DNA of 64,000 bases from Amycolatopsis alkalitolerans. Its GTDB lineage: Bacteria > Actinomycetota > Actinomycetes > Mycobacteriales > Pseudonocardiaceae. Made by a program: the position numbers and the translations under genes. Below are positions 1-64,000 of the stretch, piece after piece. Within the stretch, counting starts at the first letter, position 1, and every line of letters starts with the position of its first letter. The stretch lies in NCBI RefSeq assembly GCF_006152065.1, contig NZ_VDFW01000013.1, positions 62,001-126,000 of the forward strand, in the 5' to 3' direction. A model generated the notes under the pieces. The model was given only the letters and a program-made list of their open reading frames with translations. It ran no database searches and was not told where the DNA came from.

Positions 1-9
1 GTACGCAGC

Positions 10-1155
10 GTGCCGAAGCCTGTTTTCACCGACGCCGAAGCCGGCGCCAAGGAATTCCCGGACTCGCACCTGCGGCGGTTCAACTACTTCAACCCGGCCA
101 AGCGCAAGCAGAGCCACTACGAGGACGTGACCGTCGAGGTCCAGCCCGACCCGCGGCACTACCTGTCGCAGGGCTGGCTGTACGGCTTCGCGAACGGCAA
201 GGGCGGCTACCCGCTGGAGTGGACACAGCTGAAGGCCTGGGGCTCGGACCGGCCGATTCCCCAGCGGGGACCGGGTTCCGGCGGCAAGGGCTACGACTGG
301 CCGGCGCTGGGCTGGCACGAGTTCCGTGACCCCAACGAGGAATGGGAGCTCACGCTCTACCGCTACAACGCCAACGTGGTCCGCCAGCTCAACCAGAACA
401 TCGATTCGGCGCGGCAGTCCAAGGCCTTCGACCAGTGGAACCGCAACTGGACGCATTTCGTGGCGCAGCACGTCGGCGCGTGGATGCACGTGGACCACGG
501 GCTCGGGCTGTACCTGTTCGCCAACGCCAACCGGCGCGCCCCCACCAACATGCACAACAACGCGATCTCGGTGAACAGCATGCACCGGATCCGTGCGGCG
601 CAGGACCTCGCGCTGTACAACCTGACGCTGACCGAGGAGATCAGCCACTTCGACGGCACCGCGCACATCGTGACGTGGAACGACGACCCGGCGTGGCAGG
701 GCGTGCGGGAGCTCGCCGAGCAGCTGACCGGGATCGACGACTGGTGCGAGGCGATCTTCGCCGCGAACGTCGTGTTCGAACCGCTTGTGGGCGAGCTGTT
801 CCGCAGCAACCTGGTCCAGCAGGCGGCACCGGCCAACGGCGACTTCGTCACGCCGACCCTGATCGGCGCGGAGGAGTTCGACTTCGCCGAGCGGGACCTG
901 CGCTACACCCGCGCGATGTTCCAGTTGCTGGTGGGCGACAAGGAGTTCGCCGACCACAACCGGCAGCTGCTGCACCAGTGGCTGGTCGACTGGGTGCCGC
1001 GCTGCCTCCACGCCGCGCGGACGCTGCAACCGCTGTGGTCGCAGCCCGACGCCAAGCCCCCGCGCTTCGAAGACGGTCTCGACCGTGTGAAGAGCCGCTT
1101 CAGCGGCATCCTGTCCGACCTCGGCCTGCAGGCACCGAAGGAGCTGAACCAGTGA
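10..1155 (+). CDS. prmC: Propane 2-monooxygenase hydroxylase, small (beta) subunit
   Basis: This is the beta subunit of a soluble diiron monooxygenase hydroxylase, which oxidises propane (and related substrates) at a secondary carbon in the cytoplasm. The 381-residue helical protein resembles PrmC/MimC: it has the conserved N-terminal RRFNYFNPAKRKQSHYEDVT stretch and lacks the paired ExxH iron ligands, which sit in the large subunit. The next gene is the coupling protein, overlapping by 4 bases, followed by the accessory genes usual for propane clusters, which fixes the identity. The order prmA-prmB-prmC-prmD is known for these operons, so the large subunit and reductase should lie just outside the left edge. 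The GTG at 10 is the first in-window start. The true start could lie upstream, because only nine bases precede it. Confidence 0.9.
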   Translation: MPKPVFTDAEAGAKEFPDSHLRRFNYFNPAKRKQSHYEDVTVEVQPDPRHYLSQGWLYGFANGKGGYPLEWTQLKAWGSDRPIPQRGPGSGGKGYDWPALGWHEFRDPNEEWELTLYRYNANVVRQLNQNIDSARQSKAFDQWNRNWTHFVAQHVGAWMHVDHGLGLYLFANANRRAPTNMHNNAISVNSMHRIRAAQDLALYNLTLTEEISHFDGTAHIVTWNDDPAWQGVRELAEQLTGIDDWCEAIFAANVVFEPLVGELFRSNLVQQAAPANGDFVTPTLIGAEEFDFAERDLRYTRAMFQLLVGDKEFADHNRQLLHQWLVDWVPRCLHAARTLQPLWSQPDAKPPRFEDGLDRVKSRFSGILSDLGLQAPKELNQ

Positions 1156-1529
1156 CCACCACAAGCGCCCGGACGGCGGAGAGCCCGTTCAAGTCCGACA
1201 GCACCGCGTCCAACATGTGCGGCTTCACCCTGATGAACAACCAGGTCGGCGTGATCATCGCGGAGGTGCTCGAGCACCTGCCGAACGTCACCATCACGCA
1301 CCTGCCGTCGATGATCCGGGTGGACGGCAAGAACCGGTTCGACGTCGTCTACTCCGACGTCGACGAGGCGGCCGGCGAAGAGGAGGGCTGGTTCAACTCC
1401 GCGGAGTTCGAGGAGAGCATGTCGACCCACTACGGCCGGATGGTGCACCAGGACGACCGCACGATCATGTTCGCCAACCCCGAGGACGCCGCCGAATACC
1501 TCGACTTCGACCTCAAGCCGATCCGCTAA
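1152..1529 (+). CDS. prmD: Propane monooxygenase coupling (effector) protein, MmoB/DmpM family
   Basis: This is the small cofactor-free regulatory protein that docks on the hydroxylase and tunes oxygen activation and electron transfer. The 125-residue product has the MmoB/DmpM signature region (MCGFTLMNNQVGVIIAEVLE, followed by a strand-rich middle with IRVDGKNRFDV). The start is a GTG whose last bases overlap the TGA of the small subunit (GTGA at 1152-1155), indicating translational coupling. An upstream in-frame ATG exists at 342 but lies inside the previous gene in another frame. The length matches the family, and nothing looks damaged. Confidence 0.9.
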   Translation: MTTTSARTAESPFKSDSTASNMCGFTLMNNQVGVIIAEVLEHLPNVTITHLPSMIRVDGKNRFDVVYSDVDEAAGEEEGWFNSAEFEESMSTHYGRMVHQDDRTIMFANPEDAAEYLDFDLKPIR

Positions 1530-1539
1530 GGGGACCGAG

Positions 1540-2577
1540 ATGTACGAAAAGGACGGTGAGAAGTACTTCGTGGTCGACGGGCACACGCATTTCTGGGACG
1601 CGAGCCCGGAGAACTGGGTGCCGGGCCAGGAGGAGTTCGCCAAGGGCTGGATCGAATGCTTCCACGCCTACCAGGGCCTCGGCCCGGCGGAGACGCACTG
1701 GCCGATCGACCGGTTCCAGAAGTACTCCGAAGAGCTGATGATGCACGACCTGTTCGAGGTCGGGCATGTGGACAAGGCGATCTTCCAGCCCACGAACCTG
1801 CGGCAGTGGTACGTCAACGGGTTCAACACCACGGAGTCCGACGGCGCGATGGCCGAGCGGCATCCCGGGAAGTTCCTGGTGAACACCACGTTCGACCCGC
1901 GAGAGGGTGACGCGGGGATGCGGGCTTTCGAGGAGCGGGTGAAGCGGTTCGGCTGCAAGGGCGTCAAGCTCTACACGGCCGAATGGCGGGGCGACTCGCG
2001 GGGCTGGAGCCTGAAGGACCCGGAGTCCGCGCGGTACCTGGAGAAGTGTGAGGAACTGGGCGTCAAGAACATCCACGTCCACAAGGGACCGACGATCTGG
2101 CCGCTGGACAAGGACGCCTTCGACGTGTCCGATGTGGACTACGTGGCGACGAACTTCCAGGGGCTCAACTTCATCGTCGAGCACGTCGGGCTGCCGCGGA
2201 TCGAGGACTTCTGCTTCATGGCGACGCAGGAGCGCAACGTGTACGCGGGCTTGGCGGTGGTGGTCGGCGGGCTGATGCACGCCAGGCCGAAGTTCTTCGC
2301 GAAGGTCATGGGCGAGCTGATGTTCTGGCTCGGCGAGGACAAGCTGATCTTCGGCGCCGACTACGCGATCTGGGAACCGAAGTGGCAGGTCGAGGGCTTC
2401 GTCGACTGGAACATGCCCGAAGACGAGGAGCTGAGCGACTTCCCGCCGCTGACCGTGGCACAGAAGAAGAAGATACTCGGGCTCAACGCGGCGCGGCTGT
2501 ACGACATCGAAGTGCCCGAAGAGCTGCGGCTCGCGGCGCCGAAGGTGGCCGAACCGGTCGGCGTGCCGAACCCATGA
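1540..2577 (+). CDS. Amidohydrolase-family metal-dependent hydrolase of the propane monooxygenase cluster
   Basis: This is a TIM-barrel amidohydrolase-2 type protein of 345 residues. The HTH metal motif sits at residues 15-17 (VVDGHTHFWD), with later candidate ligands in HVHKGP and VEHVG and an aspartate in FGADYAIWEP. Homologues of this gene accompany propane monooxygenase operons in Rhodococcus, Gordonia and Mycobacterium. Its reaction is not established; it could hydrolyse a pathway intermediate or be needed for enzyme assembly. The ATG follows GGGGACCGAG, a clear ribosome-binding site. The stop overlaps the next start as ATGA, so it belongs to the same operon. Confidence 0.85.
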   Translation: MYEKDGEKYFVVDGHTHFWDASPENWVPGQEEFAKGWIECFHAYQGLGPAETHWPIDRFQKYSEELMMHDLFEVGHVDKAIFQPTNLRQWYVNGFNTTESDGAMAERHPGKFLVNTTFDPREGDAGMRAFEERVKRFGCKGVKLYTAEWRGDSRGWSLKDPESARYLEKCEELGVKNIHVHKGPTIWPLDKDAFDVSDVDYVATNFQGLNFIVEHVGLPRIEDFCFMATQERNVYAGLAVVVGGLMHARPKFFAKVMGELMFWLGEDKLIFGADYAIWEPKWQVEGFVDWNMPEDEELSDFPPLTVAQKKKILGLNAARLYDIEVPEELRLAAPKVAEPVGVPNP

Positions 2578-3292
2578 CGGCGATTCGTGCGACGGACGTC
2601 CGCGCCGGCCACGCTGCGGTGTGGTCGGCGCTGGGCACCGTACGGGATCCCGAACTGGACGAACCGCTGACCGATCTCGGCTTCGTCGCGCGGTGCGAGG
2701 TCGAGGCGGGGCGGGCGCGTGTCGAGCTGCGCCTGCCCACCTACTTCTGCGCGCCGAACTTCGCGTTCCTGATGGTCGCCGACGCCTTCGACGCCGTGGC
2801 CGCGGTGCCGGGCGTCGAGGCGGCGGAAGTGGTGCTGCAGGACCACTTCGCGGCCGAAGCCATCAACCGGGGCGTGGCGGCGCGCTCCGGTTTCGTCGCT
2901 TCGTTCGAGGGCGAGGCGGCCGCCGAACTCGACGACCTGCGCGCGGACTTCCTGCGCAAGGCGGTGCTCGCCGGCACCGACCGGGTGTGCCGCGCGCTGG
3001 TGTCCGCGGGGGTGGAAGCCGCTCGCCTGCCGGAGCTCACGCTCGGCGACGTTCCCGGCGGCGCTGACCGGGAACGGTTGCGCGCCCGCCGCCGTGAGCT
3101 CGGCCTGCCGGCAGGCGACGGGGATCCGCTGCTGATCGACCCCGACAGCGGCGGGCGGGTCGAGCCGGGGAACGTCAAGCGGCATCTGGCGTTCGCCCGG
3201 CTCACCCGTACCAGCATGGAGGCGAACTCAGGCGTGTGCCGCGGGATGTTGCGCGTGCGCTATCCGGAGACTTCAGGACAGGAGGGTGCGGG

Positions 3293-3296
<4 letters not shown>
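2574..3296 (+). CDS. MIP18/DUF59-type iron-sulfur assembly-like protein of the propane cluster
   Basis: The 240-residue product begins with a MIP18 (DUF59)-like fold: 'VRDPELDEPLTDLGFV' at about residues 20-40 matches the usual DPELxxxLxxLG pattern, followed by a strand with a lone cysteine (LPTYFCAPNF). Proteins of this family act in iron-sulfur cluster assembly or, in monooxygenase operons such as phenylacetyl-CoA oxygenase, alongside diiron enzymes. A role in maturing the hydroxylase is inference. The C-terminal half is not assigned. Both ends overlap neighbours by 4 bases (ATGA), so it is strictly cotranscribed between the amidohydrolase and the alcohol dehydrogenase. Confidence 0.75.
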
Positions 3297-6026
<2,730 letters not shown>

Positions 6027-6066
6027 CCGGCGTGCGGCGTGCTGGCCTCGGGCGGGGTGAACCCGC

Positions 6067-6390
6067 ATGATGGGGTGCATGTATCGCATGACGGTCGTCT
6101 ACGACCACCCCGAGGATCCGGAGAAGTTCCTGAAGCACTATCGCGAAGTGCACGCGCCGCTGGTCGAGAAGCTGCCCGAGCTGCGGTCGTTCGGCTGGGG
6201 TGTGAGCGAGAGCCCCGGCGGGGAGAAGCCCGGCTTCTTCGTCGTGGCGGTGCTCGACTGGGAGTCGAAGGAGCATGCGCAGGCGGCGCTGGCGTCGGCG
6301 GCCGGGGGCGCGGCCGTCGGGGATGTAGCGAACTTCGCCCGGCCGGGCCAGTTCCACGTCCTGTTCGCCGAGGTGGAGAAGGTGGTCTAA
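6067..6390 (+). CDS. EthD-domain dimeric alpha-beta barrel protein
   Basis: This is a small cytoplasmic protein (107 residues) with the EthD/ferredoxin-like alpha-beta fold: MTVVYDHPEDPEKFLKHYREVHAPL has the conserved FxxxYxxxHxPL pattern. EthD proteins accompany ether- and hydrocarbon-degrading monooxygenase systems, though their molecular role is not settled. The start could be 6067 or the downstream ATG at 6079 (MYRMTVVYDH), which gives the usual family N-terminus. It lies 40 bases after the chaperonin gene on the same strand and may be cotranscribed. Its stop overlaps the end of a convergent small gene by 4 bases. Confidence 0.75.
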   Translation: MMGCMYRMTVVYDHPEDPEKFLKHYREVHAPLVEKLPELRSFGWGVSESPGGEKPGFFVVAVLDWESKEHAQAALASAAGGAAVGDVANFARPGQFHVLFAEVEKVV

Positions 6391-6545
6391 GGCTGGGCTG
6401 TCGGCGTGGGCGCCGGCTGTGAACCGGCGGGGGGCAGCGCCTGCTGGCCTACCACGAGCACGATCGCGATGACGGCGGCCGCGGCCAGCAGCAGCCCCAG
6501 GCGGTCCGGCCAGGTGAGCCGGGGGTGGTCGGGCTCGACGTTCAT
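6387..6545 (-). CDS. Small single-pass membrane protein (52 residues)
   Basis: This short minus-strand gene reads MNVEPDHPRLTWPDRL, then a hydrophobic helix LGLLLAAAAVIAIVLVVG, then a Pro/Thr-rich tail ending PTPTAQP. The composition of charged N-terminus, one membrane helix and Pro-rich tail is typical of actinobacterial small membrane proteins, but no family is recognised. It converges on the EthD gene and overlaps it by 4 bases. Codon third positions are strongly G/C, supporting a real gene. Its function is unknown. Confidence 0.55.
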   Translation of the reverse strand: MNVEPDHPRLTWPDRLGLLLAAAAVIAIVLVVGQQALPPAGSQPAPTPTAQP

Positions 6546-6662
6546 GCCCGCACTCTAACCGGTGACGGCGCGAGCCGATGCCGGGTATCGGACGGTAGCC
6601 GCGGGGCGGGGGCCAGGTCGCGGCGACCGCCGCGCTCCTGGCCTCCGGCCTCGCCGGGGCGA

Positions 6663-7106
6663 TCAACGTGACCAGCGGGATGTTCCCGAGCCGAGCAGGC
6701 CGCCCAGCGCGCGCCGGCCCGGTCCCGCGACCGCGATCAGCAGGAAGATCCAGGCGTAGAGGGCGGCAGGCTCGCCCATGTTCTGCAGCGGCAGCAGGCC
6801 CATCGGCTGGTGCACGGTGAAGTACGCGTAGGCCATCGTCCCCGAGCACAGCACGGCGGCGGCACGGGTCCCGAGGCCGGTGCACACGAGCGCGCCGGCC
6901 ACCAGTTCGATGACGCTCGCCCACCAGCCGGGCCACATCCCGAACTGCACCCCGGTGCCCTGGCCGTCGATCCCGCCGAAGGCGCCGAAACCCTGCGCGC
7001 CGTGGCAGGCGAACAGGAATCCGGAAACGACGCGCAGCGCGGTGAGCACGTATTCGGCGGGCTTGACGGCGGGCTTGCGGGTCGCGGGGGCGGTCGTGGT
7101 GGTCAT
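6663..7106 (-). CDS. DoxX-family integral membrane protein
   Basis: The 147-residue protein has four predicted membrane helices and the DoxX/DoxD-like start (RVVSGFLFACHGAQ, then W-rich loops, then an ALYAWIFLLIAVAGPGR helix). DoxX relatives are linked to thiol/redox homeostasis or quinone-related functions, but the substrate here cannot be told. The start at 7106 follows GAGAGGAACC. It is transcribed away from the formaldehyde dehydrogenase. Between its stop and the small membrane-protein gene are about 120 bases in which no gene is seen. Confidence 0.7.
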   Translation of the reverse strand: MTTTTAPATRKPAVKPAEYVLTALRVVSGFLFACHGAQGFGAFGGIDGQGTGVQFGMWPGWWASVIELVAGALVCTGLGTRAAAVLCSGTMAYAYFTVHQPMGLLPLQNMGEPAALYAWIFLLIAVAGPGRRALGGLLGSGTSRWSR

Positions 7107-7123
7107 GGCGGTTCCTCTCTCCA

Positions 7124-7315
7124 GTGGTTGCCTTCACCCCCACGTCGAACCGGGCCCGCCCCGGATCGACACGAGTTTTCAAGATTTTTTTCGCGGACTT
7201 CACCGCGATCCTGGACTACCCGGACGTGTTCGCCCGGTACGCGGGGTGCACGGGAGCCGGCTATCTGTCCATTGTGGACACTTTACGGTCGCGCGACCGG
7301 CGGTCGGGCGGATAG
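7124..7315 (+). pseudogene. Possible remnant: C-terminal protein fragment in the DoxX-fdh intergenic region
   Basis: A 63-codon frame runs through this intergenic stretch. Its second half reads like genuine protein (DFTAILDYPDVFARYAGC, then TGAGYLSIVDTL) with high G/C third positions, while the first half does not and has a run of seven T residues. No upstream partner exists and the family was not recognised. It may be the decayed 3' end of a lost gene or simply a chance frame. Confidence 0.25.
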
Positions 7316-7352
7316 GATTATGGCATTGTCCGACCAGAAGGCGAGGTGCACG

Positions 7353-8573
7353 ATGGCAGGCAACAAAGGCGTGGCGTACGTCGGCAAGGGCACCGTCGAG
7401 ATCCAGGACATCGCCTACCCGGAGTTCGTCCTGCGGGACGGGCCCGGCGTCAACAAGGCGAACGTGGGCCGCGAGACACCCCACGGCGTGATCCTGAAGA
7501 ACGTCGCGACCAACATCTGCGGCAGTGACCAGCATATGGTCCGCGGCCGCACGACGGCGCCGGAAGGGCTCATCCTCGGCCACGAGATCACCGGCGAGGT
7601 GGTCGAGGTCGGCCGGGACGTCGAGTTCGTCAAGCGGGGCGACCTGGTCTCGGTGCCGTTCAACATCGCGTGCGGGCGGTGCCGCAACTGCAAGGAGGGC
7701 AAGACCGGGATCTGCCTCAACGTCAACCCGGACCGGCCCGGTTCCGCCTACGGGTACGTGGACATGGGCGGCTGGGTCGGCGGCCAGGCCGAGTACGTGC
7801 TGGTGCCGTACGCGGACTGGAACGTGCTGAAGTTCCCCGACCGGGACCAGGCGATGGAGAAGATCCTCGATCTCACGATGCTTTCGGACATCTTCCCGAC
7901 CGGGTTCCACGGCTGCGTCACGGCCGGGGTCACGGTCGGCTCGACCGTGTACATCGCGGGCGCGGGCCCCGTCGGGCTCGCCGCCGCCGCGTCGGCGCAG
8001 CTGCTCGGCGCCGCGGTGGTCATCGTCGGTGACCTCAACGCCGACCGGCTCGCGCAGGCACGGTCGTTCGGCTGCGAAACCGTCGACGTGTCGCGGGGCG
8101 ATCCGAAGGACCAGATCGTGGAGATCCTCGGCGTGCCGGAGGTCGACTGCGGCGTGGACGCGGTCGGGTTCGAAGCGCGGGGCCACGGCCACGACGCGGG
8201 AACGGAGAAACCGGCCACGGTGCTCAACTCGATGATGGATGTCACGCGAGCCGGTGGCGGCCTTGGCATTCCGGGCCTGTACGTCACCGGGGACCCGGGT
8301 GCGGCGGACGCGGCGGCCCGCGAGGGCTCCCTGTCGATCCGGATCGGGCTCGGCTGGGCGAAATCGCATACCTTCGCGACCGGCCAGTGCCCGGTGATGC
8401 GGTACCACCGGCGGTTGATGATGGCGATCCTGCACGACAGGGTCCAGATCGCGAAGGCGGTCAACGCGACGCCGATCGCGCTCGCCGACGCGCCGCGGGG
8501 TTACCAGGAGTTCGACAGCGGGGCGGCCCGCAAGTACGTGCTCGACCCGCACGGGCTGCTTTCGCACGCCTGA
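7353..8573 (+). CDS. fdhA: Glutathione-independent formaldehyde dehydrogenase (zinc, NAD)
   Basis: This medium-chain zinc dehydrogenase has 406 residues, the long form of the family. The N-terminus MAGNKGVAYVGKGTVEIQDI, the catalytic zinc region CGSDQHMVRGRT/GHEITGEV, the structural zinc cluster CGRCRNCKEGKTGIC and the Rossmann region GAGPVGLAAAASAQLLGA all match formaldehyde dehydrogenases that need no thiol cofactor. It would oxidise formaldehyde to formate with NAD+. An alternative in-frame ATG at 7320 would add MALSDQKARCT. The start at 7353 is preferred because of the GGCGAGG site upstream and the family N-terminus. It is monocistronic as far as can be seen. Confidence 0.88.
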   Translation: MAGNKGVAYVGKGTVEIQDIAYPEFVLRDGPGVNKANVGRETPHGVILKNVATNICGSDQHMVRGRTTAPEGLILGHEITGEVVEVGRDVEFVKRGDLVSVPFNIACGRCRNCKEGKTGICLNVNPDRPGSAYGYVDMGGWVGGQAEYVLVPYADWNVLKFPDRDQAMEKILDLTMLSDIFPTGFHGCVTAGVTVGSTVYIAGAGPVGLAAAASAQLLGAAVVIVGDLNADRLAQARSFGCETVDVSRGDPKDQIVEILGVPEVDCGVDAVGFEARGHGHDAGTEKPATVLNSMMDVTRAGGGLGIPGLYVTGDPGAADAAAREGSLSIRIGLGWAKSHTFATGQCPVMRYHRRLMMAILHDRVQIAKAVNATPIALADAPRGYQEFDSGAARKYVLDPHGLLSHA

Positions 8574-8686
8574 CACGACCATCGGCATACTGGGTTCCGC
8601 TCGCCCTTTAGAGTGACGGGCGGAACTCGGCGTGCCGCCCGAACCAACCCGCCGGCAGCCGCGTGTGACAGTGCGGAGGTCGACTC

Positions 8687-10891
8687 GTGGACAACGGCGG
8701 AGCTCATCGCAACGTGCCCTCTCACGCGGCGAGACGGCCGGACCCCCGCCGCCGCAAGGTGTGGCGGCGGGTGCGCCGGTCGTTGTATGTGCTGGTGGGG
8801 TTGGGGATGTTCGTGCCGGTGGCGGCGTTCGTGATCGGGTATTTCCTGGTGGAGGTGCCCGATCCGAATGCGCTGGCGGCGAGCCTGAACCAGCCGGTGA
8901 CGCTGTTCTACGCGGACGGCTCGACGCTGTACACGAAGTCGACGGAGGACAGCCACCGCCTGGTGACCTGGGATCAGATCCCGCAGACGATGCGGGACGC
9001 GCAGATGGCGGCCGAGGACGAGACGTTCATGTCGAACGCAGGCTTCGATCTCAAGGCGATTCTGCGGACGGTGTGGAACCGGTTGACCGGTGGTACGGGC
9101 GGCGGGTCGACGATCGGCCAGGAGTACGTGAAGAAGGCGACGGGCAACGACGAGGCGACGTTGTCCCGGAAGTTCGTGGAGATGGTGCAGTCGTACAAGA
9201 TGACGCGCACCTATTCGAAGCAGGACATTCTGACCGCGTATCTGAACACGGTGTATTTCGGGCGCGGAGCGTACGGGGTCGCCGCGGCGGCGAAGGCCTA
9301 CTACAACGAGGATGTCTCGAAGCTGTCCACGGAGCAGGCGGCTTTGCTCGCGGGGCTGGTGCAGCTGCCGGGGCAGGCGGACAGCACCGCGTACCAGCAT
9401 CGCCGGTACTCGTATGTGATGGGCCGGTTGCTGGCGAATCACTGGGTTTCGCAGGCCGAGTATCAGGCGGCGCCGTTCCCGGCCCCGGTGCCGGTGGCGG
9501 CGAAGGACGGCGGGTCGGCGTTGGGGGACCGGCAATACATCGTGTCGCAGGCGTTCGCGGAGCTGGCCGCGAAGGGGTATTCGGAGCAGGCGCTGAGCGC
9601 GCGCGGGGCGAAGGTGTACTTGACGATCCAGCCGGCGGCGCAGCAGGCCGCCGAGCAGGCGGTGACAACGGTGATGGCCGCGGACAAGGAGTATCCGGAC
9701 GAGGGCAGTGCGCTGGTGTCGGCCGACCCGCAGTCGGGGGAGATCCTGGCGTACTACGGGGGCGACGGGTCCACGTCGTATGACCTGGCGACCACGCCGC
9801 AGCAGCCGGGGTCCTCGTTCAAACCGTACGTGCTGGCGGCGGGGGTGCGGGCGCAACCGGACCGGATCGGGCTGAACACGGTCTACGACGGCAGCGACAA
9901 CCAGACGATCGCCGGGCAGCTGGTGCACAACTCCGACGGGGAAGGCGCGCCACAGATCACCGTGAAGGACGCGATGACCAAGTCGGTGAACACGGTGTTC
10001 TACCGGATGGGGGCCGACGTCGGGGTGAGCGCGGTGCGGCAGGCCGCGTGGGACGCGGGCATCCCGAAAAAGATCACCACCTCGCTGGGGGCGTCGTTCG
10101 ATTCGTTGCAGAACGACAACCCGGACGGGTCGGGGACGGGCACGACGGAACTGGGGATTTCGATCGGGCAGTACGCGGTGCGCCCGCTGGATCAGGCCCA
10201 GGGGTATGCCACGTTCGCCGCCGGCGGGCAGTATGTGCCGTTACATCTGGTGGCGCGGGTGACCGATGACAACGGCAGCCCGGTGTACGGGTTCACCACG
10301 GCCCCGAAACCAGCCTTCTCCAGCGATCCCGTGACGAATTCGGCGATCGCGTCGATCGTGACCCAGTCGATGACCTCGGTCGCCGACTCGTCCGGCGACG
10401 GGCTCGCGGGCGGGCGGCCGAACGCGGCCAAGACCGGCACCGCCCAGTTCCAGGACACCGGCCACAACTCCGAAGCCTGGATGGTCGGCTACACGCCCCA
10501 CGTCGTTACCGCCGTCTGGTTCGGCAACAAGAAACAGCCCGCCCCCATCTACGGCAACTACCACAACGGCATCGGCAAGGAACACCACTACGACGTCTAC
10601 GGCCGCGAAGAGCCCGGCTACATCTGGCAGGCGTACATGAACCAGTACCTCAACGGCAAACCCGCGGAGGCCTTCCCGCAGGCGCCGGACCTGACCACGC
10701 CCACCACCGTGCCCCCGCCCAGTACCGTCCCGCAGACGTCGATGCCCCCGTCGGAACCCCCGAGCCCGACCCTCCCGCGGCAGCGCCCGCCCAAGCACAG
10801 CCTTACTCCGCCGAGCTGCTTCCCGTACGGCTGCACCACCGGCACGACCACCCCGACGTCGAGTTCCCGGCATCGCCCGGCGCTGGGCTAG
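8687..10891 (+). CDS. Class A penicillin-binding protein (transglycosylase/transpeptidase)
   Basis: This is a bifunctional peptidoglycan synthase anchored by one helix (residues about 27-50, LYVLVGLGMFVPVAAFVIGYF). The GT51 glycosyltransferase domain follows, with the catalytic Glu near residue 110 (AEDETFMSNAGFD) and GGSTIGQEYVKKATG. The transpeptidase domain has the SxxK motif at Ser376-Lys379 (GSSFK), SVN near 433 and KTG near 582. The tail is Pro/Thr/Ser-rich with two cysteines (CFPYGC) and is probably exposed in the wall. The 734-residue length is normal. The GTG start at 8687 is set by GGAGGT six bases upstream. It is transcribed toward a lysozyme-like gene, with a small hairpin between the two stops. 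Confidence 0.9.
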   Translation: MDNGGAHRNVPSHAARRPDPRRRKVWRRVRRSLYVLVGLGMFVPVAAFVIGYFLVEVPDPNALAASLNQPVTLFYADGSTLYTKSTEDSHRLVTWDQIPQTMRDAQMAAEDETFMSNAGFDLKAILRTVWNRLTGGTGGGSTIGQEYVKKATGNDEATLSRKFVEMVQSYKMTRTYSKQDILTAYLNTVYFGRGAYGVAAAAKAYYNEDVSKLSTEQAALLAGLVQLPGQADSTAYQHRRYSYVMGRLLANHWVSQAEYQAAPFPAPVPVAAKDGGSALGDRQYIVSQAFAELAAKGYSEQALSARGAKVYLTIQPAAQQAAEQAVTTVMAADKEYPDEGSALVSADPQSGEILAYYGGDGSTSYDLATTPQQPGSSFKPYVLAAGVRAQPDRIGLNTVYDGSDNQTIAGQLVHNSDGEGAPQITVKDAMTKSVNTVFYRMGADVGVSAVRQAAWDAGIPKKITTSLGASFDSLQNDNPDGSGTGTTELGISIGQYAVRPLDQAQGYATFAAGGQYVPLHLVARVTDDNGSPVYGFTTAPKPAFSSDPVTNSAIASIVTQSMTSVADSSGDGLAGGRPNAAKTGTAQFQDTGHNSEAWMVGYTPHVVTAVWFGNKKQPAPIYGNYHNGIGKEHHYDVYGREEPGYIWQAYMNQYLNGKPAEAFPQAPDLTTPTTVPPPSTVPQTSMPPSEPPSPTLPRQRPPKHSLTPPSCFPYGCTTGTTTPTSSSRHRPALG

Positions 10892-10906
10892 GAGCCGGAA
10901 CCTAGC
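10887..10906. terminator. Short hairpin shared by two convergent genes
   Basis: Arms GCTAGG and CCTAGC flank an 8-base loop and contain the stop codons of both the penicillin-binding protein and the convergent lysozyme-like gene. It is placed as a weak bidirectional terminator; there is no T-tract. Confidence 0.3.
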
Positions 10907-11681
10907 TCGCCGGCGTCGCCTGGTGCAGTGACAACTGGCCGTCCGGGGGGCCGCTGGCGGACCAGGCGCCGTCCGAGGCCGTCCAGGTGCGGCCGTCGAA
11001 GGTGACGCGGTCCACGGCGAACCGGTTCGCGTTCGCGACCAGCCAGGTGGCCAGCGCCCAGCCGCGGGTGGCGTCGTGCGGGCCGGTGAACACCGCCGTG
11101 CCCAGTTCGGCGTCCGCGGTCGTCACCAGGTCCGCCGCCGGCGCGCCTGGCACCAGATCGTGGCAGGTGAAGACGCCCGGGGTCTCACCGGTGAGCGCGC
11201 CCGCGAGCGCCCGGGCTTCGGACTCCCAGCGCGCGTACCCGTCCGGCGCGGCCGACCGCTGCACCAGCTGGGCCGCCTGCGTCACCGTCAGGTTCATCCA
11301 GTTCGGCTGGGCCCGCAGCCGCTCGTAGAACGCCGTCGCCGCGTGGATCGGGTCCGTGACCTGCTGGTAGGTGCCCCAGCCCTGGCTCGGCCGCTGCTGG
11401 AACAGGCCCGCCGAGTCCCGGTCGCCGCCGGTGAGGTTGCGCAGCTTCGACTCCTGCATCGCGGTCGCGAGCGCGACGGTCACCGCGTGGTCCGGCATCC
11501 CGAGCCGCATGCCGACCGCCGCGATCGTCGCGGCGTTCTGCGCCTGCTCCGGGGCGACGCTGTAGTCGGCGAACGAGCAGGCCGGGGGCGGCGGCTTCCG
11601 GGACGCGAGCACCAGCCACGTCACGCCGCCCGCGACCACGGCGAGGACGAGCACCAGACATCCCCACCGGCCGACCCGCAC
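10902..11681 (-). CDS. Membrane-anchored lysozyme-like/transglycosylase-like protein
   Basis: The 259-residue protein has an N-terminal signal anchor (GCLVLVLAVVAGGVTWLVLA), then a helical region with a candidate catalytic Glu in ATAMQESKLRNLTGGDRDSAGLFQQR, the pattern of actinobacterial lytic-transglycosylase-like proteins. A C-terminal region follows with a lone cysteine pair (ACSF near residue 35, FTCHD near 170). It would act outside the membrane on peptidoglycan, which fits its penicillin-binding-protein neighbour, although the two converge. The GTG start is placed 5 bases after a strong -10 element, so the mRNA is probably leaderless. Confidence 0.7.
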   Translation of the reverse strand: MRVGRWGCLVLVLAVVAGGVTWLVLASRKPPPPACSFADYSVAPEQAQNAATIAAVGMRLGMPDHAVTVALATAMQESKLRNLTGGDRDSAGLFQQRPSQGWGTYQQVTDPIHAATAFYERLRAQPNWMNLTVTQAAQLVQRSAAPDGYARWESEARALAGALTGETPGVFTCHDLVPGAPAADLVTTADAELGTAVFTGPHDATRGWALATWLVANANRFAVDRVTFDGRTWTASDGAWSASGPPDGQLSLHQATPAS

Positions 11682-11686
11682 GATTA

Positions 11687-11692
11687 CTTATA
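11687..11692 (-). promoter_or_regulatory. -10 element of the lysozyme-like gene
   Basis: Read on the minus strand, TGCTATAAG forms an extended -10 hexamer (TATAAG) ending 5 bases before the GTG at 11681. There is no Shine-Dalgarno sequence in between, so a leaderless transcript is likely. Confidence 0.5.
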
Positions 11693-11706
11693 GCAAGGAA
11701 GGCCGG

Positions 11707-12411
11707 TCAGGTGGCGTCGGGCTGCCAGGTGAGCAGCCGCACGTGGCGGACCGTTTCGAGATGCGCGCGCATCGCACCGGCCGCGGCGGCCGGGTCACGC
11801 GCGCGGATCGCCTCGGCGATCTTCGTATGCTGCGCGAGCGACTGGGGCGGCCGGGCGGGTTGCCGCAGCGACTCCTGGCGGGTTTCCGCGATCTGGTCGG
11901 CGATCTTGGCCATGAAATCGGCCAGCAGTTCGCTGTGCGCGGCGGCGGTCACGGCGGCGTGGAAGCGGCGATCGCCGTCCTCGCCGAAGGCACCGCTCTC
12001 GATCTCGGCGCGCATCGCGGTGAGCGCGGCTTCGATCTCGTCGAGGTCGGCTTCGGTCCGCCGCGTCGCGGCGAGTTCGGCGAGTTTCGTCTCCATCGCC
12101 TCGCGGGCGTCGAGCACGTCGGGCAGGCGACGGCGGCGCTCGACCAGCTTCTCGACCGGCTCCGGATGCAGGCTGTCGGTGCGGAGATAGGTACCGCCGC
12201 CGTGGCGGATCTCCACGAGTCCCTGCACTTCGAGCACGACGATGGCCTGTTTCAGCGAGGCGCGGCTGACTCGCAGGCGTTCGGCGAGATCCCGTTCGGA
12301 CGGCAGCCGGTCGCCGGTCCTGAGGCCGGCGGCGTCGGCGTACGCGCGTAGCTGGCTCACCACCTGTTCGTAGAGGCGGGGCCGCGCGACCGGGCGTAGC
12401 GGATCGGACAC
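11707..12411 (-). CDS. GntR-family regulator, FadR subfamily (FCD domain)
   Basis: This is a 234-residue repressor-type protein. It has an N-terminal winged helix (YEQVVSQLRAYADAAGL, GDRLPSERDLAERLRVSRASLKQAI) and a C-terminal helical FCD effector domain with the usual metal-binding Asp/His spacing (FHAAVTAAAHSE). The ligand is unknown. It is followed on the same strand by an ECF sigma factor gene upstream and ends 25 bases before the start of the lysozyme-like gene. It starts with GTG at 12411. No obvious target operon adjoins it, so its regulon is probably elsewhere. Confidence 0.8.
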   Translation of the reverse strand: MSDPLRPVARPRLYEQVVSQLRAYADAAGLRTGDRLPSERDLAERLRVSRASLKQAIVVLEVQGLVEIRHGGGTYLRTDSLHPEPVEKLVERRRRLPDVLDAREAMETKLAELAATRRTEADLDEIEAALTAMRAEIESGAFGEDGDRRFHAAVTAAAHSELLADFMAKIADQIAETRQESLRQPARPPQSLAQHTKIAEAIRARDPAAAAGAMRAHLETVRHVRLLTWQPDAT

Positions 12412-12421
12412 GCGCTTCAGC

Positions 12422-13633
12422 CTAGTGGATAGGTGGCTCAGCCAGCCGCCCGCGCAGGAAGGCCCGCTCCGCCGCGTTGTCCGTACGGGCGATGGCTTCT
12501 TCGTACGCTTCGGCGGCCTCGGTCTCGCGGCCGAGCCTCCGCAGCAGATCGGCCCGAATCGCGTGGAACAGGTGATAGTGCCCGAGATCCAGGCCCTCGA
12601 CGAGGCGTAGGGCCGCGGCGGGCCCGTCGACCTCCGCGACCGCGACCGCGCGGTTGAGCGCCACCACCGGCGTGGGGCTCACGGTGAGGAGGTGGTCGTA
12701 CAGCGCCACGATCTGCGGCCACTCGGTCTCGGCCGCGGACGGCGCGTCGCCGTGCACGGCGTTGATGGCCGCCTGGATCTGGTACGGCCCGGGCCGCCCG
12801 CGCCGCAGGCACCGCCGCACGAGCCCCTGCCCTTCGCTGATGAGTTCGCGATCCCACCGCGCGCGATCCTGCTCGGCCAGCGGGATCAGCTCACCGGCCG
12901 GACCGGTGCGGGCGCCGCGCCGTGACTCGGTCAGCAGCATCAGCGCGAGCAGGCCGAGCACCTCGGGTTCGTCGGGCATCAACTCGGCGAGTACCCGGCC
13001 CAGCCGGATCGCCTCGGCGCACAGGTCCTCCCGCACGAGCCGGCCGCCCGAACTCGCGGTGTGGCCCTCGGTGAAGATCAGGTACACGACCGCGAGCACG
13101 GCGCGCAGCCGGTCGGGCAGGTCGGCTTCGCGCGGCACCCGGTAGGGGATGCGAGCCTGCCGGATCTTGGCCTTGGCCCGCACGATCCGTTGCGCCATGG
13201 TGGTTTCCGGTACCAGGAACGCCCGCGCGATCTCGGCGGTGGTGAGCCCGCCGAGCAGCCGCAGGGTCAGCGCGACGCGCGCGGCCGGGGCGAGCGCCGG
13301 ATGGCAGCAGGTGAAGATGAGACGCAGCCGTTCGTCACGCACCGGGCCCTCCGGTATCTCGTCGTCGCCCGCGTGCAGCAGCGCGGCCCGGGCGTGGCGG
13401 TCCTCCCTGGACGCCTCACGCCGCAGCCGGTCGATGGTGCGGTTGCGCGCGGTCGTGATGATCCAGCCGGCCGGGCTCGGCGGAAGCCCGGCCGACGGCC
13501 AGTTCGCGAGCGCGGCGGCGAAGGCGTCCTGGACCGCCTCTTCGGCGAGGTCGATGTCGCCGAAGACGCGGACCAGGACCGAGACCGCGCGCCCGTACTC
13601 GGCCCGGAAGATCTCCTCGATCCGGGTCTTCAC
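12422..13633 (-). CDS. ECF RNA polymerase sigma factor with C-terminal extension (ECF42-like, DUF6596)
   Basis: The 403-residue protein has sigma regions 2 and 4 in its first 170 residues ([37 protein letters not shown]). A long C-terminal domain of about 230 residues with TPR-like helices follows (DUF6596), typical of the ECF42 group. ECF42 genes sit beside YciI/DGPF-domain genes, as here, where the partner lies immediately upstream and overlaps by 4 bases. In this group the extension, rather than an anti-sigma factor, is thought to control activity. The start is the GTG at 13633 overlapping the partner's TGA (GTGA); an upstream ATG frame inside the partner is rejected. Confidence 0.85.
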
Positions 13634-13980
13634 GGCTCGTCGACGAAGGGGCGCACCTCGATGGGGAGCGTCGTCGCGAGGGCGGCCTTGCGGCCCCACT
13701 CGAGCGCGGCGTCCAGGTCCGGCGCGTCGATGATGCTGAGCCCGCCGATGTACTCCTTGCCTTCGGCGAACGGCCCGTCGGTCATCAGCGCTTCGCCGTC
13801 GCGCGGGCGCAGCACGGTCGCCGTGTCAGGCGCGTGGAGGCCGCCGCTGAAGACCCAGGCCCCGGCCTCCTGCACCTCTTCGCGCCAGGCCTCGACGTTC
13901 CTCATGATGCCGGCCAGCACGTCGGGCGCGGGGCGCTCGGCTCCGGCCGGCTGGACGACGCTGAGCAGGTACTTCGTCAT
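13630..13980 (-). CDS. YciI/DGPF-domain protein, partner of the ECF42-like sigma factor
   Basis: The 116-residue protein has the YCII fold. It begins [13 protein letters not shown] and carries the hallmark [13 protein letters not shown] motif and a conserved histidine-containing loop ([12 protein letters not shown]). These proteins are encoded next to ECF42 sigma factors and are often members of the regulon; the biochemical role is not known. The start at 13980 follows an AGGAG site, and a longer frame to 14016 lacks one. Translation is coupled to the sigma factor by a GTGA overlap. Confidence 0.85.
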
Positions 13981-14061
13981 CGGATTCTCCTTGTCTCGTC
14001 GTTCGCTTGGCACCACCTATACGAACGGCCCCGGCCCGGATTCGACAGTAGCCCCGGTGGT

Positions 14062-14076
14062 GTCTCAGATTGAGAC
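14062..14076. promoter_or_regulatory. Perfect palindrome GTCTCA-GAT-TGAGAC upstream of the acetate-transporter-family gene
   Basis: Six-base arms are separated by GAT, 69 bases before the ATG at 14145. The same half-sites recur at 46846 ahead of the CocE hydrolase gene. It resembles a dimeric regulator operator; the cognate factor is unknown (see findings). Confidence 0.5.
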
Positions 14077-14144
14077 GCGCGTCACAGTCTGGCTGGTCTC
14101 TAATCGGTCCGATAGGGACTGCCGACGGGGATAGGTGGATCGTC

Positions 14145-14822
14145 ATGTCACAGCTGCAGAGCAATCAGGCTCCGGCCACTCCAACACATCACGAGGTCCG
14201 CGAGATGGTCGAGCGGCAGGGACCGACCGACATCGTGGTCGGCGCGGGCGGGGACCCGCTCATCGTCGGTCTGCCGATCTTCGCGGTCGGCTCGCTGGCG
14301 CTCGGCATGGCGCTGATCGGCGTCGTGCCGGCGACCGCGCTCGGCGCCGTCATCCCGATCGTGCTGCTCGGCACCGGGCTCTTCCTGACGATCGTGACGG
14401 TCTGGGCGGCGCTGCTGGCGCAGACCATGGTCGCGGGTATCACCGGGACGTTCGCCGGGTTCTGGCTCAGCTTCGGCGCGCTGCTGCTCGGGCTCGGCCA
14501 CAACTGGTACGGGATCGGCGCCGCCGACGTGGCCGCGACCCAGACGCTGTTCTTCATCGCCTGGGGCTCCCTGTTCCTGTTCCTGCTGGTGCCGTGCCTG
14601 CGCCTGCCCATGGTCTACCCGGCGGTGGTGGCACTGGTGGTGGTGACGCTCGCGCTCGCCGCGGCCGGCGCGCGCACCGGTGACGCCAACCTGATGAAGA
14701 CCGCCGGTTACGTCGTGCTGGTGTTCACGCTCCTCGGTTTCGGCGCGTTCGTGAACGTCGCGCTGACCGCGATGGGTGCCAAGCGGCCGTTCCCGCCGCT
14801 GGGCCGCCCATTGATCGGCTAA
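14145..14822 (+). CDS. GPR1/FUN34/YaaH-family membrane protein (acetate/succinate transporter type)
   Basis: This is a 225-residue inner-membrane protein with six predicted helices. After a hydrophilic N-terminus it has the family start GDPLIVGLPIFAVGSLALG (the NPxxxGL region in relatives) and the helix pair WAALLAQTMVAGITGTFAGFW/HNWYGIG. The family includes bacterial SatP acetate-succinate symporters and yeast Ato proteins; the exact substrate here is inferred. The start at 14145 follows ATAGGTGG. It overlaps the end of the convergent decarboxylase-like gene by 4 bases. A regulatory palindrome lies upstream. Confidence 0.8.
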   Translation: MSQLQSNQAPATPTHHEVREMVERQGPTDIVVGAGGDPLIVGLPIFAVGSLALGMALIGVVPATALGAVIPIVLLGTGLFLTIVTVWAALLAQTMVAGITGTFAGFWLSFGALLLGLGHNWYGIGAADVAATQTLFFIAWGSLFLFLLVPCLRLPMVYPAVVALVVVTLALAAAGARTGDANLMKTAGYVVLVFTLLGFGAFVNVALTAMGAKRPFPPLGRPLIG

Positions 14823-16180
14823 CCGCGGAACGCGGTCAGCACGGCTCCGGCCGCGCGGTCGATGTCGGCTTCGGTGGTGCGCCAGCTGGACACCGAGATC
14901 CGCATGTACTCGCGGCCGTGGAAGGTCGTGCCGCCCATCCAGCATTCGCCGGAACGCTGCACGGCGGCCAGCACGTGCCGGGTGCGCTCGTCGTCGCCGA
15001 ACGCGGCGAGCACCTGGTTGAGCACGACGTCGTTGCCGATCGTGACGCCGTTCCGGCGCAACTGGCCGGCGAACCGGCCGGCGAGCGCGCAGCACCGGTC
15101 GACGAGGTCGGCGAGCCCGGACCGGCCGAGCTCGCGCAGCGCCGCCCAGGTCGCGAACCCGCGGGCGCGGCGGGACGACTCGAGGGCGAACGCGCTGGGC
15201 GCGCGGAACCCGTCCTGGCCGGTGAGGTACGCGGCGGTCAGCGCGGTCGCGGCGGCGTGCGCTTCGGGGTGGGCGCAGAAGGCGTACCCGCTGTCATAGG
15301 GGACGTTGAGCCATTTGTGACCGTCGGTGGACCACGAGTCGGCGGCGGCGACCCCGGCCGTGAGATGGCGCAGGGCCGGGCTCGCCGCCGCCCACAGCCC
15401 GACCGCGCCGTCGACGTGCACCCAGGCGCCGTGCGCGTGCGCGGCTTCGATCGCGGCGGGGAAGTCGTCGAACGCCCCGGTGTTGACGTCCCCGGCCTGC
15501 AGGCACACGATCTTCGGGCCTTCGGCGTCGCGCAGCAGGGTGGCGAGCGCGGCGGTGTCGGCGCGGCCCTGGTCGTCGGTGGGCACGGGCAGCGTCGCGG
15601 CGGTGCCCAGTCCGAGCAGGCGCAGCGCGCGGTCGATCGTCGCGTGGCGGTCTTCGCTCACGACCACCCGGACCGGCGGGGCGCCCTGGAGCCCGAAACG
15701 CTCGACGTCCCAGCCGGCGCGGGCGAGCACGTGGTGCCGCGCGGCGGCGAGGCACACGGTGTTGGCCGCCTGCCCGCCGGTCACGAATCCGGACGACGCG
15801 TGCGGCGGCAGGCCCAGCAGCTCCTTGAGCCAGGAGGCGGCGACGTCCTCGACGGCCGCGGCGGCGGGGGAGGTGACCGCGTTGAACCCGTTCTGGTCCC
15901 AGCCGGAGGCCAGGATGTCGGCCGCGGTCGCCGCGTCGAGGGAGCCGCCGGTCACGAACCCGAAGTACCGCGGACCGGTGCTGGCGACGAGCGCCGGCTC
16001 GGCGGCCTTCACCAGCTCGTCGACGACGTCCGCCGCGGGAGACGGATCCTCCGGCAGGGCGCCGAGGGCGTCTCGCACCGATTCCGGGCTGGTGTCGGGG
16101 AAAACACGGCTCTCGGCGGCTCGCTCGCGGTAGTCGGCGGCGCGGGCGGCGGCGGTGACGAGTAACTCGCGTAGCTCCAT
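14819..16180 (-). CDS. PLP-dependent group II decarboxylase/aminotransferase-like enzyme
   Basis: This is a 453-residue fold-type I PLP enzyme of the aromatic-L-amino-acid decarboxylase group. It has the PLP-stacking and phosphate region (GFVTGGQAANTVCLAAARHHV), the Asp and His that contact the ring (VHVDGAVG) and the Schiff-base lysine in STDGHKWLNVPYD. The length fits the family. Members decarboxylate aromatic amino acids or act on related amines; the substrate is not predictable here. No operon partner is visible: the neighbour upstream is a divergent patatin gene 33 bases away, and the neighbour downstream converges with a 4-base overlap. Confidence 0.8.
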   Translation of the reverse strand: MELRELLVTAAARAADYRERAAESRVFPDTSPESVRDALGALPEDPSPAADVVDELVKAAEPALVASTGPRYFGFVTGGSLDAATAADILASGWDQNGFNAVTSPAAAAVEDVAASWLKELLGLPPHASSGFVTGGQAANTVCLAAARHHVLARAGWDVERFGLQGAPPVRVVVSEDRHATIDRALRLLGLGTAATLPVPTDDQGRADTAALATLLRDAEGPKIVCLQAGDVNTGAFDDFPAAIEAAHAHGAWVHVDGAVGLWAAASPALRHLTAGVAAADSWSTDGHKWLNVPYDSGYAFCAHPEAHAAATALTAAYLTGQDGFRAPSAFALESSRRARGFATWAALRELGRSGLADLVDRCCALAGRFAGQLRRNGVTIGNDVVLNQVLAAFGDDERTRHVLAAVQRSGECWMGGTTFHGREYMRISVSSWRTTEADIDRAAGAVLTAFRG

Positions 16181-16213
16181 GACTAGACCCTAACCAGCGG
16201 TAATCTCGGCCGG

Positions 16214-17137
16214 GTGAGCGTTTCGGTGCTGGAACTGGTGCGCGCACGGGCGGCGGACGGCAGCGTCCCGGGGGCGCGCCATGACCCGTACCGGCTCGCA
16301 CTGGCGATCGAGGGCGGCGGCAGCCGGGGGACCTATTCGAGCGGGATGGCCGTGGAGCTGGAGCGGCGCGGCCTGACGCAGGTGTTCGACGACGTGTACG
16401 GCTCGTCGATGGGGGCGATCACCGGGGCGTGGCTGCTGTCGGGGAAGGCCCAGCACGGCGCGTCGTTCTGGTGGCATCCCGACGTCATGCCCACCGTCAT
16501 CCGGCCGCGCGCCGCGTTGCGCCGCAAACCGGTGGTGGATCTGGAGTTCCTGATGAACGAGGTCTACCAGCGCTGGGCCGGGCTCGACTTCGACGGGGTG
16601 CTCGCCGGCCCTGGCCGCCTGCACCCCATCGCCACGGACGCCGACACCGGTGAGGTCGTCGATCTCGCGGAGTACCTCACCGGCGCCGAGTCCCTCAAGC
16701 TCGCGTTGCGGGGTTCGGCGGGGCTGCCGCTGCTCGCGGGGCCGCTGATCCGGCTCGGCGGCCGGCGGCTGCTCGACGGCGGGCTGACCGAGACGATCCC
16801 CTTCCACTCGGCGCTCCGCGACGGCTGCACGCATGTGCTGGTCCTGCGCTCCCGCCGGGTGGACGAGCGCCCCCTGCCCCCGCCGCGGGTGGAGAACCTC
16901 GCGGTGACCGCGTTCCTGCGCCGTACCGCGCCCGCCACGCTCGGCGCGTGGCGCGGTCGCACGGAACGCCGCCGCGCCGACGACGAACGGCTGGCCGCCG
17001 CCGGTGGGCTCGCGCAGGTCCTCGTCCCGCCCGGGTCGCCGGAGGTCTCACGGCTCGCGGTCGATCCGGCGTTGCTGCGCCGCGCGTTCGATCTCGGCGC
17101 CGAAGCCATGGCCACGGCCTTGGACATCGGAGTGTAG
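16214..17137 (+). CDS. Patatin-like phospholipase/acylhydrolase
   Basis: The 307-residue protein has the patatin glycine-rich oxyanion loop (EGGGSRGTYSSGM), the nucleophile elbow G-S-S-M-G with Ser65, and the catalytic Asp in LLDGGLTETIPF. It resembles bacterial cytosolic patatins that hydrolyse lipid acyl esters; no signal peptide is seen. It starts with GTG at 16214, 33 bases from the divergent decarboxylase-like gene, so the two share a short promoter region. A flavin monooxygenase gene follows after 78 bases in the same direction. Confidence 0.85.
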   Translation: MSVSVLELVRARAADGSVPGARHDPYRLALAIEGGGSRGTYSSGMAVELERRGLTQVFDDVYGSSMGAITGAWLLSGKAQHGASFWWHPDVMPTVIRPRAALRRKPVVDLEFLMNEVYQRWAGLDFDGVLAGPGRLHPIATDADTGEVVDLAEYLTGAESLKLALRGSAGLPLLAGPLIRLGGRRLLDGGLTETIPFHSALRDGCTHVLVLRSRRVDERPLPPPRVENLAVTAFLRRTAPATLGAWRGRTERRRADDERLAAAGGLAQVLVPPGSPEVSRLAVDPALLRRAFDLGAEAMATALDIGV

Positions 17138-17215
17138 TTACCTGCTGTCAGCGGGTTTCGCCGAGCTTGCGAATCGGGCATTCTGGGCGGTCCGGGGAAG
17201 GCACGGGAGGGCGCG

Positions 17216-18439
17216 ATGCGAGTCGTCATCATCGGCGCGGGGATCGGCGGGCTGTTCACCGCGCTGAGACTGCACAACGACGGGATCGACTGCGAGGTCC
17301 ACGAGCAGAGCGACCTCGTCCACGAACTGGGCGTGGGCATCAACGCACTCCCGCACGCGGTCAAGGAGATGGCCGAACTGGGGCTGCTCGACCGGCTCGA
17401 CGAGGTCGCGATCCGGACCCACGAGCTGGTCTACGCGCACCGGCTCGGCCAGGAGATCATGCGGCGGCCGTGCGGTCTCGCCGCCGGGTTCACGTTGCCG
17501 CAGTTCAGCGTGCATCGCGGGCGGTTGCAGGGAGTCCTGTTGCGGGCGGTGCGGGAACGCCTTGGTCCGGACGCGGTCCGGACGGGGCACCGGATGGCCG
17601 GGTTCGAGCAGGACGCCGACGGGGTCGAGGCGCGGTTCGCGGGCGGGGACTCGGCCCGCGGCGACGTGCTCGTGGGCGCCGACGGCATTCACTCGACGGT
17701 GCGGGCGGCGCTGTTCCCGGACGAGGGCCCGCCGCGCTGGAACGGCGTGATGATGTGGCGTGGCGCGGCGGAATGGCCGCGGTACGGCGACGGGCATCAG
17801 ATGGTCATCGCGGGCGGGAACACCGCGAAGCTCGTGCTCTACCCGATCGCGCCCGGGCGGACCCCGGACACGCGCCTGACGAACTGGGCGATCTGCCTGC
17901 AGACCGGGAACCCCGGCGATCCGCCGCCGCAGCGCCAGGACTGGTCGCGCCGCGTCGATCCGGCTCAGCTGGCCGGGCACGTGGCCCGGTTCACGATGCC
18001 GCTCACCGACCACGCCGGGCTCGTCGCCGCGACCGGGGACGTCTTCGAGTTCCCGATGTGCGACCGGGATCCGCTGCCGTACTGGACCCAGGGGCGGGTG
18101 ACCCTGCTCGGCGACGCGGCGCATCCGATGTACCCGATGGGCTCGAACGGCGCCGGCCAGGCCATGCTGGACGCGAAGAGCCTGAGCGGCCACCTGGCAC
18201 GGCACGACGATCCGGTGCGCGCGCTGACGGCGTACCAGGACGAGCGCCTGCCGATGACCGCCGAAGTGGTGCTGAGGAACCGCGCCGGCGGGCCGGAACA
18301 GGTCATCGACGAGGTCGAGCGCCGTGCCCCGGAAGGGTTTTCGCGCCTGGAGGACGTGATCGACCCGGCGGACCTCGAGGCGATGGTCGCCGGGTACGCG
18401 AAGGCGGCGGGGGCCTCGCGCGAGCAGGTCAACCGCTGA
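17216..18439 (+). CDS. FAD-dependent monooxygenase (PHBH/PhzS-like group A)
   Basis: This is a 407-residue flavoprotein hydroxylase. It has the N-terminal FAD-binding GAGIGG (residues 7-12), a middle DG motif (LVGADGIHSTVR) and a GD motif (LLGDAAHPMYPMGSNGAGQA). It would use NAD(P)H and O2 to hydroxylate an aromatic or heterocyclic substrate in the cytoplasm. Relatives include PhzS and salicylate/3-hydroxybenzoate hydroxylases, so the substrate is open. The start follows GGGAGGGCGCG. A small palindromic CTGAGACTCAG at 18436-18446 spans its stop and the end of the convergent cupin gene. Confidence 0.85.
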   Translation: MRVVIIGAGIGGLFTALRLHNDGIDCEVHEQSDLVHELGVGINALPHAVKEMAELGLLDRLDEVAIRTHELVYAHRLGQEIMRRPCGLAAGFTLPQFSVHRGRLQGVLLRAVRERLGPDAVRTGHRMAGFEQDADGVEARFAGGDSARGDVLVGADGIHSTVRAALFPDEGPPRWNGVMMWRGAAEWPRYGDGHQMVIAGGNTAKLVLYPIAPGRTPDTRLTNWAICLQTGNPGDPPPQRQDWSRRVDPAQLAGHVARFTMPLTDHAGLVAATGDVFEFPMCDRDPLPYWTQGRVTLLGDAAHPMYPMGSNGAGQAMLDAKSLSGHLARHDDPVRALTAYQDERLPMTAEVVLRNRAGGPEQVIDEVERRAPEGFSRLEDVIDPADLEAMVAGYAKAAGASREQVNR

Positions 18440-18442
18440 GAC

Positions 18443-18919
18443 TCAGGCTCCTTCGACCGAGCCGGGCGGCAGGAACTCGACGTCGCATTCGGCCGACAGG
18501 CGCACGACCTCGTCGGGGTCGGTGAGGTTGTGCAGCTTGTCGAACAGCTCCGCGAGCCGGCCCGCCGGGCTGACCCAGAACAGCCCGCGCGAAGGCGCCT
18601 CGCCGCGGTTGTAGTAGGCGTGCGGCAGCCCCCGCGGCATGCGCACGGTGTCCCCGGGGCCGGCGGTTTCCCACTGGCCGTCGAGGTAGAGGGTGAACAC
18701 GCCCTCGAGGATGTAGATGTGCTCGTCCTGGGTCGGGTGCACATGCGGCGGGACGCCGGTGCCCGGTGGGTCGTAGGTCTCGAACGCGAAACTCGACTCG
18801 CTGGCCGCCTTCATGTAGTAGGTGTGACCCAGTACGTTCCAGGTCCGCTTGAGCATGCCCTCGCCCGCGAGCGTGATCCCCTTCGGGAGCGGGCCCAGCA
18901 CGATTTCGTCCGGCTTCAT
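18443..18919 (-). CDS. Cupin-domain protein
   Basis: The 158-residue single-domain cupin has metal-binding motif 1 (PPHVHPTQDEHIYILEG; two His and one Glu) and motif 2 (MPRGLPHAYYN, with the second-motif His). Such proteins may be small dioxygenases, isomerases or sensors; the tail with LSAECDVEFLPPGS is not diagnostic. It converges with the flavin monooxygenase gene (3-base gap) and has a strong GGAGGTGC site before the ATG at 18919. A membrane-protein gene ends 20 bases upstream on the same strand, so the two may be cotranscribed. Confidence 0.8.
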   Translation of the reverse strand: MKPDEIVLGPLPKGITLAGEGMLKRTWNVLGHTYYMKAASESSFAFETYDPPGTGVPPHVHPTQDEHIYILEGVFTLYLDGQWETAGPGDTVRMPRGLPHAYYNRGEAPSRGLFWVSPAGRLAELFDKLHNLTDPDEVVRLSAECDVEFLPPGSVEGA

Positions 18920-18939
18920 GGCACCTCCGCGTCCGGTTG

Positions 18940-19380
18940 TCAGCGCGAAGACTTTACCCCGGGCAGCGCGCGTAGCAAGGATCCGAAATTGACGAGTAAC
19001 CCGATGGCCGAACCCACGATGCCGACGACGAGCCCGATCCGGATCAGCATCGCCCAGTTGAACGACCCGGCGGCGAAGGCGACCGGGAACACCTGCCAGA
19101 ACCGCACGAGCGCGGCGAGCCCGAGCCCGGTGGTGGCCAGCCCGCCGAGCGCGGTGAACCACGGCGGGTCGATGAACAGCCAGATCAGGTTGAGGGCGAT
19201 CCCGACGAGGATGGAGGCGTTCACGAGCGGCAGCACCGCGGACGTCTCCGGGGTGAGGAACGGCAGCACCTCCCAGCCGGGGGCCACGTTGATCAGGTAG
19301 GCCAGCGCGCCACCGAGCACGATCGCGATGACGTACCCGGCCCGGCGCGAGCGGGTGGACGGGCGCACTTTGGTGTTCAT
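18940..19380 (-). CDS. Four-helix membrane protein of unknown function, downstream of DevR-like boxes
   Basis: The 146-residue protein has four hydrophobic helices (about 14-32, 50-70, 78-100 and 108-135) and a basic N-terminus, suggesting the N-terminus is cytoplasmic. The family is not recognised. Two DevR/DosR-like boxes lie 37-72 bases upstream of its ATG, so low-oxygen control is inferred. The cupin gene follows 20 bases after its stop. Confidence 0.6.
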   Translation of the reverse strand: MNTKVRPSTRSRRAGYVIAIVLGGALAYLINVAPGWEVLPFLTPETSAVLPLVNASILVGIALNLIWLFIDPPWFTALGGLATTGLGLAALVRFWQVFPVAFAAGSFNWAMLIRIGLVVGIVGSAIGLLVNFGSLLRALPGVKSSR

Positions 19381-19416
19381 GGCCCATGCCTAGCCGCGAC
19401 GGCGGCCCCGCGGTGA

Positions 19417-19452
19417 GGGGCGAAGGCCACCGGACGGGCAGCCCTTCGCCCT
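19417..19452. promoter_or_regulatory. Tandem DevR/DosR-like boxes between the membrane protein and a small decayed gene
   Basis: GGGGCGAAGGCC (19417-19428) and, in the opposite reading, GCCCTTCGCCCT (19441-19452) are 24 bases centre to centre. The established mycobacterial DevR box is a palindrome with GGGACT/AGTCCC half-sites, usually in pairs. The GGnCCTTCGnCCC form seen here is similar. It could serve both divergent transcripts. Confidence 0.5.
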
Positions 19453-19491
19453 TACCGCGACTACGTAATCGTGGCGGTAGAGTCGCGTCCC

Positions 19492-19685
19492 ATGGCAACA
19501 ACCTTCGCTGACTCGAGGCTCGGGTGCGCGGCCTGGAATCACGGGCGCAACGCACCGAGGAAGACGTGACGGCGATCATCACGACCGTGGTCGACACTCG
19601 CGAAGACGTGAAGTGGCTCAAGCGAGCGGTCGAGGCTCTCCTGTCGGATCGCGGTATCGCCCTCGACGACGAGCCGGACGAGTAG
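19492..19685 (+). pseudogene. Small coiled-coil-like protein gene, probably frameshifted
   Basis: A leaderless-looking start (TAGAGT at 19478-19483, then ATG at 19492) opens MATTFADSRL and stays in that frame only to a TGA at about 19569. From 19524 a second frame reads VRGLESRAQRTEEDV, then TAIITTVVDTREDVKWLKRAVEALL and an acidic tail ending at TAG 19683-19685. The two pieces fit together as one charged helical protein of about 64 residues if one base was lost near 19522. Alternatively, a GTG start at 19524 gives a real 53-residue protein. The product has no recognised family. Confidence 0.45.
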
Positions 19686-19703
19686 CACCCGGCCCCGACC
19701 GGA

Positions 19704-19739
19704 GGGGCGAAGGCCATCCGCCGGGCCGCCGTTCGGCTC
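19704..19739. promoter_or_regulatory. DevR/DosR-like box pair upstream of the pyridoxamine-oxidase-like gene
   Basis: GGGGCGAAGGCC (19704-19715) is identical to the box at 19417. A weaker match, GCCGTTCGGCTC (19728-19739), lies 24 bases further on, followed by TAGCCT as a possible -10. Its position fits control of the flavoprotein gene at 19775. Confidence 0.45.
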
Positions 19740-19774
19740 TAGCCTCGATGTCGGTGGCGTGGGCGAATCGGGGC

Positions 19775-20248
19775 ATGACCAGTACAGCACAGATCTGGCG
19801 CGAGATCGAAAGATGCTCCTTCGCGGTCGTCAGCCATGTCACCCCCGACGGCGCGCCGCGTTCGAGCGGGGTCAGCTACGCCGCCGAAGGCGGGCGGCTC
19901 TACAGCATCGTGGCAGGTGACGGGTGGAAGGCGCGGCACCTCGCGCTCGACGGCCGGGTCGCGGTGACCGTGCCCGTTCACCGTGGCGGCATCCTCGCGC
20001 TGCTGATGCCGATCCCGCCCGCGACGATCAGTTTCCACGGCACCGCGACCGTGCGCACCGACGGCCATGTCCCGCCCAAGCTGGAATCCTTGCTGCGCAA
20101 CGTGAAGCACGGGGCGAGCGCGATCATCGAGATCGAGCCGTCCGGACGCTTCCTGACCTACGGCATCGGCGTGCCGCTGCTGAAGATGCGGGACGCGGCC
20201 GCGGCCAGGGGCGTCGCGCCGATCGGTCAGAGGTCGTTGCCCGCGTAG
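19775..20248 (+). CDS. Pyridoxamine-5'-phosphate-oxidase-like flavin/F420-binding protein
   Basis: The 157-residue protein has a split-barrel fold: IWREIERCSFAVVSHVTPDG, the GWKARHLALDGRVAVTVP strand region and a C-terminal ITYG-type strand (GRFLTYGIG). Relatives bind FMN or F420, and several, including M. tuberculosis Rv0080 next to the Rv0081-Rv0087 locus, are DevR-regulated. Here too it sits beside that type of operon and downstream of DevR-like boxes. The start at 19775 is preferred; an in-frame ATG at 19748 would add MSVAWANRG. Its stop overlaps the convergent large-subunit gene by 22 bases. Confidence 0.75.
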   Translation: MTSTAQIWREIERCSFAVVSHVTPDGAPRSSGVSYAAEGGRLYSIVAGDGWKARHLALDGRVAVTVPVHRGGILALLMPIPPATISFHGTATVRTDGHVPPKLESLLRNVKHGASAIIEIEPSGRFLTYGIGVPLLKMRDAAAARGVAPIGQRSLPA

Positions 20249-21681
20249 GACAGGTTGAAGCTCTTGTTGGTCAGCGGGAAGTCCGGCACGATCGTGTCGG
20301 CGAGCGCGACCGGCAGCGCCGGCCAGTTGAAGAAGCTCGGATCGACCACCTTCACCCGGGTCAGCACCCCGTCCCGGTCGAGTTCGACGCGGTGCACGAT
20401 CGTGCCGCGCCAGCCTTCGGCGATGCCCACCCCCGACCGCGCCTGTCCGGCGGGCCCGGTGTAAGCGGACAGGTCGCGGAGCCCTGCGGACAGTTCGGTG
20501 ATCCGCGTGATCGAGTCCGCGATCTCCTCGGCACGGACGCTGAACCGGGACAGCACGTCGCCGTTCGTCGTGCCGTGCCGTACGCGCGCGCCCGGGACCG
20601 CGGGGAACGGGTGATCGGCGCGCGCGTCGGTGACGAGGCCGCTGGCGCGCGCGACATAGCCGAGCGTGCCGAGGTCCGAAGCCTGCTCGCGGGTCAGCAC
20701 GGCGGTGCCGGTGAACCGGTCGACGACGACGCTGTTGGCGAGCGCGAGCGCGACCACCTCGGCGATGTCGTCACCGAGATCGCTCAGCACGTCCGGATCC
20801 GGCGCGTGGTCGAGGCGCGCCCCGCCGGGCCGGATGCAGCCTCGCAGCAGCCGGTCCCCGCTGACCTGCTCGTTCAGGCGCAGCAACCGTTCCCGGATGC
20901 GCTGGGCGTGGTTGTTGAGGATGCCGTACCCGACGTCATTGCACAGCGCGCCGAGATCGGTCACGTGGTTGTAGATGCGCTCCAGCTCCAGCAGGATCGC
21001 CCGGATCCGCTGCGCGTCCTCGGGCACGGCGATCCACTGTGCCTCCTCCACGGCGAGGCAGAACGCGAGCGAGTGGCCGACCGCGGTGTCCCCGCTGATG
21101 CGTTCGGACAGTGCGAGCGCGTCCTCGGGGCGGCGGCCTTCGAAGAGCCGTTCGAGTCCTTTGTGGACGAACCAGAGGCGGGCCTTGAGGTTGAGGATCG
21201 TCTCGCCGACCACGGAGAACCGGAAATGCCCCGGTTCGATCATGCCGGCGTGCACCGGGCCGACCGGGATCTCGTACACGCCGTCGCCTTCGACGGTGCG
21301 GAACGGGTAGGGGCCGTCGACGTCGCCGAACTCCGGCGGGCTCCCGGCGTCGGCGCGCATCGGGTACCAGCCCCGGGGCCAGTGGAAATGCCGGACCAGG
21401 CGGCGCGGCAGCGGATGATGTTCGGGCACGATGCCGAACAGGTCGCGCATCTCGCGTTCGAACCGCCCGGCGGGGAACGAGATGCCCGCGAGCGTCGGCA
21501 CGGCCGGGTGGCCGCGGTCGAGGCGGACGTGCAACTCGGTGCGGCGGTCGGGCGCGGCGGCGGTGAACAGGTACACCGCGCGCAAGGCGTCGCCGTCGTC
21601 GTGCCCGGCGATCAGGGCGACGCGGAAACCCTCGTCCAGCAACGCTTTCGCTTCGATGGGCAGTTCGGCGGGGGAGATCAT
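20227..21681 (-). CDS. Hydrogenase-related complex large subunit (HycE/NuoCD-like, Ehr type) lacking Ni-Fe ligands
   Basis: This 484-residue fusion of NuoC-like (about 1-130) and NuoD/HycE-like (about 140-484) domains corresponds to M. tuberculosis Rv0087. In true group 4 hydrogenases two CxxC pairs bind Ni-Fe. Here the first pair position reads S-G-D-T (ALSERISGDTAVGHSLAFC) and the second reads T-N-K-S (DFPLTNKSFNLSYAG). Only three scattered cysteines exist, so Ni-Fe chemistry is excluded by sequence. It is the last gene of the operon, translationally coupled (ATGA at 21678-21681) to the membrane subunit. It probably forms the peripheral arm of a proton/Na+-pumping or redox-driven membrane complex; the substrate is unknown. 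Confidence 0.85.
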   Translation of the reverse strand: MISPAELPIEAKALLDEGFRVALIAGHDDGDALRAVYLFTAAAPDRRTELHVRLDRGHPAVPTLAGISFPAGRFEREMRDLFGIVPEHHPLPRRLVRHFHWPRGWYPMRADAGSPPEFGDVDGPYPFRTVEGDGVYEIPVGPVHAGMIEPGHFRFSVVGETILNLKARLWFVHKGLERLFEGRRPEDALALSERISGDTAVGHSLAFCLAVEEAQWIAVPEDAQRIRAILLELERIYNHVTDLGALCNDVGYGILNNHAQRIRERLLRLNEQVSGDRLLRGCIRPGGARLDHAPDPDVLSDLGDDIAEVVALALANSVVVDRFTGTAVLTREQASDLGTLGYVARASGLVTDARADHPFPAVPGARVRHGTTNGDVLSRFSVRAEEIADSITRITELSAGLRDLSAYTGPAGQARSGVGIAEGWRGTIVHRVELDRDGVLTRVKVVDPSFFNWPALPVALADTIVPDFPLTNKSFNLSYAGNDL

Positions 21682-23156
21682 GGTGCCGTCCTCGAGATCG
21701 TGCCGGCGGCGAGGTGCAGGAGGGTGCCGAGCGGTCCGGCGGTGACGCCGAGCGCGGCACACGCGGCGAGCGCGCCGACCAGGCTGATCGTGGCGCTGAC
21801 CGGCAGCCGCCGCGGGGCGGTCGCGGCGCCGGGCCCCTCGGGCGCGGCACCGAACAGCATCCGGCTGGTGTGGTTGACCAGCGCGCCGGCGATCACGACC
21901 AGCAGCACGAGCGCGACGGCGGTCGCCCAGCCGAGACCGCCCGCGAACCCGGCGCGCACGATGCCCAGTTCGCTCGCGAACAGGCTGAACGGGGGGAGCC
22001 CGAGCAGTGCGAGCACGCCCAGCCCGACACTGCCCGCGAGCACCGGCGCGCGGGAGGCCAGCGCCCGTACGCCCGCGATCGCGCTGGTTCCGGTGGTCTG
22101 CAGGATCCGGCCCGCGCCGAGGAAGAGCACGCTCTTCGCGAGCCCGTGACCGAGTACGTGCAGCAGCAGCGCGGCGAGCGCGAGCGGGCTGCCGATCGCC
22201 GCGCCCAGCGCGATGAGCCCGAGATGTTCGATGCTGGAGTAGGCGAACATGCGCTTGTAATCCCGTTGCGCCAGCAGAAGCGAAGCGGCGAGCGTGAGCG
22301 ACGCCAGCGCCAGCACGGTCAGCACCGCACGCAGGAACCCCGGGCCGAGCGCGCCGTCGGCGATCACCTTGACCCGCAGGATCGCGTAGAACGCGACCGA
22401 CAGCAGCACCCCGGACATCAGCGCCGACACCGGTGCGGGTGCCTGCGAATGCGCGTCGGGGAGCCACGCGTGCAGCGGGGCGAGCCCGGCTTTCGCGCCG
22501 AAACCCAGCACCAGCAACACGACCGCGATCCTCGTGACGCCGGGGTCGAGCGCCTGGGCGTGCGCGGCGAGCGTGGCCAGATCCAGGCTCATACCGGCGT
22601 GGGCCGAGGCGTAGCTGAGCACGAGGGTGCCCAGCAGTGCGAGCGCGATCCCGGTCGAGCAGATCACGACGTACTTCCACGCGGCCTCGATCGCGGTGCG
22701 GGTACGGCGCTGGCCGACGAGCAGCGCGGTGAAGATCGTGGTGGCCTCGACCGCCACCCACACCACGCCGAGGTTCGCCGCGAGCACCGCGAGCGCCATC
22801 GCGGCCAGGAACAGTTGCACGAGCAGGCTGTGCCGGGCGGCGGTGCGGGAGGACGCCCGCTTCGCCGCCATCTCGGCGCGCAGGTACGCCGGGGTCGCGG
22901 TCGCCGCGACGAGCGCGACCGCGCCGATCACGATGAGCATGAACGCCGAAAGCGCGTCGGTCCGCAGCAGCCCGCCGACCGCGACCTGCGGTCCATGGCG
23001 GGTCACGTCGACGGCCGTGGTGATCGCGGCGGCGAGGACGAGGCCCGCGCTGATCGTGCCGGTCCACGCGGTCGCGCGCCGCCAGCCGAGCCCGGCGTGC
23101 ACGATCGCGCCGAGCAGGGGCACGGCCACCGGGGCGAGCAGGAGGATCGTGGTCAT
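21678..23156 (-). CDS. Antiporter-like membrane subunit (HycQ/HyfF, NuoN/M-like)
   Basis: This 492-residue polytopic protein of about 13-14 helices belongs to the Mrp/complex I proton-translocating family. It has the conserved lysine in FGAKAGLAPLHAWLPDAHSQAPAP and a glutamate in VWVAVEATTIF. It matches the Rv0086 position in the M. tuberculosis locus. It would conduct protons or Na+ across the membrane in the Ehr complex. The start at 23156 overlaps the previous stop (ATGA), and its own stop overlaps the large-subunit start, so it is tightly coupled. Confidence 0.85.
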   Translation of the reverse strand: MTTILLLAPVAVPLLGAIVHAGLGWRRATAWTGTISAGLVLAAAITTAVDVTRHGPQVAVGGLLRTDALSAFMLIVIGAVALVAATATPAYLRAEMAAKRASSRTAARHSLLVQLFLAAMALAVLAANLGVVWVAVEATTIFTALLVGQRRTRTAIEAAWKYVVICSTGIALALLGTLVLSYASAHAGMSLDLATLAAHAQALDPGVTRIAVVLLVLGFGAKAGLAPLHAWLPDAHSQAPAPVSALMSGVLLSVAFYAILRVKVIADGALGPGFLRAVLTVLALASLTLAASLLLAQRDYKRMFAYSSIEHLGLIALGAAIGSPLALAALLLHVLGHGLAKSVLFLGAGRILQTTGTSAIAGVRALASRAPVLAGSVGLGVLALLGLPPFSLFASELGIVRAGFAGGLGWATAVALVLLVVIAGALVNHTSRMLFGAAPEGPGAATAPRRLPVSATISLVGALAACAALGVTAGPLGTLLHLAAGTISRTAP

Positions 23157-23818
23157 CAGTCGCGCAGCTCCCGCAGTTCGTCGAGATCGGTACCGCCGAA
23201 GGCCTCCCGCATGCGCACCGCGAGGATCTGCAGGACGAGCACGACGAGCAGCAGATCCAGGGAGACGCCGAGCTCGACGACCAGGCCGACGCTCGTCACG
23301 GTGAGGAAGCCGACCGCGGTGATCCCGTTGTCCAGCAACAGGAACCCGGCCAGCTGGGACAGCGCGCGCCGCCGGGTGACGAGCACGAACAGCCCGATCA
23401 GCACGACCGTGAGCCCGACCGGGATCGCCTCCGTCGTCGCCGAAGGCGCGAGCTGGACCAGCGGCTGGGAGACCGCGTACGCCAGCAGGGTCAGCACGGC
23501 GGCGGTCAGCAGCGAGGAGGCGACGTTGACCAGCGGCCTGCTGTCGCGCCGAGCCGCGCCCGCCCGCGCCAGCGCGCGGCGCAACAGCCAGGGCAGGACG
23601 CCCACGCGCAGCACGAGCACGCCCGCCGCGATGATGCCCAGTTCGGCGTCGCGATGGTGGACGGCGATCACCGCGACGATGGCGGTCAACGCCAGGCCCT
23701 GCAAGGCGAACAGGCCGATGACGACGGACAGTTCGCGGCGCCACAGGACAAGCACCGCGGACAGCAGCAGGGCACCGCAGAAGAGGTCGAGCAGTTGTAC
23801 GTAGAGTGTTTCGTTCAT
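23156..23818 (-). CDS. HyfE/HycP-like membrane subunit
   Basis: This 220-residue protein has about seven helices. It resembles HyfE and NuoK-like small membrane subunits, with buried acidic residues (QLLDLFCGALLL, GVLVLRVGVLPWLL, LLLDNGITAVGF). It occupies the Rv0085 position. It joins the antiporter-like subunits in the membrane arm. The ATG at 23818 has a clear GGAGGTGGCG site, 10 bases after the stop of the HycD-like gene, and its TGA overlaps the next start. Confidence 0.8.
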   Translation of the reverse strand: MNETLYVQLLDLFCGALLLSAVLVLWRRELSVVIGLFALQGLALTAIVAVIAVHHRDAELGIIAAGVLVLRVGVLPWLLRRALARAGAARRDSRPLVNVASSLLTAAVLTLLAYAVSQPLVQLAPSATTEAIPVGLTVVLIGLFVLVTRRRALSQLAGFLLLDNGITAVGFLTVTSVGLVVELGVSLDLLLVVLVLQILAVRMREAFGGTDLDELRELRD

Positions 23819-23828
23819 CGCCACCTCC

Positions 23829-24770
23829 TCAGGCCAGGAAGAACGAGGACGCGACGGCCAGCAGGGACAGCAGGAACGAACCGGCGAGCAACTCCGGCAC
23901 GCGGAACAGCCGCAGCTTCGCCAGGAACACTTCGCCGACCGCGAGCGCGACACCGAGCAGGCCTACCTTCAGCACGATCGCGCCGGTCCCGATCAGCAGG
24001 GACAGCGGATCGGGCGAGGTCGCGACGCCCCAGGGCAGGAACAGGTTCGCCAGCAGGCCGAGGAACACGCTCAACCGCATCGCGGAGGCCAGTTCGACGA
24101 GCGCCAGGTCCGGCCCGGCGTATTCGAGGATCATCGCCTCGTGCACCATCGTCAGTTCGAGGTGGGTCGACGGGTTGTCCACCGGCAGCCGCCCGGTCTC
24201 GGCGATGATCACCACGACCAGCGCGACCGCGGCCAGCAGGCTGGCGGGGGAGATCACCCGCGACGGATCATGCACGGTCGAGGAGACGATCGAGGACAGG
24301 TTCGTCGATCCGACCCGCACCGAGAGCGCGAAGATCGCCACCAGCAGGGTCGGCTCGACGAGCGCCACGATCGTCATCTCGCGGCTCGCGCCCATCCCGC
24401 CGAACGCGGTACCGGTGTCCAGGCCCGCGAGCGCCAGCGCGACGGTGCCCAGGGTCAGCAGCGCCACGACGGCGAACAGGTCGGCCGCCGGCGGGATGGC
24501 CGATCCGGTGGTGACGAACGGGACGACGACCGCCACCACGAGCGAGGTGGCCACCAGCACCAGCGGGGCGATCCGGAACACCTCGCTCGTGCCGCGCGGG
24601 CGCACGGTTTCCTTGTGCAGGAACTGTTTCCGCAGATCCCGCCACGGCTGGGCGATCCCCGCGCCCGCGCGGCCCTCCAGCCGCGCGCGCACCTGCCGCA
24701 TGAGCCCGGTCAGCAGCGGTGCCCCGCCGATCACCAGCAGCGCCTGCACGGCGCCGGCCACCGCGTTCAC
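23829..24770 (-). CDS. HycD/NuoH-like membrane subunit
   Basis: This is a 313-residue complex I ND1-type protein of about eight helices that links the peripheral arm to the membrane arm. It has the conserved loop AGAGIAQPWRDLRKQFLHKE and acidic quinone-site-like residues (VDNPSTHLELTMVHEAMILEY). It corresponds to Rv0084. It starts with GTG at 24770 overlapping the HyfB-like stop (GTGA). The presence of this subunit supports a real membrane complex rather than a soluble enzyme. Confidence 0.85.
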   Translation of the reverse strand: MNAVAGAVQALLVIGGAPLLTGLMRQVRARLEGRAGAGIAQPWRDLRKQFLHKETVRPRGTSEVFRIAPLVLVATSLVVAVVVPFVTTGSAIPPAADLFAVVALLTLGTVALALAGLDTGTAFGGMGASREMTIVALVEPTLLVAIFALSVRVGSTNLSSIVSSTVHDPSRVISPASLLAAVALVVVIIAETGRLPVDNPSTHLELTMVHEAMILEYAGPDLALVELASAMRLSVFLGLLANLFLPWGVATSPDPLSLLIGTGAIVLKVGLLGVALAVGEVFLAKLRLFRVPELLAGSFLLSLLAVASSFFLA

Positions 24771-26749
24771 CGCGTCACCGCCAGGGCGATGAGCGCGGCG
24801 ACCACCGTGTAGAAGCCGTAACCGAGGTACCGGTGCACGCTGCCGTTCGCGAGCTTGCGGCCCGCACGGCCCCACGCGGCGACGGCGGCGAGCACGGGCG
24901 CGTAGAACCGGCGCTCGATCCGGTCCGGCACCCCGCGCCGGTAGGCGACGGCCGCGACGAGATACGCGGACTCTTCGTGATGGGTCACGTTCACATCGGT
25001 CTCCGGCCGTACGACGTCGTCGAAAACCCGTTGCAGTGGTTCGGCGAACGACGTCGCGGTGTACTCCATGCGCGGCGTGAGCGGGCCCGCGCCGCAGTCC
25101 CACAGCCGCGCGTCACGACGGGCACGGCGGAGGCTCAGTGCCCGCAGCACGCCGACGATCAACACCGTCCCCGCGAGCAGCGCGAGCGTCAGCAGCAGGG
25201 GCGAAAGAGAGCCCGCGACCGCGGTCAGGCGGACGGTCGCCGCCTCGGTCGTCACCGCGTCGCCGAAGCCCGCGGCCTTCGCGACGGCGGGCAGGACCAG
25301 CGTCGGAAGCAGCGCGAGGACAGCGGAAACGGCGGCGGCGAGGCCCATCCCGGTGAGCATGCTCGGCGGGCTTTCGTGGGCGGCCGCCGCGCCGCGCGGC
25401 CGGGCGAGGAACCCGACACCGAACGCCTTGACGAAGGTCGCCACGGCGAGGCCCGCGGTGAGCGCCACAGCCGCGACCGACAGCGGCATCGCGATCGCCG
25501 TCGCGACCCCGGAGGCGGGCAGACCGTGCACGAGTGCCTGCAACAGCAGCCATTCGGACACAAACGCGGTGCCCGGCGGCAGCGCGGACGCGGCCAGCGC
25601 CCCGGCGCCGAACAGCGCGGTCGTCACCGGCATGGTGCGCCGCAGCCCGCCGAGGGCGTCGAGATCGCGCGTCCCGGTCGCGTGCAGTACCGAACCGGCG
25701 GACAGGAACAGCAGTGTCTTGAACGCGGCGTGCCCGAGCACGTGCAGCAGCGCCGCCGACAGCGCGAGCGCGGCGAGATCCCGGTGCCCGGTCGAGGCGA
25801 ACAGCCCGGCCGCGCCGGTGCCGATCAGCACCAGGCCCATGTTCTCGGTGGTGGAGCTGCCCAGGAGCCGTTTGAGGTCGGTGCTCATCGCGGCCTGCAG
25901 GATCCCGTAGACGGCGGAGACCGCCCCGAGCGCGAGCACCGCGAGCCACCACCAGCGGGGCCCGCCGCCGAGCAGGTCGAATCCGAACCGGACGATCCCG
26001 TACACGCCGAGGTTGACCATCGCGGCGGACATCAGCGCCGACACGTGGCTGGGCGCCTCCGGATGCGCGCGCGGCAGCCAGGCGTGCAGCGGCAGGATCC
26101 CGGCCTTCGAGGAGAACCCGGTCAGCGTCAGCAGGAACACGAGATCGCGGGTAACGGAGGACAGGTGCGCTTCTCTGAGCGCGGCAAAGGAGTCCCCGCC
26201 CGCGTGGCCGGCGAACACGAGCAGGCCCGCCAGGATCGTGACGAACCCGAGATGCGTCATCACCGCGTACCAGCGGCCCGCGGAGGCGACCTGGCGGCGC
26301 CGCCGGTGCTCGGTGACCACGAGCAGCAGCGAGGTGAGCGCCATCAGCTCCCAGCACACCAGGAAGGTCCCGATCCCGGCGGCGACCGGTACCAGCAGCA
26401 TGGCGACCACGAACAGCGGCAGGATCGCTTGCGGAGGACGGGAATCGTGGCGCGTGTAGCCGATCGCGTATATCCCGGTGGCGATCGCGACCCCACCGGT
26501 GACGGCGAGGAACAGCCCGCCGAGCGGATCCACGGAGACGGCGAACCCGGACAGCGGCAGCAGCCCGGACCACGTCGCCGAAAACGCCTCCCCGGACAGC
26601 GCGGCGACACCCGCGACGATGGCGGCGACGCCCGTCAGCGCGGTCCCCGCGCCGCTCACCACAGAGCGCAGCGAGCGCGGAATGACCACAGTGGACAGTG
26701 CGGTAAGCGCGCCCGCGACCACCGCGGTGAGCAGGCTCGCGGCGATCAC
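24767..26749 (-). CDS. HyfB/NuoL-like antiporter subunit
   Basis: This is a 660-residue polytopic protein with about 16 helices. It has the lysine-containing GFSSKAGILPLHAWLPRAHP signature, a second charged site (GHAAFKTLLFLSAG) and a hydrophilic C-terminal region before the last helix (CGAGPLTPRMEYTATSFAEP). It occupies the Rv0083 position. It is the largest ion-translocating subunit of the putative Ehr complex. GTG start at 26749 overlaps the NuoB-like stop. Confidence 0.85.
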   Translation of the reverse strand: MIAASLLTAVVAGALTALSTVVIPRSLRSVVSGAGTALTGVAAIVAGVAALSGEAFSATWSGLLPLSGFAVSVDPLGGLFLAVTGGVAIATGIYAIGYTRHDSRPPQAILPLFVVAMLLVPVAAGIGTFLVCWELMALTSLLLVVTEHRRRRQVASAGRWYAVMTHLGFVTILAGLLVFAGHAGGDSFAALREAHLSSVTRDLVFLLTLTGFSSKAGILPLHAWLPRAHPEAPSHVSALMSAAMVNLGVYGIVRFGFDLLGGGPRWWWLAVLALGAVSAVYGILQAAMSTDLKRLLGSSTTENMGLVLIGTGAAGLFASTGHRDLAALALSAALLHVLGHAAFKTLLFLSAGSVLHATGTRDLDALGGLRRTMPVTTALFGAGALAASALPPGTAFVSEWLLLQALVHGLPASGVATAIAMPLSVAAVALTAGLAVATFVKAFGVGFLARPRGAAAAHESPPSMLTGMGLAAAVSAVLALLPTLVLPAVAKAAGFGDAVTTEAATVRLTAVAGSLSPLLLTLALLAGTVLIVGVLRALSLRRARRDARLWDCGAGPLTPRMEYTATSFAEPLQRVFDDVVRPETDVNVTHHEESAYLVAAVAYRRGVPDRIERRFYAPVLAAVAAWGRAGRKLANGSVHRYLGYGFYTVVAALIALAVTR

Positions 26750-27219
26750 CGGCCCGTCAGCTTTCGCAGCCCCTCGACGATCGCCTCCGGCCGGGGCGGG
26801 CAGCCGGGGATCTCCAGATCCACCGGTACGACGTCGGAAACGGCGCCGACCACTCCGTAGGCCCCGGCGAACACCCCGCAGTTACGCGCGCAGTCACCGA
26901 CCGCCACGACGGCCTTCGGTCCCGGCACGGCGTCGTGCGTGCGCCGCAACGGCTCGGCCATGTTGCGTGTCACCGCGCCGGTCACCAGCAGCGCGTCGGC
27001 GTGCCGCGGCGACGCGACGAGCCGCGCCCCGTACCGCTCGGCGTCGTACACGGGGCCGAACGCCGACGCGATCTCCACCTCGCACCCGTTGCAGGAACCG
27101 GCATCGACGTGGCGTACCTGCACCGAGCCGCCGAAGGGGAACCGCTCCGCGGCCGGCCGCGGCGGCGCGGGCTCGGCGACCCGCCCGGTCCGGAGGATCT
27201 TGCGCCACAGGCTCGCCAT
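26746..27219 (-). CDS. NuoB/HycG-like iron-sulfur subunit
   Basis: The 157-residue protein belongs to the complex I 20-kDa/hydrogenase small-subunit family. It retains all four cubane ligands: CNGCEVE near residues 43-46, GDCARNC and PGCPPRPE. A [4Fe-4S] cluster adjacent to the large subunit is therefore expected, even though the large subunit has lost its Ni-Fe site. This implies electron transfer to another acceptor, for example a quinone. It corresponds to Rv0082. Its ATG overlaps the last base of the ArsR stop (TAATG), so the regulator is part of the transcript. Confidence 0.85.
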   Translation of the reverse strand: MASLWRKILRTGRVAEPAPPRPAAERFPFGGSVQVRHVDAGSCNGCEVEIASAFGPVYDAERYGARLVASPRHADALLVTGAVTRNMAEPLRRTHDAVPGPKAVVAVGDCARNCGVFAGAYGVVGAVSDVVPVDLEIPGCPPRPEAIVEGLRKLTGR

Positions 27220-27566
27220 TACTCGCCCCGCTCCGTGTTCGTGGGCACAGCCAGGTTCGCGAGCAGTTCGACCTGCCCGGTCAGCACCGTGCCGAGGATC
27301 CGCCGCGCGACCGCCAGCAGTTCGGCGATCGACGGATCGGTGATCGAGTAGAAGACCGCCGAGCCCTCCTTGCGGGACACGACCAGCCCGGCCCGCCGCA
27401 GCACCGCGAGCTGCTGGGACAGGTTCGTCGCCTCGATCCCGACCTTGGGCAGCAGTTCGGCGACGGCGTGCTCGCGTGTGCTGAGCAGTTCGAGCACCCG
27501 GATGCGCGCCGGATGGCCGAGTGTCTTGAAGAACTCCGCCTTCAGCTGATACAGGGGCTTGGTCAC
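27219..27566 (-). CDS. ArsR-family repressor heading the Ehr operon (Rv0081-like)
   Basis: This is a 115-residue winged-helix protein. KTLGHPARIRVLELLSTREHAVAELL and the recognition region ATNLSQQLAVLRRAGLVV identify the ArsR/SmtB family. No cysteine is present, so metal sensing by thiolates is unlikely. M. tuberculosis Rv0081, which heads the matching locus, is a known DosR-regulated autorepressor. A perfect 13-base palindrome 12-24 bases upstream of the GTG start supports autoregulation here. The same site lies between this gene and the divergent LLM gene. Confidence 0.85.
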   Translation of the reverse strand: MTKPLYQLKAEFFKTLGHPARIRVLELLSTREHAVAELLPKVGIEATNLSQQLAVLRRAGLVVSRKEGSAVFYSITDPSIAELLAVARRILGTVLTGQVELLANLAVPTNTERGE

Positions 27567-27577
27567 TTGAAGAATTT

Positions 27578-27590
27578 ATCAACTGTTGAT
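27578..27590. promoter_or_regulatory. Operator-like palindrome ATCAAC-T-GTTGAT
   Basis: Perfect 6-base arms around one base, in an AT-rich stretch between the ArsR gene (start 27566, minus) and the LLM oxidoreductase gene (start 27646, plus). It is the likely binding site of the ArsR protein, controlling one or both genes. Confidence 0.6.
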
Positions 27591-27645
27591 TACAAGGATT
27601 CAGCACCCCTGGAACAAGGACCGCGGCGAGGGGGTTACGGTTGCC

Positions 27646-28440
27646 ATGACGAAGCTTGGTCCGATCGGCGCCGCCACCCGCTCCACCGAGCCGGCGGTCT
27701 TCGCCGAGGTGGAGGCGCTCGGGTACGACACGCTCTGGCTGCCCGGCGAACTCGCGCAGGTCGCCGGCGCCGTCCGCGCCACCAGCACGATCACCGTGAC
27801 GACCGGCATCGTGTCGGTCGACCAGGTGCCCGCGGCCGAGGTCGCGGCAGCGTACACCGCGCACGGCGGGCGGTACCTGCCGGGTATCGGCGGTGCGCAC
27901 GGAGCGAAACCGCTGACGACGCTGAACGCGTATCTGGACGACCTGGACCCGGTGGTGCCCGCCTCGGACCGGATCCTGTCCGCGCTCGGCCCGAAGGCGC
28001 TGAAGCTCGCCCACGACCGGGCCTTCGCGGCGTACCCGTTCCTGGTCACCCCGGACTACGTCGCAGCCGCGCGTGAGATCGCCGGACCGGACACGGATCT
28101 GGCCGTCCTGCTGATGGTGGTGCCGGAGACCGATCCGGAGAGCGCGCGCGAAAAGGCGCGCGGTGGCGGATTGCGGTTCCTGTCCGGACTGCCCGGATAC
28201 GCCGCCAGCTTCCGGCGCATGGGCTTTTCCGACGACGAGATCACCGGCGTGGCGGACCGGCTCGTCGACGGGGTCACCGTCTGGGGTGGTCTGGACGCGG
28301 TGACGGCGCGGCTGCGCGAATACCAGGCCGCCGGCGCCGATCAGCTCGTCGTCCAAATTGACGGATTACCGGCGAATTGGCGGGTCGCGCTCGCCCGGGC
28401 CTTCGGTAACGTCGCCGCGGTCAACGGCGACGAGCATTGA
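27646..28440 (+). CDS. LLM-class F420-dependent oxidoreductase (TIGR03620-like)
   Basis: This 264-residue luciferase-like TIM-barrel protein begins MTKLGPIGAATRS and has FAEVEALGYDTLWLPG, then a compact C-terminus; it is shorter than typical LLM enzymes, as in F420-dependent subfamilies. The substrate is unknown. The ATG lies 4 bases after TACGGT, so a leaderless transcript is plausible. A longer frame from a TTG at 27586 would cover the operator palindrome and is rejected. It is divergent from the ArsR-Ehr operon and may share its operator. Confidence 0.75.
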   Translation: MTKLGPIGAATRSTEPAVFAEVEALGYDTLWLPGELAQVAGAVRATSTITVTTGIVSVDQVPAAEVAAAYTAHGGRYLPGIGGAHGAKPLTTLNAYLDDLDPVVPASDRILSALGPKALKLAHDRAFAAYPFLVTPDYVAAAREIAGPDTDLAVLLMVVPETDPESAREKARGGGLRFLSGLPGYAASFRRMGFSDDEITGVADRLVDGVTVWGGLDAVTARLREYQAAGADQLVVQIDGLPANWRVALARAFGNVAAVNGDEH

Positions 28441-28498
28441 GAAAGCCGCTCCAGACCCCGGCGGTGTCCAATTTGCCCGGACGAGTCGGGGTGCGCGC

Positions 28499-29107
28499 AT
28501 GGGCAGAAAAGACCGGATCGTCCCGTCGGTCGAAGACGGATTGGTGAGCTCCGCCGTGGCCGGTGACCGCGGAGCCGTCGGTGAACTCGTGCGGTGGCTG
28601 GAACCGTTGGTGCTGCGGCATTGCCGGCACAAGGTGCTGCCCGGCGAGCGCTGGCGTGTCGATGTGGACGACCTCGCCCAGGAGGTCGTGCTGGCCGTGC
28701 TCAAGGCGTTGCCGCGCTACCCCTACGACGCGGAGGTGTTCCTGCCCTACGTGCTGACGATCGCGAACCGCAAGCTGTCGGAGTCCCGGCGTACGGCGCG
28801 GTACCGGTACGCGGTGCCGGTGGGCGAGTTCGGCGACGACGAGTGGAGGCTGAGCGACACCTCGCCCGATCCCGGGGACGAGGTCGAGCGTAGCGATCTC
28901 GGCCGCCGCCTCGGGCACCTGATGTGCACGCTGCCGCCGCGGACGAGGCGGATCCTCCAGCTCCGGGTGCTCGACGGGCTCTCGGCGCAGGAGACCGCCG
29001 ACGCCCTGGGCATCGCGAGCGCCGGCGCGGTCCGGGTCACCCAGCACCGGGCGCTGGCGCATCTGCGCAAGGGCGCCATGGCCGACGCCCGGTTCCCGGC
29101 GCGGTAA
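28499..29107 (+). CDS. Sigma-70 family RNA polymerase sigma factor (ShbA/SigD-like)
   Basis: This 202-residue ECF-type sigma factor has region 2 (VDVDDLAQEVVLAVLKALPRYP) and region 4 (LDGLSAQETADALGIASAGAV). The general plan resembles actinobacterial ShbA/SigD proteins. No anti-sigma gene adjoins it. It starts at ATG 28499, 58 bases after the LLM gene. Whether it takes part in the low-oxygen genes around it cannot be told from sequence. Confidence 0.75.
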   Translation: MGRKDRIVPSVEDGLVSSAVAGDRGAVGELVRWLEPLVLRHCRHKVLPGERWRVDVDDLAQEVVLAVLKALPRYPYDAEVFLPYVLTIANRKLSESRRTARYRYAVPVGEFGDDEWRLSDTSPDPGDEVERSDLGRRLGHLMCTLPPRTRRILQLRVLDGLSAQETADALGIASAGAVRVTQHRALAHLRKGAMADARFPAR

Positions 29108-29114
29108 CCCGGCG

Positions 29115-29151
29115 AAGGACCTTGGGACCGGGCAGGAGGGGCCAAAGGCCC
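29115..29151. promoter_or_regulatory. Tandem DevR/DosR-like boxes upstream of the SIS-hypD-hypE operon
   Basis: GGACCTTGGGACC (29117-29129) and the perfect palindrome GGGCC-AAA-GGCCC (29139-29151) are 22 bases centre to centre, about two helical turns, ending 73 bases before the ATG at 29224. This is the tandem layout known for DevR targets. Confidence 0.55.
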
Positions 29152-29223
29152 ATGGTCGCCACCGGGGCAGGCGGATCAAGCTGATCCCAGCCCGATCCGT
29201 CGATCGCCGGGGAGTTGAGCGCC

Positions 29224-30483
29224 ATGCCGGAGGAGGCCGGCCCGCGGGTTCGTGAGCTCTTCGCCCGCCGCGACGCGCCGGTCCTCGACCTGGCCGCGCA
29301 GGCGGGCGAGGTGGCGCTCGCGTGCCACGCCATGGCGGTCCGGTTCCACCGCGGCGGCAAGCTCGTGGTGTTCGGCAACGGCGGCCAGAGCACCGACGCG
29401 CAGCACGTGGCCGTCGAGTTCGTCCATCCGGCGATCGTCGGGAAACGGGCGCTGCCAGCGGTTTCGCTCAGCGCCGACATGGCGACGCTCACCGGGGTCG
29501 CCGGCCGCGCGGGGCTGGACGAGGTGTTCGCGCACCAGATCCGGATCCTCGGCGAACCGGCGGACATCGCACTCGGGATCTCGGCGGACGGCGAGTGCGG
29601 CAACGTCCTGCGCGGCCTGACCGCGGCGGACCGGCTTGGGATGCTCACGGTCGCCCTCACCGGCGGCGACGGTGGCCGGATCGCGCGCGCACCGCAGGCG
29701 CACCACGTGCTGACCGCGCGGTCGGCCGACCCGCGCGTGGTGAAGGAAGTGCACGTCACGACCTACCACGTGCTGTGGGAACTGGTGCACGTCTTCCTCG
29801 ACCAACCGGAGCTGATCATGAACGCACGCCCGCACGACGCGAGTGAGCTGGCTTCGCTGTATCCGTTCCTCTACACCAGGGCAGGCGATCTGGACGCCGT
29901 GCTGGCCGGGGTCCGGCAGTCCACAGTGGACAAGACCGGCGAGATCGCGGCCTTGCGGGCCCAGGTGCTCGAGGCCGACGGCGCGCGGATCGAGGAGTGC
30001 GCGCGGCGGATGGCTGACGCGTTCTCCGGCGGCGGCCGGCTGTTCGCCTTCGGCAACGGCGGCAGTTCGACCGACGCGCAGGACCTGGCGGGCCTGTTCC
30101 TCGAACCCGGCGGCGACGCTCGGCCGCTGCCCGCCTTCGGGCTGACCAACGACATCGCCGTGGTGACCGCCCTGTCCAACGACATCGGGTTCGACGTCGT
30201 GTTCGCCCGCCAGATCGGCGCGTTCGGCCGCGCCGGCGACATCGCGGTCGGGCTGTCCACGAGCGGCAACTCGGAGAACCTGCTCCGCGGCTTCGACGAG
30301 GCAGCCCGGCGCGGCATGCTCACCATCGGGATCGCGGGCTACGACGGCGGGAAGATGGCCGAACTCGGCTCGATCGACTACCTGTTCGTCGTGCCCTCGC
30401 CGTCGGTGCACCGCATCCAGGAGGCACAGACGACGATCTACCACGCGCTGTGGGAGCTCACCGTGGACGGGGTCGGCCGGTGA
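29224..30483 (+). CDS. Tandem SIS-domain protein of the hyp cluster (phosphoheptose-isomerase-like)
   Basis: The 419-residue protein contains two GmhA-like SIS domains. The first (about 30-190) has the phosphosugar motif VVFGNGGQSTDAQHVAVEF; the second (about 245-410) has FAFGNGGSSTDAQDLAGLF. Single SIS/GmhA genes are common inside actinobacterial hydrogenase maturation operons, but their role is not known. Here two copies are fused. The stop overlaps the hypD start (TGATG), so it is cotranscribed with hypD and hypE. An alternative TTG start at 29215 adds three residues. Confidence 0.8.
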   Translation: MPEEAGPRVRELFARRDAPVLDLAAQAGEVALACHAMAVRFHRGGKLVVFGNGGQSTDAQHVAVEFVHPAIVGKRALPAVSLSADMATLTGVAGRAGLDEVFAHQIRILGEPADIALGISADGECGNVLRGLTAADRLGMLTVALTGGDGGRIARAPQAHHVLTARSADPRVVKEVHVTTYHVLWELVHVFLDQPELIMNARPHDASELASLYPFLYTRAGDLDAVLAGVRQSTVDKTGEIAALRAQVLEADGARIEECARRMADAFSGGGRLFAFGNGGSSTDAQDLAGLFLEPGGDARPLPAFGLTNDIAVVTALSNDIGFDVVFARQIGAFGRAGDIAVGLSTSGNSENLLRGFDEAARRGMLTIGIAGYDGGKMAELGSIDYLFVVPSPSVHRIQEAQTTIYHALWELTVDGVGR

Positions 30484-31610
30484 TGCGCTTCGTCGACGAG
30501 TTCCGGGACGCCGAGCAGGCACGGGCGCTTTCGGAGAAGATCGCCAAGCTGTGCGAGCCGGGACGTGAGTACCGGTTCATGGAGGTGTGCGGCGGGCACA
30601 CCCACGCGATCTACAAGCACGGGCTGGAGGACTACCTGCCGCCCGAGATCACCCTGGTGCACGGACCGGGCTGCCCGGTGTGCGTGATCCCGATGGGCCG
30701 GGTGGACGACGCGATCCACGTCGCGCGGCAGCCGGATGTGCTGATGACCTCGTTCGGGGACATGATGCGCGTGCCCGGCAGCGGCGGGAGCTTCTTCGAC
30801 GCCAATGCCGAGGGCACCGACATCCGCATGGTGTACTCGCCGCTCGACGCGCTGAAGGTCGCGCGGCGGCATCCGGACCGGCAGGTCGTGTTCATGGCGA
30901 TCGGGTTCGAGACCACGGCGCCGTCCACCGCGATGACCGTGCTGCGGGCCGCGCGGGAGGGCATCGGGAACTTCTCGGTCTTCTGCAACCACGTGATGAT
31001 CATCCCGGCGATCAAGGCCATCCTGGACTCGCCGGACCTCCGGCTGGACGGGTTCATCGGACCGGGACACGTGTCGACGGTGATCGGCTGCCGCCCGTAC
31101 GAGTTCATCGCCCGCGAGCACGGCAAACCCGTGGTGGTGTCCGGATTCGAGCCGCTGGACCTGCTGCAGTCGATCTACCTGCTGCTCCGGCAGCTGTCGC
31201 GGGGGCGCTCGGCGGTGGAGAACCAGTACACCCGCGTGGTGCCGTGGGACGGGAACCTGGCGGCGCTGCGCGCGATCGGCGAGGTGATGCGGCCGCGGCC
31301 GTACTTCGAATGGCGCGGTCTCGGGTTCATCTCGCATTCCGCGATGCGCGTGCGGGACGAGTTCGCCGCGTTCGACGCCGAGCGGATCTTCGGGGTGCCG
31401 GGTGTGCGGGTCGCGGACCCGAAGGCCTGCCAGTGCGGTGAGGTGCTCAAGGGAGTGCTGAAACCGTGGGAGTGCAAGGTGTTCGGCACCGCGTGCACCC
31501 CGGAGACCCCGATCGGCACGTGCATGGTCTCCTCGGAAGGGGCCTGCGCGGCCTACTACAACTTCGGCCGGTTCACGCGGAGCCGGATGCGGGAGGCGAG
31601 CCGGGCATGA
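30483..31610 (+). CDS. hypD: Hydrogenase maturation factor HypD
   Basis: This is a 375-residue iron-sulfur scaffold on which the Fe(CN)2CO part of the Ni-Fe site is built together with HypC. All signature motifs are present: the CGGHTH loop, GPGCPVCVIP, the GFETTAPST strand and the C-terminal [4Fe-4S] cysteines (ACQCGEVLKG, KPWECKVFGTACTPE). Normally HypC is encoded directly upstream; here that place is taken by the SIS protein. The ATG at 30483 overlaps the preceding TGA; the stop overlaps hypE (ATGA). Confidence 0.95.
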   Translation: MRFVDEFRDAEQARALSEKIAKLCEPGREYRFMEVCGGHTHAIYKHGLEDYLPPEITLVHGPGCPVCVIPMGRVDDAIHVARQPDVLMTSFGDMMRVPGSGGSFFDANAEGTDIRMVYSPLDALKVARRHPDRQVVFMAIGFETTAPSTAMTVLRAAREGIGNFSVFCNHVMIIPAIKAILDSPDLRLDGFIGPGHVSTVIGCRPYEFIAREHGKPVVVSGFEPLDLLQSIYLLLRQLSRGRSAVENQYTRVVPWDGNLAALRAIGEVMRPRPYFEWRGLGFISHSAMRVRDEFAAFDAERIFGVPGVRVADPKACQCGEVLKGVLKPWECKVFGTACTPETPIGTCMVSSEGACAAYYNFGRFTRSRMREASRA

Positions 31611-32668
31611 CGGAAGAGCAGGTGCTGGCGCGGATCGAACGGGCGCGGCGCCGCAAGGCCCGGGTCCGGGAGGAGCGGATCACCCTGTCGCACGGATCCG
31701 GCGGCAGGGCGATGCACACGCTGATCGAGGCGGTCTTCCTCGACGCCTTCCGCAACCCGCTCCTGGAACCGCTGGACGACGCGGCGTCCCTGCGGATCGG
31801 GGAGACGGGCCTGGCGCTGACGACGGACTCCTTCGTCGTGTCGCCGCTGTTCTTCCCGGGCGGGGACATCGGCGATCTCGCGGTGAACGGGACGGTGAAC
31901 GATCTCGCCGTCTCCGGTGCCCGGCCGCTGTACCTGACCGCGGGCTTCATCCTCGAAGAGGGCTTTCCGGTGGCGGACCTGATGCGGATCGTCGAGTCGA
32001 TGCGTGCCGCGGCCGAGCGCGCCGGGGTGCAGATCGTCACCGGGGACACGAAGGTCGTGCAGCGCGGCAAGGCCGACGGCTGCTACGTCAACACCGCCGG
32101 GGTGGGGCTGCTCGAGCACCACGGGCTCGGCATCGCACACGCCCGTCCCGGCGACGCGGTGCTGGTGTCGGGCCCGATCGGGGAGCACGGGATCACCGTC
32201 CTGCTCGCGCGCGGTGAGCTGGACATCGAGGCGGACCTCGAATCGGACACCGCGCCGGTGCACGAACTCGTGCGCGGGCTCCTGGCGGTGCCGGGCGTGC
32301 GGGGGCTGCGGGACGCGACACGCGGTGGCGTCGCGACGATCCTGAACGAGGTGGCCAAGGCCGCCGGCGTCGCGGTGATCGTCGACGAGGACGCGGTCCC
32401 GGTGCGTGAAGAGGTGCGGGGTGCTTCGGAACTGCTGGGCATCGACCCGCTGTACGTGGCGTGTGAAGGCCGGATCGTCGCGATCGCCGACGGCGCGAGC
32501 GCCGGCGAAGCCCTGGCCGCCATGCGGGCGCATCCGCTCGGCGCCGGCGCCGCGATCATCGGGCGCATCGGCGACGATCCGCCGGGCCTCGTCCTGCTGA
32601 ACACCGCTTTCGGCGGGACCCGGATCGTGGACCTGCTCGCGGGGGACCCGTTGCCCCGGATCTGCTGA
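31607..32668 (+). CDS. hypE: Hydrogenase maturation factor HypE
   Basis: This 353-residue AIR-synthase-like protein dehydrates the carbamoyl group delivered by HypF to a thiocyanate on its C-terminal cysteine. It has the glycine-rich start LSHGSGGRAMHTLI, the metal/ATP site TDSFVVSPLFFPGGDIGDLA and the invariant terminus PRIC. The intact terminal Cys indicates a functional protein. It converges on hypF with no spacer: the two stop codons adjoin at 32668/32669. Confidence 0.95.
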   Translation: MTEEQVLARIERARRRKARVREERITLSHGSGGRAMHTLIEAVFLDAFRNPLLEPLDDAASLRIGETGLALTTDSFVVSPLFFPGGDIGDLAVNGTVNDLAVSGARPLYLTAGFILEEGFPVADLMRIVESMRAAAERAGVQIVTGDTKVVQRGKADGCYVNTAGVGLLEHHGLGIAHARPGDAVLVSGPIGEHGITVLLARGELDIEADLESDTAPVHELVRGLLAVPGVRGLRDATRGGVATILNEVAKAAGVAVIVDEDAVPVREEVRGASELLGIDPLYVACEGRIVAIADGASAGEALAAMRAHPLGAGAAIIGRIGDDPPGLVLLNTAFGGTRIVDLLAGDPLPRIC

Positions 32669-34909
32669 TCAGCGGTCACGCGCCGCGGCGACCACGGCCT
32701 GCCCGAGGCTGATCCCGCCGTCGTTGGCGGGTACCCGGGAATGCGTCAGCACCCGGAACCCGGCCCGCTCCAGCTTGGCCACGGCGCGCTCGAGCAGCAG
32801 CAGGTTCTGGAACACGCCGCCGGACAGGGCGACCGTGGCGACCCCGGTCCGCTCTCGCAGTACGGCACACGCGCGGGCGATCGCCGCCGCCACGCCGTTG
32901 TGGAAGCGCCCGGCGATCACCGGCACCGGCACCCCGGCCCGCAGGTCGTCCACAATGGACAAGACGAGATCGGTGCCCGCGATGGTCAGCGGCGTGCCGA
33001 CGATCGTGGCCGGGTAGGTCCCGTGCTCGGCCGGATCGGCCAGCTGTTCCAGTTCGATCGCCGCCTGGCCCTCGTAGGTGATCACGTCGCGGGTGCCGAG
33101 TATCGCCGCCGCCGCGTCGAACAGGCGGCCCGCGCTCGAAGTCGGCGGCGCGTTGACGGAGCGGTGCGCCAGCGAAACCACGCTGGTCCAGCGGGATTCG
33201 TTGCGCCGCACCACGTCGAGGCCGGGCACGCGTGCACCGCAGGCGGCGTCGAGGTAGGCGGCCGCCATCCGCCAGGGCTGCTTGATCGCCGCCGTCCCGC
33301 CCGGCATCGGCACCGGCGCGAGATGTCCCACCCTGGTGAACTCCGCGCGGCCGGCGAGCAGGAACTCGCCACCCCAGATCGTGCCGTCCGTCCCGTACCC
33401 GAGCCCGTCGAACGCCACGCCGAGCACGGGGCCGTCCTCGCCGTTGTCGGCCAGGCACGACGCGATATGCGCGTGATGGTGCTGCACCCCGGCCAGTTCG
33501 ACGCCGTCCCGTTCGAGGGCGTACTTCGTGGACAGGTACTCCGGGTGCAGATCGTGCGCGACGAGCGCGGGGTGCACGTCGAACAGCCGCTGGAAATGCT
33601 CGATGCCCTCGGTGAACGACCGCAGCGTCTCGTAGTTCTCCAGATCCCCGATATGGTGCGACAGGAACGCGCGCCGGTCCTTGGCGAGGCAGAAGGTGTT
33701 CTTCAGTTCCGCCCCGCAGGCCAGGATGTGCCGGGGGAACTCGCCGCGCACCGGCTCGGGCACGAACCCGCGTGAGCGCCGCATCAGCTGCCGGCGGGCG
33801 CGGAAGGGGCGGACCACGGAGTCGTCGGTGCGGATGTGGATCGCGCGGTCGTGCACCAGGAACGCGTCGGCGATCCGCCCCAGCCGCGCCCGCACCTCGT
33901 CGTCCCGGTACGCGATCGGCTCGTCGGAGACGTTGCCGCTGGTCAGCACGATCGGGCGGGAGATGCCGGCCAGCAGGAGATGGTGCAGCGGAGTGAAGGG
34001 CAGCATCACCCCCAGCCGCCGGTTGCCCGGCGCGACCGAATCCGCGACGTCCGCGCCCGGACGCCGGGGCAGCAGTACGATCGGCCGCCGCCGGTCGGTC
34101 AGCAGCCGTTCCGCGAGTGCGTCCACTTCGCACAGTGCGGCCGCCGCCGCGAGATCGGGCACCATGACCGCGAAAGGCTTGTCCTCGCGGTGTTTCCGGG
34201 ATCGCAGGCGCCGGGCGGCCGCCTCGTTCGTCGCGTCCACCGCCAGGTGGTACCCGCCGAGCCCCTTGACCGCGACCACCTGCCCGGCGCGCAACATGTC
34301 CACAGTGGACGATATCGGCTCCCCGGCGGCGCCGAGCAGGCGCAGTGTGGGGCCGCACGCGGGGCAGCACACCGGCTGCGCGTGGAACCGGCGGTCGGCC
34401 GGGTCGTGGTACTCGCGCGCGCAGTCCTCGCACATCGGGAACGGCGCCATCGTCGTCGACGGCCGGTCGTAGGGCACCGACTCGACGATGGTGAACCGCG
34501 GCCCGCAGTTCGTGCAGTTGACGAACGGGTACCGGAAGCGCCGGTCGCCGGGGTCACGCAGTTCACGCAGGCAGTCCTCGCACGTCGCGCTGTCCGCGGA
34601 GACCAGCGTCCGCGCGCCGTCACCGGGCAGGCTCGGCACGATCCGGAACCCGGTCTCGCCGAGCCGGGTGATCTCCCGCGCGCTCACCCGCTCGACGACG
34701 GCGAGCCGGGGCGCCTGCTCGCGCATCGCGACCAGGAAGTCCGCGACCGCCTGCCGCCCGCCCTCGATCTCGGCGAAAACGCCGGCGGCGTCGTTGCCGA
34801 CATGCCCGGCGAGCCCGAACCGGCCGGCGAGCGTCTGCACGAAGGGCCGGAACCCGACCCCCTGCACGACCCCGTCGACGCGGACGGCGACACGGACGCT
34901 GTCACTCAC
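32669..34909 (-). CDS. hypF: Carbamoyltransferase HypF
   Basis: The 746-residue enzyme makes carbamoyl-AMP and transfers the carbamoyl group to HypE. Domains in order are acylphosphatase (about 1-90, VQGVGFRPFVQTLA), two zinc fingers (CEDCLRELRDPGDRRFRYP, NCTNCGPRF; CEDCAREYHDP, CCPACGPT), a YrdC-like ATP domain (KGLGGYHLAVDATNEAAARRL) and the C-terminal Kae1-like domain (HHHAHIASCLADNG). It starts with GTG at 34909. A DevR-like box lies 17-30 bases upstream. The gene faces hypE tail to tail. Confidence 0.95.
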   Translation of the reverse strand: MSDSVRVAVRVDGVVQGVGFRPFVQTLAGRFGLAGHVGNDAAGVFAEIEGGRQAVADFLVAMREQAPRLAVVERVSAREITRLGETGFRIVPSLPGDGARTLVSADSATCEDCLRELRDPGDRRFRYPFVNCTNCGPRFTIVESVPYDRPSTTMAPFPMCEDCAREYHDPADRRFHAQPVCCPACGPTLRLLGAAGEPISSTVDMLRAGQVVAVKGLGGYHLAVDATNEAAARRLRSRKHREDKPFAVMVPDLAAAAALCEVDALAERLLTDRRRPIVLLPRRPGADVADSVAPGNRRLGVMLPFTPLHHLLLAGISRPIVLTSGNVSDEPIAYRDDEVRARLGRIADAFLVHDRAIHIRTDDSVVRPFRARRQLMRRSRGFVPEPVRGEFPRHILACGAELKNTFCLAKDRRAFLSHHIGDLENYETLRSFTEGIEHFQRLFDVHPALVAHDLHPEYLSTKYALERDGVELAGVQHHHAHIASCLADNGEDGPVLGVAFDGLGYGTDGTIWGGEFLLAGRAEFTRVGHLAPVPMPGGTAAIKQPWRMAAAYLDAACGARVPGLDVVRRNESRWTSVVSLAHRSVNAPPTSSAGRLFDAAAAILGTRDVITYEGQAAIELEQLADPAEHGTYPATIVGTPLTIAGTDLVLSIVDDLRAGVPVPVIAGRFHNGVAAAIARACAVLRERTGVATVALSGGVFQNLLLLERAVAKLERAGFRVLTHSRVPANDGGISLGQAVVAAARDR

Positions 34910-34925
34910 ATCCCGAGTCTGCCCC

Positions 34926-34939
34926 GGGCCGTTCGTCCC
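34926..34939. promoter_or_regulatory. DevR/DosR-like box upstream of hypF
   Basis: GGGCCGTTCGTCCC is a near-palindrome of the same GGGnCnTTnGnCCC type as the boxes before the SIS-hyp and PFOR operons. It lies 17 bases before the hypF GTG, in the space shared with the divergent IclR gene. Confidence 0.45.
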
Positions 34940-35029
34940 GTCGAGCGACGGTGTTTGGGCAGGGGACCAGGAGCGTCTTGCGGCGAGGACATCGCGTCGG
35001 CGACCCTGGTGAGCTGGAAAGGGGACGCG

Positions 35030-35797
35030 ATGAACTCGGCGCGGATGGCTCTGCATGCCGTGCGGCTGCTGGCTTCGCGCGGCACCCTCACCGTCACCGA
35101 ACTCGCCCGCGAGCTGGGCGTCGCCCCCTCGACCGCGCACCGGGTGCTGGCCAACTGCGTGGTCTCGGGGTTCGCGCGGCAGGAGCACGGCGGCGGCCCG
35201 TACCTCCCGGCGGAGGCGATGCACGAGATCACGCTCAGCATCACCTCGGCGGTGACCCTGCGCGACGCGGCCGGCGTCCAGCTCGCCGAGCTTCGCGAGC
35301 GGACCGGGCTCACCACCAGCGTGATGGTGCTCGAAGGCTCGGGTGCCCGCTTCGTGCAGTCGCTGGAGGGTTCGGGTCCCCGGCGCGCCACGGCCCGGCT
35401 GGGCCGCGTCCTGCCCGCGCACTGCACCTCCGGTGGCAAGGCGATGCTCGCGTTCTGCTCGGCCGGGGATCTCGACCGGCGGTTCCCCGGGCACCGGCTG
35501 GCGGGCGTCACCGGCCGCTCGATCACCGACTGGGAGTGCCTGCTGCGCGAGTTCGCCCGGATCCGGCTGCGTGGCTGGGCCGCGAACATCGGCGAGAGCG
35601 ACCGCGCGGTCACGGGCATCGGCGCGCCGATCCTGCTCGGCAGCGGCGAACCCGCCGCCGCGGTCACCCTGGCCGCGTCCGCGAGCCACGTCCGCACCCG
35701 CGCCGAGATCGAACCGTTCCTCGAACCCCTGCTGGACGCCGCGACCACGATCCAGACGCTGCTGCGTGGCAGCCGGACCGTGCGGCCTTCCGCATAG
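35030..35797 (+). CDS. IclR-family transcriptional regulator
   Basis: The 255-residue protein has an N-terminal winged helix (LASRGTLTVTELARELGVAPSTAHRVLANCV) and a C-terminal GAF-like effector domain (LGRVLPAHCTSGGKAMLAF, GIGAPILLGSGEPAAAVTLA). The ATG at 35030 follows GGAAAGGGGACG. The two genes directly downstream (NTF2-like protein and carotenoid-oxygenase-family enzyme) are likely targets, as IclR genes commonly head small aromatic catabolic operons. Confidence 0.85.
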   Translation: MNSARMALHAVRLLASRGTLTVTELARELGVAPSTAHRVLANCVVSGFARQEHGGGPYLPAEAMHEITLSITSAVTLRDAAGVQLAELRERTGLTTSVMVLEGSGARFVQSLEGSGPRRATARLGRVLPAHCTSGGKAMLAFCSAGDLDRRFPGHRLAGVTGRSITDWECLLREFARIRLRGWAANIGESDRAVTGIGAPILLGSGEPAAAVTLAASASHVRTRAEIEPFLEPLLDAATTIQTLLRGSRTVRPSA

Positions 35798-35882
35798 CGG
35801 AACGACCTCCGGCGCCGCTTGCCTGTCCGGGCGGCCCGCGCTGTTGTTCGAGGTGAGGTGGCACCGAATCGAAGGAGATCCC

Positions 35883-36557
35883 GTGTCGAGCACCGAGGAG
35901 CTGGCGAAGACGGTGGCCGAGCTGGCGGACCGGGTCCGGTCGCTGGAGGCGGCGGCCGAGATCCGCGCCCTGCACCACAAGTACGGCTACTACCTGGACA
36001 AGTGCCTCTACGAGGAGGTCGTCGACCTGTACAGCGCGGACGGCGAAGTGGTGTTCATCGGCGGGGTGTACCGCGGCCGCGCAGGCGTGGAGCGGCTGTA
36101 CCTGGGGCGGTTCCGGCAGCGGTTCACCCGCGGGCACAACGGGCCGGTCCGCGGGTTCCTGCTCGACCACATCATGATGCAGGACGTGGTGACCGTGGCG
36201 CCGGACGGGCGCACGGCAAAGGCCCGCATCCGCACGCTGATGCAGGCCGGAGTCCACGAATCCGCGCCCGAGCTGCGTGAGCGCGTGTCGTTCGAGCAGT
36301 GGTGGGAGGGCGGGGTCTACGAGAACGAGTACGTGCTCGAAGGCGGCGTCTGGAAGATCAAGCGGCTGGGCTACCACCCGTTCTGGCACGCCGACTACGA
36401 GCTGGGCTGGGCGCGTACCGCCCCGATGTCGCATCTGATCCCGAAGAAGACCTACCCGGAGGACCCGCTCGGCCCCGACGAGCTGATCGAGGGCTTCGAG
36501 TTCTTCCCCGGCACCGACGTCGTGCCGTTCCACTACCCGCATCCCACCCGGCCATGA
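35883..36557 (+). CDS. NTF2-like/SnoaL-type protein
   Basis: The 224-residue protein opens with a short coiled-coil-like helix (KTVAELADRVRSLEAAAEIRAL). An NTF2-like cone fold follows (YYLDKCLYEEVVDLYSADGEVVFIGG, later EYVLEGGVWKIKRLGYHPFW). This fold is used by isomerases, dehydratases and ring-hydroxylating dioxygenase beta subunits; which applies here is unknown. GTG start at 35883 after GGAGATCCC. The stop overlaps the next start (ATGA), so it works with the carotenoid-oxygenase-family enzyme. Confidence 0.75.
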   Translation: MSSTEELAKTVAELADRVRSLEAAAEIRALHHKYGYYLDKCLYEEVVDLYSADGEVVFIGGVYRGRAGVERLYLGRFRQRFTRGHNGPVRGFLLDHIMMQDVVTVAPDGRTAKARIRTLMQAGVHESAPELRERVSFEQWWEGGVYENEYVLEGGVWKIKRLGYHPFWHADYELGWARTAPMSHLIPKKTYPEDPLGPDELIEGFEFFPGTDVVPFHYPHPTRP

Positions 36558-38005
36558 CCCCGCCCACCCGTTTCCCCGACGACCCGCTGTTCGCCGGGTT
36601 CAACGCGCCGGTCCGCGTCGAGGCCGACATCTACGATCTCGAGGTCTCGCAAGGACAGGTGCCCGAACAGCTCGACGGCACCTACTACCGGGTGGTCGCG
36701 GACCGGCAGTGGCCGCCGAAGGTGGACCACGACATCGGGTTCAACGCCGACGGCATGGTGATGTCGTTCCGGTTCACCCGCGGCCACGTGGACTTCAAGA
36801 GCCGGTACGTGCGCACGCCGCGGTTCGAAGCCGAGCGCACGGCGCGGCGGGCGCTGTTCGGCGCGTACCGCAACGCGTTCACCGACGATCCCTCGGTGCT
36901 CGGGGTGAACCGGACCCTGGCCAACACCAACGTGTTCTGGCACGGCGGGAAGCTATTGGCGTCCAAAGAGGACGGACCGCCGATCCGGATCGACCCGGAC
37001 ACGCTGGAAACCGCCGGGGTGCACACCTTCGACGGGGCGCTGAGCTCGCCGACCTCGACCGCGCACCCGAAGTTCGACCCCCGCACCGGCGAAATGGTCT
37101 TCTTCGGCTACGCCGCGAAAGGCGAAGGCACGCCCGACATCGTCTACTACGAGGCCGACCGCGCCGGGAACCTGATTCATGAAACCTGGTTCCAGGCCCC
37201 GTATTCGAGTATGGTGCACGATTTCGCGGTGACCCAGAACTTCGTGGTGTTCCCGATCATCCCGCTCACCGGCGACCTCGACCGCATCCGCAGGGGGCAG
37301 CCGCTGTTCGCGTGGGATCCGGGCAAGGACGTCTATCTCGGCGTGCTGCCGCGCAAGGGCCGGGTCGAGGATCTGCGCTGGTACCGCGGGGGTACGCGGT
37401 TCGCCAGCCACATCCTCGGCGCGTTCGACGACGGCAGGCACATCCACCTCGACACCCCGGTGTCGGAGACGAACTACTTCCCGTTCTTCCCGGACCTCTC
37501 CGGCGCGCCTGTCGATCCGGAGAAGACCAAGGGTTACCTGTCCCGGTGGACGATCGACACCCAGGGTGAGTCGACCATGTTCACCGAAGAGCGGCTCACC
37601 GGGCACGCGGGCGAGTTCCCGAGGATGGACGACCGGTTCGAGACACTGCCGTACTCGTGGGGCGTGCTGGGCATGTACGACGTGCCGGGGGAGCGCAGGC
37701 CCGGTCGCGGGTTCCGCTGGGTGGGCACCGTCGACCTCGCGCGCAAGCGCACGGCCACGCATTACGTCGGCGACGCCTCGTCGGCCGGGGAGCCCCTGTT
37801 CGTTCCGGCGCACGACGAGGCCGGGCACGGCGAGGGCTATGTGATGGTGGTGGTCGGGCGGCACGACGAGATGCGCAGCGACCTGCTCATCCTCGACGCC
37901 GCCCGCATCGGCGCGCCACCGGTCGCGACGGTGAAGCTGCCGATCCGGATCGCCTACGGCCTGCACGGCAACTGGGTGCCACGCACCGAGCTCGAGCGTG
38001 CCTGA
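36554..38005 (+). CDS. Carotenoid-oxygenase-family (lignostilbene-dioxygenase-like) non-heme iron enzyme
   Basis: The 483-residue seven-bladed propeller enzyme has four iron-ligand histidines in the expected order: TSTAHPKFDP, SMVHDFAVTQNFVVF, RFASHILGAFDDG/HIHLDTP and the C-terminal GLHGNWVP. The start is FAGFNAPVRVEADIYDLEVSQGQ-like, with YYRVVADRQWPP. Such enzymes cleave C=C bonds of stilbenes, isoeugenol-type phenylpropenes or apocarotenoids with O2. With an NTF2-like partner and an IclR regulator, an aromatic phenylpropene/stilbene substrate is a reasonable but unproven guess. Confidence 0.85.
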   Translation: MTPPTRFPDDPLFAGFNAPVRVEADIYDLEVSQGQVPEQLDGTYYRVVADRQWPPKVDHDIGFNADGMVMSFRFTRGHVDFKSRYVRTPRFEAERTARRALFGAYRNAFTDDPSVLGVNRTLANTNVFWHGGKLLASKEDGPPIRIDPDTLETAGVHTFDGALSSPTSTAHPKFDPRTGEMVFFGYAAKGEGTPDIVYYEADRAGNLIHETWFQAPYSSMVHDFAVTQNFVVFPIIPLTGDLDRIRRGQPLFAWDPGKDVYLGVLPRKGRVEDLRWYRGGTRFASHILGAFDDGRHIHLDTPVSETNYFPFFPDLSGAPVDPEKTKGYLSRWTIDTQGESTMFTEERLTGHAGEFPRMDDRFETLPYSWGVLGMYDVPGERRPGRGFRWVGTVDLARKRTATHYVGDASSAGEPLFVPAHDEAGHGEGYVMVVVGRHDEMRSDLLILDAARIGAPPVATVKLPIRIAYGLHGNWVPRTELERA

Positions 38006-38019
38006 TCCCGGACCGCGCG

Positions 38020-38175
38020 GGTGCCCGAGCAGGCCGAAGCGTGGTCATCACCTCGATCGCCTCGGGGAAGTTCTCCCCGGTGACCTTGTGGCGGTTGTTG
38101 AGCACGCCGACGCCGAGCGGTTTGGTCAGCGAAAGCGGCTGCCCGGCACGCCCGGAGTCGTTGCGCGCAAGCGGT
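38020..38175 (-). pseudogene. selD (selenophosphate synthetase) fragment
   Basis: The minus strand reads LARNDSGRAGQPLSLTKPLG, then VGVLNNRHKVTGENFPEAIE and VMTT. This matches the internal SelD segment that follows the ATP-binding region (RNDxxxAGD.L.LTKPLGxGVL). No start, no N-terminal Cys/Sec loop and no C-terminus remain, so it is an isolated remnant of about 50 residues between two unrelated genes. It suggests the strain once had, or rearranged, a selenium pathway. Confidence 0.65.
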
Positions 38176-38251
38176 CGTGATGCGGCCGTCCGGCCCTTCC
38201 GTCGCTGCGCCGGACGGGTGACTGGAGGAGCGCCCGCGGCCGAATGGCACC

Positions 38252-39370
38252 ATGCGGCGCATGCGCGTGCGCCGGCTCCTCACGACCCTGGCCGTCGTGC
38301 CGGTGGTGGCCGCCTGCACGGCAGGCGTCGAGCAGGCACCGGCGCCGGCCCCGCCGACCGCGGCCGGTGCCGCCGCCGATCCCGGATTTACCGTCGTGGC
38401 GAGCGGGGACGTGCTGATCCATCCCGAACTCACCGCGCAAGCCACCGAGGACGGCCACGGGCGGCGCGACTACCAGCCGATGCTCGCCGGGATCCGCGAT
38501 GTCGTCAGCCGGGCCGATCTCGCCATCTGCCACCTCGAGACCCCGCTGGCGCCCGAGAACGGGCCGTTCAAGGGTTATCCGGACTTCAGCGCTCCGCCGG
38601 AGATCGCGACCGCGATCGCCGCCACCGGCTACGACGACTGCTCCACCGCGTCGAACCACACCCTCGACCAGGGTACGGGCGGGATCGACCGCACCCTGGA
38701 CGATCTCGACGCGGCGGGCATCCGGCACACCGGTTCGGCCCGCTCGGCGCCGGAAGCGCACACACCGCTGATCCTCGACGTGCACGGCGTGAAGGTCGGG
38801 CACGTTTCGTTCAGCTTCGGGTTCAACGGCCGGATACCGTCAGCGCCCTGGCTCGCGAACACCCTTGACGTGAGCGCCGTCCTCGACGCCGCGAGAGCCG
38901 CACGCGCCGCCGGGGCCCAGGTCGTGATCGTGAGCCTGCACTGGGGGGTGGAGTACCAGCAGACCGCGACGGCCGACCAGCGGCGCATCGCGCGGCAGGT
39001 GCTCGCCGACCCGGCCGTCGACCTGATCATCGGGCACCATGCGCATGTCGTGCAGCCCTTCGAGAAGATCGACGGCAAGTGGGTCGCCTACGGTCTCGGC
39101 AATTCGATCGCGCGCCATTCGGAGCCGCGCGGCACGACCGAGGAAGGCGTCATCGCCCGCTTTCATTTCGCGCCGTCGGGATCCGGCTGGACCGTCGACC
39201 GCGCCGAGTACGTGCCCACCGTCATCGACCTGGGCCCGCCGGTCCGGCTGCGCACCGCGAGCAGCCCGGAACTGGACCGCGCTCGGGCGGCGAAAGCGTT
39301 GCAGGACACCGACTCCGTCGTGCTCAGCCGGGGCGCCGGGCAGGCCGGTCTCACCCGCGCCGCGGGCTGA
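38252..39370 (+). CDS. CapA-family (poly-gamma-glutamate synthesis type) lipoprotein
   Basis: The 372-residue protein has a signal peptide ending in a lipobox (VVAAC, Cys22), a Pro/Ala-rich spacer and a CapA metallophosphatase-like domain: VVASGDVLIHPELTAQ, DLAICHLETPLAPENG, STASNHTLDQGTGGIDRT and IIGHHAHVVQPFEKIDGKWVA-like His pair. It is anchored outside the membrane. CapA homologues occur widely in actinobacteria without capsule genes, so the substrate is uncertain. No partner genes adjoin. Confidence 0.85.
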   Translation: MRRMRVRRLLTTLAVVPVVAACTAGVEQAPAPAPPTAAGAAADPGFTVVASGDVLIHPELTAQATEDGHGRRDYQPMLAGIRDVVSRADLAICHLETPLAPENGPFKGYPDFSAPPEIATAIAATGYDDCSTASNHTLDQGTGGIDRTLDDLDAAGIRHTGSARSAPEAHTPLILDVHGVKVGHVSFSFGFNGRIPSAPWLANTLDVSAVLDAARAARAAGAQVVIVSLHWGVEYQQTATADQRRIARQVLADPAVDLIIGHHAHVVQPFEKIDGKWVAYGLGNSIARHSEPRGTTEEGVIARFHFAPSGSGWTVDRAEYVPTVIDLGPPVRLRTASSPELDRARAAKALQDTDSVVLSRGAGQAGLTRAAG

Positions 39371-39520
39371 CTACCCGGACTGGCGTTCGCAGTGGCGCTT
39401 GAGCCCCGCGCCCTCCATCTCGACATACCGCCGGGAGCGGGCACCGGTGAGCAGGGACAGCACGGGCGCGAGCAGCCCGGCCATCTCGAGCGTCAGCGAC
39501 ACGCGGCAGCCTTCGCCGGT
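39371..39520 (-). pseudogene. C-terminal remnant of an SRPBCC (polyketide cyclase-like) protein
   Basis: Immediately after, and in the same frame as, the TGA of the DinB gene, the minus strand reads TGEGCRVSLTLEMAGLLAPV, then LSLLTGARSRRYVEMEGAGL and KRHCERQSG before a stop at 39371. The pattern is the typical C-terminal helix of SRPBCC proteins. No start codon or N-terminal part exists, so it is a truncated gene, or an accidental read-through extension of DinB. Confidence 0.55.
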
Positions 39521-40048
39521 TCAGCCCATCGACTTCGCGCCGTCCAGTGACTCGCGGATGATGTCGGCGTGGCCGGCGTGCTGGGCGGTCTCGGCGATGA
39601 TGTGCAGCAGGGCGCGGCGGGCGGACCACTCGGCGCTGGGCTCGAACCACGGCGCCTTCGGCAGCGGGTGCGCGGCATCGAGGTCCGGCAGGGTCGCCAC
39701 CAGCTCATCGGTGCGCCGGGCCACCTCGGCGTACTCGGCCAGCACGCCGGCGAGGGTTTCCCCGGGCAGCATCCGGAACTCGTTCGCGCGTGCCGCGAAG
39801 TCCGCCTCGGTCATGGCGCTGAAGTCGGGCATCGCGGACGGGCCCTCGACGATGAACCGTGCCCAGCCCCGCTCCACCGACGCGACGTGCTTGATCAGGC
39901 CGCCGAGACACAGTTCGCTCACCGTGGTGCGCCGCCCGGCCTCTTCGTCGGTCAGGTCGCGGGTGGTGAACCGCAGGAAATGCCGCTGCTTGGCCAGCGC
40001 CTCCAGCAGGTCGGCGCGCTCGCCGGTGAGGGTCTCCGTGCTGGTCAT
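39521..40048 (-). CDS. DinB/DUF664-family four-helix-bundle protein
   Basis: The 175-residue protein has the DinB fold with the three metal histidines expected of the family (LGGLIKHVASVERGW; later ARRALLHIIAETAQHAGHADIIRESLDGAKSM). Members are thiol-transferase-like or unknown hydrolase-like enzymes. The start at 40048 lies opposite the divergent WYL-regulator gene, with a palindromic site between. The stop is directly followed in frame by an SRPBCC remnant. Confidence 0.8.
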   Translation of the reverse strand: MTSTETLTGERADLLEALAKQRHFLRFTTRDLTDEEAGRRTTVSELCLGGLIKHVASVERGWARFIVEGPSAMPDFSAMTEADFAARANEFRMLPGETLAGVLAEYAEVARRTDELVATLPDLDAAHPLPKAPWFEPSAEWSARRALLHIIAETAQHAGHADIIRESLDGAKSMG

Positions 40049-40096
40049 GGTCTTCACCTTTCGTCGTGCTGTGCCGTCGAAGACCACGTTAACGAT

Positions 40097-40123
40097 CATT
40101 GCGGCCACTTTCTGACCGCAATG
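40097..40123. promoter_or_regulatory. Inverted repeat CATTGCGG-N11-CCGCAATG between DinB and WYL genes
   Basis: Perfect 8-base arms at 40097-40104 and 40116-40123 lie in the 92-base divergent spacer. It is a likely operator for the WYL/DeoR-type regulator at 40141, controlling itself and the DinB gene. Confidence 0.55.
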
Positions 40124-40140
40124 GGGGGAGAATCGGCAAT

Positions 40141-41118
40141 ATGGCCAACACCAGTTCCCGCACGCTGCGGCTGCTGTCTCTGCTGCAGACGCACCGCTAC
40201 TGGCCGGGTACCGAACTCGCCGACCGGCTCGGGGTTTCCGCGAGGACGCTGCGCCGGGACGTGGACCGGTTGCGGGAGCTGGGCTATCCCGTCGAGGCGC
40301 GGCGTGGGATCGACGGCGGCTACCAGCTGGCCGCGGGCGCCGCGTTACCGCCGCTGGTGATCGACGACGAGGAGGCGGTCGCGCTGACGGTGTGCCTGCA
40401 GGCGGCGACACAAGGCGCGGTCGAGGGGATCGCGGAGTCCTCGGTGAAGGTGCTGGCGAAGGTCGCGCAGGTGCTGCCGGTGCGGTTGCGGCGCCGCGTC
40501 GAAGCCCTGCGGGCGATGACCGTGCGGGCCGGCTGGGACGGCGCGCCGGCGACGGGCGTCGATCCGGGGCTGCTCACCGACATCGCGCTGGCCTGCCGGG
40601 ACGCCGAGCGCCTCCGGTTCGCCTACACCGCCGCGAACGGGCGGCGCACCGACCGTGAGGTCGAACCGCACCGGCTGGTTTCGCTCGGGCGCCGGTGGTA
40701 CCTCGTCGCCTACGACCTGACCCGGCACGACTGGCGCAGCTTCCGGCTGGACCGGCTCACCGGTCCGGCCGGTACGGGCGCGAGGTTCCGGCCGCGGGAC
40801 CTGCCGGGCGGCGACGCCGCGGCGTTCGTCCGGGCCGGCATCGGGAACCTGCCCATGCCGTACCAGGTGGAGGCTGTGATCGCCGCGCCCGAGGAAACGG
40901 TCCGGGCCCGGATCGGCCGGTGGAGCACCGTGGAGGCGATCGACGAGACACATACGCGGGTCCGCGTCACCACGGACTCACTGGAGTGGCCCCTCATGGC
41001 GCTGGGTGTGGTGGACGCCGAGTTCCGCGTGGTGTCGCCGCCCGAACTGCGCGACCGCGTCCGGGACTGGGGCGCGCGGTTCGGCCGCGCCGCGGCCGAG
41101 GCGCCGGTCAGCCGGTGA
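40141..41118 (+). CDS. YafY-type transcriptional regulator (HTH plus WYL domain)
   Basis: The 325-residue protein has an N-terminal helix-turn-helix (LLSLLQTHRYWPGTELADRL, SARTLRRDVDRLRELGYPV), a linker and a WYL domain (REVEPHRLVSLGRRWYLVAYDLTRHDWRSFRLDRL), which binds nucleic acid or small ligands in relatives. The C-terminal WCX extension is present. The ATG at 40141 is chosen over an in-frame start 14 codons upstream, which would cover the operator repeat. Divergent from the DinB gene. Confidence 0.85.
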   Translation: MANTSSRTLRLLSLLQTHRYWPGTELADRLGVSARTLRRDVDRLRELGYPVEARRGIDGGYQLAAGAALPPLVIDDEEAVALTVCLQAATQGAVEGIAESSVKVLAKVAQVLPVRLRRRVEALRAMTVRAGWDGAPATGVDPGLLTDIALACRDAERLRFAYTAANGRRTDREVEPHRLVSLGRRWYLVAYDLTRHDWRSFRLDRLTGPAGTGARFRPRDLPGGDAAAFVRAGIGNLPMPYQVEAVIAAPEETVRARIGRWSTVEAIDETHTRVRVTTDSLEWPLMALGVVDAEFRVVSPPELRDRVRDWGARFGRAAAEAPVSR

Positions 41119-41347
41119 CGGCGTTGTCCGCCCCACAGCCAGCCGCGCGAACGCCGACGTGACACCCCAGGTGCCACCCGAGACCAGCACCACCGCGGCC
41201 GCGAGCGTGAAAGGGATCGCCGGCTGGCCGCCGCCGACCGCGAAGGGCGTCCCGGACGCGCACGCGCCGCCGAACTGCAGGCACCGGACGATCTTGCCGC
41301 CAATCCGCCTCACTCTGGGAGCCTTGCCGGATGGCGGCCCGCGGGCC
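41119..41347. other. Spacer without a convincing gene
   Basis: A minus-strand frame here reads a hydrophobic stretch (IPFTLAAAVVLVSGGTWGVT, then SAFARLAVG) that could be a leftover membrane-protein segment. It has no start, no recognisable family and runs into neighbouring coding sequence. No regulatory repeat was noticed. Confidence 0.3.
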
Positions 41348-42532
41348 ATGCTGGCTCGCGGGGGTGGCGCCGTGGACGAGGACCTGGTGGCCCAGGCGGG
41401 TGAGCTGGCGGACGTGTTCGCGGAGCGCGCGGCCGAGTACGACCGCGAGAACGCCTTCCCGTTCCGCAATTTCGAGGATCTGCGCGAAGCCGGGTTCCTC
41501 CGCATGCCGGTCCCGGTCGAGCTGGGTGGCCTCGGTGCGGGATTGGCCGAGATCGTGCCGGTGCTGGAACGGCTCGCGATGGGCGACGGGGCCACGGCGC
41601 TGGCCGTGACCATGCACATCTCACCGCTCGGGCAGTGGGCGAGCGTCTGGCGGCGCACGCGGAACCCGCGCCTGGAAGACCTGCTGCGCAGGGCCGCGGC
41701 CGGCAAGCTGATCTGGGCGTCGGTCACCAGCGAGAAGGGCGTGCCCAACGACCTCACGGACGCGCGCACCAGGGCCGTCGCCGTACCGGGCGGGTTCCGC
41801 GTCACCGGCCGGAAGAGCTTCGCCACCAACACCGCCGTCGCCACGCACTGCTCCATCACCGCCCGGCACGAGGAAGCCGAGGGCGGGCCGCGGCTGCTGC
41901 TGTGCCAGATCGCGCTCGATCAGCCCGGGGTGCGCATCCACCAGACCTGGGACACGCTCGGCATGCGCGCGACCCAGAGCAACGACCTGGAGCTCGAGGG
42001 CGTGTTCGTCGACGACCACCGGGTGGTGCACTCGCTCCCGGTGGGTCACCTCGACGCGCGGGTGCTGGAAACGGTATGGGCGTGGGCGATGCCGGCCTTC
42101 GCCGCGGTGTACATCGGGATCGCCGCCGCCGCGCTGGAGTGGGCGGTGGGGCAGGTGACCGGGCGCGGTAAGGCCGCCGACCCCGTCGTGCAGGACGTGC
42201 TCGGGGAGTGCCGGATCCTGCTGGAGTCGGCCAGGGCGCTGGTGTTCCGGCATATCGACGAGGTGCGCACCGGCAGGCTGTTCGAACTCGGCGTCCAGGA
42301 GGGCGTCTCGCGGTGCGCGCTGGTGAAGTACGTGGCCAGCAACAACGCCGCCGGGGTCGTGCAACGGCTGGTCGACGTGATCGGCGGCGCGTCGTACACG
42401 CGGGCGCTCCCGTTCGAGCGGCTGTGGCGGGACGTGCAGGCCGGGACGTTCATGCCGATGGCCAATCTGGCGGCCCGCCGCCTCATTGGCGCCAGCACCC
42501 TGGGTGTGCAGATGCTGCCCGAGGTGCGGTGA
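41348..42532 (+). CDS. Acyl-CoA dehydrogenase-family flavoprotein
   Basis: The 394-residue protein has the three-part ACAD fold: an N-terminal helical domain (FRNFEDLREAGFLRMPVPVELGG), a middle beta domain (SVTSEKGVPNDLTDARTRAV, GFRVTGRKSFATN) and a C-terminal helical bundle. It belongs to the diverged group that also includes flavin monooxygenases such as DszC-like and acyltransferase-associated ACADs, so the reaction is unclear. The start is uncertain: ATG 41348, or GTG 41372 with a better GGGGGTGG site. It stands alone; the downstream genes face it. Confidence 0.75.
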   Translation: MLARGGGAVDEDLVAQAGELADVFAERAAEYDRENAFPFRNFEDLREAGFLRMPVPVELGGLGAGLAEIVPVLERLAMGDGATALAVTMHISPLGQWASVWRRTRNPRLEDLLRRAAAGKLIWASVTSEKGVPNDLTDARTRAVAVPGGFRVTGRKSFATNTAVATHCSITARHEEAEGGPRLLLCQIALDQPGVRIHQTWDTLGMRATQSNDLELEGVFVDDHRVVHSLPVGHLDARVLETVWAWAMPAFAAVYIGIAAAALEWAVGQVTGRGKAADPVVQDVLGECRILLESARALVFRHIDEVRTGRLFELGVQEGVSRCALVKYVASNNAAGVVQRLVDVIGGASYTRALPFERLWRDVQAGTFMPMANLAARRLIGASTLGVQMLPEVR

Positions 42533-42554
42533 GACGCGCCCCGGCGGGCGTGCC

Positions 42555-42932
42555 TCAGCCTCCGTACGGGCGGGTGATGATCTCCAGCCGGTGCCCGTTC
42601 GGGTCCAGCCAGTAGACGCCCCGGCCGCCGTCGTTGTGGTTGATCCGCCCCGGTTCGTGGCCGAACGGGTCCGCCCAGTACTCCAGGCCCCGCGCGGTGA
42701 TCCGGCCGAAGATCTCGTCGAACTCCGTTTCGGAGACCAGGAAAGCGTAGTGCTGCGGATGGACGGGCCCATCGACGTCGAGGACGTCGAGGGAGACGTC
42801 GTTGGCGACCTGGACCACCGCGAACGGGCCGTAGCCCACCGGTTCGGGCAGGCCGAGGACGCCCGCCAGGAACGTCGCGGTCTCCTTCCGGTCGCGCGCT
42901 TCGACGATCGTGTGGTTCAGCTGTACCGGCAT
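42555..42932 (-). CDS. VOC (glyoxalase/bleomycin resistance/dioxygenase) superfamily protein
   Basis: The 125-residue single VOC module has the usual metal positions (LNHTIVEARDRKETATFLAG, HPQHYAFLV, GVYWLDPNGHRLEIITRP). Such proteins are ring-cleaving enzymes, isomerases or resistance proteins; none can be assigned. It follows the SnoaL-like gene by 13 bases on the same strand, and both are probably controlled by the divergent TetR gene. Confidence 0.8.
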   Translation of the reverse strand: MPVQLNHTIVEARDRKETATFLAGVLGLPEPVGYGPFAVVQVANDVSLDVLDVDGPVHPQHYAFLVSETEFDEIFGRITARGLEYWADPFGHEPGRINHNDGGRGVYWLDPNGHRLEIITRPYGG

Positions 42933-42945
42933 CTTCGCCTCCTCT

Positions 42946-43344
42946 TCATCGTGCGAACGCGGGCTTCTCGCCGGGCGCGAGCAACGGGCCGGACAGCTGG
43001 ACCTGCGCGATCCGCCACTCGTCCCCGGCGCGGACGGCCACCAGCCCGAGCCGGAACGAACCGCTGGTGTCGTTCCCGCGCGCGGTGGTCCGCTGGCGCT
43101 GCACACCTTCCACGATGGCCGTGTTCCCGAAAAAGCGCACGTGTGGTTCGAGGACCTCGAACTCGTGGTTCTCCAGCCCGCCCTGATGCCGGGCGGCCCA
43201 CTGGTCCCGGTCGAGGACGACCCCGACCGGCCCGATGCCGGTGAACCGCGCGTCGAGCAGCGCGGGATACGCGGCGATGTCGCCGGTCAGTTCCGCATGC
43301 GCCCACCGGTCCACGAGATCGAGGACTTCCTTCTCCTGTGTCAT
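42946..43344 (-). CDS. SnoaL/NTF2-like protein
   Basis: The 132-residue protein has a DUF4440/SnoaL-type fold: EVLDLVDRWAHAELTGDIAAYPALLDARFTGIGP-type start, VRFFGNTAIVEGVQ and a closing strand with DEWRIAQVQLSGP. The function is unknown. It is the first gene of a two-gene operon with the VOC protein and starts 28 bases from a TetR-type palindrome. Confidence 0.75.
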   Translation of the reverse strand: MTQEKEVLDLVDRWAHAELTGDIAAYPALLDARFTGIGPVGVVLDRDQWAARHQGGLENHEFEVLEPHVRFFGNTAIVEGVQRQRTTARGNDTSGSFRLGLVAVRAGDEWRIAQVQLSGPLLAPGEKPAFAR

Positions 43345-43371
43345 CTCTCTGCTCCCGTCAACTTTGGAGTT

Positions 43372-43387
43372 ACTCTAAAATTAGAGT
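43372..43387. promoter_or_regulatory. TetR-type operator ACTCTAA-AA-TTAGAGT
   Basis: A perfect 7-base inverted repeat spaced by 2 bases in the 72-base spacer between the SnoaL-VOC operon and the TetR gene. It lies where it would overlap both promoters. Confidence 0.65.
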
Positions 43388-43416
43388 GACACCAAGTCAA
43401 GTGCTACTCTCGGGGC

Positions 43417-44052
43417 ATGAAGACCGAGCCAGGGCTGCGGGAGCGCAAGAAGCAGCAGACACGCCGGCGGATCAGCGACACCGCGATCGCACTGTTCGCC
43501 GAGCGTGGGTTCGACCAGGTGCCGGTCGCGGAGATCGCGCGCCGGGCCGAGGTGTCCGAGGCGACGGTCTTCAACTACTTCCCGGCCAAGGAGGACCTCG
43601 TCTACGCCGGGATGGCGACCTTCGAGAACGCCCTGATCGAGGCCGTGCGTGCTCGCGAGCCGGGCGTTTCGGTGCTCGACGCGTTCCGTGACTTCCTCGT
43701 CCGTCCCCGCGGAGCGCTCGCCGATCGTGATCCCGAAGCGATGGCACGGGTCGCGACCGTCGCCAGGGTGGCGGCCGGGAGCGCCGCGTTGCGCGCGCGC
43801 GAACGGCAGAACTTCGATCAGTTCACGTCCGCGCTCGCGGAACTCCTCGCGGCCGAATCAGGCGCCCCGCCGGACGATATGCGCGCCTGGGTGGTGGCCA
43901 ACGCGCTCATGGGGGTGAACCGGGCGATGCAGGAGGCCGTGCACCGGGCCGCGCTCGACGGGCGGACCGGCAAGCGGGTGGCCGACCGGATCCTCGCGGA
44001 CGGGCACCGCGCGCTCGACCTGCTCGAACGGGGGCTCGGGACGCGGCCTTAG
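43417..44052 (+). CDS. TetR-family regulator
   Basis: The 211-residue protein has an N-terminal TetR helix-turn-helix (RRRISDTAIALFAERGFDQVPVAEIARRAEVSEATVFNYFPAKEDL region) and a helical ligand domain with AWVVANALMGVNRAM. It is expected to repress itself and the divergent SnoaL-VOC genes through the palindrome at 43372. The ligand is unknown. Its stop overlaps the end of a convergent methyltransferase gene by 4 bases. Confidence 0.85.
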   Translation: MKTEPGLRERKKQQTRRRISDTAIALFAERGFDQVPVAEIARRAEVSEATVFNYFPAKEDLVYAGMATFENALIEAVRAREPGVSVLDAFRDFLVRPRGALADRDPEAMARVATVARVAAGSAALRARERQNFDQFTSALAELLAAESGAPPDDMRAWVVANALMGVNRAMQEAVHRAALDGRTGKRVADRILADGHRALDLLERGLGTRP

Positions 44053-44648
44053 CGGGCTCGCGTGGCCAGCACGAGGTACCGGTCCTCGCCGTCGTCGACC
44101 GAGTCGCAGTGCCAGCCGGTTGCCGCCAGCGCGGCGCGGATGTTCGGCTCGGCGCGCAGGTCGTCCGCGGACAGCTCGCGCCCCTGCCGGCGGGCCAGCG
44201 CGGCGCGGCCGATCGGGTGGAAGACGGCGAGCCGCCCGCCGGGCCGGCATACGCGGGCGAGTTCGGCCAGCCCGGCGCGCGGATCGGCCAGATGCGCGAG
44301 CAGCCCGGCGGCGAACAGGGCGTCGAGCCGGGCCGTGGGGAAGGGGAGCCGCATCGCGTCCGCGAGCACCAGCGTCGCGAGCTTGTCGCGGCCGCGCGCG
44401 GCGGCTTCGGCGAGCATCTCGACGGTCACGTCGATCCCGAAGACTGCCCCGCCCGGGCCGACGGCGTCGCGTAGCTCGGGCAGCGCTCGCCCGGTCCCGC
44501 AGGCGATATCGGCGACGGCACCGCCCACCGGCGGGGCCAGCTCGGCGACCGCCTGCCGGTAACGCGGGGCGTCGTCAGGGAACTTGATCTCCCACTCCGC
44601 GGCCCTCGGGCCGAAGAACGCACGTGTCGCGGCGAGATCGGTGCTCAT
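44049..44648 (-). CDS. Class I SAM-dependent methyltransferase
   Basis: The 199-residue enzyme has the SAM-binding motif VADIACGTGRALPEL (motif I), VFGIDVTVEMLAEAAARG (motif II acidic end) and ADAMRLPFPTARLDALFAAGLL (motif IV region), with a hydrophobic C-terminal sheet. It resembles methyltransferase-11 proteins; the acceptor is unknown. It is monocistronic on the minus strand, followed downstream by the convergent TetR gene. Confidence 0.8.
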   Translation of the reverse strand: MSTDLAATRAFFGPRAAEWEIKFPDDAPRYRQAVAELAPPVGGAVADIACGTGRALPELRDAVGPGGAVFGIDVTVEMLAEAAARGRDKLATLVLADAMRLPFPTARLDALFAAGLLAHLADPRAGLAELARVCRPGGRLAVFHPIGRAALARRQGRELSADDLRAEPNIRAALAATGWHCDSVDDGEDRYLVLATRAR

Positions 44649-44660
44649 ACCTCCTGGAGT

Positions 44661-44864
44661 CTAGCCGGGAGCGGCCAGGAGGTCGTGCATGAACGTGGTC
44701 AGCCAGTGCTGGGCGGGGGTGCGCGCGTGCGCGTGGCGCGCGTAGATCGACACCTGCGCCGGTTCGATGTCCATCGGCAGCTCGAGTAGCCGCACCCGGT
44801 GCTCACTGGCGAAGATCCTCGCGACGAGCCGCGGCACCATCGCCACCAGCTCGCTGTCCTGCAC
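44661..44864 (-). pseudogene. LysR-type regulator, C-terminal fragment (5' end deleted)
   Basis: The last 67 residues of a LysR effector domain survive: VQDSELVAMVPRLVARIF, then ASEHRVRLLELPMDIEP and QVSIYARHAHARTPAQHWL. The whole DNA-binding domain is missing. Upstream sequence abruptly becomes the antisense of an MFS-transporter fragment at about 44865-44874, marking a deletion junction. Confidence 0.7.
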
Positions 44865-44874
44865 CGGCCGGACC

Positions 44875-45486
44875 GGCCCGCGCGATCTGCTCGGGCCGCG
44901 GTTCCGGCGGGTCAGCATCGCGGTGTGGACCGGTTCGTTCATGGGGCTGCTGCTGGTCTACGGGCTCAACACCTGGCTGCCCCAGTTGATGCGCGGCGCG
45001 GGCTACCCGATCTCGACCTCGGTCGGGCTGCTGCTGGTGCTCAACATCGGCGCGGTGCTTGGCCTCGTGCTCGCCGGGATGATCGCTGACCGGCGCGGGA
45101 TCCCGCCCATCGTGCGGCTGTGGTTCGGCGCCGGGGCGGTGCTGCTCGCGGTGCTGAGCCTGCGTATCGGCAGCAGCGTGCTGCTCAACGCGCTCGTGCT
45201 GCTGACCGGCGTGTTCGTGTTCTCCGCGCAGGTGCTGATCTTCGGCTACGTCACGCAGGCGTTTCCCGCGCGGGCACGTGGCACCGCGCTCGGGCTGACC
45301 TCGGCGGTGGGCCGGCTCGGCTCGATCGTCGGACCGTTCATCACGGGCGCACTGGTCACCGCCGGCGTCGCCAACCCGTGGGGCTTCTGGTTCTTCGCGG
45401 TGGTCGCCGCGCTCGGTCTGGGCGCCGTGTCGCTGCTGCGCCGGCTCCCCGCGGACAGTACGGCGGACGCGCCCGCGCTGCGGTGA
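44875..45486 (+). pseudogene. MFS transporter (aromatic acid:H+ symporter type), C-terminal half only
   Basis: About 204 residues covering the last six helices of an AAHS-type permease remain: FMGLLLVYGLNTWLPQLMRG, VGLLLVLNIGAVLGLVLAGM and TQAFPARARGTALGLTSAVG. The first half, including the first signature loop and start codon, is gone. It begins where a LysR fragment ends on the opposite strand, so one deletion probably removed the 5' ends of both divergent genes. Codon use is normal, suggesting recent loss. Confidence 0.75.
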
Positions 45487-45497
45487 CGCGGGTCATG

Positions 45498-45509
45498 GTG
45501 CCGCGGCAC
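45498..45509. terminator. GC palindrome after the truncated transporter
   Basis: GTGCCGCGGCAC is a perfect 12-base palindrome 11 bases after the stop at 45486. It may be a leftover terminator stem; there is no T-tract. Confidence 0.25.
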
Positions 45510-45523
45510 GGCCTGAGGACTAA

Positions 45524-45549
45524 CTTCGGGAATTAGCGAAATACCGAAG
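45524..45549. promoter_or_regulatory. Imperfect inverted repeat upstream of the ArsR-LLM operon
   Basis: CTTCGG (45524-45529) and CCGAAG (45544-45549) flank an AT-richer centre ending 8 bases before the ArsR GTG at 45558. It is a candidate autoregulatory operator. Confidence 0.4.
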
Positions 45550-45557
45550 GACGGCGC

Positions 45558-45848
45558 GTGCTCGGCGAGTGCAAGGCCCTGGCCAACGAGACGCGGCTGC
45601 GGATCCTCGACTGGCTCAAGGACCCGGCCGCGCATTTCCCCTGCGGCGGCGACGCGGTCGAACTGGGCGTGTGCGCCGGGCTCCTGCAGCACAAGGCGGG
45701 CACCTCCGCGTCGACCATGTCCGCGCATCTGGCGATCCTGCAGCGCGCCGGGTTCCTCCTGGCCACCCGGCGCGGTCAGTGGATCTACTACCGGCGCGAC
45801 GAGGACCGCATCCGCGCGTTCACCGAAAAGCTCCAGCAGGCTCTGTAG
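45558..45848 (+). CDS. ArsR-family transcriptional regulator
   Basis: The 96-residue winged-helix protein reads [25 protein letters not shown] at its start and [20 protein letters not shown] in the recognition region. It has cysteines at 5, 29 and 39 (ECKAL, FPCGG, GVCAG), which could form a redox or metal sensor; the spacing is not a classical ArsR metal site. It is followed after 14 bases by an LLM oxidoreductase gene, so the two form an operon, probably autorepressed from the inverted repeat upstream. The pairing of ArsR and LLM genes also occurs in the first half of this window (27.2-28.4 kb). Confidence 0.75.
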
Positions 45849-45862
45849 AAAGGCAGCAGACC

Positions 45863-46858
45863 ATGCCCCTCGCTCTGTCGATCCTCGACCTGGCGCCGAT
45901 CGCCCCCGGGCAGACCGCGCGTGACAGCTTCGCCGCGAGCGTCGCACTCGCCCAGGCCGCCGAACGCAGTGGCTACAGGCGGGTCTGGTACGCCGAGCAC
46001 CACAACATGGCCACCATCGCCTCCAGCGCGACGAGTGTCCTGATCGGTCACATCGCCGAGCACACCGAAACGATCCGGCTCGGCTCGGGCGGGGTCATGC
46101 TGCCCAACCACTCACCGCTGGTGATCGCCGAGCAGTTCGGCACCCTCGAATCGCTGTTCCCCGGGCGGATCGACCTCGGCCTCGGCCGGGCGCCCGGCAC
46201 CGACCAGAACACGATGCTCGCGATGCGGCGCGACCACCTGTCCGCGGACTCGTTCCCGCAGGATGTGCTGGAACTGCAGGGATATCTGCGCGGCCGGTCG
46301 CGGGTGTCCGGGGTGCAGGCGGTGCCGCATGCCGAGAGCGAGGTGCCGCTGTACATCCTGGGTTCGTCGCTGTTCGGGGCACAACTGTCCGCGCAGCTGG
46401 GCCTGCCGTACGGCTTCGCGTCGCATTTCGCGCCCGACGCGCTGCACCAGGCCGTCGCCGTCTACCGGGAGAACTTCCAGCCTTCGGACCAGTTGGCCGA
46501 GCCGTACGTCATCGCGGGCGTCAACGTGTTCGCGGCCGAGGACCACGACGAAGCCGTGCGGCAGCAGACGATCTCCTACCGGCACCGCACGCGGTCGTTC
46601 GTCACGCGCGGCTCCGGCGGCCGGAACTTCACCGACGCCGAGATCGACGCGTTCCTCGACTCGCCGAACGGCCGCCACCTCGCGAACATGACCAAGTACA
46701 CCGCGACCGGAACGCCGGAGGAGGTCCGCGCGTACCTCGATGAGTTCGCCGCGTCGTGCCAGGCCGACGAGCTCATCACCGCCCACCATGCCCAGGGGAT
46801 CGACGACCGGATCCGCTCGGTGGAGCTGACCGCGAAGGCCACCGTGTCTCAAAACTGA
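45863..46858 (+). CDS. LLM-class FMN-dependent oxidoreductase
   Basis: The 331-residue luciferase-like enzyme (YhbW/MsnO8-type) begins [19 protein letters not shown] and has [40 protein letters not shown] and [17 protein letters not shown]. It would bind FMN and reduce or oxygenate a small substrate with an external flavin reductase. ATG follows AGAAAGG. Its stop codon lies inside a GTCTCA-type palindrome that probably belongs to the next gene's promoter. Confidence 0.85.
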
Positions 46859-46861
46859 GAC
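46846..46861. promoter_or_regulatory. Perfect palindrome GTCTCAAAACTGAGAC before the CocE hydrolase gene
   Basis: Six-base arms with a 4-base centre cover the LLM stop codon. The site lies directly before the likely -35 region of the CocE gene (-10 TAGCGT at 46883-46888, GTG at 46896, hence a leaderless transcript). The same half-sites occur at 14062-14076. Confidence 0.5.
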
Positions 46862-46895
46862 GGGGCAGGGCGCATCCGGCCGTAGCGTAAGCCCG

Positions 46896-48488
46896 GTGGA
46901 AACCCATGTGGTGGACCGGGTTCGCGTACCGATGCGGGATGGTGCGCGGCTGGCCGCGCTGCTGCATCGCCCGCTGGGGCCGGCCCGGCCGGTGCTGCTC
47001 GTGCGGACCCCGTACGCGGAGCCGATTTCGCGTTCGCTGCCCGTGCTTCCGGCGCTCGAAGCGGGTTTCTCGGTGCTGGTACAGGATTGCCGCGGCACCG
47101 GCGGTTCGGACGGGCGGCTGCGGACCTTCGAGAACGAGACCGAGGACGGGCTCGACACGCTGGCCTGGCTCCGGGACCAGCCGTGGTGTGACGGCAGGAT
47201 CGCCATGTTCGGGATGTCCTATCTCGGCATGGTCCAGCTTGCGGTCAGCGGCCACCGCCCGGAGGGACTTCTCGCGCTCGCGCCCACGGTGACCCCGGAC
47301 GACTACCGCGACGGGCTCGTCTACCGCCAGGGCGCCTTTCAGCTCGGGCAGGCACTCGCCTGGCACCTGCTCGAAGCGGCGCGGCTGGGCAGCCCGGTCT
47401 TCGGGCCGGAGGCCGCTTACGACACGCTGCCGCTGGCGGACCGGCCGAGCCTGACGAAGGTCCTGCCGAGCTGGACCACCTGGCTCGGCATGGAGAACGA
47501 ACCGCGGTACTGGCAGGGCATCAGCTACGCCCCGCGGCGCGCCGCGAGCACCGTCCCCGCGCTGCACGTCGGCGGCTGGTTCGACCTGTTCCTGCGCGGC
47601 ACGCTGGACAACTACGCGACGATGCGGCACGGCCACCTGATCGTCGGGCCGTGGTCACACACCGATCGCACCGGCGTCGTCGGCGAGGTGGTCTACCCGG
47701 GTGGTGCCGAGCAGGCGGTGCGGCTCGAACGGCAACAGCTGACGTTCCTCACCGAAAGCGCCGACGGCGTGCCGTCCTCGCTGCCGCCCGTGCAGATCTA
47801 TGTGATGGGTTCGGGCTGGCGCACCGAAAACGAGTGGCCACTGGCCAGAACCGACTGGCAGAACTGGTATCTCGGGCCGGGCGGCACGCTCGGCCGGGCA
47901 CTTTCCGAGGCGGGCACGGCGGAGTACGTGCACGATCCGGCCGATCCGGTGCCCACCGTCGGCGGCGCGATCGTGATGACCGGCGGCATCGGCCACCAGC
48001 CCGGCTCGCGGGACCAGCGGGTGCTCGATAGCCGCACGGACATCCTGCGGTTCACCGGCCCGGTGCTCGACCACGACGTCGAGATCACCGGTCCGGTCAC
48101 GGTGACCCTGCACGCGGCGACTTCCGCCGCCGACGCCGATTTCACCGCGAAGCTCGTCGACGTGCACCCCGACGGGCGCGCGATGGGCGTCACCGACGGG
48201 ATCGTGCGCGCCCGCTACCGGTCCGGAATGGACAGTCCGGAACCCGTGGTGCCCGGCGACGTCTACGAGTACACGATCGACGTCGGCGCGACGAGCCAGG
48301 TTTTCGCGAGCGGGCACCGGATCCGCGTCGACATCGCCAGCTCGAACTACCCGTGTTACGACCGCAACCCCGGCACCGGAACGCCCGCGGGTGAGGTCAC
48401 CGAAGCGGATTTCGTCCAGGCCACCCACCGTGTCTTTTTCGGCGAGCCGTATCCGAGCGCGATCCGGCTCCCCGTCATTCCCACCTGA
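46896..48488 (+). CDS. CocE/NonD-family serine hydrolase
   Basis: The 530-residue protein is an X-Pro-dipeptidyl-peptidase-like esterase/amidase. It has an alpha/beta hydrolase domain with the nucleophile Ser108 in GMSYLG, oxyanion loop DCRGTGGSDG, acid in GGWFDLFLRG and histidine in GPWSH. The C-terminal jelly-roll domain follows (VTVTLHAATSAADADFTAKL). The family hydrolyses esters such as cocaine or acylated peptides; the substrate is unknown. No signal peptide is seen. The transcript appears leaderless and a regulatory palindrome abuts its promoter. Confidence 0.85.
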   Translation: METHVVDRVRVPMRDGARLAALLHRPLGPARPVLLVRTPYAEPISRSLPVLPALEAGFSVLVQDCRGTGGSDGRLRTFENETEDGLDTLAWLRDQPWCDGRIAMFGMSYLGMVQLAVSGHRPEGLLALAPTVTPDDYRDGLVYRQGAFQLGQALAWHLLEAARLGSPVFGPEAAYDTLPLADRPSLTKVLPSWTTWLGMENEPRYWQGISYAPRRAASTVPALHVGGWFDLFLRGTLDNYATMRHGHLIVGPWSHTDRTGVVGEVVYPGGAEQAVRLERQQLTFLTESADGVPSSLPPVQIYVMGSGWRTENEWPLARTDWQNWYLGPGGTLGRALSEAGTAEYVHDPADPVPTVGGAIVMTGGIGHQPGSRDQRVLDSRTDILRFTGPVLDHDVEITGPVTVTLHAATSAADADFTAKLVDVHPDGRAMGVTDGIVRARYRSGMDSPEPVVPGDVYEYTIDVGATSQVFASGHRIRVDIASSNYPCYDRNPGTGTPAGEVTEADFVQATHRVFFGEPYPSAIRLPVIPT

Positions 48489-48503
48489 TAAGGGAGGATC
48501 GTG

Positions 48504-49595
48504 ATGCTGAGCATCGGCATGAACCTCGGCTTCGGCAAGCTGAACCCGGAGCTGACCGACGAGCAGATGTACCGCGGCGAACTCGAGGTGGCGCTCGAAG
48601 CCGAACGTCTGGGCTACGACGCCGTCTGGGTGGTCGAACACCATTTCTCCGACTACTCGTCCTGCCCGGACAACCTGCTGCTCCTGGCACATCTGGCCGG
48701 GCGCACCGAGCGGATCAAGCTCGGCACCGCCGCGGTCATCCTGCCGTGGAACAATCCTTTGCGGGTGGCCGAAAAGGCGCTGATGGTCGACACCGTCTCC
48801 GAGGGCAGGCTCCTGCTGGGCTTCGGCCGCGGCCTGTCGCGCACCGAGTACGAACCGTTCCGGATCCCGCTCGGCGAGACCCGCGACCGGTTCGACGAGG
48901 CCGCCCCGATGATCTTCGACGCGCTCGAAACCGGGTTCATCGAGGGCGACGGGCCGTTCTACCCGCAGCCACGCGCCGAACTGCGGCCGCGGCCACGCGC
49001 GTCGTTCCTCGGCCGCCGGTACCTGGTCGCCGGCTCGCCGGACTCCGTGGTCATGGCGGCGAAACTGCGGGCGAAGATGATGTCGTTCATCGTGCGGCCG
49101 GTGCCGGACCTGATGCCGACGTTCACGAAGTACCGCGAGCTGTACGAGACCGCGCACGGCGAAATCGCCCCGCCGATCGCGCTCAACGTCAACATGTACT
49201 GCCACGCCGACGACGAGCTGGCGCGAGAGCGGCATTTCGAGTACGTCAACCGGTTCTTCATGTCCAATGTGGAGCACTACGAGATGGCCGGTGAGCACTT
49301 CGCCGGGATCAAGGGCCACGAGCGGTACGCGGCGAATGCGGCCTACTTCCGGGAGATCGGGCTGGAGAAGGCGGCCAACGACTACGCGGCCACGGCTTTG
49401 TGGGGCAGCCCCGAGCGGATCCTCGGCCAGATCGAGGCGATCCGGGACGCCATCGGCGACTTCGAGCTGACCCTGGCGCCCGCTTTCGGCGGAATGCCGT
49501 ATGACCAGGCGAAGGCCAGTCTCGGGCTGTTCGCGCGCGAGGTGCTGCCGAAGGCCCGCGGGCTGCGGGGCGAGCCGGTCAGCGTCGCGGCCTGA
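48504..49595 (+). CDS. LLM-class flavin-dependent oxidoreductase
   Basis: The 363-residue bacterial luciferase-like protein begins MLSIGMNLGFGKLNPELTDE and has DAVWVVEHHFSDYSSCPDNL, TAAVILPWNNPLRVAEKALM and LLLGFGRGLSRTEYEPF. FMN or F420 use cannot be told. Start ATG 48504 has AGGGAGG six bases upstream; a GTG at 48501 is too close. It lies 15 bases after the CocE gene, so hydrolysis of an ester and oxidation of the product may be successive steps. Confidence 0.82.
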   Translation: MLSIGMNLGFGKLNPELTDEQMYRGELEVALEAERLGYDAVWVVEHHFSDYSSCPDNLLLLAHLAGRTERIKLGTAAVILPWNNPLRVAEKALMVDTVSEGRLLLGFGRGLSRTEYEPFRIPLGETRDRFDEAAPMIFDALETGFIEGDGPFYPQPRAELRPRPRASFLGRRYLVAGSPDSVVMAAKLRAKMMSFIVRPVPDLMPTFTKYRELYETAHGEIAPPIALNVNMYCHADDELARERHFEYVNRFFMSNVEHYEMAGEHFAGIKGHERYAANAAYFREIGLEKAANDYAATALWGSPERILGQIEAIRDAIGDFELTLAPAFGGMPYDQAKASLGLFAREVLPKARGLRGEPVSVAA

Positions 49596-49598
49596 CCC

Positions 49599-49840
49599 GT
49601 GGATTTCGCCGGCAGGGTCGCGTTCGTCACCGGCGCGGCGAGCGGGATCGAAGCCGAGAGCGCCGCGCTCGACGTGTCCGATCGCGAGGCGTACGCGCGG
49701 GTGGCCGGTGTGTTCGCGATCGGGCCGACCGAGGCGTCCCGCTACGAGGATGCGGCGGCTCCGCTGAAACAGCATTTCGACGCCGTCCTCGCGGCCATGC
49801 CACCGAGTCGGCGGATCCTGAAGGCATGGCGAGACGGAAC
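49599..49840 (+). pseudogene. Short-chain dehydrogenase remnant with internal deletions
   Basis: The frame opens like an SDR (MDFAGRVAFVTGAASGI), but the next residues jump to AESAALDVSDREAYARVAGV, a segment that normally lies some 30-40 residues further on. It then runs into unrelated sequence with a fragment resembling an SDR tail (FDAVLAAMPPSRRIL). The catalytic Ser-Tyr-Lys block is absent, so the gene cannot make an active enzyme. It follows the LLM gene by 3 bases and looks like a decayed last member of that operon. From 49840 to the regulator start at 49930 no gene is convincing. Confidence 0.6.
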
Positions 49841-49929
49841 GCGGTGCTACGCGCGTGGGCGGCCGACCGGGATCGTTTCGCCGGGCGGAAAAGCTCTCTG
49901 GCCGCGCCCGGGCTCCGGGATACCGTCGA

Positions 49930-51642
49930 ATGATGCCGCTGCCGTCGATCCCGCGCACCGTGGCCGAGTGGGACCGGATCCGGCGTGTCAAGGAGGACGT
50001 GCTCTCCCGCGACCCGTTCTCGGTGGATCCGGCGGACCATCCCGAGGTCCGGCCGGAGGTGGTCGCGTCATGGCGGCGGTCGATGCTCGCCCGCGTCGAT
50101 CCCGGGGCCCGCGACTACGTGTTCGACGAGGAGGTCCGGCCCCGCACGCGGCTCGCCGCGGTCGCCGAGCCGGTCCTGAACCGGCTCAAGGACGAGATCT
50201 CCGATCTGAACTCGTGGGGTTTCCTCGCCGACCGGGCCTGCCGGCTGCTCACCGTCGTCGTCGGGGACTTCCCGGACGCCGGCCGGGTGCACCGGCAGAA
50301 CCTGGCCCCGGGCATGTGCTTCGGCGAGGACCTGATGGGCACCAACGGACTCGGCTGCGCGCACGAGACCCAGCAGGCGTTCCTGATCTCCGGCACCGAA
50401 CATTTCCGTCGCGACACCGAGATCCTCACCACGACCGGGGTGATCATCCGCGACCCGTTCACCAAACGGTACGCCGGCACGCTCGGCTTGCACTGCCTGC
50501 GCGAGTACGGTTCGGCCGCCGTGCTGCCGCTGGTGGCCGAGATCGGGCGGTCCATCGAGGCGCAGCTGCTGGGCAGCCGCACGAGCGGTGAGCGGGAGTT
50601 CTTCGACGCCTTCACCGCCGCGCAGGGGCGCTACCGCGGGCCGGTCGTCGGGGTGAGCCGGCAGCTGTGCGTCGTCAGCACGCGGGCGCGGGCGCTGGTG
50701 CACGAGCAGGACGAGGAGTTGCTGCGGCGGATCGCGGAGGAGACCGGGTCGCGGCGGCAGAGCGTGCGGCGGAACCTGAGTTCCGGGGCGACCGTGACGA
50801 TCGACGTGCTGCCCGTGCGCCAGCCCAAGGGCGAGTTCGCCGCCGTCCTCGTGCTGCATCCCCACGAGCCGCGGTCGCGGGTGAACCTCGGCCCGCCCTC
50901 GGCGGATCCGATGGGGGACTTCCGGAGCCGGCTCACCCGTGCCCTGCGCGAGGGGCATCCGGTGCTGCTCACCGGTGAGCGGGGCACGGGCAAGCGGCAC
51001 GAAGCTCGTGCCGCGCTGGGTGATCCGGTCGAACTCGACGGTGCGCTCGCGCATCTCGACCCGGGTGGCTGGCTGCGCCGGCTGGACTCCGCGCTACGCG
51101 AGGAAAGGGCTGTGCTGGCCGGTCATCTCACCGACCTCCCGCCGGAGCTGTCGACCAGCGTCGCCGATCTCGTCGCCGCGGCACGCACGCCGGTCGTCGG
51201 GACGACGGCGGAGGAGAGCGGCAACGTCCTGGTGCGGGAGAGCTTCCCGGTGCGGTTGACGGTGCCACCGCTGCGAGAACGCCGCGCCGATTTCCGGGCG
51301 CTGTGCAAGACGCTGCTGGCCGGGCTGGGCGGGGAACCGGTCATGCTGGCGCCGCGCGCGGTGGCCGCGCTGCTCGCGAGCGACTGGCCCGGCAATGTCC
51401 GGCAGCTGCGTCAGGTGCTGGCCAGCGCGCGGATCCACGCCAACGGCCCGATGATCGACCTGGCCGATCTGCCGGCCCGGCACGCGCGCGACCAGCCGCT
51501 CGACGAGGTGCAGGCGGCCGAGCGGCGGGTACTGCTGGCCGCGCTGCGCGACACCGGGGGAGACCGCAACGCCGTCGCGGACCGGCTGGGGATCTCCCGC
51601 GCCACGGTGTACCGCAAGCTCAAGCGCCACGAACTCCGCTGA
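49930..51642 (+). CDS. AcoR-type GAF/AAA+-like/Fis transcriptional activator without the sigma-54 motif
   Basis: The 570-residue protein has an N-terminal GAF region (about 70-210, LAPGMCFGEDLMGTNGLGCA), a PAS-like middle, a shrunken AAA+ domain starting at GERGTGKR and a C-terminal Fis helix-turn-helix (TGGDRNAVADRLGISRATVYRKLKRHELR). The AAA+ domain lacks the GAFTGA loop, as in most actinobacterial AcoR relatives, so it probably does not act with sigma-54. MimR, which activates propane monooxygenase genes in Mycobacterium, is of this broad type. Nearby LLM/CocE genes and the two GTCTCA palindromes are candidate targets. ATG at 49930 or 49933. Confidence 0.8.
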   Translation: MMPLPSIPRTVAEWDRIRRVKEDVLSRDPFSVDPADHPEVRPEVVASWRRSMLARVDPGARDYVFDEEVRPRTRLAAVAEPVLNRLKDEISDLNSWGFLADRACRLLTVVVGDFPDAGRVHRQNLAPGMCFGEDLMGTNGLGCAHETQQAFLISGTEHFRRDTEILTTTGVIIRDPFTKRYAGTLGLHCLREYGSAAVLPLVAEIGRSIEAQLLGSRTSGEREFFDAFTAAQGRYRGPVVGVSRQLCVVSTRARALVHEQDEELLRRIAEETGSRRQSVRRNLSSGATVTIDVLPVRQPKGEFAAVLVLHPHEPRSRVNLGPPSADPMGDFRSRLTRALREGHPVLLTGERGTGKRHEARAALGDPVELDGALAHLDPGGWLRRLDSALREERAVLAGHLTDLPPELSTSVADLVAAARTPVVGTTAEESGNVLVRESFPVRLTVPPLRERRADFRALCKTLLAGLGGEPVMLAPRAVAALLASDWPGNVRQLRQVLASARIHANGPMIDLADLPARHARDQPLDEVQAAERRVLLAALRDTGGDRNAVADRLGISRATVYRKLKRHELR

Positions 51643-51689
51643 TCCCCACATAGATCCCGCCCTCCCCCACACAGACCTCACCCTCGCGC

Positions 51690-51701
51690 CCGAGATCTCG
51701 G
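51690..51701. terminator. Palindrome between convergent genes
   Basis: CCGAGATCTCGG lies in the 86-base spacer where the AcoR-type gene and the PFOR operon converge. It is a short possible terminator stem; no T-tract. Confidence 0.25.
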
Positions 51702-51728
51702 CGGCGGGGGCGCGGCGGCGCCCGGTGG

Positions 51729-53345
51729 TCAGGATTCTTCGGGGACCATTTCGATCGCGCCGCACGGGCATTCGGCGACGCAGATGCCGCACCCCTTGCA
51801 GTAGTCGTAGTCGATCGCGTACGTGCCGTCGTCGAGCTTGATCACCGCGTTGTCGGGGCAGACGCCGAAGCAGTTGTCGCAGCCGAAGCAGTTGCCGCAC
51901 GACAGGCACCGGCGGGCCTCGAACAGCGCGCTCGACTCGTCCAGCCCGTGCTCGATCTCGTCGAAGGTGGACGTCCGCCGCGCGAGGTCGAGCTGCGGGC
52001 GCACCGTCGCGGGCGCGTCGCTGTAGTACCACGTGTTGAGCCCGCCGAACTGCGCGACCGGATGCTTCGGCCCGGGCTCGTAACGCGAGCCGCGCAGCCA
52101 CGCGTCGATCGCGCGGGCGGCCTTCTTCCCGTGCCCGATCGCGGTCGTCGCCGTCCGCTCGCCCGCGATCAGGTCGCCCCCGGCGAACACCCCCGGCCGC
52201 CCGGTCATCAGATCCGCTCCCACCTCGACGACCCCGTCCTCGGCCCGCACCCCGGCCGCGCCCTCGAGCACCGAAAGATCGGCCTCCTGCCCGAGCGCGA
52301 GCACCACCGAATCCGCCGCGAGCTCCTCGAACTCACCCGTCGGCTGCGGGTACCCCTTCTCGTCAAGGCGCATCTTCTCGACGGTGATGGTGCCGTCGCC
52401 CGCTTCGGCGATGGTGGACAGCCATTTCATCGTGACGCCCTCGGCCTCGGCGCCGGAAACCTCGCTCTCGTGCGCGGGCATGCGCTCACGCGTGCGCCGG
52501 TAGACCACGACCGCGTCGGTCGCGCCCAGGCGCCGCGCGGTGCGGGCGGCGTCCATGGCGGTGTTGCCGCCGCCATAGACCACGACCCGCCGGCCCAGCT
52601 CCGGCCGCTCCGATCCCTCCATGTCGTGCAGCACCCCGACGGCGTCGAGGACGCGCGAGGAGTCCCCGGCGGGGAGGTACGCACGCTTGCCGATGCCCGC
52701 TCCGGCGCCGAGGAACACCGCGTCGAACTCACGCAGCTCCGCTTCCAGATCGGTCACCCGGTGGTTCAGTTCGAGTGTCACGCCCAGGTCCAGGATCCGC
52801 TGGAGCTCCGCGTCGAGCGCGTGGCGGTCGAGCCGGTAGCGCGGGATGCCGTAGCGCATCATCCCGCCCGGCGCCGCCGCGGACTCGAAGATCGTCACCG
52901 CGTGCCCGAGCAACCGCAGGTGGTACGCGGCGGACAGCCCGGCAGGGCCGGAGCCGACGACGAGCACGCGTTTCCCCGTCGCCGCCGCGGGTTCCGCCGG
53001 CTTCCAGCCCTGCCTGATGGCCTCGTCACCGAGGAACCGCTCCACCGAGTTGATCCCGACCGCCTCGTCGAGCTGCCCGCGGTTGCACGCGGTCTCGCAC
53101 GGGCGGTAGCAGACCCGGCCCATCACGGCGGGGAACGGGTTGTCCGCCATGATCTGCCGCCACGCATGCTCGTAACCGCCGTCTTCGGCGTCGTAGAGCC
53201 ATTGCTGGATGTTCTGCCCGGTCGGGCAGGCCTGGTTGCACGGCGGCAGCAGGTCCCGGTAGACGGGGCGCTCGGTTCGCCACGAGCCGGTCTTGTTCAT
53301 CCGGCTCGTGCCGATTTCCAGGGTGATCGCGAACGGCTTGTCCAT
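51729..53345 (-). CDS. NAD(P)H-dependent FeS flavoprotein (GltD-like) fused to a 2x[4Fe-4S] ferredoxin domain
   Basis: The 538-residue protein combines an N-terminal Fer4 module (CNQACPTGQNIQ, CYRPCETACNRGQ), a GltD-type FAD/NAD(P) core (VLVVGSGPAGLSAAYHLRL; second nucleotide site VVVYGGGNTAMDAARTARRL) and a C-terminal PorD-like ferredoxin (CLSCGNCFGCDNCFGVC, CKGCGICVAECPCGAIEM). It would move electrons between pyruvate-derived low-potential clusters and NAD(P). Here it is the last gene of the por operon, its ATG overlapping the porB stop by one base (TGATG). It thus supplies both the delta subunit and a ferredoxin:NAD(P) reductase in one chain. Confidence 0.85.
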   Translation of the reverse strand: MDKPFAITLEIGTSRMNKTGSWRTERPVYRDLLPPCNQACPTGQNIQQWLYDAEDGGYEHAWRQIMADNPFPAVMGRVCYRPCETACNRGQLDEAVGINSVERFLGDEAIRQGWKPAEPAAATGKRVLVVGSGPAGLSAAYHLRLLGHAVTIFESAAAPGGMMRYGIPRYRLDRHALDAELQRILDLGVTLELNHRVTDLEAELREFDAVFLGAGAGIGKRAYLPAGDSSRVLDAVGVLHDMEGSERPELGRRVVVYGGGNTAMDAARTARRLGATDAVVVYRRTRERMPAHESEVSGAEAEGVTMKWLSTIAEAGDGTITVEKMRLDEKGYPQPTGEFEELAADSVVLALGQEADLSVLEGAAGVRAEDGVVEVGADLMTGRPGVFAGGDLIAGERTATTAIGHGKKAARAIDAWLRGSRYEPGPKHPVAQFGGLNTWYYSDAPATVRPQLDLARRTSTFDEIEHGLDESSALFEARRCLSCGNCFGCDNCFGVCPDNAVIKLDDGTYAIDYDYCKGCGICVAECPCGAIEMVPEES

Positions 53346-54337
53346 CAATCCTCCAGCAGGCCGTAGCGGCGGATGTTGCGGTCCGCGCGAGCCTGGATGC
53401 GCGCGACGACGTCGGTGGCCGGGTGCTCGCCGAACAGGTGCGCGTAGCGGCTCTGCAGGCGCAGGTACTCCTCGACGGGCACCTGCTTGCGGATCTTCGA
53501 CGACGCGACGACCTCACCGTGCTCGGCTTCGAACACCGGGAAGATGCCGCTCTCGTGCGCCAGCCGGGCGATCCGGATGGTGTCGCGCGACGCGCTGCCC
53601 CAGCCGAGCGGGCAGGGCACGAGGATGTGCAGGTACCTGGCGCCGCGGAACTGCATGGCGCGGTGCACCTTGTACTCCAGGTCGTGCAGATCGGCGACGG
53701 TCGCCGTGGCCACGTAAGGGATCTCGTGCGCCATCGCGATCTGCGGCACGTCCTTTCCCTGCCCGAACACGTTTCCCGGCTCGGACCCGACCGCCGGGGT
53801 GGTCGCGGTACGGGCCGCCGGGGGAGTGGCGCCCGAGCGCTGGACCCCGGTGTTCATGTAGGCCTCGTTGTCGTAGCAGATGTAGAGCACGTCGTCGTTC
53901 CGCTCGAACATCCCGGACAGGCAGGCGAACCCGATGTCGACCGTGCCGCCGTCCCCGCCCTGGCCGACCACCCGGACATCCGTGCGGCCCTTGGCCTTCA
54001 TCGCCGCGGCGACCCCGGTGGCGACGGCCGGCGTGTTGCCGAACACCGAATGCAGCCAGGGCAGCCGCCACGAGGTCTCCGGATAGGGCGTGGAGAACAC
54101 TTCGAGGCAGCCGGTCGCGTTGACCGCGATCAGCTGGTTCCCGGCCGCGCGCATCGCGGCGTCGAGCGCGTACCGCGCGCCGAGCGCTTCACCGCAGCCC
54201 TGGCACGCACGGTGCCCGGAATCGAGCGCGTTGGTGCGCGCGGTGCTCGCCTGCACTGTGCGCTGCTCCGGGTCGAGCAGGCGGTTGCCGACGACGAAGC
54301 TCCCGGTCTGGTAGAACTTGATGGGCTGTACGGGCAC
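53345..54337 (-). CDS. porB: Pyruvate:ferredoxin oxidoreductase beta subunit
   Basis: The 330-residue thiamine-diphosphate-binding subunit has cluster ligands CQGCGEAL and ATGCLEVFS plus a late PCPLGWGS, and the ThDP motif GQGGDGGTVDIGF with NEAYMNTG. It catalyses oxidative decarboxylation of pyruvate (or a related 2-oxoacid) to the acyl-CoA with reduction of ferredoxin. GTG start at 54337, 5 bases after the alpha subunit. It is oxygen-sensitive in most known members, which is unusual for an otherwise aerobic-looking gene set. Confidence 0.9.
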   Translation of the reverse strand: MPVQPIKFYQTGSFVVGNRLLDPEQRTVQASTARTNALDSGHRACQGCGEALGARYALDAAMRAAGNQLIAVNATGCLEVFSTPYPETSWRLPWLHSVFGNTPAVATGVAAAMKAKGRTDVRVVGQGGDGGTVDIGFACLSGMFERNDDVLYICYDNEAYMNTGVQRSGATPPAARTATTPAVGSEPGNVFGQGKDVPQIAMAHEIPYVATATVADLHDLEYKVHRAMQFRGARYLHILVPCPLGWGSASRDTIRIARLAHESGIFPVFEAEHGEVVASSKIRKQVPVEEYLRLQSRYAHLFGEHPATDVVARIQARADRNIRRYGLLED

Positions 54338-54342
54338 GATTC

Positions 54343-55575
54343 CTACCTTCTCCCCAGGTCGGCGAGCATGTTCTCGGCGTGCGGGCCCGAGCGGCGGGCC
54401 GCCGCCATCCGCGCGAGTTCCCGGTCCACCAGCGACCGGTTCAGGTCCAGGAACGTCAGCGGCTCCAACGCACCGGGGTCGTCGAGCACGCTGTGCAGGG
54501 ACTGCTTCGTCACCGCGCGCCCGCCCAGCCCGGCGATCACGGTGTGGCAGGGCACGGGGGTGGTGCCGAGCGCCGCGCGCACGTCGGCGGACACGATCCC
54601 GCCCAGCCCGAGCGAAAACGCGCGCTCCACCACGACGATCCGGCGAGCGTGCCCAGCCAGGGCACGGATCGCGTCCGACGGGAAGGGCCGCAGGCTGGTG
54701 ATCCCGAGAACACCGGCGCGGGTGCCGGTTTCGCGCAGCTCGTCGACGGTGTCGCAGATCGTGCCGAGCACCGAGCCGAGCGCGATCACGATGGTCTCCG
54801 CGTCCTCGGTCCGGTACGGGTGCACGAGCCCGCCGGAGCTACGCCCGAAGATCTCCGCGAACCGGCCGGCGACGTCCGGGATGACGTCGAGCGCCTGCAT
54901 CTGCTTGAGATGCGCGAGGTAGCGGACCTCGGTGAACGCCTCGGGCCCGACCATCGCCCCGATCGACACCGGGTCCGCCGGGTCGAGCACCTGGCGCGGT
55001 TCGTAGGGCGGCAGGAACGCGTCGACCTGCTCCTGCGTGGGCAGGTCGACCTCCTCGACGGCGTGGGTGAGCACGAACCCGTCCATGCACACCATCACCG
55101 GCACCGAGAGCTCCTCGGCGATCCGGAAGGCCTGCACGTGCAGGTCGGCGGCCTCCTGGTTGGTCTGCGCGTAGAGCTGGATCCAGCCGGAGTCGCGCTG
55201 GGACATCGCGTCGCTGTGGTCGTTCCAGATGTTGATCGGCGCCCCGATCGCCCGGTTCGCCACGGTCATCACGATCGGCAGGCCCAGCCCGGCGGCGTTG
55301 TGCACCGCCTCGGACATGTACAGCAGGCCCTGGCTCGCCGTCGCGGTGTACGCGCGGGCGCCGGCGGCCGAAGCGCCGATGGCGACGGACATCGCGGCGA
55401 ATTCCGACTCGACGTTGACGAACTCGCAGGGGGCCAGGGTGCCCCGCTTCACCATGCCCGACAGCGCCTCGACGATATGGGTCTGCGGCGAGATCGGGTA
55501 CGCGCAGATCACCTCGGGGCGGCACAGCGCGGTAACCTCCGCGACGGCGCGGGATCCCTCAATCTGCCGCAACAT
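54343..55575 (-). CDS. porA: Pyruvate:ferredoxin oxidoreductase alpha subunit
   Basis: The 410-residue protein matches the archaeal/bacterial PorA plan: CAYPISPQTHIVEAL, EFVNVESEFAAMSVAIGASA, TATASQGLLYMSEAVHNAAG and the conserved NIWNDHSDAMSQRDSGWIQL. It forms the ThDP-enzyme core with PorB. ATG 55575 is preferred because GAAGGAG lies seven bases upstream; GTG 55581 is too close. It overlaps the end of porG by 17 bases, so translation is coupled. Confidence 0.9.
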   Translation of the reverse strand: MLRQIEGSRAVAEVTALCRPEVICAYPISPQTHIVEALSGMVKRGTLAPCEFVNVESEFAAMSVAIGASAAGARAYTATASQGLLYMSEAVHNAAGLGLPIVMTVANRAIGAPINIWNDHSDAMSQRDSGWIQLYAQTNQEAADLHVQAFRIAEELSVPVMVCMDGFVLTHAVEEVDLPTQEQVDAFLPPYEPRQVLDPADPVSIGAMVGPEAFTEVRYLAHLKQMQALDVIPDVAGRFAEIFGRSSGGLVHPYRTEDAETIVIALGSVLGTICDTVDELRETGTRAGVLGITSLRPFPSDAIRALAGHARRIVVVERAFSLGLGGIVSADVRAALGTTPVPCHTVIAGLGGRAVTKQSLHSVLDDPGALEPLTFLDLNRSLVDRELARMAAARRSGPHAENMLADLGRR

Positions 55576-56149
55576 GCACACGCTCCTTCATGCGGTCGTG
55601 GACGAAGGTGTAGGCGGCCTGGGCTGCCGCGACGTTGCCGTCGGCGACGCGGCCGGTGAACCGCTCGCGGATCGCCGCGCGCACCGAATGCAGCGAGACC
55701 TGCCCGGTCAGCGCGGCGAAACCGCCCAGGAGCACGAGGTTGGGCACCGGGCGGCCGAGATGCTCGCGGGCGATCGCGGTCGCCGGCACCGTCAGCACGC
55801 GCTCCGGGCGGAACCCGCCGACGAACTCGCCCAGCCCCAGTCCGGCGAACTCGTGCGAGGAGTTGATCAGCAGGTAGGCATCCGGGCCGAGCCCGTCGAA
55901 CACGCGAACCTGGTGCAGCAGCGTCGCGTCCTGGACGATCAGGGCGTCCGGGCGCAGGACGGGTTCGCGCGAGCGGATCGTGTGCTCGGAAAGGCGGCAG
56001 AACGCCACCACGGGGGCGCCGGTGCGTTCGGAACCGAAGCTGGGAAACGCCTGGGCGTGGCGGCCGTCGAGGAACGCCGCGACCGACAGCAGTTCGGCCG
56101 CGGTGACCACACCCTGGCCGCCGCGCCCGTGGATGCGGATTTCGAACAT
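55559..56149 (-). CDS. porG: Pyruvate:ferredoxin oxidoreductase gamma subunit
   Basis: The 196-residue protein has the PorG/VorG start FEIRIHGRGGQGVVTAAELL and FPSFGSERTGAPVVAFCR, which binds CoA in known enzymes. First gene of a four-gene operon porG-porA-porB-flavoprotein. The start at 56149 follows GGGAGC. DevR-like boxes lie 40-75 bases upstream, between this gene and the divergent MFS gene, so induction by low oxygen is inferred. Confidence 0.9.
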   Translation of the reverse strand: MFEIRIHGRGGQGVVTAAELLSVAAFLDGRHAQAFPSFGSERTGAPVVAFCRLSEHTIRSREPVLRPDALIVQDATLLHQVRVFDGLGPDAYLLINSSHEFAGLGLGEFVGGFRPERVLTVPATAIAREHLGRPVPNLVLLGGFAALTGQVSLHSVRAAIRERFTGRVADGNVAAAQAAYTFVHDRMKERVHVAAD

Positions 56150-56186
56150 GCTCCCGACGATGGCAGCGGCCCCCGGACCCGGCGAA

Positions 56187-56222
56187 GGGCGGCAAGGCAT
56201 CCGCCGGGAGGACCAAGGTCCC
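56187..56222. promoter_or_regulatory. DevR/DosR-like boxes upstream of the por operon
   Basis: The perfect palindrome GGACC-AA-GGTCC (56210-56221) and a weaker GGGCGGCAAGGCATCC (56187-56202), about 21 bases apart, precede porG. The flanking ACCCGGCGAAGG at 56177-56188 is also found next to the boxes at 29107-29118. Confidence 0.5.
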
Positions 56223-56280
56223 GCGGCCGGACTGGTAAATCGGCGGCGGGAACGGAAAAGACCAGGCAGTATGGGGGACT

Positions 56281-57540
56281 GTGACTGGGGATGATCAACC
56301 GCGTGCGCAGGGTAGCTGGCGGCGGCTGCAGATGGTGGCGATCTCGGGCTCGGCGGCCGAAGGGCTCATGCTCGCGGTGCTGCCGCTGCTGGCCGTCTCG
56401 ATCACGACGGACCCGCGCGAAGTGTCGTGGGTCAACGTGGCCGGGCAGTCGCCGTGGCTGCTGTTCTCGCTGTTCGCCGGGGTGCTGATCGACCGGGCGC
56501 GGCGGACGACGGTACTGGCCTGGGCGTATGCGATCCAGATCGTCGCGGCGGTCGCGCTCGCGGCGGCCGGTACGGCCGGGGCGCTGAGCCTGCCGTTGCT
56601 GGTGATAGTGGCGTTCGTGGTGACCTCGGCGCAGGTGCTCGGCGACGGGGCCAGCGGCACCCTGGTGCCGGAGGTCGTCCCGCCCGAGCGGTTCGCCGCG
56701 GCGAACACGCGGCTGCAGCTCATCGACCGCGGGGTGGTCCAGTTCATCGTGCCGCCGCTGACCGGCTGGCTCGTCGCGGTGAGCGCCGGGGCGCCCGCGT
56801 GGCTCGCCGCGGTCGCGGCCGTGCTGGCACTGCTGCTCGCCCGGCGGATCTCCTCGGCCGCGGTCACGCCGTCGCAGTCGCATCCGCTGCGCGACATCGG
56901 CGCGGGGCTGCGGTTTCTCGTCCACACGCCGCTGCTGCGCTGGATCACCGTGACCGTCGGGCTGGGGTCGCTGGCCTCGAGCGCGGAGACCGCGATGCTC
57001 GTGCTGTATGCGACGCAGGTCCTGCATGTCGGACCCGTCGGCTATGGCGCGCTGCTCGCCTGCGAAGCGGCGGGCTGGGTGCTGTGCTCGTTCGTGGTGA
57101 GCCGGATCGTGACGCGGCTCGGCTACTCGTGGTCGATGCGGATCGCGCAGTCACTGGCCGCGGTGGCGGCCGCGCTGCTCGCGATCGTGCCGCCGTGGCC
57201 GGTGCTCGTCGGCGCGGTACTCGTCGCGACGACGGCGATCGTGCTGGTGTGGAACGTCTGCTCGCAGTCGAGCCGGCAACGGTTCACGCCGTCGTCCCTG
57301 CTCGGCCGGGTGCTGACGAGCCACCGCGCCCTCGCGTGGGGCCTGACCCCGCTCGGCGCGCTCGCCGGCGGGTTCATCGCGGCGAACTGGAGCCTGCGCG
57401 GGGTTTATGCCGCGGCGGGCGCGATCCACGCGATCGGCGCGGTGGTCGTCTGGCTGGCGCTTTCGCCGGCGGCGTTCCGGGACGCCGAGGCTGCCGTTAC
57501 TAATCCGACCAAAAGTAGGCAGTCCCCAAGCAACACGTAA
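56281..57540 (+). CDS. MFS transporter (macrolide-efflux/MefA-like)
   Basis: The 419-residue protein has about twelve helices with the MFS loop signature in GVLIDRARRTTVLAWAYAIQ and a duplicated half (VSRIVTRLGYSWSMRIAQSL). It resembles the DHA3 drug-exporter branch. The last 15 codons (from AVTNPTKSRQ) read through one arm of a 17-base inverted repeat, so the C-terminal tail looks recently altered. GTG start at 56281 has no Shine-Dalgarno site and a CAGTAT -10 about 9 bases upstream, suggesting a leaderless mRNA. Divergent from the por operon. Confidence 0.8.
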   Translation: MTGDDQPRAQGSWRRLQMVAISGSAAEGLMLAVLPLLAVSITTDPREVSWVNVAGQSPWLLFSLFAGVLIDRARRTTVLAWAYAIQIVAAVALAAAGTAGALSLPLLVIVAFVVTSAQVLGDGASGTLVPEVVPPERFAAANTRLQLIDRGVVQFIVPPLTGWLVAVSAGAPAWLAAVAAVLALLLARRISSAAVTPSQSHPLRDIGAGLRFLVHTPLLRWITVTVGLGSLASSAETAMLVLYATQVLHVGPVGYGALLACEAAGWVLCSFVVSRIVTRLGYSWSMRIAQSLAAVAAALLAIVPPWPVLVGAVLVATTAIVLVWNVCSQSSRQRFTPSSLLGRVLTSHRALAWGLTPLGALAGGFIAANWSLRGVYAAAGAIHAIGAVVVWLALSPAAFRDAEAAVTNPTKSRQSPSNT

Positions 57541-57589
57541 CCGTTGCTACGCAAGCCGTATTGCCGTGGCTGTGGTCGGATTAGTAACG
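57495..57589. repeat. 95-base element with perfect 17-base terminal inverted repeats
   Basis: CGTTACTAATCCGACCA (57495-57511) and its reverse complement (57573-57589) enclose a 61-base centre that has its own small stem (AGCAAC/GTTGCT at 57529-57534 and 57543-57548). The element lies between two convergent genes and covers both 3' ends. It is less GC-rich than its surroundings. It could be a bidirectional terminator, a miniature mobile element or an inverted 3'-end duplication. Confidence 0.6.
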
Positions 57590-58648
57590 AACGGCACCGT
57601 ACACGTGCGGGCCCAGCAACGACAGGTCGGCGGGGCTGAGCCGGTCGGACGCCGTCTTCGCCTGGTGCCAGTACGGGTAGAGCAGCGGCGGGGCGCTCAC
57701 CGCGTCGAGCCGCTTCCTGTCCTCTTCGGACAGTCGCAGTCCGGCCGCGCCGAGGTTGGCGGTGAGCTGCTCCTCGGTGCGCGCGCCGATGACCAGCGAG
57801 GTCACGCCCGGTTTGCCCAGCAGCCAGGCGAGCGCGACCTGCGCCGGGGACACGCCGTGCGCCTGGGCGATCGAGACCAGTTCTTCGATCGTGTCGTAGA
57901 GCTTGTCCTCGTCGCGCACCGGCGGCTCGTTCCAGTCGGTCAGATGCCGCGAACCGGACGGCGCCGCCTGCCCGCGGCGGTACTTGCCCGACAGCAGGCC
58001 GCCCGCGAGCGGGCTCCACACCAGCACGCCGAGGCCCTGGTCGAGCGTGACCGGGATCAGTTCGTACTCCGCCTCGCGCGCTTGCAGCGAGTAGTAGATC
58101 TGCTGGCTGACGAACCGGTTCAGACCATGACGCTCGGCGGTGGCGAGCGCCTTCATCAGGTGCCAGCCCGAGTAGTTCGACGCGCCGATGTAGCGGACCT
58201 TGCCCGCGTGCACCAGATCGTCCAGTGCGGCAAGGGTTTCCTCGAGCGGGGTGACCCCGTCCCACTCGTGCACCTGGTACAGGTCGATGTGGTCGGTGCC
58301 CAGCCGGCGCAGGCTCGCTTCGCATTCGCTGATCAGGTGATGCCTCGACAGGCCTGCGTCGTTGATGCCCTTGCCCATCGGCATCCGGGCCTTCGTCGCG
58401 ATGAGGGCGCGGTCGCGGCGGCCGCGCATCACCTCGCCGACGATCTCCTCGGACAGCCCGTCGGAGTACACGTTCGCGGTGTCGATGAGGTTGACGCCGG
58501 CATCCAGGCACAGATCGACCTGGCGGCGCGCGTCCTCGACGCCCGTATTGCCGACATTGCTGAAGTTCCCCTGCCCGCCGAAGGTCATCGTGCCCATCGT
58601 GAGCACGGAAACCCGCAAACCGGACCGGCCAAGTTGGCGATATTCCAT
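57581..58648 (-). CDS. Aldo/keto reductase (AKR, potassium-channel-beta-like)
   Basis: The 355-residue TIM-barrel NADPH reductase has the tetrad Asp (LIDTANVYSDG), Tyr (same motif), Lys (ALIATKARMPMG) and His (DLYQVHEWDG), and the NADPH-binding end SLVIGARTEEQL. It would reduce aldehydes or ketones. Its stop codon (TAA, complement of 57581-57583) lies within the right arm of the inverted-repeat element. The start at 58648 has no other gene in the same operon. Confidence 0.87.
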   Translation of the reverse strand: MEYRQLGRSGLRVSVLTMGTMTFGGQGNFSNVGNTGVEDARRQVDLCLDAGVNLIDTANVYSDGLSEEIVGEVMRGRRDRALIATKARMPMGKGINDAGLSRHHLISECEASLRRLGTDHIDLYQVHEWDGVTPLEETLAALDDLVHAGKVRYIGASNYSGWHLMKALATAERHGLNRFVSQQIYYSLQAREAEYELIPVTLDQGLGVLVWSPLAGGLLSGKYRRGQAAPSGSRHLTDWNEPPVRDEDKLYDTIEELVSIAQAHGVSPAQVALAWLLGKPGVTSLVIGARTEEQLTANLGAAGLRLSEEDRKRLDAVSAPPLLYPYWHQAKTASDRLSPADLSLLGPHVYGAVRY

Positions 58649-58681
58649 GCCGCCGACCCTAGACCCGCGCGCCGTGGTTGA

Positions 58682-59152
58682 TCACGTGCTCAGGCGAGCC
58701 GATCGGAAGGACTTCGTGGGCGAACCGCTCACCGGTGCGCGGGCACTCGAATCCGGCCCTTGTGGGTCTAGCATCTCCGCGAGTACCGCACGGTGGGTGG
58801 GTTTCGCCTGCTCATAGCGCTGGCGCCCGGTTTCGGTCAGCCTCACGAAGATGCCGCGACGGTCCATCTCGCACATCGACCGTTCGACGAAACCGGCCCG
58901 CTCCATCCGGGCCACCAGGCGGGAAGTGGCGCTCTGGCTCAGATGCACGACCTCGGTCAGATCCGCGCCGCGGCACTGGCCTTCGTCGTTGCGCACGAGG
59001 GCTTCCAGCGCCTCGAACTCGGTGACCCCGAGACCGTGTTCCTCCTGCAAACGGGCCTCGAGAGTGCTGGACACGGCCGCATGGAGTGCCAGCAGATCAT
59101 GCCATTGCCGCACCAGGCCCTGGTCAGCTACGTCGCCCACGACCGGCACCAT
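58682..59152 (-). CDS. MarR-family repressor
   Basis: The 156-residue protein has the MarR winged helix: LGVTEFEALEALVRNDEGQC, ADLTEVVHLSQSATSRLVARMERAGFVER-type recognition region and the wing MDRRGIFVRLTETG. The start at 59152 is the first convincing ATG; longer frames run into the AT-rich operator. It is divergent from an EmrB/QacA-like exporter with a palindrome in between, the standard layout of a drug-responsive pair. Confidence 0.85.
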   Translation of the reverse strand: MVPVVGDVADQGLVRQWHDLLALHAAVSSTLEARLQEEHGLGVTEFEALEALVRNDEGQCRGADLTEVVHLSQSATSRLVARMERAGFVERSMCEMDRRGIFVRLTETGRQRYEQAKPTHRAVLAEMLDPQGPDSSARAPVSGSPTKSFRSARLST

Positions 59153-59191
59153 AGCATGCAGGAGAATCTTATGCAAACAAATTAAAATCTG

Positions 59192-59219
59192 TTGCATTAG
59201 ATGCACATGCATGTAATGT
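59192..59219 (+). promoter_or_regulatory. Promoter and MarR operator of the exporter gene
   Basis: TTGCAT (59192-59197) and TAATGT (59214-59219) are spaced 16 bases, placing the transcription start at about the ATG 59227. The near-perfect inverted repeat with arms ATTAGATGCA and TGCATGTAAT (59196-59217) overlaps the promoter, so MarR binding would block transcription. Confidence 0.6.
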
Positions 59220-59226
59220 GTCCCGC

Positions 59227-60684
59227 ATGAGCCCATCCGGATCTCTGTCAACGACTTCGACTCGCTGGGACACCCGCCTCTGGGGTGTCCTGCTGACTGT
59301 TTCCACCGTCATCGGCCTGGACGCGCTCGACGTGTCCATGGTCGGTGTCGCGCTGCCGTCCATCCGCGCTGACCTGGGGCTTTCGACCAGCGCGCTGCAA
59401 TGGGTCGTCAGCGGTTACGTCCTGGGCTACGGCGGGCTGCTGCTGCTCGGCGGCCGCGCGGCCGACCTGCTGGGACGGCGCCGGGTGTTTCTCGTCGCGG
59501 TGACGGTGTTCGCGCTCGCGTCCCTGCTCGGCGGCCTGGTCGACAACGGCACGCTGCTGATCGCGAGCCGGTTCGTCAAGGGCCTCGCCGCGGCCTTCAC
59601 CGCGCCGGCGGCACTGTCGATCATCACCACGACCTTCAAGGAAGGACCGGCACGCAACCGCGCGATCAGCATCTTCGCGGTGTTCGGCGCGAGTGGCTAC
59701 TCCGCGGGGCTGGTGTTCTCCGGTCTGCTGACCGAGGTCGGCTGGCGCTGGACCTTCCTGCTGCCGGTGCCGATCGCGCTCGCCGCGCTCGCCTTCGGCT
59801 ACCGGTTGATCCCCGCGTATGCGCCCGAGCGGACCGGCGGCTACGACCTGCCCGGCGCCATCACGGGTGCGCTCGGTGCGCTGCTGCTGGTGTTCGCCGT
59901 GGTCGAAGCGCCCGAGGCCGGCTGGGGCGCGCCCCGCACGGTGATCTCGTTCGCGGTGGCGGCGGCGCTGCTCGTGGCGTTCGTGCTGATCGAGAGACGC
60001 AGCCGGCACCCCTTGCTGCGCCTGGGCATCCTGCGGTCAGGCCCGCTCGCGCGGGCGAACCTCGGCGCCGCGGTGTTCTTCGGCCCGTACGTCGGCTTCC
60101 AGTTCGTCGTGATGCTCTACCTGCAGTCGGTGCTGCACTGGTCGGCGCTGCAGACGGCGCTCGGGTTCCTGCCGGCGGCGCTGATCGTGGCGTTCGGATC
60201 GCCGCGGATCGAGCCGCTCATCGACCGCGTCGGCACCTCGCGCACGATCCTCGGGGGAGTGGTCGCGCACGTCGTGGCGTACCTGCTGTTCCTGCGGATC
60301 GACGAGCATTCCGGGTACTTCGGGTCGGTGCTGCCGAGCATGATCCTGCTGGGCATCGGCTTCACGCTGGCGTTCTCCTCGCTCAACATCCAGGCGACCA
60401 CCGGGATCGGCGATGACGAGCAGGGCCTTGCCGGTGGCCTGCTGAACACGTCGCTGCAGGTCGGCGGCGCGATCGGACTCGCGGTGACGACGGCGGTGCT
60501 GACCGCGAACGGCGGCGAGGACGCGACGGCGGCCGCGCTGCTCACCGGGCTGCGGCCCGCGTTGACCGTGGTCGCCGGGATCGCCGCGCTCGGCGTGCTG
60601 ATCGCGCTGTCCGGCGTGATCCGGTTGCGGCGCCCGGCGCCGGCGAAGCTGGAGTCCGCGATGTCGGTGGAAGAGATGGTCTGA
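59227..60684 (+). CDS. MFS drug exporter, EmrB/QacA (DHA2) family
   Basis: The 485-residue protein has 14 predicted helices. Motif A lies in GGRAADLLGRRRVFL and motif C in FGASGYSAGLVFSGLL. An N-terminal DALDVSMVGVALPSIRADL matches the DHA2 family. It would expel drugs with H+ antiport. ATG 59227 is chosen since the promoter predicts a leaderless transcript starting there; GTG 59218 is upstream of the predicted transcription start. Regulated by the divergent MarR protein. Confidence 0.88.
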   Translation: MSPSGSLSTTSTRWDTRLWGVLLTVSTVIGLDALDVSMVGVALPSIRADLGLSTSALQWVVSGYVLGYGGLLLLGGRAADLLGRRRVFLVAVTVFALASLLGGLVDNGTLLIASRFVKGLAAAFTAPAALSIITTTFKEGPARNRAISIFAVFGASGYSAGLVFSGLLTEVGWRWTFLLPVPIALAALAFGYRLIPAYAPERTGGYDLPGAITGALGALLLVFAVVEAPEAGWGAPRTVISFAVAAALLVAFVLIERRSRHPLLRLGILRSGPLARANLGAAVFFGPYVGFQFVVMLYLQSVLHWSALQTALGFLPAALIVAFGSPRIEPLIDRVGTSRTILGGVVAHVVAYLLFLRIDEHSGYFGSVLPSMILLGIGFTLAFSSLNIQATTGIGDDEQGLAGGLLNTSLQVGGAIGLAVTTAVLTANGGEDATAAALLTGLRPALTVVAGIAALGVLIALSGVIRLRRPAPAKLESAMSVEEMV

Positions 60685-60719
60685 CCGGTCTGGTTGGAAT
60701 GCCGGTTTTCTCGGGAAAT

Positions 60720-60756
60720 CTTCAGCCTCCGCACGGGCGGCCTTCAGCCTGTGCAC
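60720..60756 (+). promoter_or_regulatory. Direct repeat CTTCAGCCT-NN-GCAC, two copies 22 bases apart
   Basis: CTTCAGCCTCCGCAC (60720-60734) and CTTCAGCCTGTGCAC (60742-60756) match at 13 of 15 positions and lie on the same face of the helix, 33 bases before the small membrane-protein gene. They are a likely site for the NarL-type response regulator encoded at 62800. Confidence 0.5.
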
Positions 60757-60788
60757 CCACGATGGTGGCAAGGCAGAAGGAGCCAGTG

Positions 60789-61064
60789 ATGCAGGACAAC
60801 GACAAGACCCCCGGCGAACCGACCCCGGAACAGACCCAGCAGATCCCGCAAGCCGCCGCGGCCGGGCAGGCACCGCCCGCGAAATCCAATCGGGTGCGGC
60901 GGGGGTTCGCGATCGGCGGGATCGCGCTGGCCGTGCTCGTTGCCGGAGGGGCGAGTGGCTTCGCCATCGGGCACGCCACCGCCGACCAGCCCGGGGCCGG
61001 GTACCACCGTGAATCCGGCGAATGGCCGGGCGACGGCCACGGATCCCACTTCCGCGACCGGTAA
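60789..61064 (+). CDS. Small single-pass membrane protein linked to a two-component system
   Basis: The 91-residue protein has a hydrophilic Gln/Pro/Ala-rich N-terminus, a helix FAIGGIALAVLVAGGASGFAIG (about 48-69) and an extracytoplasmic tail rich in Gly/His (YHRESGEWPGDGHGSHFRDR). The His-rich tail might bind metal or heme; that is a guess. The start at 60789 follows AGAAGGAGCC. It is separated from the sensor genes by a strong hairpin, so it may be a regulon member rather than an operon partner. Confidence 0.6.
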   Translation: MQDNDKTPGEPTPEQTQQIPQAAAAGQAPPAKSNRVRRGFAIGGIALAVLVAGGASGFAIGHATADQPGAGYHRESGEWPGDGHGSHFRDR

Positions 61065-61090
61065 CCTCTCGACGTATAACGACCTATACG

Positions 61091-61122
61091 GCCCGGCATC
61101 TACCGATCGGTGGATGCCGGGC
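61091..61122 (+). terminator. Hairpin terminator after the small membrane-protein gene
   Basis: Outer arms GCCCGGCATC (61091-61100) and GATGCCGGGC (61113-61122) pair perfectly, and the inner ACCGATCGGT is itself palindromic, giving a near-perfect 32-base hairpin. No T-run follows, which is common in actinobacteria. Confidence 0.65.
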
Positions 61123-61196
61123 CTCGTCCAGACCGCCCGGAAAACCAGGCCACGAGGCCGATTCGGCCGGACGCCCCGGCGCCGAACACTGGTTCC

Positions 61197-61634
61197 GTGC
61201 CAAGCCCATCCGACGAACAGCTCCAGCATCCCCGGACCGTGCGGGCATTCCGCACGCTGCGCCGCCTCGTCACCGGCTACCAGGCGATCAGCTTGCTCGC
61301 GCTGGTCGCGATCGTGCTGCTGCGCGACGACGCGGCCGCGGTCAATCCCGCGGTCTGGACACGCGCGATCATCGTCGTGCTCACCGCAGTGCTGCTCACC
61401 CTGTTCCTCGCCCGTGCCCGTCGTGGCTCGCGCGGCGCGTTCCGGCGGCTGCGGATCGTCTCGGTCATCACCCCGGTGGCGATCGTCGTGATCATCGCCC
61501 TGCCCGGCACGTTCCCGCTCTGGATGAAGATCGAACAGGGGGCCTGCGGCCTGGTCATGGCCGGCGCCGCGGCCGTGGCGAACGAGCGTCACCTGCGCGA
61601 ATTGTTCGCCGCGGGGTCACAATCGCAGATGTGA
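61197..61634 (+). CDS. Four-helix membrane protein upstream of the sensor kinase
   Basis: The 145-residue protein is mostly hydrophobic: YQAISLLALVAIVLL, AIIVVLTAVLLTLFLA, ITPVAIVVIIALPGTF and a last weak helix, with a basic loop RARRGSRGAFRRLR. No family is recognised. Start GTG 61197 is chosen over an upstream ATG that would lie in the terminator hairpin. Its TGA overlaps the kinase start (GTGA at 61631), so it is coupled to the sensor and may be an accessory sensing protein. Confidence 0.65.
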   Translation: MPSPSDEQLQHPRTVRAFRTLRRLVTGYQAISLLALVAIVLLRDDAAAVNPAVWTRAIIVVLTAVLLTLFLARARRGSRGAFRRLRIVSVITPVAIVVIIALPGTFPLWMKIEQGACGLVMAGAAAVANERHLRELFAAGSQSQM

Positions 61635-62803
61635 CCGAGTATCAGGGGGACCCGTGGCGCGTGCGCCTCGAACGCTTGCGGCGTGTCGTGCCGCTGCCGC
61701 TGCTGGCTGTCTCGACGGTCGCGTCGTTCGTGGTGCCGCGTCACGGACTCGTGCCCGTCGAAGCGATCTTGGTGATCGCCGCGGCGATCTGGTCGGTCGC
61801 GGTCACCGGACGGTTGCCCGCGGACACCCCGCAGCCCTGGCGACTGACCGCCTTCGCCGTGCACACCGCGCTCGCGGCCGTGCTGGTGGGCATCAACCTG
61901 ACGTTCGGGATCTTCGCCTACTCCGGCTTCCTGTTCGCCTATCCGCTCGGGAAACGGTGGCGCACGGCCGGGTTCGGGGTCACCGCGCTGATCGTGTCGG
62001 CCTCGCTCTCGGGTGGCTACCCGGCGGGACTGACCGGGCAGAGCCTCACCTACCTGGTCGTCGCCGCGGTGATGCTCACGCTCGTGTTCAACTCCGCGAG
62101 CATCACCAACCACGCGCTGGAGCAGAACGAGGAGCGCAAGCGGATCTTGGGCGAGAACGCCCGCCTGCACGAGCAACTCCTCGCCCAGGCTCGTGACGCC
62201 GGGATCACCGAGGAACGCCGGCGTCTCGCCGGGGAAATCCACGACACGCTCGCGCAGGGGTTCACCGGCATCATCGCGCAACTCGCCGCGGCCGAACATG
62301 TCCGCGACGAACCGGAGCAGCTGTCCCGGCACCTCGAACTGGCCCGGTCGCTCGCGCGGGCGAACCTGACCGAGGCCCGGCGGTCCGTGCGGGCGCTGCG
62401 CCCCGAGCAGTTGGAGAGCGCGAGCCTTCCGGAAGCGATCGGCACCCTGGTGCGGGAATGGTCCGAACAATCAGGTGTCGCCGCGGCGATGAGCACCACC
62501 GGCACGCCGGAACGGACCGCGGCCGAGGTCGAGGACGTCCTGTTCCGGGTGGCTCAGGAAGCGCTCGCGAACGCCGGGAAACACGCCCATGCCGCCAAAG
62601 TCACCGTCACCGTGACCTACCTCGGCGACGCGCTGTTGCTCGACGTTCATGACGACGGGTGCGGTTTCGACCCGGAAGTCGCGACGGACGGCTACGGCCT
62701 GGCCGGTATGCGCGGCCGGCTCGCGCGGGTGGGAGGAACGTTGACGATCGAATCCGCGCCCGCATACGGCACCACGCTCAACGCGGTGGTGCCGCTGCGA
62801 TGA
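61631..62803 (+). CDS. Sensor histidine kinase, NarL-type (HisKA_3)
   Basis: The 390-residue kinase has about five N-terminal helices (residues 20-160), a short linker and the HisKA_3 domain with phospho-His204 in ERRRLAGEIHDTLAQGFTGI. The HATPase region has FRVAQEALANAGKHAHA, DDGCGFDP and GYGLAGMRGRLARVGG. GTG start overlaps the previous stop; its own TGA overlaps the regulator ATG (ATGA), giving a compact three-gene operon. The stimulus is unknown. Confidence 0.9.
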   Translation: MTEYQGDPWRVRLERLRRVVPLPLLAVSTVASFVVPRHGLVPVEAILVIAAAIWSVAVTGRLPADTPQPWRLTAFAVHTALAAVLVGINLTFGIFAYSGFLFAYPLGKRWRTAGFGVTALIVSASLSGGYPAGLTGQSLTYLVVAAVMLTLVFNSASITNHALEQNEERKRILGENARLHEQLLAQARDAGITEERRRLAGEIHDTLAQGFTGIIAQLAAAEHVRDEPEQLSRHLELARSLARANLTEARRSVRALRPEQLESASLPEAIGTLVREWSEQSGVAAAMSTTGTPERTAAEVEDVLFRVAQEALANAGKHAHAAKVTVTVTYLGDALLLDVHDDGCGFDPEVATDGYGLAGMRGRLARVGGTLTIESAPAYGTTLNAVVPLR

Positions 62804-63426
62804 CGAGCATCCGGTTGCTGATCGTCGACGACCATCCGATCCTGCGCGACGGGCTCCGCGGGCTGTTCAGCGGTGAGGACGAGTTCGAGGTCGTCGGTGA
62901 GGCGGGCGACGGCGCCGAGGCCATCCGGCTGGCGCGGCGGCACGAGGTCGACGTGATTCTGATGGACCTGCGGATGCCGGGGATGGGCGGCGTAGAGGCC
63001 ATCACGCGGCTGCGGGAACTCGGGCATCCGGCGCGCGTGCTGATCCTGACGACCTACGACACCGACCGCGACGTGCTGCCCGCGATCGACGCGGGCGCGA
63101 CCGGATACCTGCTCAAGGACGCGCCTCGCGACGAACTGCTGCGCGCGGTGCGCGCCGCCCACGCGGGTCAGTCGGTGCTCGCGCCTTCGGTGGCCAGCAC
63201 CCTGATCGGGCCCGTCGGAGCCAACCCGCCCACCGCGCTGAGCCCTCGCGAACTCGAGGTGCTGCGGCTGGTCGCCGACGGCGCCACGAACCAGGTCGTG
63301 GCGCGGCGGCTGCTGGTCAGCGAGACGACGATCAAGACGCATCTGCTGCACATCTACACCAAGCTCGGCGTACGCGACCGTGCCTCCGCGGTCGCCACCG
63401 CATACAAACGTGGGCTCCTGACGTAA
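62800..63426 (+). CDS. NarL/FixJ-family response regulator
   Basis: The 208-residue regulator has a receiver domain with Asp10/Asp11, phospho-Asp56 (VILMDLRMPG) and the conserved Lys in YLLKDAPRDE. The LuxR-type helix-turn-helix reads LSPRELEVLRLVADGATNQVVARRLLVSETTIKTHLL. It is cotranscribed with the kinase. A pair of 22-base-spaced direct repeats at 60720 fits the dimer binding expected of this class. Confidence 0.92.
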   Translation: MTSIRLLIVDDHPILRDGLRGLFSGEDEFEVVGEAGDGAEAIRLARRHEVDVILMDLRMPGMGGVEAITRLRELGHPARVLILTTYDTDRDVLPAIDAGATGYLLKDAPRDELLRAVRAAHAGQSVLAPSVASTLIGPVGANPPTALSPRELEVLRLVADGATNQVVARRLLVSETTIKTHLLHIYTKLGVRDRASAVATAYKRGLLT

Positions 63427-63540
63427 CAGTCATCCGACCTGTGTGGCCAACAGTTCGCCGAATCATCGGACACTGCGGCAGCGATTCCCCAAAAAGATCG
63501 GATGTATCCTGCCGAGAGAGCAGCAGGAAGGAGCGGGGCC
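63427..63540. other. Spacer with probable promoter of the GntR gene
   Basis: A TATCCT hexamer (63505-63510) is a likely -10. The repeated CATCCGA (63432-63438) and its reverse complement TCGGATG (63498-63504) flank the spacer and could be GntR half-sites. No gene is seen. Confidence 0.35.
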
Positions 63541-64000
63541 GTGTCGGTGACCGATGACGCCATCGAGGCGATCAAGCAGATGATCGTGGACGGCGAACTG
63601 AAGCCCGGCGAGCGGCTCCCGCGCGAACCGGATCTCGCGGAACGGCTCGGCCTTTCCCGCAACTCGCTGCGCGAGGCGGTGCGCGCGCTTTCGCTCATCC
63701 ACGTACTCGACGTCCGCCGCGGCGACGGCACGTACGTGACGAGCCTCGAACCGTCGTTGCTGATGGACGCGATGGGGTTCGTGGTGGATTTCCACCGCGA
63801 CGACACGGTGCTGCAGTTCCTCGAGGCGCGTCGCGTCGTCGAACCGGTCGTCACCGAGATGGCGGCGATCCGGATGTCCACGGAGGACATCGACGGGCTC
63901 GCCGTGCTGCTCGACTCGCTGGACGAGGCGCCGACCGTGGAGCAGCTGGTGGACAACGACCTGGAGTTCCACCGCCGGATCGCCGCCGGCTCCGGCAACG
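63541..64000 (+). CDS. FadR-type GntR regulator (3' end outside the window)
   Basis: The first 153 residues are present: a GntR winged helix (IKQMIVDGELKPGERLPREP, LAERLGLSRNSLREAVRALS, VLDVRRGDGTYVTSLEP) and the beginning of an FCD domain (ARRVVEPVVTEMAAIRMSTED, NDLEFHRRIAAGSGN). The GTG start follows GGAAGGAGCGGGGCC. It is cut by the window end; target genes probably lie to the right. Confidence 0.88.
   Translation, partial: MSVTDDAIEAIKQMIVDGELKPGERLPREPDLAERLGLSRNSLREAVRALSLIHVLDVRRGDGTYVTSLEPSLLMDAMGFVVDFHRDDTVLQFLEARRVVEPVVTEMAAIRMSTEDIDGLAVLLDSLDEAPTVEQLVDNDLEFHRRIAAGSGN

What the first reader, a model, noticed from the sequence alone, without database searches (positions are those of the whole stretch)
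20227..27566. Hydrogenase-related membrane complex whose large subunit has lost all Ni-Fe ligands
Seven overlapping genes (ArsR, NuoB-like, HyfB-like, HycD-like, HyfE-like, HycQ-like, HycE-like) match the order of M. tuberculosis Rv0081-Rv0087. In the large subunit the two CxxC pairs that hold Ni-Fe read S-G-D-T and T-N-K-S, conservative Cys to Ser/Thr changes, while the [4Fe-4S] site of the NuoB-like subunit is intact. So electrons can enter or leave the cluster, but hydrogen chemistry is not possible. The electron donor or acceptor and the pumped ion are unknown, making this an understudied bioenergetic complex.
Basis: partly seen in the sequence, partly recalled or inferred. Interest (0 to 1): 0.72.

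Follow-up and report, generated by a model that had tools for sequence, protein, structure and literature searches.

The report
Hydrogenase-like ion pump lacking nickel-iron site
This bacterium (an actinomycete) carries a six-part membrane machine built like a hydrogen-making enzyme, but the spot that should hold the nickel-iron catalyst has been rebuilt with other amino acids, so it most likely runs on some other fuel; close relatives occur in many actinomycetes, and one of them is described in print as a hydrogenase.

Summary
The large subunit has no Ni-Fe ligand. None of 105 (first motif) or 103 (second) close homologues, window excluded, has Cys there; the replacements are nearly invariant. 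Of 27 genomes in an order sample that carry the large subunit, 11 have no HypD and HypE only under cut-off, so no Ni-Fe cofactor is needed. The pocket keeps the hydrogenase proton relay, lacks complex I's quinone His/Tyr, and turns a canopy Asp reported as strictly conserved into Asn. Cluster and most pump residues are intact. It is an Ehr (energy-converting hydrogenase-related) complex, a kind in print with unknown function. Best reading: an ion-translocating oxidoreductase with a non-H2, proton-coupled substrate, perhaps menaquinone. In passing: a sister clade with four Cys, 7 of 9 genomes without HypD, and a collapsed second copy in this genome.

The parts
27219..27566 (-). ArsR-family regulator, closest to Rv0081
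   Evidence: Pfam HTH_5; best PDB match 6jmi Rv0081
27567..27582 (-). probable ArsR operator TTGATAAATTCTTCAA, directly before the ArsR start
   Evidence: 16-mers with 2 mismatches or fewer to a consensus before ArsR in 37 of 68 related loci against 5 of 1020 random pieces (the consensus was drawn from these same loci); with 1 mismatch or fewer only 2 sites in the 6.78-Mb genome, each before an ArsR of this kind
26746..27219 (-). NuoB/HyfI-like small subunit, one [4Fe-4S] site C43, C46, C110, C140
   Evidence: Pfam Oxidored_q6; best PDB matches MbhJ and HycG; Cys 73 of 73
24767..26749 (-). HyfB-like antiporter-type membrane subunit
   Evidence: Pfam Proton_antipo_M; 34% to E. coli HyfB; E134, K215, H229, K344, E399
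23829..24770 (-). HycD/HyfC/NuoH-like membrane anchor
   Evidence: Pfam NADHdh; 35% to E. coli HycD; E139, E191, E205, E211 78 of 78, E131 71 of 78
23156..23818 (-). HyfE-like membrane subunit
   Evidence: NCBIfam hydrogenase 4 membrane subunit, 89.5 bits, under its cut-off of 136; 29% to E. coli HyfE
21678..23156 (-). HyfF/HycQ-like antiporter-type membrane subunit
   Evidence: Pfam Proton_antipo_M; 40% to E. coli HyfF; E137, K222, K341 80 of 80, E396 78 of 80
20227..21681 (-). HycE-like (NuoC-NuoD type) large subunit without Ni-Fe ligands
   Evidence: Pfam Complex1_30kDa, Complex1_49kDa, NiFeSe_Hases; best PDB match HycE 7z0s_E
21085..21096 (-). codons 196-199 SGDT, equivalent of E. coli CGIC
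   Evidence: alignment with HycE and HyfG and 105 homologues
   Evidence: alignment with HycE and HyfG and 103 homologues

Best explanation
A six-subunit, redox-driven ion pump of the Ehr kind, not a hydrogenase. Shown by sequence: a single cysteine-ligated cluster site in the NuoB-like subunit; a large subunit whose former Ni-Fe pocket has none of the four Cys but keeps the proton-relay residues E149, H239, R345, E386 and R425; a HycD-like anchor with most channel glutamates; two antiporter-type subunits with their Glu, Lys and His. Inferred: electrons pass between a soluble low-potential carrier (ferredoxin-like; no carrier subunit is in the operon) and an organic substrate, perhaps menaquinone, bound in the polar pocket made by S196, D198, T199, N476 and S478; the proton-coupled reaction drives proton (or sodium) movement through HycD, HyfB and HyfF. 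Expression is probably controlled by the ArsR at the operator before it.
For: No Cys at any ligand column in 105/103 close homologues, with replacements about as conserved as structural residues. Of 27 carriers in the order sample 11 have no HypD and HypE only under cut-off; the large subunits of these 11 read STSG (9) or ATSG (2) at the four positions. Large subunit ends at the residue after which E. coli HycE carries a 32-residue tail. Relay residues kept, in 108 rows in which the window protein stands twice: H239 107 of 107 letters, E386 107 of 107, R425 105 of 105, R345 106 of 107, E149 93 of 108. Cluster Cys 73 of 73 and the Glu/Lys set kept in nearly all. Same order and strand in 71 of the 72 named loci (of 80) in which all six genes were found. 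A 2-oxoacid:ferredoxin oxidoreductase lies in the same window at 51.7-56.2 kb, a possible source of reduced ferredoxin.
Against: No biochemistry. No electron-carrier subunit in the operon, and no obvious one among recurrent neighbours (neighbours judged by eye). Complex I's quinone His and Tyr are absent. E149 is Gly in 15 of 106 homologues. Some FHL channel residues differ: HycD Tyr102, Arg108, Glu199 and Glu201 are A, T, S and H here; HycC Lys239 is Asn or Ser. Carriers have HypD more often than non-carriers (16 of 27 against 68 of 321, Fisher p 5e-5, not corrected for kinship), so some link to H2 metabolism cannot be ruled out. The predicted model has low confidence exactly at the pocket.
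Confidence: 0.7

Rival explanations
1. A quinone reductase that works like complex I: reduced ferredoxin gives electrons to the cluster, menaquinone is reduced in the former Ni-Fe pocket, protons are pumped. This is the best explanation with the substrate fixed.
For: The same pocket became a quinone site in complex I (PMC9474812, section 10 read); relay residues H239, R345, E386 and R425 are shared with NuoD (one of 20 NuoD rows has Lys for R425).
Against: The quinone head-group His and Tyr positions are Ile148 (105 of 106, one Val) and Gly197 (105 of 105) in the homologues; the canopy Asp, reported as strictly conserved in complex I too, is Asn in 101 of 103.
Confidence: 0.35
2. A sulfane-sulfur reductase like MBS, in which the cluster itself reduces polysulfide.
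For: MBS is a hydrogenase-like complex that also lacks the quinone His and Tyr (PMC7684303 passages).
Against: MBS has a shortened cluster loop with three ligating Cys; here the CxxC loop aligns without gap to MbhJ and all four Cys are kept, 73 of 73. MBS keeps two of the four large-subunit Cys and lacks the proton path; here no ligand Cys is kept and the path is kept.
Confidence: 0.06
3. A real [NiFe]-hydrogenase or formate hydrogenlyase with unusual ligands, as the M. tuberculosis locus is labelled.
For: Closest solved relative is E. coli HycE; hypD, hypE and hypF lie beside it in this genome; carriers have HypD more often; this genome has two formate dehydrogenase alpha genes over cut-off, on other contigs.
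Against: No ligand Cys; 11 of 27 carriers have no HypD; HypD and HypE not found in the fetched flanks of 80 named loci; no HycB/HycF-type subunit in the operon; formate dehydrogenase alpha over cut-off in only 7 of 31 carriers, by one model; this genome has a separate hydrogenase with CGIC and CISC on contig C8.
Confidence: 0.02
4. A complex that has lost redox function and serves as an ion antiporter or scaffold, or is on its way out.
For: A second copy in the same genome has collapsed; only 5 of 19 genomes of the genus carry it.
Against: 93 invariant positions in up to 108 large-subunit rows and 73 of 73 cluster Cys; 71 of 72 complete loci keep order and strand.
Confidence: 0.12

Closest known systems
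[quoted passage not shown] passages)
   Same: Group-4-like large subunit without the CxxC ligands, related to complex I, antiporter-like membrane subunits, function unknown
   Different: This clade has a six-gene set with an ArsR and the signature SGD[TS] ... NxSYAGNDL; no formate dehydrogenase or NuoE/F-like gene in the window operon
M. tuberculosis Rv0081-Rv0087 locus (PMC6901956, PMC3087520, PMC5484546; passages)
   Same: Closest solved relative of the ArsR; names hycD, hycP, hycQ, hycE in the same order
   Different: In print as putative [NiFe]-hydrogenase or formate hydrogenlyase; its relatives here lack the ligands. Rv0087 itself was not examined
E. coli hydrogenase-4 / formate hydrogenlyase (hyf, hyc)
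   Same: HyfB, HyfC/HycD, HyfE, HyfF, HyfG/HycE and HyfI/HycG counterparts, 29-49% identity
   Different: No gene of its own for HyfA, HyfD or HyfH; no Ni-Fe ligands; no C-terminal tail
Respiratory complex I (NuoB, NuoCD, NuoH)
   Same: Homologous core and proton relay
   Different: CxxC instead of adjacent Cys at the cluster; no quinone His/Tyr; no NADH arm in the operon
MBS of Pyrococcus furiosus (PMC7684303, passages)
   Same: Hydrogenase-like complex with changed pocket
   Different: Cluster here has four Cys and the proton relay is kept; no large-subunit ligand Cys is kept

Membership tests
Ehr (energy-converting hydrogenase-related complex) | large subunit homologous to group 4 hydrogenases | tested here: met
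   HycE best in PDB by sequence and by fold; tree
Ehr (energy-converting hydrogenase-related complex) | lacks the CxxC motifs that bind Ni-Fe | tested here: met
   window S196, T199, S478, G481; 0 Cys in 105 and 103 homologues
Ehr (energy-converting hydrogenase-related complex) | antiporter-like membrane subunits and complex I-like anchor | tested here: met
[NiFe]-hydrogenase group 4 / formate hydrogenlyase | four Cys ligands | tested here: not met
   S196, T199, S478, G481
[NiFe]-hydrogenase group 4 / formate hydrogenlyase | Hyp maturation present in carriers | tested here: not met
   HypD absent in 11 of 27 carriers of the order sample and in 15 of 42 over all carriers tried; present in this genome
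[NiFe]-hydrogenase group 4 / formate hydrogenlyase | ferredoxin-like HycB/HycF and formate dehydrogenase subunits | tested here: not met
   no operon protein matches HycB, HycF, HyfA or HyfH; formate dehydrogenase genes lie elsewhere in this genome
[NiFe]-hydrogenase group 4 / formate hydrogenlyase | protease-cleaved C-terminal tail | tested here: not met
   no residue after GNDL; E. coli HycE 32. Some true group 4 enzymes also lack a tail (recalled), so weak
Complex I (quinone reductase) | quinone head-group His and Tyr in NuoD | tested here: not met
   Ile148 and Gly197; positions taken from NuoCD motifs
Complex I (quinone reductase) | quinone reduction | not testable with these tools
   needs purified complex
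MBS sulfane-sulfur reductase | proximal cluster with three Cys and shortened loop | tested here: not met
   CxxC loop aligned without gap to MbhJ, four Cys in 73 of 73
M. tuberculosis Rv0081-Rv0087 type locus | Rv0081-like regulator with the six genes in this order | tested here: met
   names and order from a table in PMC6901956
M. tuberculosis Rv0081-Rv0087 type locus | ligand residues of Rv0087 itself | not tested

The most novel reading that the evidence does not exclude
One ArsR-linked six-subunit machine in Actinomycetota has replaced the Ni-Fe site in two different ways: in the window's clade by a cofactor-free polar pocket (S196, D198, T199, N476, S478), in a sister clade by a four-cysteine site that is not filled by the Hyp pathway (7 of 9 such genomes have no HypD). 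Both would be new active-site designs on the hydrogenase-4 frame; the first is carried by streptomycetes, amycolatopses and mycobacteria as an unrecognised respiratory pump.
Probability: 0.3. Interest if true: 0.75.

Novelty: new member of a known kind. Interest (0 to 1): 0.45.

Why it matters
Showing that relatives need no Ni-Fe cofactor undercuts that reading, and the list of invariant pocket residues makes the question of what it reduces or oxidises directly testable. Its pocket is neither that of hydrogenases, of complex I nor of MBS, so it would be a further step in how this superfamily changes substrate.

Tried and rejected
Hyp adjacency: hypD, hypE, hypF and a double SIS gene lie at 29.2-35.0 kb, but HypD, HypE, the SIS gene, the luciferase-like gene and the window's own PNPOx gene found no match (E 1e-6) in the fetched stretches of the 80 named loci, some of which are short (HypF was not among the queries). 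I take hyp to serve the C8 hydrogenase (inference). Conserved electron partner: clustering of called genes around 80 loci showed no obvious redox partner in 5 or more loci, judged by eye with a rough gene caller; recurrent neighbours were few (CBS-domain protein in 9 of 80, Rv0080-like PNPOx in 11 of 80; both families confirmed by Pfam for the queries). DosR-like box (pattern from recall): 16 matches in the window against 36 expected, no support. Structure: model mean pLDDT 73.8 but under 50 at 120-173 and 450-484, so it says nothing about the pocket. Formate dehydrogenase: over cut-off in 7 of 31 carriers with one model, TIGR01591, this genome among them with two genes; all 31 have at least weaker matches; another FDH-like family was not tried. 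Whether Cys loss is ancestral or derived: the tree splits the groups cleanly but the place of the four-Cys clade is weak (77/43). Literature: ten searches were run; none of the listings or passages seen states that Rv0087 lacks the ligands, but the 2011 paper on that locus is not held and the 2014 one was seen only in a reference list.
Full report
What is there. The window is part of contig C5 of a 6.78-Mb genome. On the minus strand, from 27566 down to 20227, lie an ArsR regulator and six subunit genes, five of the six junctions overlapping by 1-4 nt and one with a 10-nt gap. Pfam and NCBIfam name them as Oxidored_q6, two Proton_antipo_M proteins, NADHdh, a hydrogenase-4 membrane subunit (NCBIfam only, under its cut-off), and a protein with Complex1_30kDa, Complex1_49kDa and NiFeSe_Hases matches. 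Against E. coli, the counterparts are HyfI/HycG 49%, HyfB 34%, HycD 35% (HyfC 37%), HyfE 29%, HyfF 40% and HycE/HyfG 32-33% identity; HyfA, HyfD and HyfH have no gene of their own in the operon.

The ligand columns. Aligned with E. coli HycE and HyfG, the first pair CGIC is SGDT (196-199) and the second pair CYSC is SYAG (478-481). Homologues counted: 106 rows without the window, namely 74 of 80 named loci (6 dropped as identical to other rows) and 32 unnamed ones above 50% identity; no two rows are over 97% identical. Position 196 is S in 103 and A in 2 of 105; 199 is T 95, S 9, A 1 of 105; 478 is S 102 and T 1 of 103; 481 is G in 103 of 103; the missing rows have no letter there. G197, D198, Y479, N482, D483 and L484 never vary where a letter is present. 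This is a conserved new site, not decay.

Independent evidence against Ni-Fe. Making the cofactor needs six Hyp proteins (start of the abstract of PMC12134894, seen in the listing). In an order sample of 348 genomes, 27 have a large-subunit match at E 1e-30 or better, one of them (G169) only in part, and 84 have HypD; 11 of the 27 have none. Those 11 large subunits read STSG (9) or ATSG (2) at the four positions, and HypE is only under cut-off in the same 11 genomes. Over all 42 carriers tried, including distant ones, 15 lack HypD. Told against the reading: carriers have HypD more often than non-carriers, 16 of 27 against 68 of 321 (Fisher p 5e-5, kinship not corrected). E. coli HycE has a 32-residue tail and four actinobacterial relatives with CGIC and CYSC have 33-44; the window protein, its relatives with a complete end, and NuoD have none. 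Some true group 4 enzymes lack a tail too (recalled).

The pocket. PMC9474812 (sections 10 and 13 read) lists the catalytic residues of E. coli HycE. Mapped to the window: the beta1-beta2 loop Glu193 is E149 (91 of 106 homologues, Gly in 15), Asp192 is I148, His284 is H239, Arg395 is R345, Glu437 is E386, Arg478 is R425, Ser283 is N238. Asp529, which that paper calls strictly conserved, is N476 (101 of 103, Gly in 2). The quinone His and Tyr of NuoCD (taken by motif) fall on I148 and G197. So the pocket is not that of a hydrogenase, nor of complex I. MBS, the sulfane-sulfur reductase, lacks the proton path and has a three-Cys cluster (passages); here the path and four Cys (73 of 73) are kept.

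Cluster and pump. In the NuoB-like subunit C43, C46, C110 and C140 are kept in 73 of 73 sequences. In HycD E139, E191, E205 and E211 are kept in 78 of 78 and E131 in 71 of 78; E. coli Tyr102, Arg108, Glu199 and Glu201 are A, T, S and H in the window. HyfB keeps E134, K215 and K344 in 76 of 76 letters and E399 in 77 of 77 (78 rows); HycQ keeps E137, K222, K341 in 80 of 80 and E396 in 78. HycC Lys239 is N246 in HyfB and S253 in HycQ. E. coli HycC itself has Leu at the K215 position.

Distribution and order. In the genus, 5 of 19 genomes carry it, one cut by a contig end. All six genes were found in 72 of 80; 71 of these keep order and strand (L163 differs); ArsR is found in 67 of the 72, upstream on the same strand in 53. 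The tree of 60 rows puts the close clade together with full support (100/100) and separates it from the CGIC/CYSC group (100/99) and NuoD; the place of the four-Cys clade is weakly supported. The fold model is best matched by HycE of E. coli (TM 0.80 by query length) but is unreliable at the pocket.

Regulation. A 16-mer TTGATAAATTCTTCAA abuts the ArsR start. Versions with 2 or fewer mismatches to a consensus drawn from these loci occur before ArsR in 37 of 68 loci and in 5 of 1020 random pieces of the same loci; the consensus is circular in that sense. In the whole genome there are only two sites with 1 or fewer mismatches: this one and one on contig C34.

A collapsed second copy. At the C34 site lies an intact ArsR, 78% identical, followed by an 18-residue scrap of the NuoB gene and scraps of the last part of the HycE gene, beside a CBS-domain protein and a PNPOx-family protein. 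Described only.

A sister clade with four cysteines. Eight loci have all four Cys (six as CAAC, two as CGAC, then CYAC or, once, CYSC) and L079 has three. In their nine genomes HycE, HycQ, HycD and NuoB counterparts lie together on one strand in 9 of 9, HyfB in 8 (the ninth stretch is cut), HyfE in 7 at E 1e-5; NuoB comes last, not first; an ArsR-like gene lies beside the set in 8 of 9, on the same strand in 6. In 7 of the 9 genomes, 95-99% complete, no HypD is found, and HypE is only under cut-off in the same 7. A further Cys near the canopy Arg is present in 9 of 9. What these cysteines bind is open.

Literature. Ehr complexes are in print as group-4-like complexes without the CxxC motifs and with unknown function (passages). 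The M. tuberculosis locus is called a putative [NiFe]-hydrogenase or formate hydrogenlyase operon (passages). In ten searches I saw no statement that Rv0087 lacks the ligands, but the 2011 paper on the locus is not held and most subscription papers are missing from the library.

Verdict. The complex is a member of a known, poorly understood kind. Best reading: an ion-translocating, non-hydrogenase oxidoreductase with a proton-coupled organic substrate, perhaps menaquinone; the donor is unknown and may be ferredoxin.

Noticed in passing
L081, L083, L084, L085, L086, L088, L090, L091 and L079; regions L194-L202: Sister clade with the same kind of operon whose large subunit keeps four Cys (three in L079), yet 7 of 9 genomes have no HypD: possibly a Cys-bound site that is not Ni-Fe.
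   Followed up: partly
G000 contig C34 around 81302-81948 (L193 about 4000-4660): Second, collapsed copy of the operon in the same genome: intact ArsR and operator, scraps of the NuoB and HycE genes.
   Followed up: partly
window 29215-34966: Double SIS-domain gene, hypD, hypE (plus strand) and hypF (minus strand) beside the operon; SIS, HypD and HypE were not found near it in the 80 named loci.
   Followed up: yes
G000 contig C8, L007 about 8144-13343: A separate [NiFe]-hydrogenase with CGIC and CISC motifs, small subunit, NAD-binding subunit and maturation protease, resembling group 3b (group from recall).
   Followed up: partly
window 19775-20248: PNPOx-like gene, convergent with and overlapping the end of the large-subunit gene by 22 nt; another PNPOx-family gene stands near the collapsed copy.
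   Followed up: no
window 51729-56200: 2-oxoacid:ferredoxin oxidoreductase genes with a flavoprotein carrying ferredoxin-type domains: a possible source of reduced ferredoxin.
   Followed up: no
L028, L065, L075-L078, L080, L093, L094: Further Ehr-like large subunits in the phylum with other replacements at the ligand positions (EGIA, SGTD, SGTS, AATT types; L065 keeps one Cys).
   Followed up: no
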